Assembly: GCF_010730575.1 (NCBI RefSeq)
Contig: NZ_AP022614.1
Location: 434,001-498,000, forward strand
Reading direction: 5' to 3'
Source of the DNA: Mycobacterium parmense
Lineage (GTDB): Bacteria > Actinomycetota > Actinomycetes > Mycobacteriales > Mycobacteriaceae
DNA: 64,000 bases
In this document: in pieces, positions 1 to 64,000 of the stretch
Numbering within the stretch: the stretch's first letter is position 1
Layout: each line of letters opens with the position of its first letter
Program-made: the position numbers and the translations under genes
The notes under the pieces: model-generated
Told to the model about the DNA's origin: nothing
What the model saw: the letters and a program-made list of their open reading frames with translations, nothing else
The model's database searches: none

Positions 1-360
1 GGAGTAGCGGAACATCCCTTCGATTCCTGCCGGTGTATTGATCATCAGGAGATCTGCTTTCTTCGACGTGATGCGATAGCCGTGCGGAATGTTCTTGGGT
101 AAGAACACAATCCCGCCTTCAGCCAACTCCGTCTCCTGGTCGTCGACCCAGACCAGAGCTGTTCCCTTGATCAACATGAACACTTCGTCTTCCCGAGTGT
201 GCTTGTGGTACGGCGGGGCTTCGCCCTCGCTCACATCGAAGCGTCCGATCATCAACTGCCCGGCGGTGGCCTTGCCGTCGAGCAAGATTGCCAGTGTGCC
301 GCCGTCGAGCCATTCCAGTTGTTGCTGCTGCTCCGGTTGCGCCAGGTACGCCATGCTCAT
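1..360 (-). CDS. Cupin-domain protein, 3' end cut by window edge
   Basis: The frame starts at an ATG at 360 and is still open at base 1, giving 120 visible residues that begin MSMAYLAQPEQ. The cupin metal-binding motif is visible around residues 50-68: P-P-Y-H-K-H, then T-R-E-D-E, then V-F-M-L-I-K-G, matching G(X)5HXH(X)3-4E(X)6G. A later N-I-P-H-G segment fits the second cupin motif. Such proteins are small beta-barrels that act as metal enzymes or ligand sensors. Nothing here indicates the substrate. It lies about 50 bp upstream of the end of bcp on the same strand. Confidence 0.8.
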   Translation of the reverse strand, partial: MSMAYLAQPEQQQQLEWLDGGTLAILLDGKATAGQLMIGRFDVSEGEAPPYHKHTREDEVFMLIKGTALVWVDDQETELAEGGIVFLPKNIPHGYRITSKKADLLMINTPAGIEGMFRYS

Positions 361-412
361 GAGGCATCCCGTTTCGTCGTCGATGCTGTAGGTGCACCGG
401 CCGTAACCGTTG

Positions 413-904
413 TCACTCCGTGGCCGTCGACGCCTGGGCGATGATCTGCGTGATCTTTGCTGCTGTGCTCGCGGCCTTCACGTTGTACTGCGCCGTCTCG
501 ATCTTGCCTTTTTCGTCGACCACGAACGTGGACCGGATGACGCCCTGCACGGTCTTGCCGTACATCTGCTTCTCGCCGTACGCACCCCACGCCGTCAGCA
601 CCTTGCGGTCCGGGTCGGAGAGCAGCGGGAACGTCAGCTTCTCCGCGTCGCGGAATTTGGCGAGCTTCTCCGGTTTGTCGGGCGAGATGCCGACGACGTC
701 GAGGCCGGCGTCGTTGAGGTCGCGCAGATTGTCGCGGAAGGCGCACGCCTGCTTGGTGCAGCCCGGCGTCGAGGCGGCCGGGTAGAAGTAGACGATCACC
801 CTGCGGCCCTTGAAGTCGGCGAGCGACACCTTGTTGCCGTCGGCGTCGGGCAGGCTGAAGGCGGGCGCTTTGTCCCCCGGCGCCAGCCGTGTGGTTTCGT
901 TCAA
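413..904 (-). CDS. bcp: Thiol peroxidase/peroxiredoxin, Bcp type
   Basis: A 163-residue AhpC/TSA-fold peroxiredoxin that would reduce hydrogen and organic peroxides in the cytoplasm. The peroxidatic Cys sits in the motif S-T-P-G-C-T and a second Cys follows five residues later (K-Q-A-C), as in atypical two-Cys Bcp proteins. G-D-K-A-P-A-F-S-L-P near the N-terminus is the usual family opening. The start is a TTG, preceded by GGGAG; no in-frame ATG fits, and the N-terminus L-N-E-T-T-R-L aligns with the known mycobacterial Bcp start. Its divergent neighbour, the DUF3618 gene, is also its neighbour in M. tuberculosis (Rv2521/Rv2520c) as I recall. Confidence 0.93.
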   Translation of the reverse strand: MNETTRLAPGDKAPAFSLPDADGNKVSLADFKGRRVIVYFYPAASTPGCTKQACAFRDNLRDLNDAGLDVVGISPDKPEKLAKFRDAEKLTFPLLSDPDRKVLTAWGAYGEKQMYGKTVQGVIRSTFVVDEKGKIETAQYNVKAASTAAKITQIIAQASTATE

Positions 905-1008
905 CGATCTCCCTTTCCATTCACCGGGGCGTCGGGTGCAGCGCCAGCTGATCTAGGGTAGTTCGGGCAGTGCTTCAGCCGGAAGCGGGCGACTTGGAGG
1001 ACAGAGAC

Positions 1009-1236
1009 GTGGCGGATCGGGACCCTGAGACCATCAAGCAGGAGATCGACCAAGCCCGCGACCAGCTGGCCGCCACCGTCGACTCGCTCGCCGAACGCGC
1101 CAATCCTCGCCGCCTGGCCGACGATCTCAAGGCCCGCGCCGTCGAATTCGTGAAGAAGCCGGTCGTGATCGTGTCGCTCGTAGGGATCTCGTCGGTGGTC
1201 GCCGTCGTGGTGGTCCGCAGGATCAGGGATCGCTGA
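1009..1236 (+). CDS. DUF3618 small membrane protein
   Basis: A 75-residue protein starting at GTG 1009, chosen because GGAGG at 996-1000 lies eight bases upstream; the longer frame from 970 lacks such a site. It opens with D-P-E-T-I-K-Q-E-I-D-Q-A-R-D-Q-L, the DUF3618 signature, in an amphipathic helix. It ends with one hydrophobic helix (V-V-I-V-S-L-V-G-I...V-V-V-V) followed by basic residues. The predicted topology is a cytoplasmic coiled-coil-like segment with a C-terminal membrane anchor. The length matches the M. tuberculosis homologue next to bcp. The function is unknown. Confidence 0.85.
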   Translation: MADRDPETIKQEIDQARDQLAATVDSLAERANPRRLADDLKARAVEFVKKPVVIVSLVGISSVVAVVVVRRIRDR

Positions 1237-1397
1237 CGCCCGCACTGTCTGCGAGGTCGCAGGAGGAACCGCTCGCGTGCGCCCAAGGGCGTGATCGCGA
1301 GATGAAAGCGGGCTTTTCTACCTGAAAAGCAGAAAATAAATGCGATAAGGCCGCGGTGGCGATAATGTTCCTTTCGGGGTGTGAAAGGACGTCGAAT

Positions 1398-2201
1398 ATG
1401 TCTTTCGTGATCGCACTGCCGGAGATGGTGACGTCGGCCGCGTCGGATCTGGCCGGTATCGGATCGAGAATCGCCCAGGCGAATGCGGCCGCGGCCCCCC
1501 CGACCACAGGGGTGCTGCCCGCCGCCCGGGATGAGGTGTCGGCGGCGGTCGCGTCGCTGTTCTCCGGTCAGGCGCAGGAATTCCAGGCGTTGAGCACCCA
1601 GGCGGCGACCTTTCATCAACAGTTCGTTCAGCGGATGAATGGTGCCGCGGCGCAATACGCCGACGCCGAGGCCGCCGGCGTGGCGGCAATGACGGTACCC
1701 AACATCGGCTATGGGAACACCGGAACCAGCAATGTCGGCTTTTTCAATACCGGCAGCAACAACTTCGGCATCGGCAATACCGGCGACTTCAACGCCGGCT
1801 TGTTCAACACCGGGAGCTGGAACTTCGGCATCGCTAATTTCAGTCCCAACAATCTGAACCCGAACTTCAGCATCTTCAACAACCCGCCGATCACCGCCCT
1901 CGGCGGCGTCGGCATCGGCAACACCGGCATCAACAATGTCGGCTTCGGCAACTTCGGGAACAACAATCAGGGATTGCCCTTGCCGCTGCTCGCGGGCTTC
2001 TTTGGCGTGGGCAACACCGGCAGCTTCAACAGCGGCTTGTTCAACGTCGGCTTCAACAACACCGGGATCGGCAACGTCGGTAGCGTCCTCTACGGCATCG
2101 GACTCAGCGGTCATAACCAATTCGGCATCGGCCCGCTGAGCGTCCCCTATCCGTTCCCTCCGCTTCCGTTCGGCATCCCCTACACTCTCGGCCTTTCGTA
2201 G
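1398..2201 (+). CDS. PE family protein with MPTR-like pentapeptide repeats
   Basis: A 267-residue protein starting at ATG 1398 (M-S-F-V-I-A-L-P-E-M), with a GAAAGGA site upstream. Residues 1-95 form a classical PE domain, with Pro-Glu at positions 8-9 and the type VII secretion signal Y-A-D-A-E (YxxxE). After about residue 100 come asparagine/glycine repeats of the N-x-G-x-G-N-x-G type (for example N-T-G-S-N-N-F-G-I-G-N-T-G), running to about residue 245. Repeats of this kind are typical of PPE-MPTR proteins, whereas PE proteins normally carry PGRS repeats or unrelated tails. It is probably exported by an ESX system, most likely ESX-5. No PPE partner is adjacent; a second PE gene follows. Confidence 0.9.
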   Translation: MSFVIALPEMVTSAASDLAGIGSRIAQANAAAAPPTTGVLPAARDEVSAAVASLFSGQAQEFQALSTQAATFHQQFVQRMNGAAAQYADAEAAGVAAMTVPNIGYGNTGTSNVGFFNTGSNNFGIGNTGDFNAGLFNTGSWNFGIANFSPNNLNPNFSIFNNPPITALGGVGIGNTGINNVGFGNFGNNNQGLPLPLLAGFFGVGNTGSFNSGLFNVGFNNTGIGNVGSVLYGIGLSGHNQFGIGPLSVPYPFPPLPFGIPYTLGLS

Positions 2202-2356
2202 CTGCGGCGACGACGGTAATGCCCGGCAGGTGACCCATCCTGCCCGGACACGTCGCGGTGGCCCGTCACCTCTTGAAAACAGCCGTTTTCGGGTATAGTC
2301 CCGAATTTCGGGGGCTCAACCGATGGTCATCGGGATGACCAGATGGGAGGCCGAGT

Positions 2357-2866
2357 ATGTCGAGTGTCATGGCGGCGCCGGAGGTGATCGCCGCGGCGGC
2401 AACGGATGTGGCGGCTGTTGCGTCGACGGTCAACGCGGCCCACCTGGCGGCAGTAGCTCCAACGGTCGCGTTGACACCGGCCGCCGGGGACGAAGTGTCG
2501 GGCAGTGTGGCCCAACTGTTCTCCCAGTTCGGCCGAAGTTATCAGGCGTTGGCCGGTGAGATCGCCGCCTTTCAAGAGCAGTTCGTGCACACGTTGACGA
2601 CTAGCGCCGGTTCATACGCGTCCGCCGAGGGCACCAACGTCGGATCCCTGGTCGCGGGGCTTCACCTGCCCGCAAGCCTGCCCGCAAGCCCGCCTGCGGC
2701 GGCCTTTCCGACGTTCAATTGGGTCGCGGCGCTGGACGCAGCGGTCGGCAATTGGGATGCCATCTACCCTTACCTGGTATTTTTCGGCGGCGCTCTCGCC
2801 TTCTCGATCCAGGCCTTCATCTACTCCGTGAACGCTCTTTTGCATCTGGCGGTACTTTTCGACTGA
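2357..2866 (+). CDS. PE family protein with hydrophobic C-terminal tail
   Basis: A 169-residue protein. The ATG at 2357 is preceded by GGAGG at 2346-2350. The PE domain (M-S-S-V-M-A-A-P-E-V) covers roughly residues 1-95 and ends with the ESX signal Y-A-S-A-E (YxxxE). The remaining ~70 residues have a Leu/Pro/Ala-rich linker and a hydrophobic segment (Y-L-V-F-F-G-G-A-L-A-F-S-I-Q-A-F-I-Y). Such a segment could be a membrane helix or mediate insertion into the mycomembrane after secretion. It sits in tandem with the preceding PE gene. Its role is unknown. Confidence 0.9.
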   Translation: MSSVMAAPEVIAAAATDVAAVASTVNAAHLAAVAPTVALTPAAGDEVSGSVAQLFSQFGRSYQALAGEIAAFQEQFVHTLTTSAGSYASAEGTNVGSLVAGLHLPASLPASPPAAAFPTFNWVAALDAAVGNWDAIYPYLVFFGGALAFSIQAFIYSVNALLHLAVLFD

Positions 2867-2962
2867 CCGAACGCGTCGCCGCCGAGGTGTTCGCGCATGG
2901 CGGCGTGCGTGCCACGTCGGCCGGGCGCCCGAACCGTTACGTCCACCCGGCGGGGGCGCGAA

Positions 2963-3181
2963 TTATCGCGCCGCTTTGGCGGCTTCGCGCCGAGCCTTCT
3001 CTTTCACGTGTCTCGAGCAACAATGCCCCATTTCGCAATGGTATCGGTCACTGCAGTCATGTGAACAATAAACTGACGCGTCCGGAAGCCAGTCGGGATC
3101 GGACAGGTCGCGCCGTCGGTCGTTCGGGTCAAACGTGTGGCCGCAATGCACGCAGGTCCTGACCTTGGTCTTGGTCGCCAT
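2963..3181 (-). CDS. Small Cys/His-rich probable zinc-binding protein
   Basis: A 72-residue basic protein (M-A-T-K-T-K-V-R-T-C-V-H-C-G-H). It carries a C-x2-C pair near the N-terminus and a cluster of further Cys/His residues (Y-C-S-H-D-C-S-D-R-Y-H-C-E-M-G-H-C-C). This is enough for one or two zinc ribbons, and the tail is Lys/Arg/Ala rich. A start seven codons upstream (3202) is also possible. Small proteins like this often bind nucleic acid or act as zinc-dependent adaptors, but the partner cannot be read from the sequence. It is convergent with the PE gene upstream and I do not recognise it further. Confidence 0.7.
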   Translation of the reverse strand: MATKTKVRTCVHCGHTFDPNDRRRDLSDPDWLPDASVYCSHDCSDRYHCEMGHCCSRHVKEKARREAAKAAR

Positions 3182-3753
3182 AGCGGTAAGGGTACGCGCC
3201 ACGGCTCTAAATCGGTGCCCCTCTTGAGGTCAATTCCGAACAATCGACGCCACGCCAAATCTGTGGCGTGTAATTCGCATTAACAGTGCGGGCCAGCGAA
3301 TTGATTACCTGCCCAAACTAACTCCGGCCCCGTCCGCAATTCTCGCTGTCCCTGCGATTCGCCACCGGGGCACGGCATCGCACTGACGTGAACGGGCGAT
3401 AAGCCAGGGGGAAAGAAATCGACCCATCGTGGTGGGATCACCGGTGGCGCAGGAAGTTTGCGTGTCTGTGGACTCAACAGCCCTCTCCGACTGACGATCC
3501 CGGGCAACACAGTCGTTCGCGTGCCCCCTCGAACGCCACTCGAGCAGGTGTGCGCGCGAGGAGTGCGCCCCGGCTTTCCGTAGTTGCCAGCAAACCGATC
3601 ACCTGTGCGACGACGGGCGGCGGGGCTCCGGCGCGCCGCTGGCGCGGAGGCTCGGCGCGGGAATGAACGCGGAACTGATGGCGTTGGGCTTGCGGTGTCG
3701 TATGCGACGAAATGCCTTAGCATCAGGCCGTTGAGCATTCCTGATCGGGGGAA
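3182..3753. other. Intergenic region, no convincing gene
   Basis: About 570 bp between the small zinc-binding gene and mmpS. The longest open frame (minus strand, 3280-3738) is Arg/Pro/Ser-rich, lacks a ribosome site and matches nothing I know. It probably contains the promoter of the mmpS/mmpL operon, but no clear motif stands out. Confidence 0.5.
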
Positions 3754-4182
3754 ATGGTGCTGACGCTTCTCAAGCGGGCATGGGTTCCGCTTGTCGTGGT
3801 GATCGCAATGATCATCGGCGGCGTGGCAGTGGACCGGCTCAGCGGCGTCTTCCCGGGGCCCGGCCTACCCAAGCCCGATCCCCGCGACGCGACCCCGCCG
3901 TACGCGGCCAAGACCGCCATCTACGAAATCCTGGGCCCGCCCGGGACGACCGGCGTCGTGAACTGGATGGACGCCGAGGCGCAACCGCAGAAGGCCAACT
4001 TCACCACGTTGCCGTGGTCGCAGACGATTGTCGCCGAGATGCCCGGCATCTTCGCCTACGTGGTCGCCCAAGGTGACAGCCCCTCCATCGGCTGCCGGAT
4101 AACCGTCGACGGCAAATTGGTCGACCAACAACAGGTGGACGGCCGCGACGCCCAGGTCTCCTGCTTGGACAAGTCCGCATGA
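3754..4182 (+). CDS. MmpS family membrane protein
   Basis: A 142-residue accessory protein for the adjacent MmpL transporter. An N-terminal membrane helix (R-A-W-V-P-L-V-V-V-I-A-M-I-I-G-G) is followed by an extracytoplasmic beta-sandwich. The typical MmpS features are present: the region around Y-E-I-L-G-P-P-G-T-T, the L-P-W-S motif, and the ending C-R-I-T-V-D-G-K...C. The two cysteines probably form a disulfide. MmpS proteins help MmpL pumps export lipids or siderophores. The stop overlaps the mmpL start by 4 bp (ATGA), so the two are translationally coupled. The cargo cannot be inferred from sequence alone. Confidence 0.93.
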   Translation: MVLTLLKRAWVPLVVVIAMIIGGVAVDRLSGVFPGPGLPKPDPRDATPPYAAKTAIYEILGPPGTTGVVNWMDAEAQPQKANFTTLPWSQTIVAEMPGIFAYVVAQGDSPSIGCRITVDGKLVDQQQVDGRDAQVSCLDKSA

Positions 4183-7115
4183 CGGACAACACGAGCGACA
4201 CGGACGAGATCCCCGTCGCGCAGAGCGCCGAAGTAGAGAAGAGGCCGCGACTGGCCCGCACCATCCGGATCCTGGCGCTGCCGATCGTCGTGTTCTGGGT
4301 GCTGTTCGCGGTCGGCGTCAACGTTTTCGTCCCACAGCTGGAGAAGGTTGCCGACGAGGTCTCGGTGCCGCTGTCGCCGTCCGACGCGCCTTCGGTCACC
4401 GGGATGAAGCACATCGGGGAGAAATTCAAGGAGTACGACTCAGACAACCTCGTCCTGGTGACCCTGGTCGGCGACAAGCCCCTCGGTCCGGACGCGCACA
4501 AGTACTACGACGAGCTGGTCGCCAAGCTGCAGCAGGACCACAAACACGTTGAGCACGCGCTGAATTTCTGGGGGCAGCGGTTCACGGCCTCGGGTGTCGA
4601 GAGCTACGACCACAAGGCCGCCTACGTCCAGGTCAACCTGCGCGGCGACCAGGGTGGTGCCGTGGGTGACGAGTCGGTTACGGCGGTGCGAAAAATCGTC
4701 GCGGACACGAAGCCGCCGGCGGGGGTGAAGGCCTACGTCGCGGGTCAGGGAGCCCTGACCGCCGACGTGATCGTGGTCGGTGACAAGAGCCTGGCCAAGA
4801 TCACGATCATCACGGTCATCGTCATCGCGGTCATGCTGATGTTCGTTTACCGGTCCATCGGCACTGTGCTGCTGACCATGGTGATCCTCTTCGTGGGACT
4901 CGCGGCTGGCCGCGGCGTGGTTTCGCTGCTGGGCGAAATCGGCATCATGGGGTTGTCGACCTTCGCCGTGAACCTGCTGACCTCACTCGCGATCGCGGCG
5001 GGCACCGATTACGCGATCTTCATGGTCGGCCGATACCAGGAGGGCCGTGAACGGGGCCTGGACCGTGAAGCGGCCTACTACGACACCTTCGCCGGGGTCA
5101 GCAAGGTGGTGCTGGGCTCGGGCTTGACGATCGTCGGTGCGCTGGCCTGTCTGAAGTTCACTCGGCTGCCCTACTTCAGCTCGCTGGCGTTTCCGTGCGC
5201 TGTGGGTCTGCTGGTGGTGGTGGCCGCTGGTGTGACCCTGACGCCGGCGCTGATCGCATTCGCAAGCGGCTTCGGCCTTTTCGACCCGAAGCGGAAATTC
5301 AACTACACGCGGTGGCGCCGCCTGGCGACGGCCATCGTGCGGTGGCCGGCCCCCATCGGGGCCACCGCCATCATCCTCGCGATCGTCGGTGCTCTGGGGT
5401 TGATGGGCTTCACCCCGCGCTACAACGACCTGTACTACCTGCCGAAGAGCGCGTCCTCCGTCCAGGCGTACGACGCGGCGGACCAGCACTTCACGCAGGC
5501 GCGGTTGAACCCCGACCTGCTGATGGTCGAATCGGACCACGATCTGCGCAATCCGACCGACATGCTGGTCCTGGACAAGATTGCCGGGGCCATCTTCCGG
5601 GTGCCCGGAATCGAACGGGTGCAGAGCATCACGAGACCCCTCGGGCCGCCGATTCAAGATGGCTCAGTTCCGTTCCAGCTCAGTGTGCAAACCGCGCCGA
5701 TCCGCGACAACCTGAACTACCTGAAGGACCGCATAGCCGACATCAAGAAGATCAGCGGTTACCTCGACACCCAGATCGCTCTCCTGGAGCGCCAGTACAA
5801 GGTGACCCAGGATCTAGCGAACGCCGCGGAAGACAGCTCGAAAACCACGGGGGAGACGGCGGCCATCACGGACGAAATCCGGGACCACATCGCGGATTTC
5901 GACGACTTCTGGAGACCGATTCGCAGTTACTTCTACTGGGAGAAGCATTGCTACGACATCCCGATCTGCTGGTCGCTACGCTCGCTCTTCGATGCGCTGG
6001 ACGGGTTCGACAAACTGGCCGAGAAGTTCCACAGCCTGACTAATGACCTCGGCAACACGGCCAAGGCGACGCGCGAACTGCTGGCGATCATTCCCGAGAA
6101 CATCGCTGTCTCGAAGTCGATCCGGGATACGACGCTGACCATCTACAGCACGTTCGAGAGCGTGATCGACCAGTTCGATCGGTTGACCGATACGAACGCC
6201 GTGATGGGTAAGTCCTTCAACGACTCTCAGATCGAGAGCCTGTTCTACCTGCCGCCCGAGATCTTCCAGAACCCGGACTTCCAACTGGGGTTGAGCTTGA
6301 TGGTGTCGCCGGACGGCAGGGCCGCTCGCTTCATCATCACCCACAATGTGGATCCGGCGACGACCAAGGGAATCGCGTCGGTCGACCAAGAGCGCCAAGC
6401 GGCCAAGGAGGCGCTGAAACTCACCTCGCTGCAGAACGCCGACATCTATCTCGGCGGTACGGCCGCAACGTTTTACGACATCGCCAACGGCGCCCGGTAC
6501 GACCTGATGATCGCCGGGGTGGCCTCGATCGTGCTCATCTTCATCATCATGGTGATCGTCACGCGGGCCCTGGTGGCCGCGGGCGTGATCGTCGGCACGA
6601 TCGTGATGTCGCTGGGGGCCGCGTTCGGGTTCTCGACACTGATCTGGCAGCACCTCCTTCACTTCCAATTGCACTGGGTGGCAACTGAATTCGCGCTGAT
6701 CGTGCTCTTGGCGGTGGGGTCGGATTACAACCTGATGCTGGTGTCGCGGATCGAGGAAGAGATCGGGGCCGGCCTGAAAACGGGGCTCATCCGCGGGATG
6801 GGTGTCACGGGCCCGGTGGTGACCGCGGCCGGTCTCGTGTTCGCCGTCACCATGGCCACGATGATCACCAGCGATCTGCGGGCAATCGGCCAGTTCGGCA
6901 CAACGATCGGGCTCGGCCTGCTGTTCGACACCTTCGTCGTGCGATCGCTCATCACGCCGTCGATCATGACGGTGATGGGACGCTGGTTCTGGTGGCCGAA
7001 GCGGGTGCGGATCCGCCCGGCCAGCCAGATGCTCCGCTCCGTCGGGCCGCGCCCCCTGGTGCGTGCGCTGCTCTACCAGCCGCGGCACGCGACCCCGGCC
7101 GAACCGCGGACGTAG
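4179..7115 (+). CDS. MmpL family RND lipid transporter
   Basis: A 978-residue RND-superfamily exporter of the inner membrane. It has a helix near residues 28-48, a periplasmic porter domain, six helices, a second large porter domain (roughly 420-760) and five final helices. Both proton-relay Asp-Tyr pairs are present: G-T-D-Y-A-I-F in the first half and G-S-D-Y-N-L-M in the second. The second porter loop contains a Cys-rich stretch (K-H-C-Y-D-I-P-I-C-W) typical of MmpL proteins. There is no long cytoplasmic C-terminal domain of the MmpL3 type. It forms an operon with the overlapping mmpS. The substrate is probably a lipid or lipopeptide, unknown. Confidence 0.95.
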   Translation: MTDNTSDTDEIPVAQSAEVEKRPRLARTIRILALPIVVFWVLFAVGVNVFVPQLEKVADEVSVPLSPSDAPSVTGMKHIGEKFKEYDSDNLVLVTLVGDKPLGPDAHKYYDELVAKLQQDHKHVEHALNFWGQRFTASGVESYDHKAAYVQVNLRGDQGGAVGDESVTAVRKIVADTKPPAGVKAYVAGQGALTADVIVVGDKSLAKITIITVIVIAVMLMFVYRSIGTVLLTMVILFVGLAAGRGVVSLLGEIGIMGLSTFAVNLLTSLAIAAGTDYAIFMVGRYQEGRERGLDREAAYYDTFAGVSKVVLGSGLTIVGALACLKFTRLPYFSSLAFPCAVGLLVVVAAGVTLTPALIAFASGFGLFDPKRKFNYTRWRRLATAIVRWPAPIGATAIILAIVGALGLMGFTPRYNDLYYLPKSASSVQAYDAADQHFTQARLNPDLLMVESDHDLRNPTDMLVLDKIAGAIFRVPGIERVQSITRPLGPPIQDGSVPFQLSVQTAPIRDNLNYLKDRIADIKKISGYLDTQIALLERQYKVTQDLANAAEDSSKTTGETAAITDEIRDHIADFDDFWRPIRSYFYWEKHCYDIPICWSLRSLFDALDGFDKLAEKFHSLTNDLGNTAKATRELLAIIPENIAVSKSIRDTTLTIYSTFESVIDQFDRLTDTNAVMGKSFNDSQIESLFYLPPEIFQNPDFQLGLSLMVSPDGRAARFIITHNVDPATTKGIASVDQERQAAKEALKLTSLQNADIYLGGTAATFYDIANGARYDLMIAGVASIVLIFIIMVIVTRALVAAGVIVGTIVMSLGAAFGFSTLIWQHLLHFQLHWVATEFALIVLLAVGSDYNLMLVSRIEEEIGAGLKTGLIRGMGVTGPVVTAAGLVFAVTMATMITSDLRAIGQFGTTIGLGLLFDTFVVRSLITPSIMTVMGRWFWWPKRVRIRPASQMLRSVGPRPLVRALLYQPRHATPAEPRT

Positions 7116-7131
7116 CCCTGCGCTTGTTCGA

Positions 7132-7174
7132 GTGCGCCGTCAGGGTTTCGAACCCCGGACCCGCTGATTAAGAG
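7132..7174 (-). repeat. Truncated tRNA-Lys(CTT) 3' half, candidate att site
   Basis: These 43 bases are identical, in the same orientation, to 8408-8450, the 3' half of the intact tRNA-Lys from the anticodon loop to just past the acceptor end. Identity stops exactly at the anticodon loop. This is what is expected where an integrative element recombined with a tRNA 3' end. The enclosed interval is 7175-8407. Confidence 0.8.
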
Positions 7175-7289
7175 CGGGCGGTTTTGGTTGCTTCCCGCCG
7201 GGTCCGGTCGTATGTCGTACCGGTCGGGGCCGCGTCCCGCGAGAGTTGGCAAAACATGCGGCGTCGTTGTTGGTGCGCGCCGAGGCTTT

Positions 7290-7778
7290 TTAGTCGGGAT
7301 ACCGGATCGCCACCAGCTCGACCTGCTGTGGTCCCTGCGGCGTCTCGAATGTCACAACGTCCCCTGGCCGGTGGCCTGCCAGGGCGAGCCCCATCGGGCT
7401 GTCCGGCGCCAACGTGTGCTCGTCCACGACCGGCACGTCTCCGACGATCGCGACCACCCGCAGGTGAACGAGCTCCTGATCCGGGAAGCGCAGCGTCACC
7501 TCGGTGCCGTCCGGAAGCGCGCCCGGCACCTCGGACTCGGGTCGCCCACCGTGCAGATGCCAGTTGATTTCGGCGATCCGGTCGTCGATCGCGGTCAGTT
7601 CGTCGGCGAGGCCGATCTGGTCCGCCGCATCGGCGTCGACCAGGTCGCCGGCCGTATCCCGGATGCTGTCGAGGTCGGCCGCCACGCGTTCGCGCCGCCG
7701 CTTCAGTTTGTCCAGCTCGGCCTCGAGAAGGGCGAGCTCATCCGGCGTCAGCATTGCCGCCCGGCTGTGCTTGCTCAC
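7290..7778 (-). CDS. GreA/GreB-type RNA polymerase secondary-channel factor
   Basis: A 162-residue Gre-family protein. Residues 10-80 form an N-terminal helical hairpin (L-T-P-D-E-L-A-L-L-E-A-E-L-D-K-L...), and the C-terminal FKBP-like domain carries the family motif around S-P-M-G-L-A-L-A-G-H-R-P-G-D-V-V. At the hairpin tip, GreA has G-D-L-S-E-N; this protein has G-D-L-V-D-A, so one acidic residue is kept and the Glu is replaced by Asp. It resembles M. tuberculosis Rv3788, which I recall as an inhibitor-like homologue rather than a cleavage factor. The start overlaps the stop of the upstream gene by 4 bp. It lies between duplicated tRNA-Lys segments. Confidence 0.85.
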   Translation of the reverse strand: MSKHSRAAMLTPDELALLEAELDKLKRRRERVAADLDSIRDTAGDLVDADAADQIGLADELTAIDDRIAEINWHLHGGRPESEVPGALPDGTEVTLRFPDQELVHLRVVAIVGDVPVVDEHTLAPDSPMGLALAGHRPGDVVTFETPQGPQQVELVAIRYPD

Positions 7779-8176
7779 GACTGCGCGCCCGCGATCGACC
7801 CCGGGCGGCGGATGGTGTCGCGCCGCAGCTGACGGTTGCTCTTGGGTTCGCGCTCCGTCTTGTGCCGATCGATCTGAGTGATCAGATCCCTCTTGGCTTC
7901 GGCGAGAGCCCGCATGAGATCCCGGTCGTATCCAACCGCCACGAGCGGCGGGCAGCCCGGCAGAAACGCGCGGAGCGTTACGCGCTGCTCTTTACCGCCG
8001 CGCTCGCGCACGGACACGTCGACTTCGACCTCGCTCGGGTCCCAACTGGCCAGGTGCGGAACCAGCGCGGACAGCTCTTCGAGGACCTGCTCGCGTTCCT
8101 GTTCCTTGAACCCGGCGCCCAGACGAAACGAGCGCTGATCGAGACGGTCCCGCCGCGCGTTGTCGGTGCTACTCAT
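7775..8176 (-). CDS. Short HPF/RaiA-like ribosome-associated protein
   Basis: A 133-residue basic protein (start at ATG 8176; an in-frame ATG at 8188 is also possible). The pattern V-E-V-D-V-S-V-R-E-R (strand), R-V-T-L-R-A-F-L-P (strand), then a long helix ending Q-I-D-R-H-K, resembles the S30AE fold of ribosome hibernation factors. It lacks the C-terminal dimerisation domain of long HPFs and ends in an Arg-rich tail. The likely role is binding the 30S decoding centre under stress; this is an inference from fold pattern. It is translationally coupled to the downstream Gre-type factor, so the pair could act together on transcription and translation. Confidence 0.6.
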   Translation of the reverse strand: MSSTDNARRDRLDQRSFRLGAGFKEQEREQVLEELSALVPHLASWDPSEVEVDVSVRERGGKEQRVTLRAFLPGCPPLVAVGYDRDLMRALAEAKRDLITQIDRHKTEREPKSNRQLRRDTIRRPGSIAGAQS

Positions 8177-8408
8177 GCCTATGAGCATTAGGCACAAACG
8201 ACGTGGACCGCTTCCCCTACTCAGGCCCGATTCCAGGGTGGATCGTGGGCCTGCGAGGACATGGCATCGAACCGGTTTGCTGTGGCGGCGTGGCGCCCGC
8301 GGCGTGGAGGCCTGGTGGACGATTTTCGGCTCCACGGCGGAGAAATCCGGCTGTTTTCGGCCCGAGCCGTCTGGCAGGAATATCGCTTGAGCTGCGGCAA
8401 TGTTTTTG

Positions 8409-8481
<73 letters not shown>

Positions 8482-8598
8482 TAGGACGGCCAAGACCGCG
8501 GTAGCGACAATAACAGGCGTCCCGCCGCTGAGCGAAATCCCAGACTCTTCGAGGATAGCCGTCGGTCGGCTCGGGCGAGCCGGACTGGCCCCGCCGGG

Positions 8599-8760
8599 AT
8601 GGCCGCGCTGGCGCTGGCCGCCGTGGTGATGGCGGTGGCGACCCTCAAGCTGGCGCGGCTCGACGCCGTTTCGACTCGCGAGATGGTCGACGCCGAAGTC
8701 GCCAGACCCGCTCGACCGGACGACGCAGCCGTCCTCGAGTCGCCGCAGGAGGGCAGCTGA
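8599..8760 (+). CDS. Possible small membrane protein (53 aa)
   Basis: The open frame runs from ATG 8599 to TGA 8758-8760. It encodes an N-terminal hydrophobic helix (M-A-A-L-A-L-A-A-V-V-M-A-V-A) followed by a charged tail of about 35 residues. Codon use resembles its neighbours (GC at third positions). There is no strong ribosome site, and no other ATG, GTG or TTG is in frame upstream. I do not recognise it, so it stays a tentative call. Confidence 0.35.
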   Translation: MAALALAAVVMAVATLKLARLDAVSTREMVDAEVARPARPDDAAVLESPQEGS

Positions 8761-8827
8761 CGGTTTGCCACGGTCGGTCACCTGGCATTCATTCCGGTGC
8801 GACCTGCGCGTTGTAGGGTGCCCGGGC

Positions 8828-9118
8828 ATGAGCACTCCTTCGCCTGGGCCTGGTTGGTGGCTCGCGTCCGACGGCAAGTGGTACCCGCAGCGCTGGGACA
8901 GCTTCTTCATCCATTACACGCATGAATCCTTGGACACCGTGATGGAAGAGGCGACCCGGCTGACGAAGGCCTACGGACAGCAAGGCTGGGAGATCGTCGG
9001 CTCGTCGGTGCAGCGCGCCCAGGTCGCGCGCCACTTCAAGGACTACGACAAAGGCGGGGACCACTATTTCGAGTGGAGCATCGTCTGCACGATGAAAAGG
9101 CCGTTGCCGCCCGGGTGA
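8828..9118 (+). CDS. Small protein with DUF2510-like N-terminus
   Basis: A 96-residue protein from ATG 8828. Residues 6-19 (P-G-P-G-W-W-L-A-S-D-G-K-W-Y-P) resemble the short DUF2510 motif, a Trp/Gly-rich element found at the ends of actinobacterial membrane-associated proteins. The remainder resembles DUF4177-like domains: T-R-L-T-K-A-Y-G-Q-Q-G-W-E-I-V-G, then a beta-strand ending F-E-W-S-I-V-C-T-M. It is probably a small cytoplasmic alpha/beta protein. The function is unknown. It lies just outside the left end of the tRNA-His-flanked island. Confidence 0.7.
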   Translation: MSTPSPGPGWWLASDGKWYPQRWDSFFIHYTHESLDTVMEEATRLTKAYGQQGWEIVGSSVQRAQVARHFKDYDKGGDHYFEWSIVCTMKRPLPPG

Positions 9119-9258
9119 GTGCCCTCGGGTTCGATTTGCCGGGCCCTCGCCATATCAATGACCGGAAGCGGCGTAGCTTCGGACTCAATTCCGCCCCTGG
9201 ACTGCCCGAACGGACACCGCCCCATCCGCGAGAGTGCGGCTGGAGCGGTGGTTCCGCT

Positions 9259-9305
9259 TGGGGTGAGTGACGGGACTCGAACCCGCGACATTCAGGATCA
9301 CAACC
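9259..9305 (-). repeat. Truncated tRNA-His(GTG) 3' half, attL-like
   Basis: These 47 bases are identical, in the same orientation, to 10563-10609. They cover tRNA-His from the base of the anticodon stem to the encoded CCA. After 9305 the sequence changes abruptly to AT-richer DNA. This is the classical footprint of tyrosine-recombinase integration into a tRNA gene. Confidence 0.85.
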
Positions 9306-9540
9306 AATAGCTAGAAACGCTATGTTTTAGCAGCTCATAAGCACTGTTCAGTTTCACCTTTTTGCAGATAAGCGCGGACAAAAGGCCTGATAACTAGGCA
9401 CTATCGGAGAGCTAACGTCACGAGTGGCTGCTAACGTTTCGGTATGGCCAGGACTAGGAAGAAAGCCCGTCGCACATGGCCTGCGCACCCCGCTGAGCCG
9501 GCCGGTCCTTCGTACGTGCAACGAATGGTATCCATCGGCC

Positions 9541-9936
9541 CTACCGAGCGAATCTTAGAGAAAGGGAAATCTCACTGCCAATGGTCGCGATTCCGATATG
9601 ACCCTCGGCATTAAGAGACAATCCGACCTCCACCTCTTTCAGCCGGAATGGGCTTTCCTGCAGGTCCGGAAGGTCCTTGAGTAAAGTCTCGAGTTCACCC
9701 TGGATTGCGTAAAGCCGACCTTTGACTTTGTCAAGCTCCACGTCTTTCGTCTTACCTTCCCGCTTTGGGGCAGCCCTTCTGAAAGGGAGAAAGCCGACCA
9801 CCGACGCGGATTCGACGCCTTGCAGTAGCGGCGTGTACACCCGATGTTCATCGATCATGTCGTCATCGCCAAGCGTGTCGTCTTCAGCGGCGACCATGAG
9901 CGTGAGAGTTCCGGGCGTCGAGTCTTTCTTGGACAT
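9541..9936 (-). CDS. Protein with effector-associated (Pepco/Trypco-like) C-terminal domain
   Basis: A 131-residue protein; ATG 9936 was chosen because GGAGG lies about nine bases upstream. The N-terminal ~60 residues form a strand (G-T-L-T-L-M-V-A-A-E) and an acidic loop. The middle has a helix (V-E-L-D-K-V-K-G-R-L-Y-A-I). The C-terminal part has the pattern F-R-L-K-E-V-E-V-G-L-S-L-N-A-E-G-H-I-G, ending S-E-I-S-L-S-L-R-F. This resembles the small effector-associated domains (Pepco, Trypco) that accompany proteases, NTPases or caspases in bacterial conflict systems. No partner enzyme is adjacent, so it may be an orphan adaptor or may work with a distant gene. The family assignment is by pattern only. 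Confidence 0.6.
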   Translation of the reverse strand: MSKKDSTPGTLTLMVAAEDDTLGDDDMIDEHRVYTPLLQGVESASVVGFLPFRRAAPKREGKTKDVELDKVKGRLYAIQGELETLLKDLPDLQESPFRLKEVEVGLSLNAEGHIGIATIGSEISLSLRFAR

Positions 9937-9971
9937 GTAGCCGTGCCTCCGAACGTGTGAGAGGAGAGCGG

Positions 9972-10217
9972 TTAACGCCCGAAGGGACGTCCGGGCGTAT
10001 CGACGATAGCCCTGGAGCACGGTAAATCGGTAGGTATATCCGCGGACCTAGGTGAACGGCGCGAGAGTGAAAGACGCTGGACACGCACCGTCACGGCGCC
10101 CCGTTGTTCGAGGATGAGATGATGGCGCTCAGGGTTGAAGGACCGGTCGGGTTTTGGAGCTAAGTCCACGCCGACAACGATGCTGTCGATGGCGCGATCC
10201 AGGAACTGCGGCGTCAC
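9972..10217 (-). CDS. Hypothetical small ORF in the island (81 aa)
   Basis: An open frame from a GTG at 10217 to a TAA at 9972, ending 35 bp before the effector-associated gene on the same strand. The first ~45 residues (starting V-T-P-Q-F-L-D-R-A-I-D-S-I-V-V-G) look protein-like with alternating hydrophobic strands. The second half is Arg/Pro/Ser-rich and unconvincing. No ribosome site is clear. It may be a decayed or truncated gene, and I do not recognise it. Confidence 0.25.
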   Translation of the reverse strand: MTPQFLDRAIDSIVVGVDLAPKPDRSFNPERHHLILEQRGAVTVRVQRLSLSRRSPRSADIPTDLPCSRAIVDTPGRPFGR

Positions 10218-10238
10218 ATAATAAACGCTTATTCGATC

Positions 10239-10468
10239 CTAACGGGCAGCATCGCCGGCGGGGAAATACATTTCCGGCGCTCCGAGCATTAATACCTTTG
10301 CCAGCATGTCTGACAGTTGTTTACCCGCCTCATAAGTGAGGGGAATGAGGATTTCCCGGGTCGCGATCGCTGCCAAGAGGCCGAGGTGTCGCGGCGGCAA
10401 TCGTCGATGTCGCCGTTGAGGTGCGTGGAGACATGTAGCCACAAGCCGACGAGTTCGGCCGTGGCCAT
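10239..10468 (-). pseudogene. Frameshifted small ORF in the tRNA-His island
   Basis: From ATG 10468 the frame reads M-A-T-A-E-L-V-G-L-W-L-H-V-S-T-H-L and then loses protein-like character. A one-base shift near 10390 continues a convincing sequence (L-G-L-L-A-A-I-A-T-R-E-I-L-I-P-L, then Q-L-S-D-M-L-A-K-V-L-M-L) to a TAG at 10239. The two halves together make one helical protein of about 76 residues, so this looks like a single gene broken by one indel. The product is unrecognised. An assembly error at this base would give the same picture. Confidence 0.4.
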
Positions 10469-10520
10469 CGGACCTCGATGTTGCCGCCCGTAACGGCACG
10501 CTAACGTCACGGGAGGCCGG

Positions 10521-10560
10521 CAAAGAAAAAGGTCAGAGGGGCTAAATACCCCCTCTGACC
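10521..10560 (-). terminator. Rho-independent terminator after tRNA-His
   Basis: On the minus strand, the stem GGTCAGAGGGG pairs with CCCCTCTGACC around a short loop (10531-10560) and is followed by TTTTTCTTT. It sits directly downstream of tRNA-His. Since it lies inside the island, the element appears to have supplied its own terminator. Confidence 0.85.
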
Positions 10561-10562
10561 TG

Positions 10563-10639
10563 TGGGGTGAGTGACGGGACTCGAACCCGCGACATTCAGG
10601 ATCACAACCTGACGCTCTACCAACTGAACTACACCCACC
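10563..10639 (-). tRNA. tRNA-His (anticodon GTG), CCA encoded
   Basis: The cloverleaf is read on the minus strand. It has the extra G(-1) typical of tRNA-His, opposite the C discriminator, acceptor GTGGGTG with CACTCAC, anticodon loop TTGTGAT (GTG), and T arm GGTTCGAGT. The 3' CCA is encoded at 10563-10565. The 3' half is duplicated at 9259-9305. It lies just downstream of orn on the same strand. Confidence 0.97.
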
Positions 10640-10690
10640 ATCGGCGCCGGCCGGCCCGCACAGGCGGACCAACGAGCGGCGACGTCGATA

Positions 10691-11338
10691 TTAGCCCGTC
10701 GGTGGCTCGGTGTCCGAATCGATTCCGCCCGGTGCGTCACGGCCCCCCTCCAGGTCGGCGACCACAGCCTCGATTTCGCTGGTGGCGGGGCCGGGCGGCG
10801 CCACGAAGGCGGTGCGCCGGTAGTACCGCAATTCGCGGATGGACTCGTGGATGTCGGCCAGGGCGCGGTGCGAAAGGCCCTTGGCCGGCTGGCCGAAGTA
10901 GATCCGCGGGTACCAGCGTCGGCACAGCTCCTTGATCGAGCTGACGTCGATCATGCGGTAGTGCAGGAACGCGTCGAGGGCGGGCATGTCGCGGGCGATG
11001 AACGACCGGTCGGTGGCGATCGAGTTGCCCGCCAGGGGTGCCGTCTTGGGCTGCTTGACGTGCTTGCCGATGTAGTCGAGGACCATCGCCTCGGCGGTGG
11101 CCAGATCTACGGTGGACGCCTTGACCTCCTCGATCAGCCCCGAGCGGGTGTGCATTTCGGTGACCACGGGGACCATCGAAGCCAGCGCGTCGTCTCCGGT
11201 GTGGATCACCACGTCGACGCCGTCCCCGAGCACGTTCAAGTCGGCGTCGGTGACCAGGGCTGCGATCTCGATCAACTTGTCCGTGCCCAGATCGAGCCCG
11301 GTCATCTCGCAGTCGATCCACACCAATTCGGCACGCAC
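10691..11338 (-). CDS. orn: Oligoribonuclease
   Basis: A 215-residue DEDDh 3'-5' exonuclease that degrades two- to five-base RNA fragments, including pGpG from cyclic-di-GMP breakdown. The first DEDD motif [10 protein letters not shown] is at residues 7-16. Further acidic positions occur in S-I-A-T-D-R-S-F-I and near the C-terminal [10 protein letters not shown], which supplies the catalytic His and last Asp. It starts at GTG 11338. The neighbouring tRNA-His and the divergent HerA-like ATPase match the order I recall in M. tuberculosis (Rv2511/Rv2510c). Confidence 0.96.
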
Positions 11339-11446
11339 AGCGCCCAGACTAGGCCCACGAGCGTCCTGCCCCCGTCGCCGCCCGGCAAGTAGTGTGAGGC
11401 TTTGCCCGACGACGCGGGACCATCGCAGGAGAGGGACGCCGGCACG

Positions 11447-13009
11447 ATGAGCACCGAATCAGCGAGTCACTCCGACGGGCCCGCCCAGCGGATCGCGAGC
11501 GGCTATGCCTTCGACGGCCAAGCGCTGGAACTTGGCACCGTTGTCGTCGACGGCGCGGCCGACCCCACCGCGCCGATTCGCATCCCGCTGGCCACCATCA
11601 ACCGGCACGGTCTGGTCGCGGGGGCGACCGGAACCGGAAAGACCAAGACGCTGCAGTTGATCGCCGAACAGCTCAGCGCCGCGGGTGTGCCCGTGCTGAT
11701 GGCCGACGTGAAGGGTGACCTGTCCGGCCTGGCGCGGCCAGGCGAGGCCAACGACAAGACCGCGGCGCGGGCACGCGACACCGGGGACGATTGGCGGCCG
11801 ACGGGATTCCCGGTGGAGTTCTTGTCGCTGGGCACCGGGGGAGTTGGTGTGCCGGTGCGCGCGACCGTTGCCAGCTTCGGCCCCGTTTTGTTGTCAAAGG
11901 TGCTGGGCCTGAACGCAACTCAGGAGTCGACCCTGGGCCTGATCTTCCATTGGGCCAGCGAGCGGGGTCTCGAGCTGGTCACGCTGGCCGACCTGCGAGG
12001 TGTCATCACCCACCTGGCTGGCGACGAGGGCAAGGCCGACCTGAAAGACCTGGGTGGGGTGTCGTCGACGACCGCGGGGGTCATCCTGCGGGCGCTGGTG
12101 AACCTCGCCGGCGAGGGCGGCGACACCTTCTTCGGCGAGCCCAAGCTGGACCCCAACGACCTGCTGCGCGTCGACGACCAGCAGCACGGCACCATCTCGC
12201 TGCTCGAATTCGGCGGGCAGACACTGCGTCCGGTCATCTTCTCCACCTTCCTGATGTGGTTGCTCGCCGATCTGTTCACCGTCCTGCCCGAGGTTGGCGA
12301 CGTGAACAAGCCCAAGCTGGTCTTCTTCTTCGACGAGGCGCACCTGTTGTTCACCGACGCCTCCAAGGCCTTCCTCGAGCAGGTGGAACAGACCGTGAAG
12401 CTGATCCGCTCCAAGGGCGTCGGGGTGTTCTTCTGCACCCAGCTGCCCACCGACCTGCCCAACGACGTACTGTCCCAACTGGGCGCGCGAATCCAGCACG
12501 CGCTACGGGCGTTCACCCCCGACGACCAGAAGGCGCTCAGCAAGACCGTTCGTACATATCCGAAAACCGATGTCTACGAACTGGAGTCGGCGTTGACGTC
12601 GCTGGGAATCGGCGAGGCCGTGGTGACGGTGCTCTCGGAGAAGGGAGCGCCCACACCGGTGGCGTGGACGCGCATGCGGGTGCCCCGATCGCTGATGGGC
12701 GCCATAAGCGCCGACGAGCTCGCCGCCGCGGTCAAAAGCAGCCCCCTGCAAGCTAAGTACGGCCAGACGGTGGAACGCGAGCCGCAGCTGCCCGCGACCC
12801 CGTCGGGGCCGAAGCCGCCATCCGCCCGGTCCGACTACCCGCCGGTCCCGGCGAACGGCCCGGTTCCGCCCATGCCGGCACCGGCCGAGCCCAAAGGACC
12901 CGGCCTATGGGAGGAAGTGCTGAACAATCCGACCGTGAAAAGCGGTATCAACACCGCGGTTCGCGAAGCGGTGCGAAACCTGTTCGGCGCCGGCCGCCGC
13001 CGGAGGTAA
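11447..13009 (+). CDS. HerA-like ATPase (DUF853 family)
   Basis: A 520-residue P-loop ATPase of the HerA/FtsK superfamily. Walker A is [11 protein letters not shown] (about residues 57-67 from this start) and Walker B is [10 protein letters not shown]. An Arg-finger-like [12 protein letters not shown] follows. A Pro-rich linker precedes the C-terminal [11 protein letters not shown] motif of this DUF853 branch. ATG 11447 follows GGAGAGGG; a TTG at 11402 would add 15 residues and may be the start used in orthologues. It probably forms a hexameric ring that moves nucleic acid, but the biological role is unestablished. It corresponds to Rv2510c. Confidence 0.88.
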
Positions 13010-13035
13010 GCCCGGCGCTTTGCGGATGGCGATGC

Positions 13036-13842
13036 CTAGCCGCCGCCGAGCTTCTTGTAGAAGCTGCCCACGATCGGCGCCACGATGGCGCGTGGGGCGT
13101 AGCCGCTGGCCACCGACATCGCCTTCGACGTCAAACCCGGGACGACGCGCATCTTGTTGCGCTCCAACGCGTCCAGGGAGATCTGGGCGGTGTGCTCGGT
13201 CGAGATCCACAGGAAGTCCGGCACCAGCTTCTCGACCAGCGATCGTTCGGCGTCGTCGGGCAGATCGGTGCGCACCGGGCCCGGCGCCAGCAGCGTGACG
13301 TGCACGCCCGAGCCGCGCAGTTCGCCGCGCAACGATTCGCTGAACGTGTTGGCGAACGCCTTGGTGGCCGCGTAGGTGGCGTTGTAGGGGATCGGCGAAT
13401 TGCCCGCCGCCGAACCGGAAATCAGGATGCCGCCGGCCTTGCGCTCCATCATGCCCGGCAGTACCGCCAGCGTAAGGTCGTGCACCGCAACGGCATTCAG
13501 CTGCACCTGGGCCTTCTCGCCCGCCGGGTCGAGGCCGGCGACCGGACCGAACGTCGCGGTGCCCGCGTTGGCGCACAAGATCGAGACGGTCCGGGCGGCC
13601 AATTCGTCGCACAGTTTGGTCCGTTGGTCCGGATCGGCGAGGTCGGCGGGCCGCACGTCGACGGCCACCCCGTACTTGTCGGTCAGCCGCGTGGCCAGAT
13701 CGTTGAGCACGTCTTCGCGCCGTGCGGTGACGATCAGGCTGTGCCCGCGCGCGGCCAGTTCGGTGGCCAGCGCCTCGCCGATGTTCTGCGAAGCCCCGGT
13801 GACCACGGCGCGCGCGTCGGGACGGGGAGCTGGTACCGGCAT
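13036..13842 (-). CDS. cmrA: Short-chain dehydrogenase, mycolate reductase CmrA
   Basis: A 268-residue SDR. The NADPH motif T-G-A-S-Q-N-I-G is at residues 15-22, followed by T-A-R-R for the 2'-phosphate. The catalytic residues fall in I-S-G-S-A-A-G and Y-A-A-T-K. By family and gene order it corresponds to Rv2509/CmrA, which reduces the beta-keto ester formed by Pks13 to mature mycolic acid, the last step of mycolate assembly. It lies head-to-tail against the HerA-like gene. If the assignment is right it is a core cell-envelope gene. Confidence 0.88.
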   Translation of the reverse strand: MPVPAPRPDARAVVTGASQNIGEALATELAARGHSLIVTARREDVLNDLATRLTDKYGVAVDVRPADLADPDQRTKLCDELAARTVSILCANAGTATFGPVAGLDPAGEKAQVQLNAVAVHDLTLAVLPGMMERKAGGILISGSAAGNSPIPYNATYAATKAFANTFSESLRGELRGSGVHVTLLAPGPVRTDLPDDAERSLVEKLVPDFLWISTEHTAQISLDALERNKMRVVPGLTSKAMSVASGYAPRAIVAPIVGSFYKKLGGG

Positions 13843-13922
13843 GAGCCCAATCGTAGACAGGCGGCGCGGCCGGTCGAAGCCGGGCGCGGCGGGTCACCCG
13901 CCCAACAAATAGGCTGCCGGGC

Positions 13923-15251
13923 ATGAGTCAACGGGGATGGTCACCGGGCACACCCAAGCTGTCCCGCGCCCTGGCGTGGGCGCTGTGGGATTGCGGCTCA
14001 CTCGGTATGAACGCGATCGTGGCGACGTTCGTCTTCTCCGTGTACCTGACCGGCAGCGTGGGAGCGGGCATGTCCGGTGGCACGTCACCGGCGAGCTGGC
14101 TGGGTCGCGCGCTGGCCGTCTCGGGGCTGACCATCGCCGTGCTGGCGCCGCTCGTCGGGGTGTGGGTCCAGGCCCCGCACCGGCGGCGGGTGACGCTGAC
14201 GATCCTGAGCGGCTTGGCGGTCGCGTCGACCAGCGCGATGTTCCTGATCCGCGACAACCCCGGTTACCTGTGGGCGGGCCTCGTGCTGCTGTCGGCGACG
14301 GCGGCGTGCGGTGACCTGGCCAGCGTTCCGTACAACGCCATGCTGCGTCAGATCTCCACGCCGCAGACGGCCGGGCGCATCTCCGGTCTGGGCGCGGCCG
14401 CGGGCTTCACCGGCAGTGTGGTCCTGCTGCTGCTGGTCTACGTGGGCTTCATCTCGGGCAGCGGCTCGGTGCGCGGGCTGCTGCGGGTGCCCGTCCATGA
14501 CGGGCTAAACGTCCGCGCGGCGATGCTGCTGACCGCGGCGTGGTTCGCGGTGCTGGCACTGCCGTTGCTGTTCGTCGCCCAGCGGTTGCCCGACTCCGGC
14601 GAGACCCCGCAGGCGACCAGCATGCTGGGCGGTTACCGCAAGTTGTGGACCGAGGTCAGGGCCGAATGGCGCACCAACCGCAACCTCGTCTATTTCCTGG
14701 CGGCCAGCGCGCTGTTCCGGGACGGGCTGGCGGCGATATTCGGCTTCGGCGCGGTGCTCGGGGTCAACGTGTACGGCCTGTCGCAGGGGGACGTGGTGGT
14801 GTTCGGGGTGGCGGCGAGCGTGGTGGCCGCGATCGGCGCGGTGGCCGGAGGGTTCGTCGACCACCGCATCGGGTCCAAGCCGGTCATCGTCGGGTCGTTG
14901 GCGGCGATCGTCGTCGTCGAGCTCCTGATGATGGCGTTGTCCGGGGCGCATGCCTTCTGGCTGTGCGGACTGCTGCTTGCCGTGTTCGTCGGGCCGTCGC
15001 TGGCGTCGTCGCGTGCGTTGCTGCTGCAGCTGGCAAAGGACGGGGGCGAAGGGGTGGCGTTCGGGCTCTACACGATGACGGGCCGAGCGGTGTCGTTCGT
15101 GGCGCCCTGGCTGTTCTCGGTCTTCGTCGACGTGTTCGTCGCCGTCCGGGCCGGCCTCGGCGGAATCTCGCTGGTGCTGATCGCCGGTCTGCTCGGAATG
15201 CTGGTGGTTCGCGTCCCGGCGCGCGCCGCCGTCCCGGCGGAAACGTCGTAG
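13923..15251 (+). CDS. MFS transporter, UMF1/Atg22-like family
   Basis: A 442-residue polytopic membrane protein with about 12 hydrophobic helices. The opening W-A-L-W-D-C-G-S-L-G-M-N-A-I-V-A-T-F is the signature of the UMF1/Atg22 subgroup of the major facilitator superfamily. The mid-protein loop between helices 6 and 7 (about residues 215-255) is charged. Homologues in this position (Rv2508c in M. tuberculosis) are annotated only as Leu/Ala-rich membrane proteins. The substrate is unknown; amino-acid efflux is known for fungal Atg22 but should not be transferred. It is divergent from cmrA. Confidence 0.88.
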   Translation: MSQRGWSPGTPKLSRALAWALWDCGSLGMNAIVATFVFSVYLTGSVGAGMSGGTSPASWLGRALAVSGLTIAVLAPLVGVWVQAPHRRRVTLTILSGLAVASTSAMFLIRDNPGYLWAGLVLLSATAACGDLASVPYNAMLRQISTPQTAGRISGLGAAAGFTGSVVLLLLVYVGFISGSGSVRGLLRVPVHDGLNVRAAMLLTAAWFAVLALPLLFVAQRLPDSGETPQATSMLGGYRKLWTEVRAEWRTNRNLVYFLAASALFRDGLAAIFGFGAVLGVNVYGLSQGDVVVFGVAASVVAAIGAVAGGFVDHRIGSKPVIVGSLAAIVVVELLMMALSGAHAFWLCGLLLAVFVGPSLASSRALLLQLAKDGGEGVAFGLYTMTGRAVSFVAPWLFSVFVDVFVAVRAGLGGISLVLIAGLLGMLVVRVPARAAVPAETS

Positions 15252-15256
15252 CGGGC

Positions 15257-16033
15257 TCAGCCCCTGGCGTCACAGATGGTCAGGCCCACCCCGACGCGGT
15301 GGCTGACCTGGACGCCGCCGACGCTGAGCGAACATGTGACGTTGTTGCCGAAGTTGACCACCGTGACGTTAGCCGGATGCAGGGCCGACTGCGCCAGACT
15401 CACCTCTTTGGTCCACGGCAGCGCGACGTTGAACTCGGTCTGGATGACGTCGCCCGTGGCGATGTAGACGATGCTGAGCGCGCGGCCTTCGCCGGTGACG
15501 TTGTAGACGATGTCCTGCATCGGGCCGGGCCTGGTCGTCCGCGTGGGCGGTTGCAGGCCGCCGGTCGGTGGGACCGGAGCCGGGATGGGCGCGGGCGTCA
15601 GGCGTGCCGACGGTGGCGGGACGGCGGGGCTGGACTCGGGCATGGGGGGCAGCGGCGGCACCGCCGTCTGCGTGCGGATGGCGTCGTTCGCGAGAATCAG
15701 CGCGATGACCAGGGAGACGACCAGCAGCAAGGCCGTGCCGGCCCCGATCCACAGCCAGCGCGGAACCTTGGGACCCGGGGGGCGGGGTGGCCCCGGCGGG
15801 GGCCCGCCCGACGGTGGGGGGTCCTGCCGCCAGTGGGCCGGCAGCTGCGTGGTGGGGTTGGTCGCGTTGGTCGACGGCGCCCACGGGGGCGCCTGTCCGC
15901 CGTAGCTGGGTGCGTAGGGCCCCGGTTGGGCATACGCCGGGTCGGCGTCCTGCGGGTACCACGGTTCCTGCGACCAGGACCCCAACGCGGGATAACTGAA
16001 CCGCTCGGTTGGACGTGAATCGTTCATGTCCAC
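15257..16033 (-). CDS. Proline-rich membrane protein with MmpS-like domain
   Basis: A 258-residue protein. The first ~110 residues are Pro/Gly/Tyr/Gln-rich and probably cytoplasmic. One membrane helix follows (W-I-G-A-G-T-A-L-L-L-V-V-S-L-V-I-A-L-I), then a Pro-rich spacer. The last ~90 residues form an extracytoplasmic MmpS-type beta-sandwich containing I-V-Y-N-V-T-G-E-G, L-P-W-T-K-E-V and a terminal Cys pair. No MmpL gene is adjacent, so it is a stand-alone MmpS-domain protein (Rv2507 position). A GTG at 16033 or an ATG at 16027 could be the start. Confidence 0.85.
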   Translation of the reverse strand: MDMNDSRPTERFSYPALGSWSQEPWYPQDADPAYAQPGPYAPSYGGQAPPWAPSTNATNPTTQLPAHWRQDPPPSGGPPPGPPRPPGPKVPRWLWIGAGTALLLVVSLVIALILANDAIRTQTAVPPLPPMPESSPAVPPPSARLTPAPIPAPVPPTGGLQPPTRTTRPGPMQDIVYNVTGEGRALSIVYIATGDVIQTEFNVALPWTKEVSLAQSALHPANVTVVNFGNNVTCSLSVGGVQVSHRVGVGLTICDARG

Positions 16034-16096
16034 CTCATGGCTTGCAGGGTACCCGGACCGGGCGTCGGCGCGGTGACTTACGGATCGGCCGGATCC

Positions 16097-16759
16097 TCAG
16101 CGGCTTTGCTTGCCGGCTTCGAGCGCGGCGACGGTCATCGCCCGCATGACGGCGCGGGATCGCCCCGAACGGCCGGGCTTGCCGCGCGAGTTGTCGGGCG
16201 ATTTCATGCTGTGCGGCGTGGAGTTCAGCAGGCCGAACACCGCGTGCGCCGTCAGCCGCGCGTCGGCCTCCGCCATGTCGGGGTTGACCTCCCGCAGCAC
16301 GCTCACCCAGACCTCGACGTATTGCCGCTGTGCCTTGCGTACCTGCCGCTCGGCGGCCTGAGGCAGATGGGCCAGGTCCCTGTCCTGGATGCGGATCAGG
16401 TCGGGTTCGCCCAGGGCGAAGTCGAGGTGAAAGTCGATGAGGCCGTCGAGCGCGGCCGCCGCATCCGAGTTGCGGGCCCGCACGTCCCTCGCTCCGGCGA
16501 GCAATCGGGCGCTGATGCCGACCAGCAACTCGACCAGCAGCGACTCCTTGTTGGGGAAATGCCGGTAGATGGCCGGACCGCTGACGCCGGCCGCGGCGCC
16601 GATGTCCTCCAGCCGGACCGCGAGGAAACCTCGCTGGGCGAACAGCCGCTCGGCGGCCGCCAGCAGCTGCAGGCGCCGGTCGGACTTCAACTGGCTGCGG
16701 CGATTTGGGGCGTCGGCTTGGCCCTCGGAGGGGGAACCCGTCACGGCGACCTCCGTCAC
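16097..16759 (-). CDS. bkaR: TetR-family repressor BkaR
   Basis: A 220-residue TetR regulator. The helix-turn-helix covers about residues 30-75 (L-A-A-A-E-R-L-F-A-Q-R-G, then V-S-G-P-A-I-Y-R-H-F-P-N-K), followed by an all-helical ligand domain. It is divergent from accD1, and two similar 16-bp inverted repeats lie between them. By position it matches Rv2506 (BkaR), described as the repressor of the branched-chain keto-acid operon. The ligand is probably an acyl-CoA or keto-acid intermediate of leucine breakdown (inferred from the operon). Confidence 0.88.
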   Translation of the reverse strand: MTEVAVTGSPSEGQADAPNRRSQLKSDRRLQLLAAAERLFAQRGFLAVRLEDIGAAAGVSGPAIYRHFPNKESLLVELLVGISARLLAGARDVRARNSDAAAALDGLIDFHLDFALGEPDLIRIQDRDLAHLPQAAERQVRKAQRQYVEVWVSVLREVNPDMAEADARLTAHAVFGLLNSTPHSMKSPDNSRGKPGRSGRSRAVMRAMTVAALEAGKQSR

Positions 16760-16763
16760 TTGA

Positions 16764-16779
16764 GTTAATCGCCACTAAC
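16764..16779. promoter_or_regulatory. Candidate BkaR operator 1
   Basis: GTTAATCGCCACTAAC lies four bases upstream of the bkaR start codon. It shares GTTAAT....CA.TAAC with the second site at 16860-16875, so it would give autoregulation. This is the weaker copy: the outer four bases of each arm are symmetric. Confidence 0.6.
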
Positions 16780-16859
16780 GTAGCACGGAGTCGCGCGGTA
16801 TGGCCTTGTCTTCGGGGCCGTCCTAGACGCGGCGGTGTCCGCGGTGGTATTCTCCTCCG

Positions 16860-16875
16860 GTTAATTCTCATTAAC
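16860..16875. promoter_or_regulatory. Candidate BkaR operator 2
   Basis: GTTAATTCTCATTAAC is a perfect inverted repeat with 6-bp arms and a 4-bp spacer, 33 bp upstream of the accD1 start. Together with 16764-16779 it gives one site near each divergent start, as expected for a TetR repressor controlling both directions. Confidence 0.7.
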
Positions 16876-16908
16876 TGACTTTCGAGGCTCGACCCCGAGG
16901 AGGCCGCG

Positions 16909-18495
16909 GTGAGCTCGCCTGTGTCGACCGCGCCGACGTTCGCCGACGAGCACCGGCGGTTGGTCGGGGAATTGAACGACAAGCTTGCGGCCGCGGCGTT
17001 GGGCGGCAACCCGCGCGCGCGGGAACGCCACGTCAGCCGTGGCAAGTTGCTGCCCCGCGAACGCGTAGACCGCCTGCTCGACCCCGGCAGCCCGTTCCTG
17101 GAACTGTCGCCGCTGGCCGCCGACGGCATGTACGGCGACGAGTCGCCGGGGGCCGGGATCATCACCGGGATCGGTCGGGTGTCGCAGCGCGAGTGCGTCA
17201 TCGTCGCCAACGACGCGACGGTCAAGGGCGGGACGTATTACCCGATGACGGTCAAGAAGCACCTGCGCGCGCAGGAGGTCGCGCTGCACAACCGGCTGCC
17301 CTGCATCTACCTGGTGGACTCCGGGGGCGCCTTCCTGCCGCGCCAGGACGAGGTGTTTCCCGACCGCGAGCATTTCGGCCGCATCTTCTTCAACCAGGCG
17401 ACCATGAGCGCCAAGGCGATTCCTCAGATAGCGGCCGTACTCGGCTCGTGCACGGCGGGCGGAGCCTACGTGCCCGCCATGAGCGACGAGGCCGTCATCG
17501 TCCGCGAGCAGGGCACGATTTTTCTCGGCGGCCCGCCGTTGGTCAAGGCGGCCACCGGCGAGGTCGTCTCGGCCGAGGACCTCGGCGGCGGCGACCTGCA
17601 CTCGCGCGTCTCGGGCGTGACCGACCATCTGGCCGACGACGACGAGCATGCGCTGCGGATCGTCCGCGCCATTGCGGCGACCTTCGGCCCGCGCGAGCCC
17701 AGCCCGTGGGAGGTACGGCCCACGGTCGAGCCGAAATGTCCGCAGACCGAGCTCTACGACGTCGTGCCGCCGGACCCGCGGGTGCCCTACGACGTGCACG
17801 AGGTCATCGTGCGAATGGTCGACGGCGGCGAATTCAGCGAATTCAAAGCCAATTACGGCAAGACGTTGGTGACCGGCTTCGCGCGCATCCACGGCCACCC
17901 GATCGGGATCATCGCGAACAACGGTGTGCTCTTCAGCGAATCGGCATTGAAGGGAGCACATTTCATCGAGTTGTGCGACAGGCGCAACATTGCGCTGCTG
18001 TTCCTGCAGAACATCGCCGGCTTCATGGTGGGTCGTGACTACGAGGCCGGCGGCATCGCCAAGCACGGCGCCAAGATGGTGACCGCGGTGGCCTGCGCAC
18101 GGGTGCCCAAGCTGACCGTCGTGATCGGCGGATCCTATGGGGCGGGCAACTATTCGATGTGCGGCCGGGCGTACTCGCCGCGCTTTTTGTGGATGTGGCC
18201 CAACGCGCGGATCTCGGTGATGGGCGGCGAGCAGGCGGCGTCGGTGCTGGCCACCGTGCGCGGTGAGCAGCTCGCGGCCTCGGGAACCCCGTGGTCGGCC
18301 GACGAAGAGGAGGCGTTCAAGGCACCCATCCGGGCGCAGTACGAGGACCAGGGCAACCCGTATTACTCGACAGCGCGTCTATGGGACGACGGCATCATCG
18401 ATCCCGCCGACACCAGAACCGTTGTCGGGCTTGCCCTCTCGGTGTGCGCGCAGGCGCCCCTGCAGCCCGTCTCCTACGGCGTCTTCCGGATGTGA
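16909..18495 (+). CDS. accD1: Acyl-CoA carboxylase carboxyltransferase subunit AccD1
   Basis: A 528-residue carboxyltransferase that moves CO2 from carboxybiotin to an acyl-CoA, with AccA1 as partner. Both crotonase-fold halves are present. G-S-C-T-A-G-G-A-Y and [10 protein letters not shown] form the oxyanion/acyl-CoA sites, and [10 protein letters not shown] is typical of methylcrotonyl-CoA carboxylase beta subunits. It starts at GTG 16909 after GAGGAGG. It is the first gene of the BkaR-controlled operon and overlaps accA1 by one base (TGATG). The expected role is carboxylation of 3-methylcrotonyl-CoA in leucine degradation. Confidence 0.95.
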
Positions 18496-20471
18496 TGGCC
18501 ATGTTCGACACCGTCTTGGTGGCCAATCGCGGCGAGATCGCGGTTCGTGTCATGCGGACATTGCGCCGGCTCGGCATCCGGTCGGTCGCCGTCTACAGCG
18601 ACCCCGACGCCGGCGCACGGCACGTGCTCGAGGCCGACATGGCCATCCGGCTGGGGCCCGCCGCCGCCCGCGAGAGCTACCTCGACATCGCCAAGGTGCT
18701 CGACGCGGCGGCGCGGACGGGGGCCCAGGCGATCCACCCGGGCTACGGGTTCCTCTCCGAGAACGCCGAATTCGCCGCCGCCTGCGAGCGTGCCGGGGTG
18801 GTGTTCGTGGGACCGCCGGCCCGGGCGATCCAGGTGATGGGCGACAAGATCACCGCCAAGAACGCGGTCGGCGCGTTCGACGTGCCGGTGGTCCCCGGCA
18901 TCGCCGAGTCGGGGCTGACCGACGACGACCTCGTCACCGCGGCCGACGACGTGGGGTACCCGGTGCTGATCAAACCGTCGGCGGGCGGCGGCGGAAAGGG
19001 CATGCGGCTGGTCGACGACCCGGCGCGGCTGCGCGACGCGCTGCAGGGCGCCCGCCGCGAGGCCGCATCCTCGTTCGGCGACGACACACTTTTTCTCGAG
19101 CGGTTTGTGTTGCGGCCCAGGCACATCGAGGTTCAGGTTCTCGCCGACACGCACGGCGGCGTGCTGCACCTCGGCGAGCGGGAATGCAGCCTGCAGCGCC
19201 GCCACCAGAAGGTGATCGAGGAGGCCCCCTCGCCGCTGCTCGATTCCGCGACCCGCGCCCGAATCGGTGCGGCGGCGTGCAACACCGCCAGAAGCGTCGA
19301 CTACGTCGGCGCGGGCACGGTGGAGTTCATCGTGTCCGCCGACCACCCGGACGAGTTCTTCTTCATGGAGATGAACACCCGGCTTCAGGTGGAACATCCG
19401 GTCACCGAGGCGGTCACGGGCCTCGACCTGGTGGAGTGGCAGCTGCGGGTGGCGGCGGGCGAGAAGCTGCCCTTCGCCCAGGACGGCATCGAGTTGCGCG
19501 GCCACGCGATCGAGGCGCGGGTCTACGCCGAGGATCCCGCGCGCGGATTCCTGCCCACCGGCGGGCGGGTGCTGCGCGTGTTCGAGCCGTCGGGTGACGG
19601 GGTGCGCGTGGACTCTTCGCTGCTGGCCGGCACCGTGGTCGGCAGCGATTACGACCCGATGCTGAGCAAGGTCATCGCCTACGGCGCGGACCGCGGCGAG
19701 GCGCTGGTGCGGCTCGACCGGGCACTCGCGGAGACCGTGGTGCTGGGCGTCCAGACCAACATCGAGTTCCTGCGGTTCCTGCTGGCCGACGACCGGGTGC
19801 GTGCCGGTGACCTGGACACCGCACTGCTGGACGCCCGGGCGGCGGAGTTCACGCCGGCGCCGGTGCCCGACGACGTGCTCGCCGCGGGCGGGCTCTACCG
19901 CCAGTGCGCCATAGCGTCTCGCGCGCAGGGCAACCCGTGGGCGGCACCCACCGGCTGGCGGGTCGGCGCCGTGGCGGCGCCGGTGCGCACCGCGATGCAG
20001 ACCTCGCAGCGCAGCGAGACCGTCTCGGTGTGGGGCGCGCCCGAGGCCGCCCGGGTGCAGGTCGGCGACGGTGAAGCCTGTTCGGCGACAGCGCGAGTCG
20101 ACGATGCCCGGCTGAGTGTGACGCTGGACGGCCTGCGCCGCGACTATCGCTGGGCCGAGGACGACGGGCATCTGTGGATCGCCGACGAGCGCGGCGCCTG
20201 GCACCTGCGCGAGGCCGAGGAGCACAAGATCCACCGCGCCGTCGGAGCACGCCGGGCCGAGATCGTCAGCCCGATGCCCGGCAATGTGATCGCCGTCCAG
20301 GTCGACTCCGGCGCCGAGGTGAACGAGGGAGACGTCGTGGTGATCGTGGAGGCCATGAAGATGGAACACTCGCTGGCCGCGCCCGCTGCGGGACAAGTAG
20401 AGGTGCTGGTATCCGTCGGCGATCAGGTGAAAGTCGATCAGGTGCTGGCACAGATCAAGGATCAAACATGA
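18495..20471 (+). CDS. accA1: Biotin carboxylase/BCCP subunit AccA1
   Basis: A 658-residue fused biotin carboxylase and biotin-carrier protein. The biotin carboxylase domain starts [12 protein letters not shown] and carries the ATP-grasp loop S-A-G-G-G-G-K-G-M. The biotinylation motif E-A-M-K-M-E-H lies about 30 residues from the C-terminus. ATG 18495 overlaps the accD1 stop by one base; there is no plausible upstream start. It forms the alpha subunit of the methylcrotonyl-CoA carboxylase complex with AccD1. Its stop overlaps the fadE19 start (ATGA). Confidence 0.95.
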
Positions 20472-21616
20472 CAACGCTGTCCAAAGAGTACGAAGATCTT
20501 CGCGCCACGGTCGCCGAGTTCGCGCGCACCGTGGTCGCGCCGGTGTCGGCCAAACACGATGAGGAGCACAGCTTCCCGTACGAGGTCGTCGCGCAGATGG
20601 GTGAGATGGGGCTGTTCGGCCTGCCGTTCCCCGAGGAGTACGGCGGCATGGGCGGCGACTACTTCGCGCTGTCGCTGGCACTCGAGGAGCTCGGCAAGGT
20701 CGACCAGTCCGTCGCGATCACGCTCGAGGCCGGAGCGAGCCTCGGCGCGATGCCCATCTACCGGTTCGGCACCGAAGAGCAGAAGCAGAAATGGCTGCCG
20801 GACCTGACGGCCGGCCGGGCGCTCGCGGGATTCGGGCTCACCGAGCCGGGCGCCGGCTCGGACGCCGGCAGCACCCGAACCACGGCCAAGCTCGACAACG
20901 GCGACTGGGTGATCAACGGCAACAAGCAGTTCATCACCAACTCGGGCACCGACATCACCTCGCTGGTCACCGTCACCGCCGTCACCGGCGCCGGCGCCGA
21001 CGGCAAGAAGGAGATCTCCACGATCGTGGTGCCCAGCGGCACACCGGGATTCACGGTCGAACCGGTCTACAACAAGGTCGGCTGGAACGCCTCGGACACC
21101 CACCCGCTGAGCTTCGACGACGCCCGGGTTCCGGAGGAGAACCTGTTGGGTGCCCGCGGGACCGGGTATGCGAACTTCCTGTCCATCCTGGACGAGGGGC
21201 GCATCGCGATCGCCGCGCTGTCGACCGGGGCCGCACAGGGCTGCGTCGACGAAAGCGTCAAGTACGCCACGCAGCGTCAGTCGTTCGGTCAGCCGATCGG
21301 CTCCTACCAGGCGATCAGCTTCAAGATCGCACGCATGGAGGCGCGCGCGCACGTCGCGCGCACCGCCTATTACGACGCCGCCGCAAAGATGCTGGCGGGC
21401 AAGCCTTTCAAGAAGGAGGCGGCGATCGCCAAGATGATCGCATCCGAGGCGGCGATGGACAACGCCCGCGACGCCACCCAGATCCACGGCGGCTACGGCT
21501 TCATGAACGAGTATCCGGTCGCGCGGCATTACCGCGACAGCAAGATCCTCGAGATCGGGGAGGGCACCACCGAGGTGCAGCTCATGCTCATCGCGCGATC
21601 GCTGGGACTTCGATGA
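20468..21616 (+). CDS. fadE19: Acyl-CoA dehydrogenase FadE19
   Basis: A 382-residue FAD-dependent acyl-CoA dehydrogenase with the usual helical, beta-barrel and helical domains. Signatures are [12 protein letters not shown] in the middle, Q-I-H-G-G-Y-G-F near the C-terminus, and I-G-E-G-T carrying the catalytic Glu. In this operon it would oxidise isovaleryl- or related short branched acyl-CoA, feeding 3-methylcrotonyl-CoA to AccA1/AccD1. It overlaps both neighbours by 4 bp, indicating tight translational coupling. Confidence 0.94.
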
Positions 21617-22107
21617 CGGGCGAGTCGATTGTGCAGCGGGGCCTGTGGTTCGAGGAATTCGAGATCGGCACCACGTATCTGCACCGTCCCGGCCGCACCG
21701 TGACCGAAGCCGACAACGTCTTGTTCACCACGCTGACGATGAACACCCAGTCGCTGCACCTCGACGCCGCCTGGGCGGCCGAGCAGCCCGGATTCCGGGG
21801 CGAGCGGCTGGTGAACTCCATGTTCACCCTCTCGACCCTGGTCGGGTTGTCGGTGTCGCAGCTGACGCTGGGCACCATCGTGGCCAACCTGGGCTTCTCT
21901 GAAGTGTCGTTCCCCAAACCCGTTTTCCACGGCGACACCCTGTACGCGGAGACGGTATGCACCGCCAAGCGCGAGTCGAAGAGCAGGCCGGGCGAAGGCA
22001 TCGTCACCCTCGAGCACACCGGGCGCAATCAGCACGGCGACGTCGTCGCCCGTGCGGTGCGGACCACGCTGGTGCAGAAGCGTCCCGGACACGAGGGGCC
22101 CCGATGA
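21613..22107 (+). CDS. MaoC-like hot-dog dehydratase
   Basis: A 164-residue hot-dog-fold protein of the MaoC type (Rv2499c position). The hydratase-2 region shows N-T-Q-S-L-H-L-D and a later [17 protein letters not shown]. The family hydrates enoyl-CoA thioesters. In this operon a methylglutaconyl-CoA hydratase role is plausible but inferred. It overlaps fadE19 and citE by ATGA on both sides. Confidence 0.88.
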
Positions 22108-22925
22108 ACCTGCGTGCCGTCGGCCCGGGGTGGCTGTTCTGCCCGGCCGACCGTCCCGAGCGGTTCGCCAAGGCCGCCGCCGCGGCCGACGTGGTGATCC
22201 TCGACCTTGAGGACGGCGTGGCCCAGGCGGACAAACCCGCCGCCCGTAAGGCGTTGCGGGACAACCCGCTCGACCCCGCGCGCACCGTGGTTCGCCTCAA
22301 CGCGACGGACACCGGCGAACTGCCGCTCGACATCGAGGCCCTCGCGGACACCGCGTACACGACGGTGATGCTGTCCAAGACGGAGTCGGCGGCGCACGTG
22401 ACGGCGCTGTCGCCCCGCGACGTCATCGCGCTGATCGAGACCCCGCGCGGCGCGGTCTTCCTCAACGAGATCGCCGCCGCTCAGAACACCGTCGCCCTGA
22501 TGTGGGGCGCCGAGGACCTGGTGGCCGCGCTCGGCGGGAGCTCCAGCCGGCGGCCCGACGGCACCTATCGGGACTTCGCCCGCCACGTACGGTCGGCGAC
22601 CCTGCTGGCGGCGTCGGCGTTCGACCGGATCGCGCTGGACGCGGTGCACTTGAACATCCGCGACCTCGAGGGGTTGCGGGCCGAGGCCGACGACGCCGTG
22701 GCGGTCGGTTTCGACGGCACGGTCTGCATCCACCCGACCCAGGTCGCCGTCGTGCGCGAGGCGTATCGCCCCGGCGCGGACGAGCTGGATTGGGCACGGC
22801 GGGTACTCGCGGCCGCCAAGACCGAGCGGGGGGTGTTCGCGTTCGAAGGGCAGATGGTCGACTCGCCGGTGCTCAAGCACGCCGCGATCATGTTGCGGCG
22901 TGCGGGTGAGGCGCCGCCCGCCTGA
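22104..22925 (+). CDS. citE: CitE-like hydroxyacyl-CoA lyase
   Basis: A 273-residue TIM-barrel lyase of the CitE/HpcH family. Metal and CoA-site motifs are visible: L-D-L-E-D-G-V near residue 35, I-E-T-P-R-G-A near 115, M-W-G-A-E-D-L near 135, and C-I-H-P-T-Q-V near 212. No citrate lyase alpha or gamma subunit is nearby. The M. tuberculosis homologue Rv2498c is known as a stand-alone (R)-beta-hydroxyacyl-CoA lyase. It would close the pathway by cleaving HMG-CoA-like products. It is the last gene of the operon; the bkdABC genes that I recall following it in M. tuberculosis are absent here. Confidence 0.9.
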
Positions 22926-23023
22926 GCCCCACGCGCCGAACGTGGTCGCCGCGTACCTTGGCCGTCGGAATTCGTGCACCGCGCCCACACTCGGCCGGCA
23001 ACCGCCGGCTACCGGCGTGCTGT

Positions 23024-23042
23024 AAGGTAAGGCGAGCTAACT
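23024..23042. promoter_or_regulatory. Weak iron-box-like half site upstream of the BASS gene
   Basis: TAAGGTAAGGCGAGCTAAC matches the left 11 positions of the IdeR consensus TWAGGTWAGSCTWACCTWA exactly, but the right half is degenerate (14 of 19 overall). It lies about 50 bp upstream of the BASS start. Speculative. Confidence 0.25.
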
Positions 23043-23090
23043 ATTTGGTGCATCGTCGCGCCGCCGCCTCCGACGACCCCGTGGAGTTCG

Positions 23091-23990
23091 ATGAACAACA
23101 GTTATTTCCCCGTGGTCGTCGCGGTGGTCATGCTCGCCCTCGGGCTGACGCTGACCGTCGACGACTTCCGCCGGGCGGCCACGCTGCGGCGGCCCCTGGC
23201 CGTCGCGCTGCTCTGCCAGGCCGTGCTGTTGCCCATCTGCTGTCTGCTGATCGCCGAGGCCTTCCACTTGCCGCCGCCGCTGGCGGTCGGGCTGATGCTC
23301 ATGGCCGCCACCCCGGGCGGGACGATGGCGAACATACTCAGTCACCTCGTCAATGGGGACCTCGCGATAAACCTCACGCTGACCGCCATCAATGCGGTGT
23401 TGTCGATCGTCTCCATACCGGCGATCCTGGCGATCTCGATGACCTGGTTCCTCGGGGAAGGGCGCTTCATTCCGCTGCAGGTCGACAAGTTCGCCGGCGT
23501 GTTCGGTCTGGTGCTGATCCCCACGGCGATCGGCATCGCCGTGCGCCATCGCTTCCCGGAGTCGGCCGCGCGGCTGCAAAGGCCGGTCCGCGTCATCGCT
23601 CTGGCCCTGCTGGTGCTCGCGATCGTTGCCGCCATCGCCGGCGGAAAGTCCACCCTGTACGCCAACTTCGGTGTGCTGGCCGGCGCCGTCGTGAGCTTCT
23701 GTGCCGTCGCCCTGACGGTCGGCTACCTGGCGGCCAGGACGATGCGGCTCGGTCCGCCGCAGGCCATCGCCGTCAGCCTGGAGATCGGAATGCACAACGC
23801 CGTGGTCGCCATGGGAATCGCGCTGAGCCCGCAACTGCTCAACAGCGCCGAAATGGCCACCCCCGCAGCGGTCTACGGGGGGCTCGCACCGCTGGTCGCC
23901 CTGGCGTTCGTCTTCGGCGTGCGTCGCATCGACCCCGCGCACCGGCGGATGCCACGCCGGGAAGCCGCCGTGGACGAAGCCCCCGCCTAG
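23091..23990 (+). CDS. Bile acid:sodium symporter (BASS) family transporter
   Basis: A 299-residue membrane protein with about nine to ten hydrophobic helices. The BASS/ASBT crossover signature [12 protein letters not shown] is near residue 75, and [12 protein letters not shown] marks the second core repeat. Family members move organic anions with sodium. The natural substrate is unknown (bile acids, pantoate or keto acids are known for relatives). It occupies the place where bkd genes are expected, and its 3' end overlaps the convergent enoyl-CoA hydratase gene by 4 bp. Confidence 0.9.
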
Positions 23991-24757
23991 CGGCGCTGCG
24001 CCGCAGCCAATCTGCTTGCGAACTCCGGTGATTGGATCGAGTGGGCCTGTGGCCCCAGCTCGGTGCGCATGGCGAAGTCGTGTTGCTCGTCGTCCCGAGA
24101 TCCCGGGCTGACGGTGGCGCGCATCGTGGCCTTGGTCGCCAGCACCACCTCGCGAGGAGCCGCCGCCGGCCCTGCGGCCAGTTGCAACGCCGCGGCGACC
24201 GGATCGTCGGCGACCTCGAGCGCCAAGCCGTGGCGCACGGCAGCTTCGGCGTCGAAGCGCATGCCGAACAGCAGTGCCGCGCGGGCCGCCTGCGGACCAA
24301 CCGCCCGCTGCAGCATCCAGGTGGCGCCCCCGCCGGGGTGCAGTCCCAGCTTCTGGAAGCGTGCATCGAACAGCGCGGCCGGCCCCGCGATGCGCACGTC
24401 GGCGGCCAGCGCCAGATTCAGGCCCGCCCCGACGGCGGCGCCGTTGACCGCGGCGATGGTCGGCAGGCGGCAGCTCCCGAGCGCCATGAAGCCGTCGTAC
24501 AGTCGCTGCAGCCCCGTCGCCGCCGCCCCGCTGCCCGCGTCGCCCAACGCGCCGAGGTCAGCGCCCGCGCAGAACGCCTTCCCCGCGCCGGTGACCACCA
24601 CCGCGTGCACATCAGAGTTCGCCTCGGCCTCTTCGACGGCGGCGCGCAGCAGCGCCGACATCTCGGCGGTAACCGCGTTGCGCCGCTCGGGGTCGTTGAC
24701 AGTGATGAGCGCGACGTGGTTGTCGACTGTCTGCAGGACGAGTTCGGAGCGGGACAT
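23987..24757 (-). CDS. Enoyl-CoA hydratase/isomerase family protein
   Basis: A 256-residue crotonase-fold protein. ATG 24757 was chosen over 24784 because GGAGG lies seven bases upstream. The oxyanion-hole segment A-F-C-A-G-A-D-L is at about residues 60-67, and [13 protein letters not shown] carries the second backbone site. The second catalytic Glu of classical hydratases is replaced in the [10 protein letters not shown] stretch, where a His-Pro-Gly stands, so the reaction may not be simple hydration. Length and position suggest an EchA14-type protein, but this is not certain. Confidence 0.9.
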
Positions 24758-24849
24758 CGGGAACCTCCGCGTTTCCAGAGTCACTGGCGGTTACGGCGGC
24801 AACGGTACGCGGCGCCCGCGGGCCCGATGTCGGGGCACGGGTCGCCGCG

Positions 24850-25587
24850 TCAAGCCGATTGCCGTGGAGCCGCGGCGGCGGGTTGGCCCGCGCGCCGGGC
24901 GGCCGCCTCGTCACTGCGGACAATGAATCGGCGAAGCAAGGCGACTGCTGCCGCGATGGACACGACGAGAAGCGTCGGGCCGACCGCGACGATGAGGATC
25001 TGCGAGATGTCCACCGGCAGCGTGAAGATCCAGAACAGCGCGACGAAAGGGAAAAGACCGCAGAGGATTCCGAGCCGCACGCACAGCCTGGTGTGCAGGC
25101 CGTGCCATTCTCGAATGTCCTGCTGCGTCCAGCCTCGGCCGGGCAAAGCCCCATCGGCGAGGCTGGGGATCATCGCGCCGGTGAGCTTCTTGGACGTCGG
25201 CCGGCGCACCAGCCCGCTGATCGCGGTGGAGTAGACGAACAGCGACGCGGGGATGAGCTCGAGGGCCTGAACCAGGCGGGGGTTCTTCGTGACGAGCGCG
25301 ATGGCCAGCGAACACGCCGCGCCGACGATCATCAATCCGTTGACGGGCTCGAACTTGCGCTTGCGCAGCATATTGAAGACGCCTTGCGCCGTACCGGTGG
25401 CGATCGCGCCGACCAGTGCCAAATACGGCGGCACGCCGAACAAGCGGAGCCCGTAATAGCCGACAATCGGCGGTACGGAGTTGATCAGCGTGTAGTTGAC
25501 ATATTCGCGCATGCTCCGGGGAGCGTCGATGCTGGTTTCCCCGGTTGCCGCGGGCTCGTCGTCGGGGGCTGCGCTGTGCTGGGGCAT
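24850..25587 (-). CDS. VC0807-like integral membrane protein
   Basis: A 245-residue membrane protein with six or so hydrophobic helices. It starts with I-N-S-V-P-P-I-V-G-Y-Y-G-L-R-L, has a basic loop (R-K-R-K-F-E-P), and ends with V-A-V-G-P-T-L-L-V-V-S-I-A-A-A-V. I assign it to the VC0807-like group of unknown function by this pattern. Its start codon lies just downstream of an iron-box-like palindrome, which hints at iron regulation. The Ala/Pro-rich N-terminus and tail are probably cytoplasmic and unstructured. Confidence 0.7.
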   Translation of the reverse strand: MPQHSAAPDDEPAATGETSIDAPRSMREYVNYTLINSVPPIVGYYGLRLFGVPPYLALVGAIATGTAQGVFNMLRKRKFEPVNGLMIVGAACSLAIALVTKNPRLVQALELIPASLFVYSTAISGLVRRPTSKKLTGAMIPSLADGALPGRGWTQQDIREWHGLHTRLCVRLGILCGLFPFVALFWIFTLPVDISQILIVAVGPTLLVVSIAAAVALLRRFIVRSDEAAARRAGQPAAAAPRQSA

Positions 25588-25596
25588 GAACTGAGC

Positions 25597-25615
25597 TTAG
25601 CCTAGGCTAATTTTG
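25597..25615. promoter_or_regulatory. Candidate IdeR iron box
   Basis: TTAGCCTAGGCTAATTTTG matches TWAGGTWAGSCTWACCTWA at 14 of 19 positions and contains the perfect 14-bp palindrome TTAGCCTAGGCTAA. It sits 10-28 bp upstream of the ATG at 25587, where IdeR binding would block the membrane-protein gene under iron-replete conditions. Confidence 0.5.
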
Positions 25616-25669
25616 AAATGAGCGCCGGCCGTTGCGAAGCGCACGTTGCCGAGGCCGCGAGCTGAGCGG

Positions 25670-26890
25670 CTACACGACGGGGTTGCGGGCCGCCGAAAAG
25701 CGTTCGAGCTGCATGGGCGGTCCGCCCGCGGGCGGCGGTGGGACGACGCTGGCTACCCCGTCCATCACCGTGACAACTGTCGAGGTGTGCCGTTCGAAAT
25801 TCAGGGTGCCGTGCTGGAAGTTCTGCACGACCCATTCCGGCTCGTCGATCTCGGCGCTGGTCGGCAGGCCCAGCGGGCCGCGCTCGTAGCGCAGCGTGGC
25901 CCAGGCTTCGTAGATCCGCCCGGTGAGCGGTTGGGCGCCGGTGGCCGGTGACCAGTAGATCGCGCCGTTGGCGAACACGACGTAGCGGATGGAGTCACCG
26001 CTGGGCGCCTCGGGCGACGTGGGTGCGCCGAGCGGGCCCGACGCGCCCCCCATCGCCTGCCAGCGGTCGTAGATCGCTCCGCCCTGCAGTGACGGCGCGA
26101 AATCCCTTGTGCTGGGCGGTTGCTTGAACTGGGCGGCGATGTCGCGGATCTGGTCCATGAATGCATACCCGGCGTTGCCGGGGCAGGCCGTATCGCCGAC
26201 GTCACGATGGGCGAAGATGCTCGGCAAGGTCGGGGTGGCTCCTTGCGGAAAACGGGTGTTGGGGCCGCCGGCGGAAGTCAGAGCGACGGTGCCCCTGGGG
26301 TTCACCATGTCCATCGCGAGCCGCCATCCCAGCAACTCGCCGACCGCCCGCAACTGGTCCGGGGTGGGGGGCGCCTGGCTGTAGTCACCGATCATGCACA
26401 CCGCCCAGGTGTTGGCGTTGAAGCCGCCGGTGTGGACGCCCTCGACGGGGTTGGTGATGCCACCGAACCTGCCCTCGAAGACCTGGCCGTACTTGTCCAC
26501 CAACGCGTTGTAACCGATGTCGCCCCAACCCTCGGTCACGGCGTGGTACTCGTAGATCGAGCGCACGATGGCCGCCGAGTCTGACGGCGCGTAGTTGTTG
26601 CCGGTCGCGGAGTGGTGCACGATTCCGGCCCTGACTCCGCTGTCGCAGCGCGGCAAGGCGCGCCGCAGCGACTCATTGGCGCCCCACCTGGCGCGGCTGA
26701 TGATCTCGACCGGCTGGCTCGCCGCCATCGCCGCCGCCGATACGTTGGGATCCGCGGGTGCCGGTGCCGGCCCTAAGAGCACATCGGCGGCCATCCCCAA
26801 GCCGAGGGCAACCGGTGCGGCCGCAACATATTTCAGCACAGCACGCCGGGAGGCCCGAGGTGGCGCTCCGCAGCCGCAGCGATGTTGCAC
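25670..26890 (-). CDS. Tat-exported N-acetylmuramoyl-L-alanine amidase with LGFP repeats
   Basis: A 406-residue secreted peptidoglycan hydrolase. From GTG 26890 the N-terminus carries a twin-arginine signal (S-R-R-A-V-L-K followed by a hydrophobic stretch). The amidase-2/PGRP domain covers about residues 50-240. Zinc ligands are visible in I-V-H-H-S-A-T and in F-A-H-R-D-V-G-D-T-A-C-P-G. Two LGFP-type repeats follow (G-A-S-G-P-L-G-A-P and R-G-P-L-G-L-P), which anchor corynebacterial-type proteins to the envelope. No Shine-Dalgarno is seen, so leaderless initiation is possible. The frame stays open upstream to 27319 but that part is not protein-like. Confidence 0.85.
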   Translation of the reverse strand: MQHRCGCGAPPRASRRAVLKYVAAAPVALGLGMAADVLLGPAPAPADPNVSAAAMAASQPVEIISRARWGANESLRRALPRCDSGVRAGIVHHSATGNNYAPSDSAAIVRSIYEYHAVTEGWGDIGYNALVDKYGQVFEGRFGGITNPVEGVHTGGFNANTWAVCMIGDYSQAPPTPDQLRAVGELLGWRLAMDMVNPRGTVALTSAGGPNTRFPQGATPTLPSIFAHRDVGDTACPGNAGYAFMDQIRDIAAQFKQPPSTRDFAPSLQGGAIYDRWQAMGGASGPLGAPTSPEAPSGDSIRYVVFANGAIYWSPATGAQPLTGRIYEAWATLRYERGPLGLPTSAEIDEPEWVVQNFQHGTLNFERHTSTVVTVMDGVASVVPPPPAGGPPMQLERFSAARNPVV

Positions 26891-26893
26891 CGC

Positions 26894-26911
26894 GACACGG
26901 TAACCCGTGTC
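26894..26911. promoter_or_regulatory. Perfect inverted repeat before the amidase gene
   Basis: GACACGGTAACCCGTGTC has 7-bp perfect arms and a 4-bp spacer, and ends three bases upstream of the chosen GTG. It could be an operator or a translational hairpin. Confidence 0.4.
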
Positions 26912-27413
26912 CGGCCGAATGAAGAGTCGCCGCGCCGTTACCGAAAAGAATGGAGCTCGTGGCCATTTCGATTCCGGAACCTCCGGTACGTCCTGTGTGG
27001 ACCGCCACCGCGGCCAAACCGGCTTGCAGCGCCCTCGCTGAAGCCGGGGATCGGTCCGCGGATCGACTTCGCAGAGGCGGCGCCCGCGGTCCACGCACCG
27101 CATCGTTTTCAACCGTTTTCCCGGTCGGGGACACGGACGGCCGCACTGCGCCGGCGGCGACTCGCGGCCCGCGACGGCCCGCCCTGACCGGGACACATCC
27201 AAAGCATCTGTCAGACAGCGCAATTCGGCCTTACGACTAGAGAACACGTGATCGGCGGTGGCCTGACCTGCTAAAGCCAGACCACCCGGGGCTATTTCTG
27301 CCGTGCCCACCCAGAACATCAGACCGTTGCGTTATCCCAGAAGTGGGTAAACAACGCGGTAACGCGGGCCGCACGGGTCTGGCGTGAGGTCACTGATCGA
27401 AAGGCGGCATCAG
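26912..27413. other. Divergent intergenic region, no convincing gene
   Basis: About 500 bp between the divergent amidase and acidic-repeat genes. Open frames here are Arg/Pro-rich shadows without ribosome sites. It presumably carries promoters for both genes; none could be assigned. Confidence 0.4.
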
Positions 27414-27734
27414 ATGGTTCGTCATGAAGGGGGCCGGTGGGACGTCGGTATCGAGAGCGACGCGGTCCACGTGGAGCGCATCTCCGAGAGCGACGAGCGC
27501 TTGTTCGACGATTCGCTGGCACCGCAGGAGGCTCGCCAACTCGCCGGGCTCCTGACGAAATTCGCGGACAAGCTCGACGAGTCCCTCGACGCCAAGGGAT
27601 CCGAGGACAACTCCGACGGGTCTGAGGATGCCGAAAAGTCCGACGACGCCGAGGACTCCAAGGATTCCGAAAAGTCCGAGGATGCCAAGGACTCCAAAGA
27701 CGGCGAGGACTCCGACAAGTCCCCCGACAGCTAG
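27414..27734 (+). CDS. Small protein with acidic Ser/Asp/Glu/Lys repeat tail
   Basis: A 106-residue protein from ATG 27414, with GAAAGG upstream. The first ~60 residues are a compact alpha/beta segment (W-D-V-G-I-E-S-D-A-V-H-V-E-R, then A-R-Q-L-A-G-L-L-T-K-F-A-D-K-L). The last ~45 residues are low complexity, repeating S-E-D, S-D-D and K-D-S units (for example S-E-K-S-E-D-A-K-D-S-K-D). The tail is highly acidic and surely disordered. I do not recognise the family. It may bind cations or basic partners, but this is speculation. Confidence 0.75.
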   Translation: MVRHEGGRWDVGIESDAVHVERISESDERLFDDSLAPQEARQLAGLLTKFADKLDESLDAKGSEDNSDGSEDAEKSDDAEDSKDSEKSEDAKDSKDGEDSDKSPDS

Positions 27735-28134
27735 GCGCGTCAGCGAGAGACCCGGCGGTCGGCGCCGTCCCCGTGTCCCGGGCTGCCGATCGTCGGCGAG
27801 TCGCTGATCGTCTGTCAAGTCATACCGAACGAATGGAACACGCCGGTGCCGGCGCCGCGACGCGTATCGGGTCCGTCGTCTATGTTGGAAGAAGAAGCCG
27901 TCGCCTCTCTCGCTGAGGCATTGGGCGACCACGTCAACGAAACGCGCGAATGCGCAGACCTATCGATGGAGCCCACGGATCTGTGAATCCCGTAAGTCAA
28001 TGGGCCCGAAGGAACCGCTGACCGGCTGACCCGCGTTGAGCCGTCGAGGGAAGCGCTGACCCGCCGATGAGTCACCTGCCCGATGGCGCATGAACGCGCG
28101 GTCCCGACAGAGCTGTACGAAGGGGAGAAAACCC
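27735..28134. other. Intergenic region upstream of the desaturase
   Basis: About 400 bp with no convincing gene. A 34-codon frame (ATG 27882 to TGA 27986) is acidic and intact but lacks a clear ribosome site. The desaturase ribosome site AAGGGGAG is at the right end. Confidence 0.4.
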
Positions 28135-29421
28135 ATGGCCATCACCGACGTTCCGGCCTTCGCCCACTTAACCGAAGCCGACATCGAGAGCCTGGCTTTC
28201 GAGCTGGACGCGATTCGCCAGCACGTCGAGGAATCACTCGGCGAGCGTGACGCCCGCTACATCCGCCGTACCATCGCCGCACAACGTGCCCTCGACATCG
28301 CCGGCCGGCTCCTGCTGGCCGGAAGCTCGAAACGGTCGACGTGGTGGGCCGGAACCGTGACCCTTGGCGTGGCAAAGATCATCGAAAATATGGAGATCGG
28401 CCACAACGTCATGCACGGCCAGTGGAACTGGATGAACGACCCCGAGATCCACTCCTCGACGTGGGAGTGGGACATGAGTGCGGCGTCCAAACACTGGATT
28501 GCCGCCCACAACTTCCAGCATCACAAGTACACCAACATCCTCGATATGGACGACGACGTCGGCTACTTCATCCTGCGAGTCACCCGTGATCAGCCGTGGG
28601 CGGGCTACAACGCCGCCAACCTGCTGTTCAACGCGATCCTCGCGCTCGGGTTCGAGTGGGGCATCGGCTTGCAGACCGTCGACCTCGAGAAGGCGGTCAA
28701 GGCCGGCCCTGAGCGCGACATCAACCGGCAGCGCACCCGTGAATTCTCCGTGAAGGCCGGCCGGCAGCTGTTCAAGGACTACGTCGCGTTCCCGGCGCTG
28801 ACCGCGCTGTCGCCCGGCGCGACGTACACGTCGACGCTGAAGGCCAACGTCGTCGCCAACGCGATCCGCAACGTGTGGGCCAACGCGGTGATCTTCTGCG
28901 GGCATTTCCCCGACGGCGCAGAGAAATTCACGAAGACCGACATGGTCGGCGAGACCAAGGGCCAGTGGTACCTGCGTCAGATGCTGGGCAGCGCCAACTT
29001 CGAGGCCGGCCCCGCGCTGCGGTTCATGAGCGGCAACCTCTGCCACCAGATCGAACACCACCTGTTTCCCGATCTGCCGAGCAACCGGCTGCACGAGGTT
29101 TCGGGGCGGGTGCGAGCGCTGTGCGACAAGTACGACTTGCCCTACACCACAGGCTCTTTCCTGATGCAGTACGGCAAGACGTGGCGCACCATCGCCAAGT
29201 TGTCGTTGCCGAACAAATACCTGCGCGACACCCCTGACAACGCGCCGGAAACCCGCAGCGAGCTCATGTTCACCGAACTGGGGTCGGGATTTGCTGAGAC
29301 CGACCCGACGACCGGGCGGCGCCGCGGGCTCAAAACGGCGATCGGCACCGTCCGGCAGTGGCGCCGCGCCGGAGGCCAGAGCCGGCCGAGGCCGCGAATC
29401 AAGACGGGGCGTCGGGGATAG
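28135..29421 (+). CDS. Membrane fatty acid desaturase, DesA3-like
   Basis: A 428-residue acyl-CoA desaturase. The three histidine boxes of membrane di-iron desaturases are present: H-N-V-M-H, H-N-F-Q-H-H and H-Q-I-E-H-H. Two hydrophobic hairpins separate them. ATG 28135 follows AGGGGAG at eight bases. M. tuberculosis DesA3 (stearoyl-CoA delta-9 desaturase, about 427 residues) has the same length and boxes, so oleate formation is the likely role. An electron donor (oxidoreductase such as Rv3230c) is not encoded nearby, so it must use a partner elsewhere. The Arg-rich C-terminal tail is longer than the catalytic core requires. Confidence 0.9.
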   Translation: MAITDVPAFAHLTEADIESLAFELDAIRQHVEESLGERDARYIRRTIAAQRALDIAGRLLLAGSSKRSTWWAGTVTLGVAKIIENMEIGHNVMHGQWNWMNDPEIHSSTWEWDMSAASKHWIAAHNFQHHKYTNILDMDDDVGYFILRVTRDQPWAGYNAANLLFNAILALGFEWGIGLQTVDLEKAVKAGPERDINRQRTREFSVKAGRQLFKDYVAFPALTALSPGATYTSTLKANVVANAIRNVWANAVIFCGHFPDGAEKFTKTDMVGETKGQWYLRQMLGSANFEAGPALRFMSGNLCHQIEHHLFPDLPSNRLHEVSGRVRALCDKYDLPYTTGSFLMQYGKTWRTIAKLSLPNKYLRDTPDNAPETRSELMFTELGSGFAETDPTTGRRRGLKTAIGTVRQWRRAGGQSRPRPRIKTGRRG

Positions 29422-29526
29422 TTCGCCGACCGGCCGCCCCGCTGAGCGACCGCCAAACAAAGCCTTCCTTCCGAATGCTCGCGGGATGTACGTTCCTCCT
29501 GTGGGGCGTCTCGACGAGGGGAAGCG

Positions 29527-31125
29527 ATGAACTTTTCGGTATGGCCGCCTGAAGTCAATTCGGTTCTGCTGCTCGACGGTCCGGGTTCGGAGCCGATGCT
29601 GGCCGCGGCGGCGGCATGGGAGCGGATAAGCACTGAACTGAGCTCGACGGCGAGCGCCTTCAGTTCGGTCACCGCAGACCTGGCGGGCCAGGCCTGGCAA
29701 GGGCCGGCGTCGGCGTCCATGACGTCCGCGGCCGCAGGGTACGCCGACTGGCTGGGGGAGGCCGCCGCGCAAGCCGGGCAGTCGGCGGTCCAGGCCCGCG
29801 CGGCGGCCACCGCGTTCGAGTCGGCGCTGGCGACGATCGTCGACCCGAACCTGGTGACGGCCAATCGCGACCGGCTGGTGGCGCTTGTGCGATCCGACCT
29901 CTTCGGTCAGAACGCCCAGGCGATCGCCGCCGCCGAAGCCGAATACGAGCAGATGTGGGCGCAGGACGTCGTCGCGATGAGCGGGTATCACGCCAGCGCG
30001 TCGGCCACCGTCGCACAACTGGGCCAGTGGGAGCAGGCGCTGCAGAGCAGCGTCGGAACCGTCGAACTCGGCATTCAGCAGGCCGCCGGGATAATCACCG
30101 GCGGATACACCCGGGTGACCGACACCATCCTCAACGGCATCTTCGGACTTCGAGCCGATGCGCCGTTCGCCGCCACCCAGGCGGGCACCTTCACCGGCAC
30201 CCCGTCGGTGTTCACCAGGGTCGAAGAGGCCGTGCTGTTCCCGGTCAAGCCGTTCCTGAGCTTCTCCGGAATCGACAGCCTGGCAGGCAGCCCGAGTTCC
30301 CCGATCTTCTCGCTCTTCAACGGCAACAACCGGCTACTCGGGATTTTCATCGGCAACACGCCACCCCAGTTGTTGCCGGCACTGCTCGGAGAAACGATCC
30401 AGCACACCACCTACAACGGGATGCCCGTCGTCCAGATCACTCCCGCCCACCCGACCGGCAACTACGTCGTCGCCATTCACGGAGGCGCGTTCATCTTCGC
30501 GCCCTCGATCTTCCACTGGCTCGACTACACGGTGATGGCCTACCAGACCGGCGCGACCATCGAAGTGCCGATCTACCCGCTGCTGCAGCAGGGAGGCACC
30601 GCGGGCACCGTGGTGCCCCAGATGGCCGGGTTCATCTCCTCGGAGATCGCCGCTCAAGGGGCCGCCCACGTCAGCGTGATCGGTGACTCCGCGGGCGGCA
30701 ACCTCGCGCTGGCGGCCACCGAATACATGGTCGCCAACGGTGAACCCGTGCCTTCGTCCATGGTTCTGCTTTCCCCGTGGCTGAACCTGGCGATGACCAA
30801 CCCGAACATCGCCTACGTCCAAGACCCCCTGCTGCCTGTGGGTCCAGGGCAAGTGATCGGCAGGCTGTGGGCCGGCGGGCTTCCCGTGAGCAACTACATG
30901 GTGAGCCCGCTCAACGGGTCGCTCAGCGGACTCCCGCAGACCACCGTCTACTCCGGCAACCTGGATTCGCTATCGCCCGACGTGCTTGTGCTACAGCAGG
31001 AAGCCGCGACCGCCGGGGCCAACTTCAACTTCGTCCTGGGCAACGGCGAGATTCACGACTGGATCATCCTCACCCCCGATGGCCCCCAATACTGGCCGCA
31101 GATCGACCAGGAGCTCGGAATCTGA
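29527..31125 (+). CDS. PPE-domain alpha/beta-hydrolase (LipY-like esterase)
   Basis: A 532-residue fusion. Residues 1-180 form a PPE domain with W-P-P-E at residues 6-9 and the WxG turn (A-W-Q-G-P-A-S). A linker of about 110 residues follows. From about residue 300 there is a hormone-sensitive-lipase-type hydrolase. Its oxyanion motif is H-G-G-A-F near 318, the nucleophile elbow is G-D-S-A-G-G near 388, and an Asp (G-N-L-D-S-L) and His (G-E-I-H-D-W) complete the triad. ESX export followed by lipid ester hydrolysis at the cell surface is expected. PE- and PPE-fused LipY enzymes are known, and this may be one or a paralogue. No chaperone or PE partner is adjacent. Confidence 0.88.
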   Translation: MNFSVWPPEVNSVLLLDGPGSEPMLAAAAAWERISTELSSTASAFSSVTADLAGQAWQGPASASMTSAAAGYADWLGEAAAQAGQSAVQARAAATAFESALATIVDPNLVTANRDRLVALVRSDLFGQNAQAIAAAEAEYEQMWAQDVVAMSGYHASASATVAQLGQWEQALQSSVGTVELGIQQAAGIITGGYTRVTDTILNGIFGLRADAPFAATQAGTFTGTPSVFTRVEEAVLFPVKPFLSFSGIDSLAGSPSSPIFSLFNGNNRLLGIFIGNTPPQLLPALLGETIQHTTYNGMPVVQITPAHPTGNYVVAIHGGAFIFAPSIFHWLDYTVMAYQTGATIEVPIYPLLQQGGTAGTVVPQMAGFISSEIAAQGAAHVSVIGDSAGGNLALAATEYMVANGEPVPSSMVLLSPWLNLAMTNPNIAYVQDPLLPVGPGQVIGRLWAGGLPVSNYMVSPLNGSLSGLPQTTVYSGNLDSLSPDVLVLQQEAATAGANFNFVLGNGEIHDWIILTPDGPQYWPQIDQELGI

Positions 31126-31148
31126 CCGGGTGGCCGCGACGATTGCCA

Positions 31149-31908
31149 TCACCGGGTTTCTCGACGACGCAAATCATCGGTGGCCGCGCGGTGCAGAAAG
31201 CCGGCGAATGCCGACGCGGTGTCGATGTCCGCCATGCCGTCCATGAACAAGAACTGTCCCTGGGGATTGACCTCGAGGAAGACGGGCTCGTCACCGGCGA
31301 GCTTGAGGTCGAAGACGCCCATTCGAAGATTCAAGATCGCGAGCACCGTCTGCATCCGCTTGACCGTCGCGGCATCGATTTCGAGGGGTTGCGCTTCGAG
31401 GTCCAGATTAGGCCGCCAGTCCAGCTGATCGGACCTGACGGCGATCGCGTGGACGTCGTCGCCGGCGCACAGGACACGAAGATGGCGGTCGCCCGGAATG
31501 AGTTCTTGAAACATAGTGGGACACAGGCGGATCGCTGCGTCCTCTTCCACATGGTGGTCTTCGACTCGAATCGTGAGCAGTGGCTGGCGTGGGTCGAAAG
31601 TCAGGGCCTTCATGACGACCGCCCCGTTGCCCAGCTCGCGACAGAAGCGTCGAATCGCCTCTGGGTCCTGCGAAACAAGAGTGCGTGGCACCCTCATCCC
31701 TGCTCTGATCGCCGCGCGAAGCTGCACCAACTTGTTCTCGGCGCGCTTGCTCGATGACGGCTCGCTGATCCATGTTCCGCCGAAGGACGTTTCGAGTATG
31801 CCCAACAGCGCCGCCGCGCTGCTTCTGTCGATGAAGTTCCGCTGGTGGCGATCGCCGACGTTGAGACCCCACTGAGGCATGTTCGTGCGCCGAAACCACA
31901 GTGCATTG
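31149..31908 (-). pseudogene. Graspetide-type ATP-grasp ligase, C-terminal part cut off by an IS
   Basis: This segment encodes the larger, C-terminal part of an MvdC/MvdD-like ATP-grasp peptide ligase. It begins with L-W-F-R-R-T-N and continues with A-E-N-K-L-V-Q-L-R-A-A-I, a V-P-R-T-L-V segment, the grasp lysine region A-V-V-M-K-A-L, and the metal-binding end F-D-L-K-L...F-L-E-V-N-P-Q-G-Q. A start at ATG 31880 could in principle make a truncated protein lacking about 85 residues. Together with 33336-33570 it forms one uninterrupted 987-bp gene (328 residues) once the IS and one 8-bp duplication are removed. It lies downstream of the precursor gene on the same strand. Confidence 0.85.
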
Positions 31909-31935
31909 GGTCAAGTCCAGGGACGTGGTGTACGA
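31909..31935. repeat. Left terminal inverted repeat of the IS
   Basis: The first 27 bases of the IS pair imperfectly with the reverse complement of 33309-33335. They share TCCAG and then GTGGTGTACGA, with 16 of the inner 20 positions matching. GTGCATTG at 31901-31908 immediately outside is the target duplication. Confidence 0.75.
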
Positions 31936-31965
31936 CGTCGTTGTGTGATTCTTCGTCGTGATGTG

Positions 31966-33201
31966 TCAGGCGGTCAGCGCCGCCGGGGTGTCCTCCTGTT
32001 CTGTTGGGGTGTCGTTGACCGCGCGTGATTTGCTCAGCACGTCGAGGCCGAGGTAGCGCCGGGACTCGGCCCATTCGTCGTGTTGTTCGGCCAGCACGGC
32101 GCCGACGAGACGAATGAGGGCGTTGCGGTCGGGGAAGATCCCGACGACGTCGGTGCGTCGGCGGATCTCCTTGTTGAGCCGCTCCTGGGGGTTGTTGGAC
32201 CAGATCTGCCGCCAGATCTGTTTGGGGAACGCCGTGAACGCAAGCAGGTCCGCTCGCGCGGCCTCAAGGTGTTCAGCTGTCTTAGGCAGCTTTCCATCTA
32301 ACGCGTCAATCACCCGATCATATTGGGCGGCAACGGAGTCCGCGTCGGGCTGATCGAACACCGAGTGCAGCAGGGTCTTGACCCACGGCCAGGACGCCTT
32401 GGGTGTGACGGCCATGAGATTGGTCGTGTAGTGGGTGCGGCAGCGCTGCCACGATGCGCCCGGCAGGGTCGCGCCGATCGCGGCGACCAGTCCGGCATGC
32501 GCGTCGGAAGTCACCAGCTTCACGCCTGAGAGGCCGCGGGCTGTCAGCGAGCGCAGGAACGTCAGCCAGCCAGCACCGTCCTCGGCTGTGGTGACATCGA
32601 CCCCGAGGATCTCGCGGTAACCGTCGGCGTTCACCCCGACGGCGATCAAGGCGTGCACGTTGACCACCCGCCCACCTTCGCGAACCTTGAGCACCAGGGC
32701 ATCGGCGGCCATGAAGGTGTACGGACCGGCATCCAACGGGCGGGTCCGGAAGGCTTCGACGGCCGCGTCGAGCTCCGTGGCCATCACCGACACCTGCGAC
32801 TTCGACAACGACGTGATTCCCAGAGTCTCGACGAGCTTGTCCATCCGCCGCGTCGACACCCCCAGCAGGTAGCAGGTGGCCACCACGGTGGTCAGGGCCC
32901 GTTCGGCGCGTTTACGGCGTTCCAGCAGCCAATCCGGGAAGTACGAGCCATGGCGCAGCTTGGGGATCGCCAGGTCCAAACTGCCTGCACGCGTGTCGAA
33001 CTGGCGGTGACGATAGCCGTTGCGCTGATTGGTGCGCTCGGAACTGCGCTGCCCGTAGCCGGCGCCGCACAGCGCGTCTGCTTCGGCGCCCATCAGGGTG
33101 TGGATGAACGTGGCCAGCAGCTCACGCAACACATCCGGGCTGGTGGTGGTGAGTCGATCAGCCAGCACGGCGGGCCAGTCGATATCGTGGGCAGTGGTCA
33201 T
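31966..33201 (-). CDS. IS256-family (Mutator-type) transposase
   Basis: A 411-residue DDE transposase closely resembling the IS1081 transposase (415 residues) in length and motif order: G-A-E-A-D-A-L-C-G-A-G-Y near the start, then the R-N-G-Y-R-H-R region. Catalytic Asp residues lie in A-A-D-A-L-V-L-K and T-S-D-A-H-A-G-L, and the Glu in N-N-P-Q-E-R-L-N. ATG 33201 follows AAAGGA at nine bases; an upstream in-frame start at 33270 is less likely. The gene is intact, so the element may still be active. Confidence 0.93.
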   Translation of the reverse strand: MTTAHDIDWPAVLADRLTTTSPDVLRELLATFIHTLMGAEADALCGAGYGQRSSERTNQRNGYRHRQFDTRAGSLDLAIPKLRHGSYFPDWLLERRKRAERALTTVVATCYLLGVSTRRMDKLVETLGITSLSKSQVSVMATELDAAVEAFRTRPLDAGPYTFMAADALVLKVREGGRVVNVHALIAVGVNADGYREILGVDVTTAEDGAGWLTFLRSLTARGLSGVKLVTSDAHAGLVAAIGATLPGASWQRCRTHYTTNLMAVTPKASWPWVKTLLHSVFDQPDADSVAAQYDRVIDALDGKLPKTAEHLEAARADLLAFTAFPKQIWRQIWSNNPQERLNKEIRRRTDVVGIFPDRNALIRLVGAVLAEQHDEWAESRRYLGLDVLSKSRAVNDTPTEQEDTPAALTA

Positions 33202-33308
33202 CGCGTCGATTCCTTTGCTCGAGTGACTTTGGTCGGTCTCTCGAAGAATCACGCGATGACCTTCATTCATTCGGCTACGACACGCCGGACATCCTGATCA
33301 GGCCCGAC

Positions 33309-33335
33309 TCGTACACCACTCTGCTGGACGCAACT
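33309..33335. repeat. Right terminal inverted repeat of the IS
   Basis: It is the partner of 31909-31935 in inverted orientation. GTGCATTG at 33336-33343 is the second copy of the 8-bp target duplication. Confidence 0.75.
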
Positions 33336-33570
33336 GTGCATTGACGTCGGCAAGCTTGACGGTGCCGTCATCGGCTGTGGGGAGCTCAGTCGCCGGCTCG
33401 GCATCTGACCGCCATGTCACACCCGGCCCGGAGACGGTCATCGTGTTTGTTTCGACGATGACGCACGTCCCGTTGGTCAGGTCGTGGTAGCGCCGTTGGA
33501 TCACCAAAGCGTGAAGATCGTTCGCGGATGTGACGATGAGGACAACTGGTCGTTGTGATTGATCGATCAC
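33336..33570 (-). pseudogene. Graspetide-type ATP-grasp ligase, N-terminal part
   Basis: From GTG 33570 the frame reads V-I-D-Q-S-Q-R-P-V-V-L-I-V-T-S, the Rossmann-like first strand usual at the start of MvdC/MvdD-type ligases, and continues to K-L-A-D-V-N-A, where the IS begins. It joins in frame to 31149-31900. As it stands this part can only give a truncated peptide that runs into IS sequence and lacks the ATP-binding domain. It starts 32 bp after the precursor stop, so both were one operon. Confidence 0.82.
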
Positions 33571-33602
33571 CTGGATGATTGCGCAGCCCGTGGGGACGGT
33601 GC

Positions 33603-33863
33603 TTAAACGTCCACGTCCACGATGTCCCAATCGCAGTCGTCATCCCCGGCGCCCGGCGAGATCGACGTCGTTTCGACGCCAGTAGGGACGTCGGGCGACT
33701 TCTTCCGGATTTCTGCGAACTTGCCGATTCCTACAAGATTTTTCATGTTCTCTTCCCACTCGACCAGCTTCTGGCCCTTCGCGACGACGAATTTCGTGGG
33801 TTGAAACATGAAAATCAGCGGAACGCCGGTGATCTCTTCTTCGGTCTCGGTATCGTCGGCCAC
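33603..33863 (-). CDS. Candidate graspetide (ATP-grasp-modified RiPP) precursor peptide
   Basis: An 86-residue peptide from GTG 33863, with AAAGGGAG upstream. An acidic N-terminus is followed by a leader containing P-L-I-F-M-F-Q-P-T-K-F-V-V-A and a helix (V-E-W-E-E-N-M-K-N-L). The C-terminus has hydroxyl donors T-T-S-I-S, then P-G-A-G, then an Asp-rich tail D-D-D-C-D-W-D-I-V-D-V-D-V. Hydroxyl side chains facing acidic side chains are exactly what ATP-grasp ligases join as ester crosslinks in graspedites such as microviridin and plesiocin. The ligase gene follows directly. That this is the substrate is inferred from position and composition; I do not recognise the core as a described class. 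Confidence 0.7.
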   Translation of the reverse strand: MADDTETEEEITGVPLIFMFQPTKFVVAKGQKLVEWEENMKNLVGIGKFAEIRKKSPDVPTGVETTSISPGAGDDDCDWDIVDVDV

Positions 33864-34357
33864 CGCGCACTCCCTTTGACGAAGCCTGCTTCCGTGTGCG
33901 CTCATCATTGCGCAGATAAAACGACTTCCGCAACGCCAACACGGGCCACGTGATCCGTTGCTTCCCGGACGCCGCCCAGACCGGTGCGGCTTCTTTGTCG
34001 CCGGGTTTGCCCTGATAAGACTGGACAAATGGCCCGCGACGGTTCGCATAGACCGCCGAGGAGGTGACGGCGTTGTCCTCGGTTACGCGCATCGTCAGCA
34101 ACGCGATGAGAGCGCGGGATCACCCCACCTAAACCAGCCAGGCGCACCCCAACCTCGCCTCGCGGCCGTGGGCGCCATCTGGATGGCAACGAACAGCGTT
34201 ACCGCGCGGTGCTTCGTGAATGCGCTATCGCGTGTGCTAGCGCCTTTAGCAAAGACGTTCGGGTCGCGCCGTAGTTCGGAAAGGTCTCAGGTGGCGCGGA
34301 GCTCCGCGGCCGGGAGGGCGAACCGACCGCCACAACTTTCGAACGTCAGCCCACCTG
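33864..34357. other. Region upstream of the RiPP cassette, no convincing gene
   Basis: About 490 bp. Open frames on both strands end in tRNA sequence or lack ribosome sites and recognisable motifs. The promoter of the precursor gene should lie at the left end of this stretch. Confidence 0.4.
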
Positions 34358-34403
34358 ACACGGACAGAGTGCCCCCGGCACGACTCGAACGTGCGACCTA
34401 GGG
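34358..34403 (-). repeat. Truncated tRNA-Arg(TCT) 3' half, att-like
   Basis: These 46 bases are identical, in the same orientation, to 34960-35005, the 3' half of the intact tRNA-Arg plus 12 bases of flank. Identity stops in the anticodon stem. The enclosed interval is only 556 bp and holds another tRNA fragment and a transposase remnant. Confidence 0.8.
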
Positions 34404-34413
34404 GTTCTTGATA

Positions 34414-34463
34414 GTGCGCCATCAGCGTCTCGAACCCTCGGGACCCGCTGATTAAGAGTCAGC
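34414..34463 (-). repeat. Diverged tRNA-Lys-like 3' half
   Basis: About 50 bases resemble 8408-8457, the 3' half of tRNA-Lys(CTT), with roughly five differences including a small insertion in the T arm. The anticodon-loop region CCCGCTGATTAAGAGTCAGC is kept exactly. The 5' half is missing, so it cannot be a tRNA gene. It begins 10 bp after the tRNA-Arg fragment. Confidence 0.7.
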
Positions 34464-34557
34464 GGCTTCGAGCGGCGACTGATTGCTGCACGTGGATACG
34501 TGCAGCGCCAGAGCGCAGCGAATGGGGTCGTTCGTTCATATTGTTTTGTGGATTGGC

Positions 34558-34856
34558 TACCCTGCGCTTGACCAGCTCGAACACCAGCCGCCGCGGCCCC
34601 CAATACGGACGCGAGCGGCGCAACTCCACCACCGCCGCTTCCACCTCAGCCCGCATCTGATGCGGACACCGGGCCGGCCGATGCGACCGATCCACCAGCC
34701 CGTCTAAACCCTCGGCCCCATAGCGGGGCCAACCACCGGTGCAGCGTCTGACGCGCCACCCCCGGTCTTTGCGGCCGCCTGCGACACCGACAACCCATCA
34801 CCAATCACCGCCAACAAGGCCTGATACCGCTGCTCAGCCACGCTCAACTCCCTCAT
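34558..34856 (-). pseudogene. IS481-type transposase N-terminal remnant
   Basis: From ATG 34856 the frame reads M-R-E-L-S-V-A-E-Q-R-Y-Q-A-L-L, a helix-turn-helix start. Two one-base insertions (in runs of G and of C) shift the frame before R-Q-T-L-H-R-W-L-A and before R-Y-G-A-E-G-L-D-G-L. It then continues V-D-R-S-H-R-P-A-R-C and W-G-P-R-R-L-V-F-E-L, typical of IS481 transposases. Homology stops near 34558 and the catalytic DDE domain is missing. It is a dead fragment, about 100 codons. Confidence 0.75.
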
Positions 34857-34864
34857 CTAGGGAG

Positions 34865-34955
34865 TGTCAAGGATCAACCGAAACCGCTGTAAAGGATCAG
34901 CCGAAACACTGTCAGGCATCACCCGGAACTGAAATGTCAAGCATCAGCCGACGTC
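34865..34955. repeat. Four tandem ~21-bp repeats, IS-end-like
   Basis: Copies start at 34865, 34888, 34910 and 34935. The consensus is TGTCAAGSATCARCCGAAAC, with two to five differences per copy. They lie directly upstream of the transposase remnant, where an IS481-type terminal inverted repeat would be. They are therefore probably nested IS ends or transposase-binding sites. Confidence 0.6.
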
Positions 34956-34971
34956 ATACACACGGACAGAG

Positions 34972-35045
34972 TGCCCCCGGCACGACTCGAACGTGCGACC
35001 TAGGGATTAGAAGGCCCTTGCTCTATCCACCTGAGCTACGGAGGC
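34972..35045 (-). tRNA. tRNA-Arg (anticodon TCT)
   Basis: A 74-base cloverleaf on the minus strand. The acceptor GCCTCCG pairs with CGGGGGC (one G-T pair). The anticodon loop is CTTCTAA, giving TCT, which reads AGA. The T arm contains CGTTCGAGT and the discriminator is A. CCA is not encoded. The 3' half is duplicated at 34358-34403. Confidence 0.96.
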
Positions 35046-35235
35046 AATGCGCTGGTCAGTCTATCGAACCGCTCCGGGGCGGCGGATTCGTGCGACGCGA
35101 CGCGCACGAAAAGTGTTTGCACAGCTTAAAAATCGGCTATGGTAAGCAACCTCGACACACGTACAACAGAATCGGCTGTACATTGGCCGTTAACCGCAAC
35201 GATGCGTGTGCATAACGTCGAGGGGTGACGTTGCT

Positions 35236-36483
35236 ATGAGCGTGGCCATGAACGTGACTGCGCGGTGCTCGCGGGCGGGTGCTCAGGCGCTGAGGCTGAC
35301 GGTCGATGCCCGCAACACCTGCAGAGCGGGCGCCCTGCTGCTGCGCGGCTCGCCGTTCGCGGCGGGTTGGTTCGCCGGCTGGCTGATGACCGAATTCCCG
35401 CCGCACGTGGTGACCGGCCACGCGCTGTCACGGTTATCGCACCCGTCGATCGGCCGGGTCGCCAGTACGTGGGCGGGCCAGAAGGCGGACGAGGCCCTCA
35501 GCGCCGCGCTGGAGGAGTCCCTCGGCCCGGACTTCCGCGACCACGTGTGCCATCCCGAACGCGTCCACGCGGCGTCCGCAGCCCGGGCCAACCGCCGGCA
35601 GCGGTCCGGGCCGCACCGTCGGTACGCGGGGGAGACGTCGGACATCTCCTACGGCCCCGGCGGCCGCGACAACCTGCTCGACATCTGGCGGCGCCACGAC
35701 CTGGCCCCGGGCTGCCGCGCGCCGGTGCTGATTCAGGTCCCGGGCGGGGCGTGGGCGGTCGGGGACAAGCGAGTGCAGGCCTACACGCTGATGAGCCGGA
35801 TGGCCGAGCTGGGCTGGATCTGCGTCTCGATCAACTACTGCAAGAGCCCGCGCCGAACCTTTCCGGCGCACCTCGTCGACGTGAAGAGGGCGATCGCGTG
35901 GGTCCGGGAGAACATCGCCGACTACGGCGGCGACCCCGACTTCATCGCGATCACCGGTGGGTCGGCCGGCGCGCATCTGGCGTCGTTGGCCGCACTCACG
36001 CCGAACGACCCCAAGTTTCAGCCCGGGTTCGAACACGCCGACACGACGGTTCAGGCGGCGGCGCTGTATTACGGCGTCTACGACTTCACCGACTTCGACA
36101 ACATGAACGACCTGATGCTGCCCTTCCTGGAACAGTTCGTCATCAAGGCCCGCTACGCCGATGATCCCGAGCGATTCCGGGCGGCGTCGCCGATCTCCTA
36201 TGTGCACAGCGAAGCCCCGCCTTTCCTCGTGCTGCACGGCGAGAAGGACGAACTGGTGCCCAGCGGGCAGTCGCGGGAGTTCTGCGCGGCGCTGCGCGCG
36301 GCGGGTGCGCCGACGGTGGGATACGCCGAGCTTGCCAACGCGCATCACGCTTTCGACATCACCCCCACGGTGCGGTCGCGTCTGGCCGCGGATGCGGTCG
36401 CCGATTTCATGGGCGTCGCCTACGGGCGCCGCGTCAGCTCGCTGCTCGATTCGTTGCCGCTGTCGGCAACTTCCGCCGGCTGA
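35236..36483 (+). CDS. lipQ: Carboxylesterase LipQ-like
   Basis: A 415-residue alpha/beta-hydrolase of the hormone-sensitive-lipase branch. The oxyanion region is V-P-G-G-A-W instead of the usual H-G-G. The nucleophile elbow is T-G-G-S-A-G-A-H, the acid lies in H-G-E-K-D-E-L-V-P, and the catalytic His is in N-A-H-H-A-F-D. The first ~130 residues are helical and partly hydrophobic, a feature of the mycobacterial LipQ group. By position next to the WS/DGAT gene it corresponds to Rv2485c. ATG 35236 is a reasonable start; the substrate is unknown. Confidence 0.83.
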   Translation: MSVAMNVTARCSRAGAQALRLTVDARNTCRAGALLLRGSPFAAGWFAGWLMTEFPPHVVTGHALSRLSHPSIGRVASTWAGQKADEALSAALEESLGPDFRDHVCHPERVHAASAARANRRQRSGPHRRYAGETSDISYGPGGRDNLLDIWRRHDLAPGCRAPVLIQVPGGAWAVGDKRVQAYTLMSRMAELGWICVSINYCKSPRRTFPAHLVDVKRAIAWVRENIADYGGDPDFIAITGGSAGAHLASLAALTPNDPKFQPGFEHADTTVQAAALYYGVYDFTDFDNMNDLMLPFLEQFVIKARYADDPERFRAASPISYVHSEAPPFLVLHGEKDELVPSGQSREFCAALRAAGAPTVGYAELANAHHAFDITPTVRSRLAADAVADFMGVAYGRRVSSLLDSLPLSATSAG

Positions 36484-36594
36484 GTCACTCCTTTCACCCG
36501 CGCGGCTACGCGACTAGCGTTGTGTGTGGTCCGCGGGTCCAAGGCAGGGAGGCTTGATCGACGGTGACAAGGTTGGCGCGTCGAGTAAACGACC

Positions 36595-38064
36595 ATGACT
36601 GAATCCGTTGAGGTCGTCCGATTGTCCGACCAGCTCGGGCCGGTCGACTACCTGATGCATCGCGGTGAGGCGAACCCCCGGACCCGTTCGGGCATCATGG
36701 CGCTGGAAGTGCTTGATACCACACCGGACTGGGAGCGGTTCCGGGCGCGGTTCGAGAACGCCTCCCGACGGGTGCTGCGGTTGCGGCAGAAGGTCGTCGT
36801 GCCGACATTGCCGACGGCGTCGCCGCGCTGGGTGGTGGATCCCGACTTCAATCTGGACTTCCACGTGCGACGCGTGCGGGTGTCGGATCCGGGCACGCTG
36901 CGTGAGGTCTTCGACCTGGCGGAGCTGATCCTGCAATCGCCGATGGACATCTCCCGCCCGCTGTGGACGGCCACCCTGGTGGAGGGCCTGACCGGCGGCA
37001 AGGCCGCCACCCTGTTGCACGTCAGCCACGCGGTCACCGACGGTGTCGGCGGCGTCGAGATGTTCGCCGAGATCTATGACCTCGAACGGGACCCGCCGGC
37101 CAAACCCGTACCGCCACTGCCCATTCCGCAGGACCTCACCTCCAATGACCTGATGCGCGAGGGCATCAACCACCTGCCCGCCGCCATTGTGGGCGGCGTC
37201 CTGGGCGCCCTGGCCGGGGCGGTGTCGGTCGCCGGACGGGCGGTGCTGGAGCCCGCTTCCACGGTGTCGGGCATCGTGGGCTACGCGCTGTCGGGCATGC
37301 GGGTGATGAACCGGGCTGCCGAACCGTCGCCGCTGCTGCGCCGGCGCAGCCTGGCCACCCGCAGCGAAGCGATCGACATACCGCTGTCCGACCTGCACAA
37401 GGCGGCCAAAGCCGGTGGCGGATCGATCAACGACGCCTACCTCGCCGGACTATGTGGCGCCCTGCGCCGCTATCACGAGGCGCTTGGCGTGCCAATCAGC
37501 ACGCTGCCGATGGCGGTGCCGGTGAACCTGCGCGCCGACGCGGACACCGCCGGCGGCAACCGGTTCACCGGCGTGAACCTGGCGGCGCCGATCGGCACCG
37601 TCGACCCGGTGTCGCGGATGAAGAAGATCCGCGCGCAGATGACCCAGCGCCGCGACGAGCCCGCGATGAACATCGTCGGCTCGATCGCGCCGGTGCTCAG
37701 CGTCTTGCCGACCGCCGTCCTCGAGGGCATCACCGGCTCGGTGATCGGCTCCGACGTTCAGGCCAGCAACGTCCCCGTGTACCCCGGAGACACCTACATC
37801 GCCGGGGCAAAAGTGCTGCGGCAGTATGGGATCGGACCGCTTCCGGGTGTGGCGATGATGGTGGTGTTGATCTCGCGGGGCGGGTGGTGCACCATCACCG
37901 TGCGCTACGACCGGGCGTCGGTGCGCAACGAGCCGTTGTTCGCGCAGTGCCTGCTCGACGGTTTCGACGAGATCCTCGCGCTGGCCGGCGACCCACCGCC
38001 CCGCGCCGTGCCCGCCTCCTTCGCCGAACCGGTCGCCGCGCCCCGATCGGTGTCCGGATCATGA
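36595..38064 (+). CDS. Wax ester synthase/diacylglycerol acyltransferase (WS/DGAT)
   Basis: A 489-residue acyltransferase of the Tgs/WS-DGAT family (Rv2484c position), which uses acyl-CoA to make triacylglycerol or wax esters. The active-site motif HHxxxDG appears here as S-H-A-V-T-D-G (residues 144-150). The catalytic second His and the Asp are kept, but the first His is Ser. The conserved P-L-W region (R-P-L-W-T-A-T) is at about residue 121, and V-P-V-N-L-R near 305 is typical. It overlaps plsC by 4 bp, so storage-lipid and phospholipid acyltransfer are co-expressed. Confidence 0.92.
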   Translation: MTESVEVVRLSDQLGPVDYLMHRGEANPRTRSGIMALEVLDTTPDWERFRARFENASRRVLRLRQKVVVPTLPTASPRWVVDPDFNLDFHVRRVRVSDPGTLREVFDLAELILQSPMDISRPLWTATLVEGLTGGKAATLLHVSHAVTDGVGGVEMFAEIYDLERDPPAKPVPPLPIPQDLTSNDLMREGINHLPAAIVGGVLGALAGAVSVAGRAVLEPASTVSGIVGYALSGMRVMNRAAEPSPLLRRRSLATRSEAIDIPLSDLHKAAKAGGGSINDAYLAGLCGALRRYHEALGVPISTLPMAVPVNLRADADTAGGNRFTGVNLAAPIGTVDPVSRMKKIRAQMTQRRDEPAMNIVGSIAPVLSVLPTAVLEGITGSVIGSDVQASNVPVYPGDTYIAGAKVLRQYGIGPLPGVAMMVVLISRGGWCTITVRYDRASVRNEPLFAQCLLDGFDEILALAGDPPPRAVPASFAEPVAAPRSVSGS

Positions 38065-39779
38065 GCGCCCCCGACAACGGCGCGGACCTCCGGTTGCCCG
38101 GCTCGGTCGCCGAGATCATGGCCAGCCCCCCGGGTCCGCAGATCGGGGCGTTCTTCGACCTGGACGGCACCCTGGTCGCCGGCTTCACCGCGGTCATCCT
38201 GACCCAGGAGCGTCTGCTGCGCCGCGACATGGGCGTCGGCGAGCTGCTCAGCATGGTCCAGGCCGGCCTGAGCCACACATTGGGGCGCATCGAATTCGAG
38301 GACCTCATCGGCAAGGCCGCCGCGGCGCTGGCCGGCCGGCTGCTCGACGACCTGGAGGAGATCGGCGAGCGGTTGTTCATCCAGCGCATCGAGTCCCGCA
38401 TCTACCCGGAGATGCGCGAACTGGTGCGGGCCCACATGGCCCGCGGACACACGGTCGTGCTCAGCTCGTCCGCGCTGACCATTCAGGTCAACCCGGTCGC
38501 GCGCTTCCTGGGCATCCCCAACATGCTCACCAACAAATTCGAGACCAACGAAGACGGGATACTCACCGGCGGCGTGCAGAAGCCGATCCTGTGGGGGCCG
38601 GGCAAAGCGGCTGCGGTGCAACGGTTTGCGGCTGAGAACGGCATCGACCTCAAGGACAGCTACTTCTATGCCGACGGCGACGAGGACGTCGCCCTGATGT
38701 ACCTGGTGGGCAATCCGCGGCCGACCAACCCCGAGGGAAAGATGGCCGCCGTCGCCAAGCGCCGCGGCTGGCCGGTCCTGAAGTTCGAGAGCCGGGGTCG
38801 CGTGGGTCTACGGCGCCAGTTGCGAACGATCGCCGGTCTCGGCTCGGTGTTTCCCGTCGCGGCCGGTGCGGTGGGAATCGGTGTGCTGACCCGGAACCGG
38901 CGACGGGGCGTCAACTTCTTCACCTCGACCTTCTCCCAGCTGTCACTGGCGATCAGCGGGGTGCAGCTGAACGTCATCGGCAAGGAGAACCTGACCGCCG
39001 AGCGGCCGGCCGTGTTCATCTTCAACCACCGCAATCAGGTGGACCCGATCATCACCGGCGCGCTGGTGCGCGACAACTGGACCGGCGTGGGCAAGAAGGA
39101 ACTGGCCAAGGACCCGATCATGGGCACCATCGGCAAGGCCATGGATGCCGCCTTCATCGATCGTGACGACCCGGTCGCCGCCGTGGAGTCACTGCACCAG
39201 GTCGAAGAGCTGGCCAGAAAAGGGCTGTCGATCGTGATCGCGCCCGAGGGCACCCGGGTGGACACCACCGAGGTGGGGCCGTTCAAGAAGGGCGCTTTCC
39301 GCATCGCGATGGCGGTTGGCATCCCGATCGTGCCGATCGTGATACGCAACGCGGAGCTCGTCGCCGCCCGCAACTCCACCACCATCAACCCGGGCACCGT
39401 CGATGTCGCCGTCTTCCCACCGATCTCGGTACAGGACTGGACACTCGAGACGTTGCCGCAGCGCATCGCCGAGGTGCGCCAGTTGTACTTGGACACGCTC
39501 GCGAACTGGCCCGCCAAAGGACTGGACGAACTGCCGGAGGTCGACCTGTACGCCGGGAAGAAGGCGGTGAGCAAGACCGGCAAAGCCGCAAAGGCGCCCG
39601 CGAAGAAAGCCCCGGCCAAAAAGGCCCCGGCCAAGAAGGCCGCGGTCAAGAAAGCCCCGGCCAAGAAGGTCGCGGCCAAAAAGGCCCTCCCGGGCACGCC
39701 GCCCAACGGCGAGGCCGGCCTCACGCGGCAGAACCTTTCCGGCGACTCGGCGGAGCCCGCGCCCAGAGGCCGGCCGTGA
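38061..39779 (+). CDS. plsC: HAD phosphatase-acylglycerol-phosphate acyltransferase fusion PlsC
   Basis: A 572-residue bifunctional protein (Rv2483c type). The N-terminal HAD-IB phosphatase domain begins F-F-D-L-D-G-T-L at about residue 32. A PlsC-type 1-acyl-glycerol-3-phosphate acyltransferase follows, with N-H-R-N-Q-V-D (HX4D) near 320 and A-P-E-G-T-R near 395. The C-terminal ~70 residues repeat K-A-P-A-K-K and A-A-K-K units, like histone H1/HupB tails. It would make phosphatidate and possibly dephosphorylate it to diacylglycerol, linking to the WS/DGAT upstream. It overlaps plsB2 by 4 bp (GTGA). Confidence 0.92.
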
Positions 39780-42154
39780 CCCGATCGGCCATCGACGTCG
39801 GCCCGGCGCTCACCGGGCAGCACTCGCTGGTGCTGGCGTCCATGGCCTCGACCGTCGAGGCGGAGCTGGTTACGGCGTGGGTGGACCGGCAGCGCGCCGC
39901 CAACCCCGGCGCGACCATCGACGTCCTCGAGATGCCGCCGCCCGACGCACCGCCGGAGGCGTTGACGGCGCTGATGAAGCAACTCGAGGGTGGCGCCGCG
40001 TCCGACCGGGAAGGCGGTGACGACCGGTCCGTCGTTCCGGTGCGGGTGTTCTGGCTGCCGGCCCCCAACCGCGGCCGGATCGCCCAAGTCGCCGGGCTGC
40101 TGCCCGGCCGGGATCCCTACCACCCCAACGAGCGTCAGCAGCGCCACATCCTGCGCACCGCCTCCCACCGCGCACGCGTCGTCGCGGGAGAGCCGGCCAA
40201 GGTTTCCGAACTCCGCCAGCAATGGCGCGACACCACCGTCGCCGACAACGAGCGCGACTTCGCTCAGTTCGTGATCCGGCGCGCCATCCTGGCGATGGAA
40301 CGCGTCGAATACCGGATACTCGGGCCGCAGTACAAGTCCCCGCGGCTGGTGAAACCGGAGATCCTTGCGTCCGCGCGGTTTCGCGCCGGGCTGAGGAAGA
40401 TCCCCGGCGCAACCGTCGAAGAGGCCGGCAAGATGCTCGACGAACTCGCCACAGGGTGGAGCCGCGTCTCGGTCGACCTGGTGGGCGTCCTCGGCCGGGC
40501 GCTGAGCCGCGGGTTCGACCCGGAGATCGACTACGACGGATACCAGGTCGCTGCCATGCGCGCCGCCCTCGAAGCGCACCCCGCGGTGCTGCTGTTCTCA
40601 CACCGGTCCTACATCGACGGCGCAGTGGTGCCGGTGGCCATGCAGGAGAACCGGCTGCCGCCCGTGCATGTGTTTGCCGGCATCAACCTGTCATTCGGGG
40701 TGATGGGGCCGTTGCTGCGCCGCGCCGGCGTCATCTTCATCCGCCGCAACATCGGCAACGACCAGCTCTACAAGTTCGTGCTCCGCGAATACGTCGGCTA
40801 CATCGTCGAGAAGCGGTTCAACCTGAGCTGGTCCATCGAGGGAACCCGCTCGCGGACCGGCAAGATGCTGCCCCCCAAGCTCGGTCTGTTGGCCTACGTG
40901 GCCGACGCGTATTTGGACGGCCGCAGCGAGGACATCCTGCTGCAGCCGGTGTCGATCAGCTTCGACCAGCTGCACGAGACCGCCGAGTACGCGGCGTACG
41001 CGCGCGGCGGTGAGAAGACACCCGAGGGCGTCGGCTGGCTGTACAACTTCATCAGGGCACAGGGTGAACGCAACTACGGCAAGATCTACGTCCGTTTCCC
41101 CGAAGCGGTGTCGATGCGGCAGTACCTGGGCCCGGCGCACGGCGAGCTTGCCCACGACCCGGACGCCAAACGGCTGGCGCTGCAGAAGATGTCGTTCGAG
41201 GTCGCGTGGCGCATCCTGCGGGCGACGCCGGTGACGGCGACGGGACTGGTGTGTGCGCTGCTGCTGACCACCCGCGGGGCGGCGCTGACGCTGCAGCAGC
41301 TGCACCACACCCTGCAGGACTCGCTGGACTATCTCGAGCGCAAGCACACCCCGATGTCGACCAGCGCCCTGAGGCTGCGCTCGCGCGACGGCGTGCGCGC
41401 CGCGGTGGACACGCTGTCCGGAGGGCACCCGATCACCCGGGTGGACGGGGGCCGCGAACCGGTCTGGCTGATCGCGCCGGACCAGCAGCACGCGGCGGCT
41501 TTCTACCGTAACTCCGTGATCCACGCCTTCTTGGAGACCTCGATCGTCGAGCTCGCGCTGGCGCACGCCCGGCGCACCGACGGCGACCGGCTGTCGGCGT
41601 TCTGGGAGCAGGCGCTGCGGCTGCGCGACCTGCTCAAGTTCGACTTCTACTTCGCCGACTCGGCCACGTTCCGGGAAAACATCGCCGAAGAGATGGCATG
41701 GCACGACGACTGGGAAGCCCACGTCGCCGCCGGGGGCGCGGAGATCGACGCGATGTTGTTCGCCAAGCGTCCCCTGATGGCCGACGCCATGTTGCGGGTG
41801 TTCTTCGAGGCCTACGAGATTGTCGCCGACGTCTTGCGCGACGCGCCCGCCGACATCGGCCAGAAGGAGCTGACGGAGTTGGCGCTGGGGGTCGGCCGGC
41901 AATACGTGGCCCAGACCCGGGTCCGCAGCAGCGAATCGGTATCGACGCTGTTGTTCGCCACCGCTCGCCAGGTGGTCGCCGATCAGGACCTCATCGCGCC
42001 CGCCCCGGACCTCGCCGACAGGCGTGTCGCGTTCTGGCGCGAGCTGCGGGGCATCCTGGCCGATCTCAAGCACGTGGAGGGCATCGCGCGGGAGCAGTTC
42101 GTCGCCCGCGAGGTCCAGGCACGGCAGGGCAGTCCGGACAGCCGGAACTCGTAG
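39776..42154 (+). CDS. plsB2: Glycerol-3-phosphate acyltransferase PlsB2
   Basis: A 792-residue membrane-associated enzyme performing the first acylation of glycerol-3-phosphate. The acyltransferase blocks are clear: F-S-H-R-S-Y-I-D-G (HX4D, about residues 279-287), F-I-R-R-N-I-G-N, and [11 protein letters not shown] near 358. The large N- and C-terminal helical regions match the PlsB family length. It starts with GTG 39776, which overlaps the plsC stop. With plsC and the WS/DGAT it completes a route from glycerol-3-phosphate to triacylglycerol. Confidence 0.94.
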
Positions 42155-42182
42155 CCGTCCCGCGCGCCAATACGCTGGGAAC

Positions 42183-44234
42183 ATGACAATCGCCCGGCCC
42201 GCCGGTGAGGCCCCCGCCAAGTCCCCGGCGCGGCGCGCCCCGGTGTGGCCGCTACTCGTCGGCGTCGCGGTGCTGGCCGGGTGCACCGCGGCGGGGATCG
42301 GGGCGCTGTCGCTCGCCGGCGCCCTGACCGCCGCCGGCCTGCCCGACCCCGGCCCGGCGACCACGCTCGGACTGCCGTTCCTCCGGGCGGCGGGGGAGAT
42401 CGCCGCGGTCCTGGCCGTCGGCTCGTTCCTCTTCGCGGCCTTCATGGTGCCGCCCCAGAGCAACGGCGTCCTCGACGCCGACGGATACCGCGCGCTGCGG
42501 GTGGGAACGGTGTCGTCGGGAGTCTGGGCGGTATGCGCCGCCTTGCTGGTGCCGCTGACCATCTCCGACGTGTCCGGTCAGCCGCTGCTGGATCACCTCA
42601 ACCCGGTGCAGCTGTGGTCACTGGCCGACCTGGTCACCACCGCCTCCGCGTGGCGCTGGACCGCGATACTGGCCGCGATCGTGTCGGTCGCCAGCGTGTC
42701 GGTGCTGCGCTGGTCGTGGACGCCCGCGCTGGTGGTCGGGTCGGTGCTGACGCTCATCCCCCTGGGCCTGACGGGTCACTCGTCGGCAGGCGGTTCGCAC
42801 GACCTGGCCACCAACAGCCTGTTGATTCACCTCGTCGCCGCCAGCCTGTGGGCCGGGGGTCTGTTGGCGCTGCTGGCGCACGCGCTGCGCGGTGGCGGCC
42901 ACGCCGGCTTGGCGGCGCGGCGTTTCTCCGCGGTCGCCCTGTGGTGCTGGGTCGCGATGGCGCTCAGCGGCGTGATGAACGCCGTGGTGCGCGTCCTGCC
43001 GTCCGACCTGCTGACCACGGGCTACGGGCGCTTGGTGATCGCCAAGTTCGTCGCGCTGTGCACGCTGGGTGTTCTCGGCTGGCGCCAGCGGCGGTCCGGG
43101 GTTGCCGCGCTGCAAGCAGTACCGGGGCGGCCCGGAGCGCGCCGGGCCTTGATCCGGCTGGCGCTGATCGAGGCCGCGGTCTTTGGCCTGACGTTCGGCA
43201 TCGCCGTTGGTCTGGGCCGCACCGCGCCGCCACCGCCGCCGGTCCGGGTGCCGTCCATACCCGAGGCCGAGATCGGCTACAACTTCGATGGTCCGCCCAC
43301 GCCGGCGCGCATCCTCTTCGACTGGCGCTTCGACCTCATCTTCGGCACCGCCGCACTCGTCTTCGCCGGGCTCTACATCGCGGGGGTACTGCGGCTGCGC
43401 CGCCGCGGCGACCGCTGGCCGCCGGGCCGGACCCTCGCCTGGATGCTGGGCTGTCTCACGCTGTTGTTCGTGACCTCGTCGGGCGTCGGCCGCTACATGC
43501 CGGCGATGTTCAGCGTGCACATGATCGCCCACATGGGGCTCTCGATGCTGGTGCCCATTCTGCTGGTGCTGGGCGCCCCGGTCAGCCTGGCGCTGCGTGC
43601 GTTGCCGGCCGCGGGACGGGGCGAGCCGCCCGGCATGCGGGAATGGCTGTTGGCCGCCTTGCACAGCCGCCTGTCGCGGTTCCTCACCAACCCGGTCGTC
43701 GCCACCGCGCTGTTCGTGGCGGGGTTCTACGGCTTGTACTTCTCGAGCCTCTTCGACACCGCGGTCAGCAGCCATGCCGGCCACCTGGCCATGAACGTGC
43801 ACTTCCTGCTCAGCGGCTACCTGTTCTACTGGATCGTCATCGGGGTGGACCCCACACCGCGGCCCATACCGCCGATCGCCAAGGTCGGCGTTGTGTTCGC
43901 GTCGCTGCCGCTGCACGCATTCTTCGGCGTGGTCCTCATGGGCACCCCGAAGGTGCTCGGCGCTTCCTACTACCGCTCGCTGGGTCTGAGCTGGCACGCC
44001 GACCTGCTGGGTGATCAGCGGCTGGGCGGCGGCATCGCCTGGGCGGCGGGGGAGATCCCGCTGGTGATCGTGATGGTGGCGCTGCTGGTGCAATGGGCGC
44101 GCAGCGACGACCGCACCGCCCGGCGGCTCGATCGCGCCGCCGATCGCGACGACGACGCGGAGTTGCACGCCTACAACGCCATGCTGGCACGGCTCGCGCA
44201 AGGCGAGGCGACGGGAGGCGCGCAGCCTCGATGA
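42183..44234 (+). CDS. CopD and CtaG domain membrane fusion protein
   Basis: A 683-residue integral membrane protein with about 16 hydrophobic helices. The first half (to about residue 340) resembles CopD copper-resistance proteins, with a G-H-S-S-A-G-G-S-H-D segment. The second half resembles the caa3-type CtaG cytochrome oxidase assembly domain, with M-P-A-M-F-S-V-H-M-I-A-H-M and a later S-H-A-G-H-L-A-M-N-V-H-F. His/Met clusters in the helices suggest copper handling. M. tuberculosis Rv0102 has this architecture at a different locus as I recall. It starts at ATG 42183, 28 bp after plsB2. Confidence 0.87.
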   Translation: MTIARPAGEAPAKSPARRAPVWPLLVGVAVLAGCTAAGIGALSLAGALTAAGLPDPGPATTLGLPFLRAAGEIAAVLAVGSFLFAAFMVPPQSNGVLDADGYRALRVGTVSSGVWAVCAALLVPLTISDVSGQPLLDHLNPVQLWSLADLVTTASAWRWTAILAAIVSVASVSVLRWSWTPALVVGSVLTLIPLGLTGHSSAGGSHDLATNSLLIHLVAASLWAGGLLALLAHALRGGGHAGLAARRFSAVALWCWVAMALSGVMNAVVRVLPSDLLTTGYGRLVIAKFVALCTLGVLGWRQRRSGVAALQAVPGRPGARRALIRLALIEAAVFGLTFGIAVGLGRTAPPPPPVRVPSIPEAEIGYNFDGPPTPARILFDWRFDLIFGTAALVFAGLYIAGVLRLRRRGDRWPPGRTLAWMLGCLTLLFVTSSGVGRYMPAMFSVHMIAHMGLSMLVPILLVLGAPVSLALRALPAAGRGEPPGMREWLLAALHSRLSRFLTNPVVATALFVAGFYGLYFSSLFDTAVSSHAGHLAMNVHFLLSGYLFYWIVIGVDPTPRPIPPIAKVGVVFASLPLHAFFGVVLMGTPKVLGASYYRSLGLSWHADLLGDQRLGGGIAWAAGEIPLVIVMVALLVQWARSDDRTARRLDRAADRDDDAELHAYNAMLARLAQGEATGGAQPR

Positions 44235-44290
44235 GGTGGTGGCGCAAGCGAAGTTCGCGCAGCGCCGACGGGTTTCAGCTTCGACGCCGG

Positions 44291-45535
44291 CTAATTGTGG
44301 GTGGGCGGTTGGGGTTGGAAGGGTTGGTACCACCACCATTGGGCGCGTTCGCCGGTGGGTCCGGGGTATGGGGGGACGGCGGGTGGTGGTGTCGTGGGTG
44401 GGCGTGCCAGTGGTCCGGGCTGCAGGGGTCGGCCGGTGTTGTCGGTCACGCACAAAGCGTCGGCGGGTCCGGTGAGGGTGATGTCGCCGCGGTGGTGGGC
44501 GCGGTGGTGATAGGGGCAGATCAGGACGAGGTTGGTCAGGTCGGTGGGGCCGCCGTTTTCCCAGTGTTGGAGGTGGTGGGCGTGTAGGCCGCGGGTGGCG
44601 CCACAGCCGGGGACTGCGCAGTGGGGGTGGCGGTGTTGCAGGGCGCGGCGTAGTCGCCGGTTGATGGTGCGGGTGCTGCGTGCGGCGCCGATGGGCTGGC
44701 CGTCGCGGTGAAACCAGACTTCGTAGGTGGCATCGCAGGTCAGGTACTGGCGTTCGGCGTCGGTGAGTGCCGGCCCCAGGTGCAGGGCGGCGGCGGGCTG
44801 CTCGACGTCGAGGTGCACCACCACGGTGGTGTGCTGGCCGTGCGGGCGGCGGGTGGCTTCGGTGTCCCAGCCGGTCTCGATCAGGCGCATCAACGCCTCG
44901 ACGCTGCCCGGGAACGGCGGCGCGCTCTCCGAAACACGGGTGGCGTCGCCGCGGTCGTGTTTCCACTCGGCGATCAGCGCCTCGCGATGCGCGGCCAGCG
45001 CGGCGTCGAGTTTCGCGGAGTCGGGGTGCGCGAGTGTGATCCGCCAGCAGCTGTACTCCTGGCCGGCGGTGGTGGTGATCGAGGGTCCGGGTTCGGGGCG
45101 CGCCGGGGGGTCGGGGCGTGGTTCGAGGTTGACCGCGGTGCGCAGCTGGGTGACTGTGGCCACCGACGCCAGCTGGGCGTAGTGCTCATCAGAGCCGTGG
45201 GCGGCGCGCGCGGCGATGACCCCGACCTGATCGAGTGACAGCCGGCCCTCCCGCAGGCTCTGGGCGCAGCGCGGGAACTGCTCGAGCCGGCGCGCGACGG
45301 TGGTGATCGTGTGGGCGTGGGCCGAGGACGCGCCCAGCTTCCAGGCCACCAGGGCGGCCACCGAGCGCGCGCCGGTGGCCCCGCACAGCTCGTCGCGATC
45401 CAGCTCGGCCACAATTTCCACGATGCGCCCATCGATGGCGTTGCGCTGACCGGCCAACTCCGCCAACTCCGCAAACAACCCATCAACCCGCTCAGCAGGA
45501 CTCACCGCCACAGCAGACGAAGTGGTCAACGACAT
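44291..45535 (-). CDS. DUF222/HNH endonuclease protein of the 13E12 repeat type
   Basis: A 414-residue protein. The N-terminal ~280 residues are a helical DUF222 domain (E-R-V-D-G-L-F-A-E-L-A-E-L). The C-terminal HNH nuclease reads C-A-V-P-G-C-G, then L-H-A-H-H-L, then N-G-G-P-T-D-L-T-N-L-V-L-I-C-P-Y-H-H. This is the mycobacterial REP13E12 family, which occurs in several copies per genome and is sometimes used as a phage attachment target. The gene is intact. It interrupts the conserved order between plsB2 and the SSB-like gene, as accessory repeats often do. Confidence 0.9.
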   Translation of the reverse strand: MSLTTSSAVAVSPAERVDGLFAELAELAGQRNAIDGRIVEIVAELDRDELCGATGARSVAALVAWKLGASSAHAHTITTVARRLEQFPRCAQSLREGRLSLDQVGVIAARAAHGSDEHYAQLASVATVTQLRTAVNLEPRPDPPARPEPGPSITTTAGQEYSCWRITLAHPDSAKLDAALAAHREALIAEWKHDRGDATRVSESAPPFPGSVEALMRLIETGWDTEATRRPHGQHTTVVVHLDVEQPAAALHLGPALTDAERQYLTCDATYEVWFHRDGQPIGAARSTRTINRRLRRALQHRHPHCAVPGCGATRGLHAHHLQHWENGGPTDLTNLVLICPYHHRAHHRGDITLTGPADALCVTDNTGRPLQPGPLARPPTTPPPAVPPYPGPTGERAQWWWYQPFQPQPPTHN

Positions 45536-45813
45536 ACCCCCATCATCGCAACCAGGTCCGACAACTTTCGGCTGCCTGATTTGCCGCCAAAAGGCGGACA
45601 GCAGGCCTCAGATTGCGATGCGGCACCTGGCCGAACGCGCAACGCTCCCGAGTGACCGGACTGATCCACAGTCACCGGTTTCTCCACAGGGCCGGTGTGC
45701 GGGCCGTGTCTTCGGCGGCAGCCCGTCGGTGAGGCCGGGCTGAATGGCGATCGGATAGGGCGGTGACATGTTCACCAAAGCCATGAAAGAGAAATGAGAA
45801 GGAGATCAGCCCC

Positions 45814-46296
45814 ATGTTCGAAACGCCGCTTACGGTCGTCGGCCACATCGTCAACAACCCCGAGCGCCGACAGGTCGGCACCCAGGAGGTCATCAAATTT
45901 CGCGTTGCCAGCAATTCCCGGCGGCGCACCGCCGACGGCGGCTGGGAGCCGGGCAACTCGCTGTTCATCAACGTCAACTGCTGGGGCAGGCTGGTCACCG
46001 GCGTGGGTGCCGCGTTGGGCAAAGGCGCGCCGGTGATCGTGGTGGGCCATGTGTACACCAGTGAGTACGAAGACCGCGACGGCAACCGCCGGTCGTCGCT
46101 GGAGATGCGCGCGACCTCCGTCGGGCCCGACGTGTCCCGCGCGATCGTGCGCATCGAGAGGCCCGGGTACACCGGTCCGACGACAGGCGATGCCGCCGCG
46201 CCGCCGGCGGACGCGGCCGACGCCGACGCCGAGGACGCCGACGCCGGGGACAGCATCGACTCCGCCGGGGCCGGGCCGCTGCCGCTGTCGGCTTAG
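45814..46296 (+). CDS. Second single-stranded DNA-binding protein (SsbB-like)
   Basis: A 160-residue OB-fold protein. Residues 1-110 resemble SSB (M-F-E-T-P-L-T-V-V-G-H-I-V-N-N-P, then K-F-R-V-A-S-N-S-R-R-R). It lacks the acidic D-D-D-I-P-F C-terminal peptide of replicative SSB and ends instead in an Ala/Asp-rich tail. It is probably the mycobacterial SSB paralogue (Rv2478c position), thought to serve stress or recombination rather than replication. It is upstream of ettA on the same strand. Confidence 0.85.
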   Translation: MFETPLTVVGHIVNNPERRQVGTQEVIKFRVASNSRRRTADGGWEPGNSLFINVNCWGRLVTGVGAALGKGAPVIVVGHVYTSEYEDRDGNRRSSLEMRATSVGPDVSRAIVRIERPGYTGPTTGDAAAPPADAADADAEDADAGDSIDSAGAGPLPLSA

Positions 46297-46375
46297 CTGC
46301 GGGATCGGCGCCGCGCCGCGATGCATAGGATGGTCCGCGAGATCACGTGGACGACCAGAAAGGCGATACCGCGGC

Positions 46376-48052
46376 ATGGCTGAGTTCATCTACACGATGA
46401 AAAAGGTCCGCAAGGCGCACGGCGACAAGGTGATCCTGGACGACGTCACTTTGAGCTTCTACCCAGGCGCCAAGATCGGCGTCGTTGGCCCCAACGGCGC
46501 AGGCAAGTCGAGCGTCTTGCGGATCATGGCCGGCTTGGACAAGCCGAACAACGGTGAAGCCTTCCTGGCCACCGACGCCACCGTGGGCATCCTGCAGCAG
46601 GAGCCACCCCTGAACGAGGAGAAGACCGTCCGGGGAAACGTGGAAGAGGGCCTGGGGGAAATCAAGGTCAAGCTCGACCGCTTCAATGAGGTGGCCGAAC
46701 TGATGGCCACCGATTACTCCGACGAGCTGATGGAGGAGATGGGGCGGCTGCAGGAGGAGCTCGACCACGCCGACGCCTGGGACCTCGACTCGCAGCTGGA
46801 ACAGGCCATGGACGCGCTGCGCTGCCCACCGCCCGACGAGCCGGTGACCAACCTGTCCGGCGGTGAGCGGCGCCGCGTGGCGCTGTGCAAGCTGCTGCTG
46901 TCCAAGCCCGACCTGTTGCTGCTCGACGAACCGACCAACCATCTGGACGCCGAAAGTGTGCAGTGGCTCGAGCAGCACCTCGCGGCGTATGCGGGCGCGG
47001 TCCTGGCGGTCACCCACGACCGGTACTTCCTGGACAACGTCGCCGAGTGGATCCTCGAGCTCGACCGCGGCCGCGCCTACCCGTACGAGGGCAACTATTC
47101 GACGTACCTGGAGAAGAAGGCCGAGCGTCTTTCGGTGCAGGGCCGCAAGGACGCCAAACTGCAGAAGCGGCTGGCCGACGAGCTGGCCTGGGTGCGGTCG
47201 GGCGCGAAGGCGCGCCAGGCCAAGAGCAAGGCGCGGCTGCAGCGCTACGAGGAGATGGCCGCCGAGGCGGAGAAGACGCGCAAACTCGACTTCGAGGAGA
47301 TCCAGATCCCGGTGGGGCCACGGTTGGGCAGCGTGGTCGTCGAGGTCGAGCATCTGGACAAGGGCTTCGGCGGTCGCACCTTGATCAAGGACCTGTCCTT
47401 CACGCTGCCACGCAACGGCATCGTCGGCGTCATCGGCCCCAACGGGGTCGGGAAGACGACGCTGTTCAAAACAATCGTCGGGCTCGAGCAGCCCGACAGC
47501 GGGACCGTCAAGGTCGGGGAGACCGTCAAGCTCAGCTATGTCGACCAGAGCCGCGCCGGTATCGACCCGAAGAAGACGGTGTGGCAGGTCGTGTCCGACG
47601 GGCTGGATTACATCGAGGTTGGCCAGAATGAAATCCCTTCGCGCGCATACGTTTCGGCGTTCGGGTTCAAGGGGCCCGACCAGCAGAAGCCTGCGGGGGT
47701 GCTGTCGGGCGGCGAGCGCAACCGGCTGAACCTCGCGCTCACGCTCAAAGAAGGCGGCAACCTCATCCTGCTCGACGAGCCGACCAACGACCTGGACGTG
47801 GAGACCCTGAGCTCACTGGAGAACGCCTTGGAGAAGTTCCCGGGGTGCGCGGTGGTCATCTCGCACGACCGCTGGTTCCTCGACCGGACGTGCACGCACA
47901 TCCTGGCCTGGGAGGGCGACGACGACAACGAGGCCAAGTGGTTCTGGTTCGAGGGCAACTTCGGTGCCTACGAGGAGAACAAAGTACAACGGCTCGGTGC
48001 CGATGCCGCCCGGCCGCACAGGGTGACCCACCGCAAGCTGACGCGCGACTAG
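46376..48052 (+). CDS. ettA: ABC-F translational regulator EttA
   Basis: A 558-residue ABC-F protein with two ATPase domains and no membrane segments. Walker A motifs are G-P-N-G-A-G-K-S-S near residue 39 and G-P-N-G-V-G-K-T-T near 357. The signature is L-S-G-G-E-R in both halves, with Walker B L-L-L-L-D-E-P and L-I-L-L-D-E-P. The linker between domains has the basic arm R-S-G-A-K-A-R-Q-A-K-S-K-A-R characteristic of EttA. It binds the ribosomal E site and gates early elongation by ATP/ADP ratio. The length equals that of Rv2477c. Confidence 0.95.
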   Translation: MAEFIYTMKKVRKAHGDKVILDDVTLSFYPGAKIGVVGPNGAGKSSVLRIMAGLDKPNNGEAFLATDATVGILQQEPPLNEEKTVRGNVEEGLGEIKVKLDRFNEVAELMATDYSDELMEEMGRLQEELDHADAWDLDSQLEQAMDALRCPPPDEPVTNLSGGERRRVALCKLLLSKPDLLLLDEPTNHLDAESVQWLEQHLAAYAGAVLAVTHDRYFLDNVAEWILELDRGRAYPYEGNYSTYLEKKAERLSVQGRKDAKLQKRLADELAWVRSGAKARQAKSKARLQRYEEMAAEAEKTRKLDFEEIQIPVGPRLGSVVVEVEHLDKGFGGRTLIKDLSFTLPRNGIVGVIGPNGVGKTTLFKTIVGLEQPDSGTVKVGETVKLSYVDQSRAGIDPKKTVWQVVSDGLDYIEVGQNEIPSRAYVSAFGFKGPDQQKPAGVLSGGERNRLNLALTLKEGGNLILLDEPTNDLDVETLSSLENALEKFPGCAVVISHDRWFLDRTCTHILAWEGDDDNEAKWFWFEGNFGAYEENKVQRLGADAARPHRVTHRKLTRD

Positions 48053-48231
48053 TGTCGGCCGTGCCGCCTCCCGTCCCGGAGGCGCTGTCCACGCGCGGGC
48101 AGGGGCAGCAGCACTGAGCCGAATTCGCGACGACTCGGCCGCAACACGCGTACGACAAACGTCGCCCGCTTACGTGTTGGCGGGAGGCAAATGGGCATAC
48201 TGGCAACCGTCGTGAGTTGGGAGCTATCGGC

Positions 48232-51200
48232 ATGACCATCGATCGCGAGGCCAAGCAGGATCTCGAGCCGTGGACCACCTTCGCCGAACCCCGAGACATT
48301 CCTGAGTGGATCACGAAGGCCTACGTCGAGACCTACCGCGGTCCACACAACGACGAGCCGATGGCCCCCGGGCCCGCCGCGCCCGGTCCCGTCGACCTCG
48401 CCGTCCCCGCCGCGATCGTGACGCCGGCGATGCTCCGCGCCCACTACCGGCTCGGCCGGCACCGCCCGGCCGGCGAGAGCCGGGTCGCCGTCTACGGCTC
48501 CGGGGACGCGAGCGGAATCGGGCCCGCGCTGCAGGTCGTCACCGACCACGGCAACATGCTGATGGACTCCGTCACGGTGCTGCTGCACCGGCTCGGCGTG
48601 GCCTATTCGGCCATCATGACGCCGGTCTTCCAGGTGCGGCGCGACCAGAACGGCGACCTGCTCAGCGTCGAACCCAAACCGCCCGGTGCCTCGCCGTACG
48701 TCGGGGAGGCCTGGATACACGTACAGCTGTCGGCCTCCGTCGACAACCAGGGCCTCACCGAAGTCGAGAAGCTGCTGCCCAAGGTGCTGGCCGACGTCCA
48801 GCAGGTCGCCAGCGACGCCACCGAGCTGATGGGCGCGCTCGCCGGCCTGGCCGCGGAAGTCGAGACCAATGCGCGCGACCGCTTCTCGGCGCCGGACCGC
48901 GAGGACGTCGCGGCGCTGCTGCGCTGGCTGGGCAACGGCAACTTCCTGTTGCTGGGCTACCAGCGGTGCCGCGTGCACGACGGACAGGTCTCCGGTGACG
49001 GGTCACCCGCGCTCGGAGTGCTGCGCACCCGCACGGGTTCCCGGCCGCGGCTGACCGACGACGACAAACTGTTGGTCCTCGCCCAATCGGTGGTCGGCAG
49101 TTATCTGCGTTACGGCGCCTACCCCTACGCCATCGCGGTGCGCGAATACGCCGACGGTGGCGTGCTCGAGCACCGCTTCGTCGGCCTGTTCACCGTCGCC
49201 GCCATGAACGCCGACGTCCTTGACATTCCGACCATTTCGCGCCGGGTCCACGAGGCGCTCGCGATGGCCGACAGCGATCCCATCCACCCTGGCCAGCTGC
49301 TGCTCGATGTCATCCAGACCGTTCCGCGCTCGGAGCTGTTCACCCTCAGCGCCGAGCGGCTCCTGACGATGGCCAAGGCCGTGGTGGACCTCGGATCGCA
49401 GCGGCGGGCGCTGCTGTTCCTGCGCGCCGACCGGCTCCAGTATTTCGTGTCCTGCCTGGTCTACCTGCCGCGCGACCGCTACACCACCGACGTCCGGCTG
49501 CAGATCGAAGACATCCTGGTCCGCGAGTTCGCCGGCACGCGGCTGGAGTTCACCGCCCGGGTCAGCGAATCACCTTGGGCCCTGATGCACTTCATGGTTC
49601 GTCTGCCCGAAGGGGCCGCGCCCGTGGACACGTCCGAGGACAATCGGGTCCGCATCCAGGCACTGCTCAGCGAAGCCGCGCGGACCTGGACCGACCGGCT
49701 GATCGGCGCCGCCGTGGACGGCGCGGTCGACCAGGCCGACGCCGAGCACTACGCGGCGGTGTTCTCCGAGACCTACAAGCAGGCCGTCACCCCCGAAGAT
49801 GCGATCGAGCACATCGCGCTCATCAAGGAGTTGGCCGACGGTTCGGTCAAGCTGGTGTTCTCCGAACGCGCTGATGCCTCCCCTCCCGGCGCCGCGCAGC
49901 TCACTTGGTTCATGGGCGGCCGGACGGCGTCGTTGAGCCAGCTGCTGCCGATGCTGCAGAGCATGGGCGTCGAGGTGCTCGAGGAGCGCCCGTTCGAGAT
50001 CACCCGCCCCGACGGGCTCCCGGTGTGGATCTACCAGTTCAAGATCGCGACCCCGACCATCCCACCGGCGTCGAGCGCCGACGAACGCGACGCGACCGCG
50101 CAACGCTTCGCCGACGCGGTCACCGCCATCTGGGAGGGTCGCGTCGAGATCGACCGGTTCAACGAGCTGGTGATGCGGGCGCGGCTGAACTGGCAGCAGG
50201 TGGCGCTCCTGCGCGCCTACGCCAAATACCTTCGGCAAGCGGGCTTTCCCTACAGCCTGTCCTACATCGAGTCGGTGCTCAACGAGCATCCCTCCACCGC
50301 GCGATCGCTCGTCACGCTCTTCGAGGCGCTGTTCGAGCCCCGCCCGTCGGGCGCCTCGGCCGGCCGCGACGCGCAGGCGGCGGCCGCCGCGGTGGCCGCC
50401 GACATCGACGCGCTGATGAGCCTGGACACCGACCGCATCCTGCGGGCGTTCGCCTCGCTGGTGCAGGCCACCTTGCGCACCAATTACTTTGTGACACGCG
50501 AAGGTTCGGCGCGTTCCCGCAACGTGTTGTCGATCAAGCTGAACGCGCAGCTGGTCGACGAACTCCCGCTGCCGCGCCCCCAGTACGAGATCTTCGTGTA
50601 TTCGCCGCGCGTCGAGGGCGTGCACCTGCGGTTCGGGCCGGTCGCGCGCGGTGGGCTGCGCTGGTCGGACCGCCGCGACGACTTCCGCACCGAGATACTC
50701 GGTTTGGTCAAGGCGCAGGCGGTCAAGAACGCCGTCATCGTGCCGGTGGGCGCCAAGGGCGGTTTCGTGGTCAAGCGCCCGCCGCCGGCCACCGGAGATG
50801 CGGCCGCCGACCGCGAGGCCACCCGCGACGAGGGCGTCGCCTGCTATCAGCTGTTCATCTCCGGGCTGCTCGAAGTCACCGACAACGTCGACCACTCCAC
50901 CGGTAAGGTCAACCCGCCGCCGGAGGTGGTGCGGCGGGACGGCGACGACGCCTACCTCGTTGTGGCCGCCGACAAGGGCACCGCCACCTTCTCCGACATC
51001 GCCAACGACGTCGCCAAGTCCTACGGCTTCTGGCTCGGCGACGCTTTCGCCTCCGGCGGCTCGGTCGGCTACGACCACAAGGCCATGGGCATCACCGCCA
51101 AAGGCGCCTGGGAGGCCGTCAAGCGGCACTTCCGGGAGATGGGAGTCGACACCCAGGCCGAGGACTTCACCGTCGTGGGCATCGGTGACATGAGCGGCGA

Positions 51201-53085
51201 CGTGTTCGGCAACGGCATGCTGCTGTCCAAGCACATCAGGCTGATCGCGGCGTTCGACCATCGGCACGTCTTCCTCGACCCCGACCCCGACGCGGCGTCG
51301 TCCTGGCAGGAGCGGCGGCGGTTGTTCGACGAGCCGCGGTCGAGCTGGGACGACTACGACAAGTCGCTGATCAGCGAGGGCGGCGGCGTGTACAGCCGCG
51401 AGCACAAAGCCATCCCGATCAGCCCGCAGGTCCGCGACGCCCTCGGCATCGACGGCGACGTCAGCGAGATGACCCCGCCCAACCTGATCAAGGCGATCCT
51501 GCAAGCGCCCGTGGACCTGCTGTTCAACGGCGGCATCGGCACCTACGTCAAGGCCGAGTCCGAGTCGGACTCCGACGTCGGCGACCGCGCCAACGACCCG
51601 GTGCGGGTCAACGCAAGCCAGTTGCGCGCCAAGGTCGTCGGCGAAGGCGGCAACCTCGGGGTGACGGCGCTGGGCCGCGTCGAGTTCGACCTGTCGGGCG
51701 GGCGAATCAACACCGACGCGATGGACAACTCCGCGGGGGTGGACTGCTCGGACCACGAGGTCAACATCAAGATCCTGATCGACTCGCTGGTCACCGCCGG
51801 CAAGGTCAAGGTCGAAGAACGCAAAGAGCTGCTGGAGTCGATGACCGACGAGGTCGCCCGGTTGGTGCTCGCCGACAACGAGGATCAGAACGACCTGATC
51901 GGCACCAGCCGCGCCAACGCGGCCAGCCTGTTTCCGGTGCACGCGAGGCTGATCGGCCACCTGGTCGACGAGCGGGGGCTCAACCGGGAGCTCGAGGCGC
52001 TGCCGTCGGAGAAGGAGATCCAGCGCCGCTCCGACGCCGGCATCGGGCTCACCTCACCGGAGCTGTGCACCCTGATGGCGCACGTCAAGCTGGGCCTCAA
52101 GGACGAAATGCTGGGCACCGAGTTGCCCGAGCAGGACGTGTTCGCCTCCCGGCTGCCGTTGTACTTCCCGGCGCCACTGCGCGAACGGTTCACCCCCGAG
52201 ATCCGGTCCCACCAGCTGCGCCGCGAGATCGTCACCACCATGCTGGTCAACGATCTCGTCGACACGGCGGGCATCAGCTACGCCTACCGCATCACCGAAG
52301 ACGTCGGCGTCGGTCCGGTCGATGCGGTGCGCACCTACGTCGCTGTCGACACGATCTTCGGCGTCGGCGAGATCTGCCGGCGCATCCGCGCCGCCAACCT
52401 GCCCGTGGCGCTGTCGGACCGGCTGACGCTGGACACCCGGCGGTTGATCGACCGCGCCTCGCGCTGGCTGCTCAACTACCGCCCGCAGCCGGTGGCCGTG
52501 GGGGCCGAGATCAACCGATTCGCCGCCAAACTCAAGGCCCTCACGCCGCGAATGTCGGAGTGGCTGCGCGGCGACGACAAGGCGATCGTGGAGAAGGAAG
52601 CTCAGGAGTTCGCGTCGCAGGGGGCGCCGGAGGATCTGGCTTACCTGGTCGCGGCCGGTCTGTACCGCTTCAGCCTGCTCGACATCATCGACATCGGCGA
52701 CATCAACGACATCGATGCCGCGGAGGTCGCCGACACCTATTTCGCCCTGATGGACCGTCTGGGCACAGACGGCCTGCTGACCGCGGTGTCCGACCTGCCG
52801 CGCAACGACCGCTGGCATTCGTTGGCGCGGTTGGCGATTCGTGACGACATCTATTCCTCGCTGCGGTCGCTGTGCTTCGACGTGTTGGCCGTCGGCGAAC
52901 CCGACGAGAGCGGCGAAGAGAAGATCGCCGAGTGGGAGCACCTGTCCGCGTCCCGGGTGGAGCGGGCGCGGCGGACGCTGCTGGAAATCCAACAGAGCGG
53001 TGAGATGGATCTCGCGACGCTGTCGGTGGCCGCCCGCCAGATCCGTCGCATGACCCGCACCAGCGGACGGGGATCGTCGAGTTGA
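48232..53085 (+). CDS. gdh: NAD-dependent glutamate dehydrogenase, large (180-kDa) type
   Basis: A 1,617-residue enzyme that oxidises glutamate to 2-oxoglutarate with NAD. The long N-terminal half carries regulatory ACT-like domains. The catalytic core begins around residue 790 with the segment [23 protein letters not shown] follows, and [13 protein letters not shown] supports NAD binding. ATG 48232 was chosen for the GGGAG upstream. In mycobacteria this enzyme is inhibited by unphosphorylated GarA; that regulator is not encoded here. Its stop overlaps the next gene by 4 bp. Confidence 0.95.
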
Positions 53086-53495
53086 GCGTCGGCTTCGTGG
53101 CCCCCGTGCCGGTCCGCTGGTCCGACATCGACATGTACCAGCACGTCAATCACGCCACCATGGTGACCATCCTCGAAGAAGCGCGCGTCCCGTTCCTCTC
53201 CGAACCGTTCGGCGCCGACATCACCACCATCGGGTTGCTCATCGCCGACGTCCGGGTGATCTACAAAGCGCAACTGCGGCTTGTCGATTCGCCGCTGCAG
53301 GTGACCATCTGGACCAAGCGGCTGCGTGCCGTCGACTTCACGCTGGGCTACGAGGTGCGGTCGGTCAACGCCGATCCCGGGTCCAGGCCGGCGGTGATCG
53401 CTGAGTCGCAGCTGGCCGCCGTCCACATCGAGGAGCAGCGGCTGGTGCGGCTCACGCCGCCACACCGGGAGTACCTGCAGCGGTGGATACGGTAA
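53082..53495 (+). CDS. Hot-dog acyl-CoA thioesterase, 4HBT type
   Basis: A 137-residue hot-dog-fold thioesterase. The active-site segment [14 protein letters not shown] is at residues 11-24, with the usual Asp and H-V-N. It starts at a TTG that overlaps the gdh stop by 4 bp. It would hydrolyse acyl-CoA esters in the cytoplasm; chain length is unknown. It overlaps the next gene by 13 bp, so the three genes from gdh form one transcription unit. Confidence 0.9.
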
Positions 53496-54154
53496 CCGAG
53501 CGCGGTCTGTGGCTGGGCCCGCAATCCCGGGACGCCCACCGCCGCGACCTGTCCACGTTCGTCGATCACGCGCTGCGGCTAGACGACGCGGCGGTGATCC
53601 GGCTGCGCGCCCGATCCGACGGGCTGCTCACCGCCTGGGTGGCAACGGGTTTCGACGTCCTCGCCAGCCGAACGGTGGTGGGCACGGTGCGCCCCGACGA
53701 CCTGTCGGTGGGCGCGGACGCGCTCGCGCGCGGCCTCTCGGCGATGGACGCGGCGGGCTACGTCCACCCGGGCTTCGCGATGGACTCCGCGTGGCGGGGC
53801 GCCCTGCCACCGGACTCCGGCTTCACCCACCTGGACGACGTACCCGCCCGGGTGATCCTCGACCTCGCGCAGAGCGGTGCGCGGCTTGCCAAGGAGCACA
53901 GCAGCTCCCATGGGCCGCCCGTCTCCCTGTTGGATCAGGAGGTCATCCAGGTGAGCCGGGGCGACCTGCGCGTGGGCCTGCCGATGCGGTGCGTGTTCGC
54001 CCTGACCGCAATGGGCTTCCTGCCGCAGTCACCGGATGCGATCGCCGCCGACGAGATGATCCGGGTTCGCGTACTGCCGACGTGGTTGCGTGTCGACGCC
54101 CGCTTCGGGTCGGTGTACCGGCGTCGCGGCGACCCGCCGCTACTGTTGCGCTGA
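53483..54154 (+). CDS. Conserved hypothetical protein (Rv2474c-like)
   Basis: A 223-residue protein from GTG 53483, overlapping the thioesterase end. It has no membrane helix or catalytic motif that I recognise. The sequence alternates strands and helices: L-T-A-W-V-A-T-G-F-D-V-L-A-S-R-T-V, then a central A-R-V-I-L-D-L-A-Q-S-G-A-R-L, and an ending rich in Arg. The position after gdh and the thioesterase is the same in M. tuberculosis as I recall. The function is unknown. Confidence 0.8.
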   Translation: MDTVTERGLWLGPQSRDAHRRDLSTFVDHALRLDDAAVIRLRARSDGLLTAWVATGFDVLASRTVVGTVRPDDLSVGADALARGLSAMDAAGYVHPGFAMDSAWRGALPPDSGFTHLDDVPARVILDLAQSGARLAKEHSSSHGPPVSLLDQEVIQVSRGDLRVGLPMRCVFALTAMGFLPQSPDAIAADEMIRVRVLPTWLRVDARFGSVYRRRGDPPLLLR

Positions 54155-54168
54155 CCGCGTGCCGGCGC

Positions 54169-55206
54169 TCACGTGCCGTAGACCAGCCACAGCGGGAGAA
54201 CGGCGTCGAGGTACTCCACGAACTTCTTGAGACCGACGCGGAATTGCCCGTAGCCGTACGGATCCACCGCGTACTCCGGAAAGGCGATGCCGAGCCCGAA
54301 CAGTCCGGGGGCCAGGATTCCGTTCCTCGGGTTGTAGTCGAGTTGGCCCCACTGCGGGGTTTCGGGCAGCCTCCTGCGCTCGAAGCCGACGGTATAGACG
54401 ACGCGGTCGCACTCGGCGAGCTTCGAATCGAATTCCGGGCCGGACACCCGGCAGCGCTCCAGCCTGTCCGGGTAGGTGCCGTCGATGTTCTCGCGTGCCC
54501 ACACGGCCGCGCGGCCTTTGAGGCCGGTGTCGTCGAACAGTATCCAATCGTCAAGATAGACAGCGTATTTCAGCGGACTGCGGTGGAAGTTGATCACCTT
54601 CGCGACGGGTTGGCGCAGCAGGTGGGGCAGGACGATCATCGACGAGTGCGAAGAACCGAACACGCCGACCGTCGCACCCTGCAGCGGAACCCGCGCGAGC
54701 CGCTCGATGTCGAGCGCCACCTCCACCGCAATCTCCTCCACGTGGGGGTAGGAGAGTTTCCTCGGCACCGCGCCGATGGCCAGCACGACGTTCGCCGAGG
54801 CCAGCGGCTGTTGCCCGGTCTCGATCGTCCACCGCCGGTCCTGCAAAGTCAGTGCGGTGGCGGTCGTTTCGAACGTCTGCACCTGCTCGCGCAGCTGCCG
54901 GGTGACCCAGATCAACGGATCGGCGACCAGCGCCAGGGCACACGTCTCGTCGGGGTCGACTTCCCGCAGGGGCATCCGCGGCGCATCGGCGAAGCGAAAC
55001 GCGTTGGCGGCGTTCAGGTAGTAGAGGAATTGGCCGGCCTGGGTGTTGCTCGACACCGACCGCCACCGCCGGCCGATATCGCCCGCCGCGAAGAAGGGAT
55101 CGATCCACGCGATCCGCTCACCGGCCACCCCGCGATCAAGGAGCTTTCCCACCGCCGCGATCCCCGCGGGTCCGGCTCCGATCACCGTCCAGGCGTACGA
55201 CGTCAT
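54169..55206 (-). CDS. FAD/NAD(P)-binding oxidoreductase
   Basis: A 345-residue flavoprotein. The FAD dinucleotide motif G-A-G-P-A-G is at residues 10-15 and a second, NAD(P)-type motif G-V-F-G-S-S-H-S-S is near residue 185. W-R-S-V-S-S-N-T-Q-A-G following the first motif resembles bacterial flavin monooxygenases or lysine/ornithine hydroxylase-like proteins, but the protein is shorter than those. The C-terminus is an acidic/aromatic helix. The substrate is unknown. It is convergent with the preceding gene and starts 16 bp beyond the end of aglA on the same strand. Confidence 0.8.
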   Translation of the reverse strand: MTSYAWTVIGAGPAGIAAVGKLLDRGVAGERIAWIDPFFAAGDIGRRWRSVSSNTQAGQFLYYLNAANAFRFADAPRMPLREVDPDETCALALVADPLIWVTRQLREQVQTFETTATALTLQDRRWTIETGQQPLASANVVLAIGAVPRKLSYPHVEEIAVEVALDIERLARVPLQGATVGVFGSSHSSMIVLPHLLRQPVAKVINFHRSPLKYAVYLDDWILFDDTGLKGRAAVWARENIDGTYPDRLERCRVSGPEFDSKLAECDRVVYTVGFERRRLPETPQWGQLDYNPRNGILAPGLFGLGIAFPEYAVDPYGYGQFRVGLKKFVEYLDAVLPLWLVYGT

Positions 55207-55222
55207 GCAGCAGGCGGGGCGT

Positions 55223-56791
55223 CTAGGCCAGCCACGCCGCCGCGTCCGGCGGCAGCTTCCCGTCGGCCAGCGGCGCGCTCGCCAGGATGACCTCTCCGGC
55301 GGGCAGGGCGATCGGTTGCCGGCCCGCGTTCAGCGCGCACACCAGGCCTCCGCCTCGGCGTCGGAACACCACCGCGTCTGCGGGCGCGTCAACCCATTCG
55401 AGCTCCGTACCCTCGAATTCGGCACGCTCCTTTCGCAATCCGATGATGCGCCGGAAGAAGCGCAGGGTCGAATCCGGGTCCGCGAGCTGCTTCTCGACGG
55501 TGAGCGCCGCCCAGTCCTTCGGCATCGGCAGCCAGGTGTCGGGGGACGAGGAGAAGCCGAACGGGGGAGCGTCGCCCGACCACGGCAGCGGGACCCGGCA
55601 CTTGTCGCGCCCGCGTTCGGTGCGGCCGGAACGTTCCCACGTCGGGTCTTGCAGCACCTCGTCGGGCAGGTCGACGACGTCGGGCAGGCCCAGTTCCTCG
55701 CCGTTGTAGATGAACACCGTGCCCGGCAGGGCGAGCATCAGCATCGCCATGGCACGCGCCCTGACCAGCCCGATCGCACCGCCGCCGTAGCGGGTGACCT
55801 CGCGGCCGACGTCGTGGTTGGACAGCGTCCAGGTGGGAACGGCGTTCTCGATGGCGGTCGCCGCCAGCGAATTCTCTATCGCGTCGCGGATCTGGGTCGC
55901 GTCGAAGTCGATTTTCGTCAGCCGGAAGTTGAAGCCGAGATGCAGCTCGTCGGGCCGCAGATACTCGGCCCACAGCAGGTTGTCCATCACCCACACCTCG
56001 CCGATGGTCACCGCCCCGGAATAGTCGTCGACGATCTTGCGGATGCCGCGGTGGATCTCATGGACACTGGGGTGGTTGAAGCGCGGGTCGTCGTCGCTGT
56101 GACTGAGCACCTTGACGTCGTCGGTGGCGTCGGGCAGGTCGGAGGGCTTGGCCATCCCGTGCGCGACGTCGATGCGGAAGCCGTCCACGCCGCGTTCCAG
56201 CCAGAACCGCAGCGTTTTCTCGAAGTCGTCGAAGACCTCGGGGTTCTCCCAGTTCAGGTCCGGCTGCTCGGTGTCGAAGAGGTGCAGGTACCACTGGCCG
56301 GGGCTGCCGTCCGGTTCGACGACCCGCGTCCAGGCGGACCCGCCGAAAACCGACGTCCAGTTGTTGGGTGGCAGCGCCCCGCCGGGTCCGCGACCGTCCC
56401 GGAAGTAGTAGCGCTCCCGCGCGGCGGTGCCCGGCCCGGCGGCCACCGCCGCCTGAAACCACGGGTGCGCCGAACTGGTGTGGTTGGGCACCACGTCCAT
56501 GGTGAGTTTGATGCCGCGTTCGTGGGCCGCCGCGATCAGCCGTTCGATCGAGGCCATGCCGCCGAACAGCGGATCGATGTCGCGCGGGTCGGCGACGTCG
56601 TAGCCGTGGTCGGCCATCGGCGAGACCGTGACCGGGTTCAGCCAGATCGCGTCGATGCCCAGCTCGACGAGATGGTCCAGGTGAGCCATCACCCCGTCGA
56701 GGTCGCCGACGCCGTCGCCGTTGCTGTCCGCGAACGAGCGGGGATAGACCTGGTAGAAAACCGCGTTCGACCACCATGCTGCGGGGCTCAT
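55223..56791 (-). CDS. aglA: Alpha-glucosidase, GH13 family
   Basis: A 522-residue glycoside hydrolase of the oligo-1,6/alpha-glucosidase type. The four GH13 regions are visible: M-D-V-V-P-N-H-T, G-F-R-I-D-V-A-H (nucleophile Asp), T-I-G-E-V-W-V (acid Glu) and L-S-N-H-D-V-G. ATG 56791 has GGAG upstream and starts the usual W-W-S-N-A-V-F-Y-Q-V-Y-P-R-S-F. It would release glucose from malto-oligosaccharides or sucrose-like substrates in the cytoplasm. It is immediately downstream of glbO, as in M. tuberculosis (Rv2471/Rv2470). Confidence 0.93.
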   Translation of the reverse strand: MSPAAWWSNAVFYQVYPRSFADSNGDGVGDLDGVMAHLDHLVELGIDAIWLNPVTVSPMADHGYDVADPRDIDPLFGGMASIERLIAAAHERGIKLTMDVVPNHTSSAHPWFQAAVAAGPGTAARERYYFRDGRGPGGALPPNNWTSVFGGSAWTRVVEPDGSPGQWYLHLFDTEQPDLNWENPEVFDDFEKTLRFWLERGVDGFRIDVAHGMAKPSDLPDATDDVKVLSHSDDDPRFNHPSVHEIHRGIRKIVDDYSGAVTIGEVWVMDNLLWAEYLRPDELHLGFNFRLTKIDFDATQIRDAIENSLAATAIENAVPTWTLSNHDVGREVTRYGGGAIGLVRARAMAMLMLALPGTVFIYNGEELGLPDVVDLPDEVLQDPTWERSGRTERGRDKCRVPLPWSGDAPPFGFSSSPDTWLPMPKDWAALTVEKQLADPDSTLRFFRRIIGLRKERAEFEGTELEWVDAPADAVVFRRRGGGLVCALNAGRQPIALPAGEVILASAPLADGKLPPDAAAWLA

Positions 56792-56816
56792 CCTGCTCCG
56801 TTCGGGTTGCTCGGTA

Positions 56817-57212
56817 TCAAAACGTTGAGTTGACGAGGGAGTGCGCGGCCATCTCGAGGTAGTCGAGCAGCTCACGGCGATGCTCGTCGTCGAGGGTCCG
56901 CGAATCGATGGAGGCGACCGCGGTGTGCATGCAGCGCAGCCAGGCGTCGCGCTCGATGGGGGTGATCCGGAACGGCGCGTGCCGCATCCGCAGGCGGGGG
57001 TGGCCGCGGCGGTCGGAGTAGGTGCGGGGACCGCCCCAGTACTGCTCGAGGAACATGCGTAACCGCTCTTCGGCGCCGGGCAGGTCGTCGGCGGGGTACA
57101 GCTCTCGCAGTATCTCGTCCTGGGGAACCTGCGCGTAGAAGCGCGACACGATCGCATCGAAGGTCTCGGCGCCGCCGACGGCTTCGTAGAAGGACTGAGG
57201 CTCGGGATCCAT
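56817..57212 (-). CDS. glbO: Truncated haemoglobin O
   Basis: A 131-residue group II truncated haemoglobin. The proximal His lies in R-M-R-H-A-P-F; W-L-R-C-M-H carries the conserved Trp. The distal region F-Y-A-Q-V and the Tyr in Q-Y-W-G-G-P-R-T-Y match TrHbO. It binds oxygen tightly and can act in peroxide or NO chemistry near the membrane. ATG 57212 is used here; an in-frame ATG at 57221 is possible. The sequence after residue 5 is almost the same as the M. tuberculosis protein as I remember it. Confidence 0.94.
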
Positions 57213-57354
57213 CGTCTCCATTGTGGTGCATCGCGGTCGCGGCAAACCGCGCCGGGCCGAACGCGCTCCCTGTGTTCACCCTTTCGTCACGGCGCGCACC
57301 TGGAATGAGGGTGCGTTTGGCGGCGAATCATGGTGGACTATCCGCGGAGGATCT

Positions 57355-58002
57355 ATGGCGCAGGGCAAGAAACGCCGCAGCCACCGCAGTTCCGGGGCCG
57401 CGGCAGGGTCAACCGGGCTCGCACCCGCGTCATGCCTGCATAGCGTCGAAAGCCACCTTCCCGTCCGCCACGAGAGCGCGTCGATCTGGAGTCGTCGGCG
57501 GGTGCTGCTGCTCAACTCCACCTACGAGCCGTTGACGGCGCTGCCGATGCGGCGCGCGATCGTCATGGTGATCTGCGGCAAAGCCGACGTGGTGCACGAC
57601 GACCCGAGCGCGCCGGTCATCCACTCGGCGACCCGGTCGATCATCGTGCCCTCGGTGATCCAGCTGCGGTCCTACGTGCGCGTCCCGTACCGGGCGCGCG
57701 TCCCGATGACCCGCGCCGCGCTCATGCACCGCGACCGCTTCTCGTGTGCCTACTGCGGGGCCAAGGCCGACACCGTGGACCACGTGGTGCCGCGCAGCCG
57801 CGGCGGCGAACACTCGTGGGAGAACTGTGTGGCATGCTGCTCGACCTGCAACCACCGCAAGGGCGACAAGCTGCTCACCGAGCTGGGCTGGGCGCTGCGC
57901 CGCACGCCGCTGCCCCCGACGGGCCAGCACTGGCGGCTGCTGTCGACGGTCAAGGAACTCGACCCCGCCTGGGCCCGCTACCTCGGCGAAGGCGCGGCGT
58001 AG
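57355..58002 (+). CDS. HNH endonuclease family protein
   Basis: A 215-residue protein from ATG 57355, with GCGGAGG upstream. A basic, Ser-rich N-terminal ~45 residues is followed by a conserved domain (V-L-L-L-N-S-T-Y-E-P-L). The HNH finger then reads C-A-Y-C-G, D-H-V-V-P-R-S-R-G-G, W-E-N-C-V-A-C-C and C-N-H-R-K. This single-domain HNH family is widespread in actinobacteria and cyanobacteria and is usually chromosomal; its target is unknown. Corresponds to Rv2469c by position. Confidence 0.9.
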   Translation: MAQGKKRRSHRSSGAAAGSTGLAPASCLHSVESHLPVRHESASIWSRRRVLLLNSTYEPLTALPMRRAIVMVICGKADVVHDDPSAPVIHSATRSIIVPSVIQLRSYVRVPYRARVPMTRAALMHRDRFSCAYCGAKADTVDHVVPRSRGGEHSWENCVACCSTCNHRKGDKLLTELGWALRRTPLPPTGQHWRLLSTVKELDPAWARYLGEGAA

Positions 58003-58056
58003 CCGAATCGGCCGGGCTTCTCGCAGCCGACCGCGCGGTGGGATACGGTTTGCGTC

Positions 58057-58299
58057 GTGAGCCTCATGGAGATCCACCTGTACTTTGTCGGAATACCGCT
58101 TCTGCTGGTGGCCGTGCTGGCCGTGTTGATCTGGTCCCACAAGGGGCCGCATCCGGCCACCTACAAGCTGTCGGAGAAGTGGACACACCCGCCGATCCTG
58201 TGGGCCGCCACCGACGAGGACGTCGGCGCCGGCCATGGGCATGGCGGGCACGGCACGTCGGAGTTCTCAGTCGGAGGTGGCGCAAGTGGCACGTGGTGA
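58057..58299 (+). CDS. Small membrane protein (aa3-associated-like)
   Basis: An 80-residue protein from GTG 58057. It has one membrane helix ([17 protein letters not shown]) and a soluble tail containing [18 protein letters not shown]. It ends in a His/Gly-rich stretch (G-H-G-H-G-G-H-G) that could bind metal. It overlaps the next gene by 14 bp. Small actinobacterial proteins of this kind have been called cytochrome oxidase accessory peptides, but I cannot confirm that here. Confidence 0.75.
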
Positions 58300-58753
58300 C
58301 GTAGCGACCATCGACCCCGCCGACCTGCCCAGGGGCTGGGTGATCACCACCAGCGGACGGCTGTCGGGGGTCACCGAGCCCGGGGAACTGTCCGTGCATT
58401 ACCCGTTCCCCATCAAGGATCTCGTCGCCATCGACGACGCGCTGAAGTACGGTTCGCGCGCGTCCAAGGCGCGCTTCGCCATCTACCTCGGCGACCTGGG
58501 TAGCGACACCGCGGCACGGGCGCGCGAGATCCTGGCCAAGGTCCCCACGCCCGACGACGCGGTGCTGCTCGCCGTCTCGCCCGACCAGAAGGCCATCGAG
58601 GTGGTCTACGGCAGCGGGGTCCGCGGCCGCGGCGCCGAGTCGGTCGCACCGCTGGGTGTGGCCGCCGCCGCGTCGGCTTTTCAGGCCGGCAACCTGGTTG
58701 ACGGGCTGGTCAGCGCGATCCGGGTGCTGAGCTCGGGCATCACTCCCGCGTAG
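58286..58753 (+). CDS. DUF5130-type conserved protein
   Basis: A 155-residue protein; GTG 58286 follows GGAGG at eight bases, though in-frame starts upstream (58235, 58277) would give up to 172 residues. The core reads [16 protein letters not shown] and later [17 protein letters not shown], like the TPM/DUF5130 alpha-beta fold. Corresponds to Rv2468c by position. It is soluble, of unknown function, and translationally coupled to the small membrane protein before it. Confidence 0.82.
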
Positions 58754-58791
58754 CCCGCCGGGCCCGCCCGAGTCGCCGGCCGCCGACTCGA

Positions 58792-61380
<2,589 letters not shown>

Positions 61381-61473
61381 GGTTCCAACTTACGGGTCGC
61401 GCAAGCGGGGAACAGAAGCACGGCGCATACGGTTGTGCTGGAAAAGCGTCATGACCCACGAGAGGACCTCGCT

Positions 61474-62097
61474 ATGCCCGAGAAGGCCGCCGAGAAAGAC
61501 CGCGCCGACTTCTGGTTCGATCCGCTGTGTCCCTGGTGCTGGATCACCTCGCGCTGGATCCTCGAGGTGGAGAAGGTCCGCGACATCCAGGTCAACTTTC
61601 ACGTCATGAGCCTCGCCGTTCTCAACGAGAACCGTGAAGGCCTGCCCGAGAAGTACCGCGAGAACATGAAGCGCGCGTGGGGTCCGGTGCGGGTGGCGAT
61701 CGCCGCCGAGCAGGCCCACGGCGCCAAGGTCCTCGACCCGCTGTACACCGCGATGGGCACGCGCATCCACAACGAGGGCAACAAAGACCTCGACGAGGTC
61801 ATCAAGCTCTCGCTCGCGGACGCCGGCCTGCCCGCCGAACTCGCCAAGGCCGCCGAGAGCGAGGAGTACGACGAGGCGCTGCGCAAAAGCCACCACGCCG
61901 GGATGGACCCCGTCGGCGACGACGTCGGCACGCCGACCATCCACGTCAACGGGGTGGCGTTCTTCGGGCCGGTGCTCTCGAAGATTCCGCGCGGCGAGGA
62001 AGCGGGCAAGCTGTGGGACGCCTCGGTGACGTTCGCGTCCTACCCGCACTTTTTCGAGCTGAAGCGGACTCGCACCGAGAAGCCCGAGTTCGACTGA
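61474..62097 (+). CDS. Mycothiol-dependent DsbA-like nitroreductase (Rv2466c type)
   Basis: A 207-residue thioredoxin-fold protein with an inserted helical domain. The active site D-P-L-C-P-W-C-W (CxxC) is at about residues 17-24 and the cis-Pro lies in V-G-T-P-T-I-H-V. The length equals Rv2466c, an oxidoreductase that uses mycothiol and is known to activate some nitro prodrugs. ATG 61474 follows GAGAGGA. It is probably part of the SigH oxidative response in M. tuberculosis; no SigH promoter was verified here. Confidence 0.92.
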
Positions 62098-62125
62098 CGC
62101 GACCCCGGCGCGGCCGTCGGGCACA

Positions 62126-62614
62126 ATGACGGGCATGCGCGTCTACCTCGGCTCTGACCACGCCGGATTCGAGCTCAAGCAGCAGATCATCGACCATCTG
62201 AAGAATTCCGGGCACGAGCCGATCGACTGCGGGGCGTTCACCTATGACGCCGAGGACGACTATCCGGCGTTCTGCATCGCTGCCGCGAGTCGCACGGTGG
62301 CGGACCCCGAGAGCCTGGGCATCGTGATCGGCGGATCGGGCAACGGCGAGCAGATTGCCGCCAACAAGGTGCCGGGGGTCCGGTGCGCGCTGGCGTGGAG
62401 CGTCGAAACCGCCTCGTTGGCCCGGCAGCACAACAATGCGCAGCTGATCGGGATCGGCGGGCGTATGCACACCGTCGAGGAGGCGCTGTCGTTCGTGGAC
62501 GCGTTCCTGACCACGCCGTGGTCGAAAGCCGAACGCCACCAACGGCGTATCGACATACTCGCCGAGTACGAACGCACTCACCAGGCCCCGCCGGTGCCCG
62601 GCGCTCCGGCTTAG
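62126..62614 (+). CDS. rpiB: Ribose-5-phosphate isomerase B
   Basis: A 162-residue isomerase interconverting ribose-5-phosphate and ribulose-5-phosphate in the pentose phosphate pathway. The Rossmann-like N-terminus R-V-Y-L-G-S-D-H-A-G-F holds the phosphate-binding and catalytic His region. G-G-S-G-N-G-E-Q-I-A-A-N-K is the conserved anion hole; the mycobacterial enzyme uses a Glu here where E. coli has Cys. The start at 62126 gives the same length as M. tuberculosis RpiB. It is followed after 6 bp by nei2. Confidence 0.96.
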   Translation: MTGMRVYLGSDHAGFELKQQIIDHLKNSGHEPIDCGAFTYDAEDDYPAFCIAAASRTVADPESLGIVIGGSGNGEQIAANKVPGVRCALAWSVETASLARQHNNAQLIGIGGRMHTVEEALSFVDAFLTTPWSKAERHQRRIDILAEYERTHQAPPVPGAPA

Positions 62615-62620
62615 GGCACC

Positions 62621-63433
62621 GTGCCCGAAGGGCATACCCTGCACCGGCTGGCCCGGCTGCACCAACGTCGGTACGCGGGCGCACCCGTGGCGGTGTCCAG
62701 CCCGCAGGGCAGGTTCGCCGACTCCGCCGTGGTCGACGGCCGGGTGCTGCGCCGCGCCTCCGCCTGGGGCAAGCATCTGTTCCACCACTACGCCGACGGC
62801 CCGATCGTGCACGTGCACCTCGGCTTGTACGGCACCTTCACCGAATGGGCGGTTCCCCCAGGCGCTGCCCGTGTGGCGCTGCCCGAAGCGGTGGGCCAGG
62901 TGCGGATGCGCATGGTCGGCGCGGACCACGGCACGGATCTGCGGGGTCCCACGGTGTGCGAGGTCATCGACGAGGGTCAGGTCAGCGACGTCATCGCGAA
63001 GCTCGGTCCCGACCCGCTGCGCGCCGACGCCGACCCGTCCTGGGCGTGGCGGCGAATCACCAAGTCCCGCAGGCCGATCGGCGCGTTATTGATGGACCAG
63101 ACCGTGGTCGCCGGCGTGGGCAATGTCTACCGCAGCGAGTTGTTGTTCCGCCATCGGATCGACCCGTTCCGGCCCGGCCGCGACGTCGACGCGGCCGAGT
63201 TCGACGCGGCGTGGGGCGATCTGGTGGCGTTGATGAAGGTCGGTCTGCGCGGCGGCAAGATCATCGTCGTGCGGCCCGAACACGACCACGGCCCGCCGTC
63301 CTACCGGAAGGGGCGACCGCGGACGTACGTCTACCGCCGCGCCGGCGAGCCGTGCCGGGTGTGCGCAACCGAGATCCGGACGACGACGCTGGAGGGGCGC
63401 AACGTGTTCTGGTGCCCGACATGCCAGACGTGA
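62621..63433 (+). CDS. nei2: Endonuclease VIII-like DNA glycosylase Nei2
   Basis: A 270-residue Fpg/Nei-family glycosylase/AP lyase that removes oxidised bases. The N-terminus after the removed Met is P-E-G-H-T-L-H-R, providing the catalytic Pro and Glu. The helix-two-turn-helix is V-A-G-V-G-N-V-Y-R-S-E, and the C-terminal zinc finger has C-R-V-C and C-P-T-C. It starts at GTG 62621. It is likely co-transcribed with rpiB. Corresponds to Rv2464c. Confidence 0.94.
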   Translation: MPEGHTLHRLARLHQRRYAGAPVAVSSPQGRFADSAVVDGRVLRRASAWGKHLFHHYADGPIVHVHLGLYGTFTEWAVPPGAARVALPEAVGQVRMRMVGADHGTDLRGPTVCEVIDEGQVSDVIAKLGPDPLRADADPSWAWRRITKSRRPIGALLMDQTVVAGVGNVYRSELLFRHRIDPFRPGRDVDAAEFDAAWGDLVALMKVGLRGGKIIVVRPEHDHGPPSYRKGRPRTYVYRRAGEPCRVCATEIRTTTLEGRNVFWCPTCQT

Positions 63434-63552
63434 AAGATTCACCCGGCGTTTCCGCAGCTGACCAGCGTTGGCCCTGCGCACAGTAAAAGCACAGCAAGAA
63501 ACGCCGATGTGCATTGTTTGCGAACGGCCCGCAGCGGGGTATCGGAACCACT

Positions 63553-63846
63553 GTGAAAATTACTCCGCGTTCGGCCACAGCGATCTTCGCTATGTCTTTT
63601 GGTCTGGGCCTGGCGGGGCTGGGTGTTGCGACGGATGCCCAGGCCCACCCCGGACCGTTCCCGCAATGGTGCCCCGGTGACAACTGGGACCCGGGCTGGG
63701 GCAACAACTGGGACTGGAATCACTGCCACGACTGGCGGGGCGGCCCCGGCGGTTGGGACCGGGGGCCCGGTGGGCCGCCGCCTCCCGGTGGTTGGGGCCC
63801 GGGTGGACCCGGTGGGCCGCCGCCGCCCCCCGGCTGGCATCCCTGA
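63553..63846 (+). CDS. Small secreted Pro/Gly/Trp-rich protein
   Basis: A 97-residue protein from GTG 63553. Residues 1-31 form a Sec signal peptide with a hydrophobic core (F-A-M-S-F-G-L-G-L-A-G-L-G-V-A) and a likely cleavage after A-Q-A. The mature part is rich in Trp, Asn and Asp (D-N-W-D-P-G-W-G-N-N-W-D-W-N-H-C-H-D-W) and then becomes a Pro/Gly repeat (G-G-P-P-P-P-G-G-W). Two Cys residues could form a disulfide. Such proteins are common in the mycobacterial envelope; the role is unknown. A start at 63514 would spoil the signal peptide. Confidence 0.75.
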   Translation: MKITPRSATAIFAMSFGLGLAGLGVATDAQAHPGPFPQWCPGDNWDPGWGNNWDWNHCHDWRGGPGGWDRGPGGPPPPGGWGPGGPGGPPPPPGWHP

Positions 63847-63870
63847 TCCCACAAGGCCACGCGATCAGAC

Positions 63871-63897
63871 GCGCCCTGCCGATATCCGGCGGGGCGC
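63871..63897. terminator. Hairpin between convergent genes
   Basis: GCGCCCTGCCG and CCGGCGGGGCGC pair around ATAT with one mismatch-type bulge. There is no T run, so it is a mycobacterial-type hairpin rather than a classical terminator. It lies between the secreted-protein gene and the convergent lipP-like gene. Confidence 0.5.
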
Positions 63898-63904
63898 GTT
63901 CGCG

Positions 63905-64000
63905 TCAGGTCCTGTCCCGAGGGCCTTCGATGATCCCGAGCGCCGCGTAGACCTCGTCGCTGAGGGCGATGCTGCGCGGGTCGGCGTTGGCCTTGGTGGC
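63905..64000 (-). CDS. C-terminal end of a LipP-like esterase (partial)
   Basis: Only the last 31 codons are in the window. The frame reads A-T-K-A-N-A-D-P-R-S-I-A-L-S-D-E-V-Y, then A-A-L-G-I-I-E-G, to a TGA at 63905. The position and orientation after nei2 fit the beta-lactamase-fold esterase lipP (Rv2463), but too little is visible to confirm the family. Confidence 0.5.
   Translation of the reverse strand, partial: ATKANADPRSIALSDEVYAALGIIEGPRDRT

What the first reader, a model, noticed from the sequence alone, without database searches (positions are those of the whole stretch)
31149..33863. Candidate graspetide (ATP-grasp RiPP) cassette split by an insertion sequence
A precursor-like peptide gene (33603-33863) is followed after 32 bp by an MvdC/MvdD-like ATP-grasp ligase gene. 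The ligase is split into 33336-33570 and 31149-31908 by an IS. Removing the IS plus one 8-bp duplication restores a 987-bp frame (328 residues, the usual length of these ligases), in frame through V-N-A-L-W-F-R-R. I know of no characterised graspetide from this genus. The strain here has lost the enzyme, but sister strains may have it intact.
Basis: partly seen in the sequence, partly recalled or inferred. Interest (0 to 1): 0.9.

Follow-up and report, generated by a model that had tools for sequence, protein, structure and literature searches.

The report
IS-broken graspetide cassette in a mycobacterium
A mycobacterium carries a two-gene kit, a small peptide gene and the enzyme gene that would staple the peptide into rings, but a jumping gene has cut the enzyme gene in two; related uncut kits occur in many other bacteria.

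Summary
Confirmed, and the reading is supported. A small ORF (33603-33863, minus) sits 32 bp upstream of an ATP-grasp gene cut in two by an IS256-family element (31909-33335). Searched apart, the pieces match adjacent parts of uncut relatives. The best profile, PDB-sequence and fold matches are graspetide macrocyclases, ahead of RimK and LysX. The small ORF has four homologues (64-84%). A wider family, with leader P-h-h-F-x-x-Q-P...L-x-x-W-E and core E-T-x-S...D-D-C/S-D, lies beside the same ligase clade in five phyla; 54 of 54 profile hits fall within 546 bp of a ligase.

The window's copy is most likely dead, and recently so: the IS matches two other copies in the genome at 100%, and 59 of 59 invariant ligase residues covered are kept. 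No near-identical uncut ligase was found. Three other mycobacteria in 396 genus genomes have uncut but distant pairs in a separate clade.

It is an inactivated new member of a known class. No Pfam or NCBIfam model covered the precursors tested, and the ligase scores fall below curated cut-offs, so the family may be an undescribed graspetide group; published group lists could not be checked.

The parts
33603..33863 (-). graspetide precursor gene (86 aa): leader with P15-LIF and L33..W36-E37, core E64-T-T-S...D75-D76-C77-D78
33336..33570 (-). N-terminal piece of the ATP-grasp macrocyclase, cut by the IS
31149..31908 (-). C-terminal piece of the ATP-grasp macrocyclase (ATP-grasp domain), open frame kept
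31909..33335 (-). IS256-family insertion sequence, 1427 bp, that interrupts the ligase gene
31966..33270 (-). IS256-family transposase, 434 aa
31901..31908 (.). 8-bp direct repeat (target-site duplication), first copy
33336..33343 (.). 8-bp direct repeat (target-site duplication), second copy

Best explanation
This is a minimal two-gene graspetide cassette (precursor plus ATP-grasp macrocyclase) whose macrocyclase has been inactivated by an IS256-family insertion. In an uncut cassette the ligase binds the leader (P-L-I-F-M-F-Q-P...K-L-x-E-W-E) of the 86-aa precursor. It then uses ATP to phosphorylate Asp side chains in the C-terminal core. The acyl phosphates react with upstream Thr/Ser hydroxyls and form macrolactones, each costing 18 Da. 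In the window's family the fully conserved candidates are donors T65, T66 and S67 and acceptors D75, D76 and D78, possibly with E64. Shown here: gene content, homology, predicted fold of a full-length relative, co-conservation of precursor and ligase, and the interruption. Inferred: the chemistry, the number and pattern of rings, export and bioactivity, and the loss of function in this strain.
For: Ligase: C-piece TIGR04187 1e-36, MvdC 4e-33, MvdD 9e-27; PDB sequence matches MdnB, MdnC, AMdnB, CdnC, PruB and PsnB before RimK-like proteins; the full-length relative P0010 gives the same families, and its model (pLDDT 86.2) lies closest to MdnC, AMdnB, PsnB, PruB, MdnB and CdnC. Precursor: 4 homologues besides itself; T65, T66, S67, D75, D76 and D78 are invariant in 5 of 5 sequences, its own included. 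Association: the iterated precursor profile hit 54 of 9067 ORFs, in 50 of 80 named ligase loci and 0 of the 20 unnamed-genome loci in the same ORF set (one of these 20 is the window's own C-piece locus, which stops short of the precursor); 54 of 54 hits lie within 546 bp of the ligase, 51 upstream on its strand, whereas 861 of 8431 ORFs in the 80 loci lie within 550 bp. Interruption. Retention: 55 of 55 and 4 of 4 invariant positions covered are kept in the C- and N-piece.
Against: No chemistry was tested. The full-length relative P0010 reaches only 142.8 bits with TIGR04187 (cut-off 350) and 21.6 with PF21068 (cut-off 27); the C-piece's Pfam matches are weak and generic (GSH-S_ATP 0.0021, RimK 0.0024, both under cut-off), and the N-piece has none. 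30 of 80 ligase loci gave no precursor hit: 23 are the more distant loci L059-L081 (31-36% identity, 21 of them Nocardia); of the other 7, L017, L019 and L045 have a precursor-like ORF just over my 200-aa filter and L005 a divergent one, while L022, L044 and L052 have none or only a doubtful one. The hits are related to each other and so not independent. The three flanking genes scanned are an amidase, a desaturase and a PPE-hydrolase, with no transporter or obvious leader protease. P0004/P0009 and P0007/P0010 are taken to share contigs only because the contig lengths agree. The window's ligase branch is longer than its sister's (0.10 against 0.015), which may mean relaxed constraint.
Confidence: 0.88

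Rival explanations
1. The ATP-grasp gene is an amino-acid or peptide ligase of RimK/LysX type acting on a protein tail, and the small ORF is its carrier protein (LysW-like) rather than a RiPP precursor.
Against: Macrocyclases win in profile, PDB sequence and fold. Thr/Ser and Asp of the tail are conserved together in 5 of 5 sequences, and core sequences vary between subgroups while the leader pattern stays, as expected for RiPP precursors.
Confidence: 0.05
2. The cassette is a graspetide system that still works here, because the two ligase pieces assemble as a split enzyme.
For: Both pieces keep open frames and all invariant residues covered.
Against: The N-piece runs into IS sequence after about 78 residues; the C-piece would need a new start inside the gene and lacks the N-terminal domain; the IS matches two other copies at 100%, so there has been little time to adapt.
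Confidence: 0.04
3. The small ORF has a separate role (regulator or partner protein of the ligase) and the true substrate lies elsewhere.
For: Partner-protein-dependent graspetide synthetases exist (PMC13097080, abstract, passages and sections 7 and 8 seen).
Against: Apart from precursors the neighbour search showed only an ABC exporter recurring in one branch; the C-terminal Thr/Ser...Asp pattern is that of a core peptide; some loci carry two such ORFs (L002, L006, L051) or two leader-core units in one ORF (L041, L043, L050), as multi-core precursors do.
Confidence: 0.06

Closest known systems
Microviridin synthetases MdnB/MdnC and precursor MdnA
   Different: 25-27% identity (model of P0010); leader P-L-I-F-M-F-Q-P...W-E, not the PFFARFL reported for microviridins (PMC8939145 section 5); one ligase instead of two (recalled); no Lys in the core by inspection
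TgmB-type actinobacterial graspetide synthetases (TIGR04187, SAV_5884 subfamily; the name TgmB is recalled)
   Same: Best NCBIfam match of the C-piece and of P0010, matched by 21 of 21 clade members scanned
   Different: 142.8 bits for P0010 against a curated cut-off of 350; precursors match no Pfam or NCBIfam model above cut-off
Rosaritide (group 21, Micromonospora rosaria)
   Same: TIGR04187-type synthetase; three Ser/Thr donors linked to Asp22, Asp24 and Asp26 (PMC13097080 section 8), much like T-T-S...D-D-C-D here
   Different: Needs a PPIase-like partner protein and has a PCAT exporter; none among the three flanking genes scanned here, though these families were not searched for by name
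Fuscimiditide (ThfA/ThfB; graspimiditides, group 13)
   Same: Ester-cross-linked stem-loop graspetide
   Different: Leader recognition motif RPFG and a PIMT-like methyltransferase (PMC13003496 and PMC12291112 passages); RPFG is absent from the window's precursor by inspection; a PIMT was not searched for
Uncut pairs in M. aquaticum, Mycobacterium sp. 141 and sp. 852013-50091 (L030, L034, L027)
   Same: Same precursor family and related ligase
   Different: 39-41% ligase identity to P0010; precursor gene downstream of the ligase, on the opposite strand in two of three; different core; separate clade

Membership tests
Graspetide (ATP-grasp macrocyclised RiPP) | ATP-grasp macrocyclase of the MdnB/MdnC/PsnB type | tested here: met
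Graspetide (ATP-grasp macrocyclised RiPP) | Adjacent small precursor gene conserved together with the ligase | tested here: met
Graspetide (ATP-grasp macrocyclised RiPP) | Leader with Pro followed by two hydrophobic residues (the Phhx(1,2)h motif of PMC8939145, found there in about 50% of precursors) | tested here: met
   P15-L16-I17-F18 invariant in 5 of 5 sequences; Pro in 20 of 20 rows of A4
Graspetide (ATP-grasp macrocyclised RiPP) | Core with conserved hydroxyl donors and acidic acceptors | tested here: met
   a loose DDCD-like pattern in the last 45 residues of 43 of 54 profile hits
Graspetide (ATP-grasp macrocyclised RiPP) | Side-chain ester or amide macrocycles (-18 Da each) | not testable with these tools
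   needs expression and mass spectrometry
Graspetide (ATP-grasp macrocyclised RiPP) | Uncut macrocyclase gene in this genome | tested here: not met
   Split by the IS; a profile search of the own genome gave only the two pieces at E 1e-15 or better, 5 of 32 first-look candidates being scored
TIGR04187 SAV_5884 subfamily | Curated score of at least 350 bits | tested here: not met
   126.8 for the C-piece, 142.8 for full-length P0010
MvdC/MvdD equivalogs | Curated scores of at least 425 / 475 bits | tested here: not met
   140.6 / 115.9 for P0010
RimK / LysX amino-acid ligases | Curated score of at least 143.4 (rimK_fam) or 275.6 bits (LysX_arch) | tested here: not met
   45.6 / 28.4 for the C-piece; 36.2 / 20.3 for P0010
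IS256-family insertion sequence | IS256 transposase, terminal inverted repeats, 8-9 bp target duplication (last two recalled) | tested here: met

The most novel reading that the evidence does not exclude
The precursor family, with leader P-h-h-F-x-x-Q-P...L-x-x-W-E and core E-T-x-S...D-D-C/S-D found beside one ligase clade in five phyla, is a graspetide group that nobody has described. Its frequent core Cys, and the Cys-rich cores of its Streptomyces branch, take part in the chemistry through thioester cross-links or metal binding.
Probability: 0.1. Interest if true: 0.72.

Novelty: new member of a known kind. Interest (0 to 1): 0.4.

Why it matters
It places a graspetide cassette in a PPE-bearing mycobacterium, suggests that the pair was gained horizontally and then lost by a recent IS insertion, and exposes a leader-core family without Pfam or NCBIfam models that can be mined and expressed from harmless bacteria. 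It does not change what is known about how graspetides are made.

Tried and rejected
A PF21068 search of the own genome rang nowhere, controls included, so it was uninformative. Precursor searches of sampled genomes found only the own copy: 1 of 301 family genomes with the single sequence and 1 of 396 phylum genomes with the 5-row profile; three further mycobacterial pairs lie outside what those samples or queries reached. The 33570-34000 stretch has no plasmid match. No tandem repeats in 30000-36000. The search for other genes recurring around the ligase was muddied by spurious antisense ORFs in GC-rich DNA; apart from precursors it showed an ABC exporter overlapping or following the ligase end in the Actinomadura-Thermomonospora-Nonomuraea-Microbispora branch (Pfam run on one of them, L015).

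Literature. 37 papers hold 'graspetide' (31 listed); 9 hold it with 'mycobacteri' (6 listed); 4 hold ATP-grasp, RiPP, precursor peptide and mycobacteri; of these I saw listings only, apart from the papers named next. PMC8939145: abstract, passages, section 5, parts 1 and 2 of 3 of section 6. PMC13097080: abstract, passages, sections 7 and 8. PMC9576775: passages. PMC12291112 and PMC13003496: passages. The first three have no 'mycobacteri' in their main texts. No paper in the library holds GWDDCD; one search was a further listing. The two group-defining papers (Ramesh 2021, Lee 2020) are not held and no supplement was read, so I cannot say whether this family already has a published group number.

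Full report
WHAT IS THERE. The window lies in a 5,952,912-base single-contig genome. Genomes of its own genus hold precursors identical to those of records titled Mycobacterium aquaticum, Mycobacterium sp. 141 and sp. 852013-50091, so the genus is Mycobacterium in the broad sense; the species was not identified. On the minus strand an 86-aa ORF (33603-33863, GTG start, AAAGGGAG at 33870-33877 by eye) is followed after 32 bp by the first part of a ligase gene (33336-33570). An IS256-family element (31909-33335) comes next, then the rest of the ligase (31149-31908). The IS has a 434-aa transposase (IS256 model 330.6 bits, cut-off 150), 21-nt inverted ends that are 81% complementary and a flanking 8-bp direct repeat. 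Three copies at 100% (this one included) and four at 85% stand in the genome, so it is or recently was mobile. Full-length relatives of 84.6-86.0% are in the 7 mycobacterial plasmid records among the 8 listed of 46.

THE PRECURSOR. Besides itself, four homologues (64-84%) were found in 5.8 billion proteins. The linker of their alignment varies, while the leader block (G-V-P-L-I-F-M-F-Q-P-T...K-x-K-L-x-E-W-E-E) and the core (E-T-T-S...P-G-x-G-x-D-D-C-D) are fixed. One genome-contig scan with the ligase alignment gave 80 loci, the best of 215. An iterated precursor profile, seeded with these five and two Kribbella ORFs, hit 54 of 9067 ORFs (35-200 aa) in 50 loci. All 54 lie within 546 bp of the ligase, 51 upstream on its strand and 3 downstream, the three being the mycobacterial ones. 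For comparison 861 of 8431 ORFs in the 80 loci lie within 550 bp. The hits are related to each other, so they are not 54 independent events. Of the 30 loci without a hit, 23 (L059-L081, 21 of them Nocardia) hold more distant ligases (31-36%). L017, L019 and L045 have a precursor-like unit in an ORF just over my length filter and L005 has a divergent one. L022, L044 and L052 have none or a doubtful one. In 20 aligned precursors from several phyla, Pro of the leader is invariant, and Leu, Trp-Glu, Gly and two core Asp are nearly so. A profile search found 44 proteins; those with a source name shown are called hypothetical or uncharacterized, and none has a precomputed Pfam domain. The window's precursor and seven others had no Pfam or NCBIfam family above cut-off.

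HOW IT WORKS. By analogy with characterised graspetides (PMC13097080 sections 7 and 8, PMC12291112 and PMC13003496 passages, PMC8939145 section 5), the ligase binds the leader, phosphorylates core Asp residues, and the acyl phosphates are caught by Thr/Ser hydroxyls as macrolactones. Rosaritide, with Ser8, Ser9 and Thr11 linked to Asp22, Asp26 and Asp24, is the nearest pattern I read to T-T-S...D-D-C-D. Ring number and connectivity here are inference. In this strain the ligase is cut, no second copy showed in the own genome at E 1e-15, and the precursor is most likely an orphan.

ORIGIN AND LOSS. Among 396 genus genomes, 8 (the own one included) have a ligase match at 1e-15 or better. Three carry the uncut same-family pair; the other four have ATP-grasp genes without a precursor of this family in the stretch held. 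The ligase tree puts the window with P0008, P0009 and P0010 (100/92, 100/99, 100/97) and then with P0012-P0021 and, further out, Kribbella, while the three mycobacterial ligases form a separate starred clade. That argues for separate gains by horizontal transfer, though the hosts of P0008-P0010 are unknown and old duplication with loss is not excluded. Six relatives were read for about 18 kb left of the tRNA-Arg (34.97 kb). In three (L128, L129, L131) the homologue of about 24.77 kb lies only 1.1-2.3 kb from it, in one (L127) 16.8 kb away, and in two (L130, L132) it is not in the stretch. The cassette thus lies in a stretch that varies between species, next to a tRNA. The part around the precursor has the lowest GC of the profile of 22001-38000 (0.576 at 33501-34000).

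VERDICT. The finding is a dead member of a known RiPP class, plus a lead to a leader-core family without curated models. Whether that family already has a group number could not be checked.

Noticed in passing
34371-34403 and 34973-35005: Exact 33-bp copy of the end of tRNA-Arg (34971-35045), the mark of a past tRNA-site integration; transposase-like fragments seem to lie between the copies (by eye only).
   Followed up: partly
29527-31125: PPE protein fused to an alpha/beta hydrolase. In two relatives (L133, L135) the homologue lies next to the homologue of the window's 44.3-45.6 kb stretch, so it seems to have moved.
   Followed up: partly
L041, L043, L045, L050: Two leader-core units in one ORF upstream of the ligase: double precursors in Pseudomonadota.
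   Followed up: no
L005 7730-7939: Chloroflexota ORF with leader PAVFIGQP and two TTLMYPSD repeats, microviridin-like cores beside a ligase of this clade; the microviridin core motif is recalled.
   Followed up: no
L029, L037, L040, L042, L047: Streptomyces-type precursors with Cys-rich cores (SCSCGC..DDCC), unusual for graspetides.
   Followed up: no
L141, L143, L144: Other ATP-grasp proteins in genus genomes, matched with one TGA inside the matched stretch; they carry EVNPMPGYSYFE in place of EVNPQGQFLF.
   Followed up: no
31149-31907: The C-piece has an end branch of 0.10 against 0.015 for its sister P0008, though all invariant residues covered are kept.
   Followed up: partly
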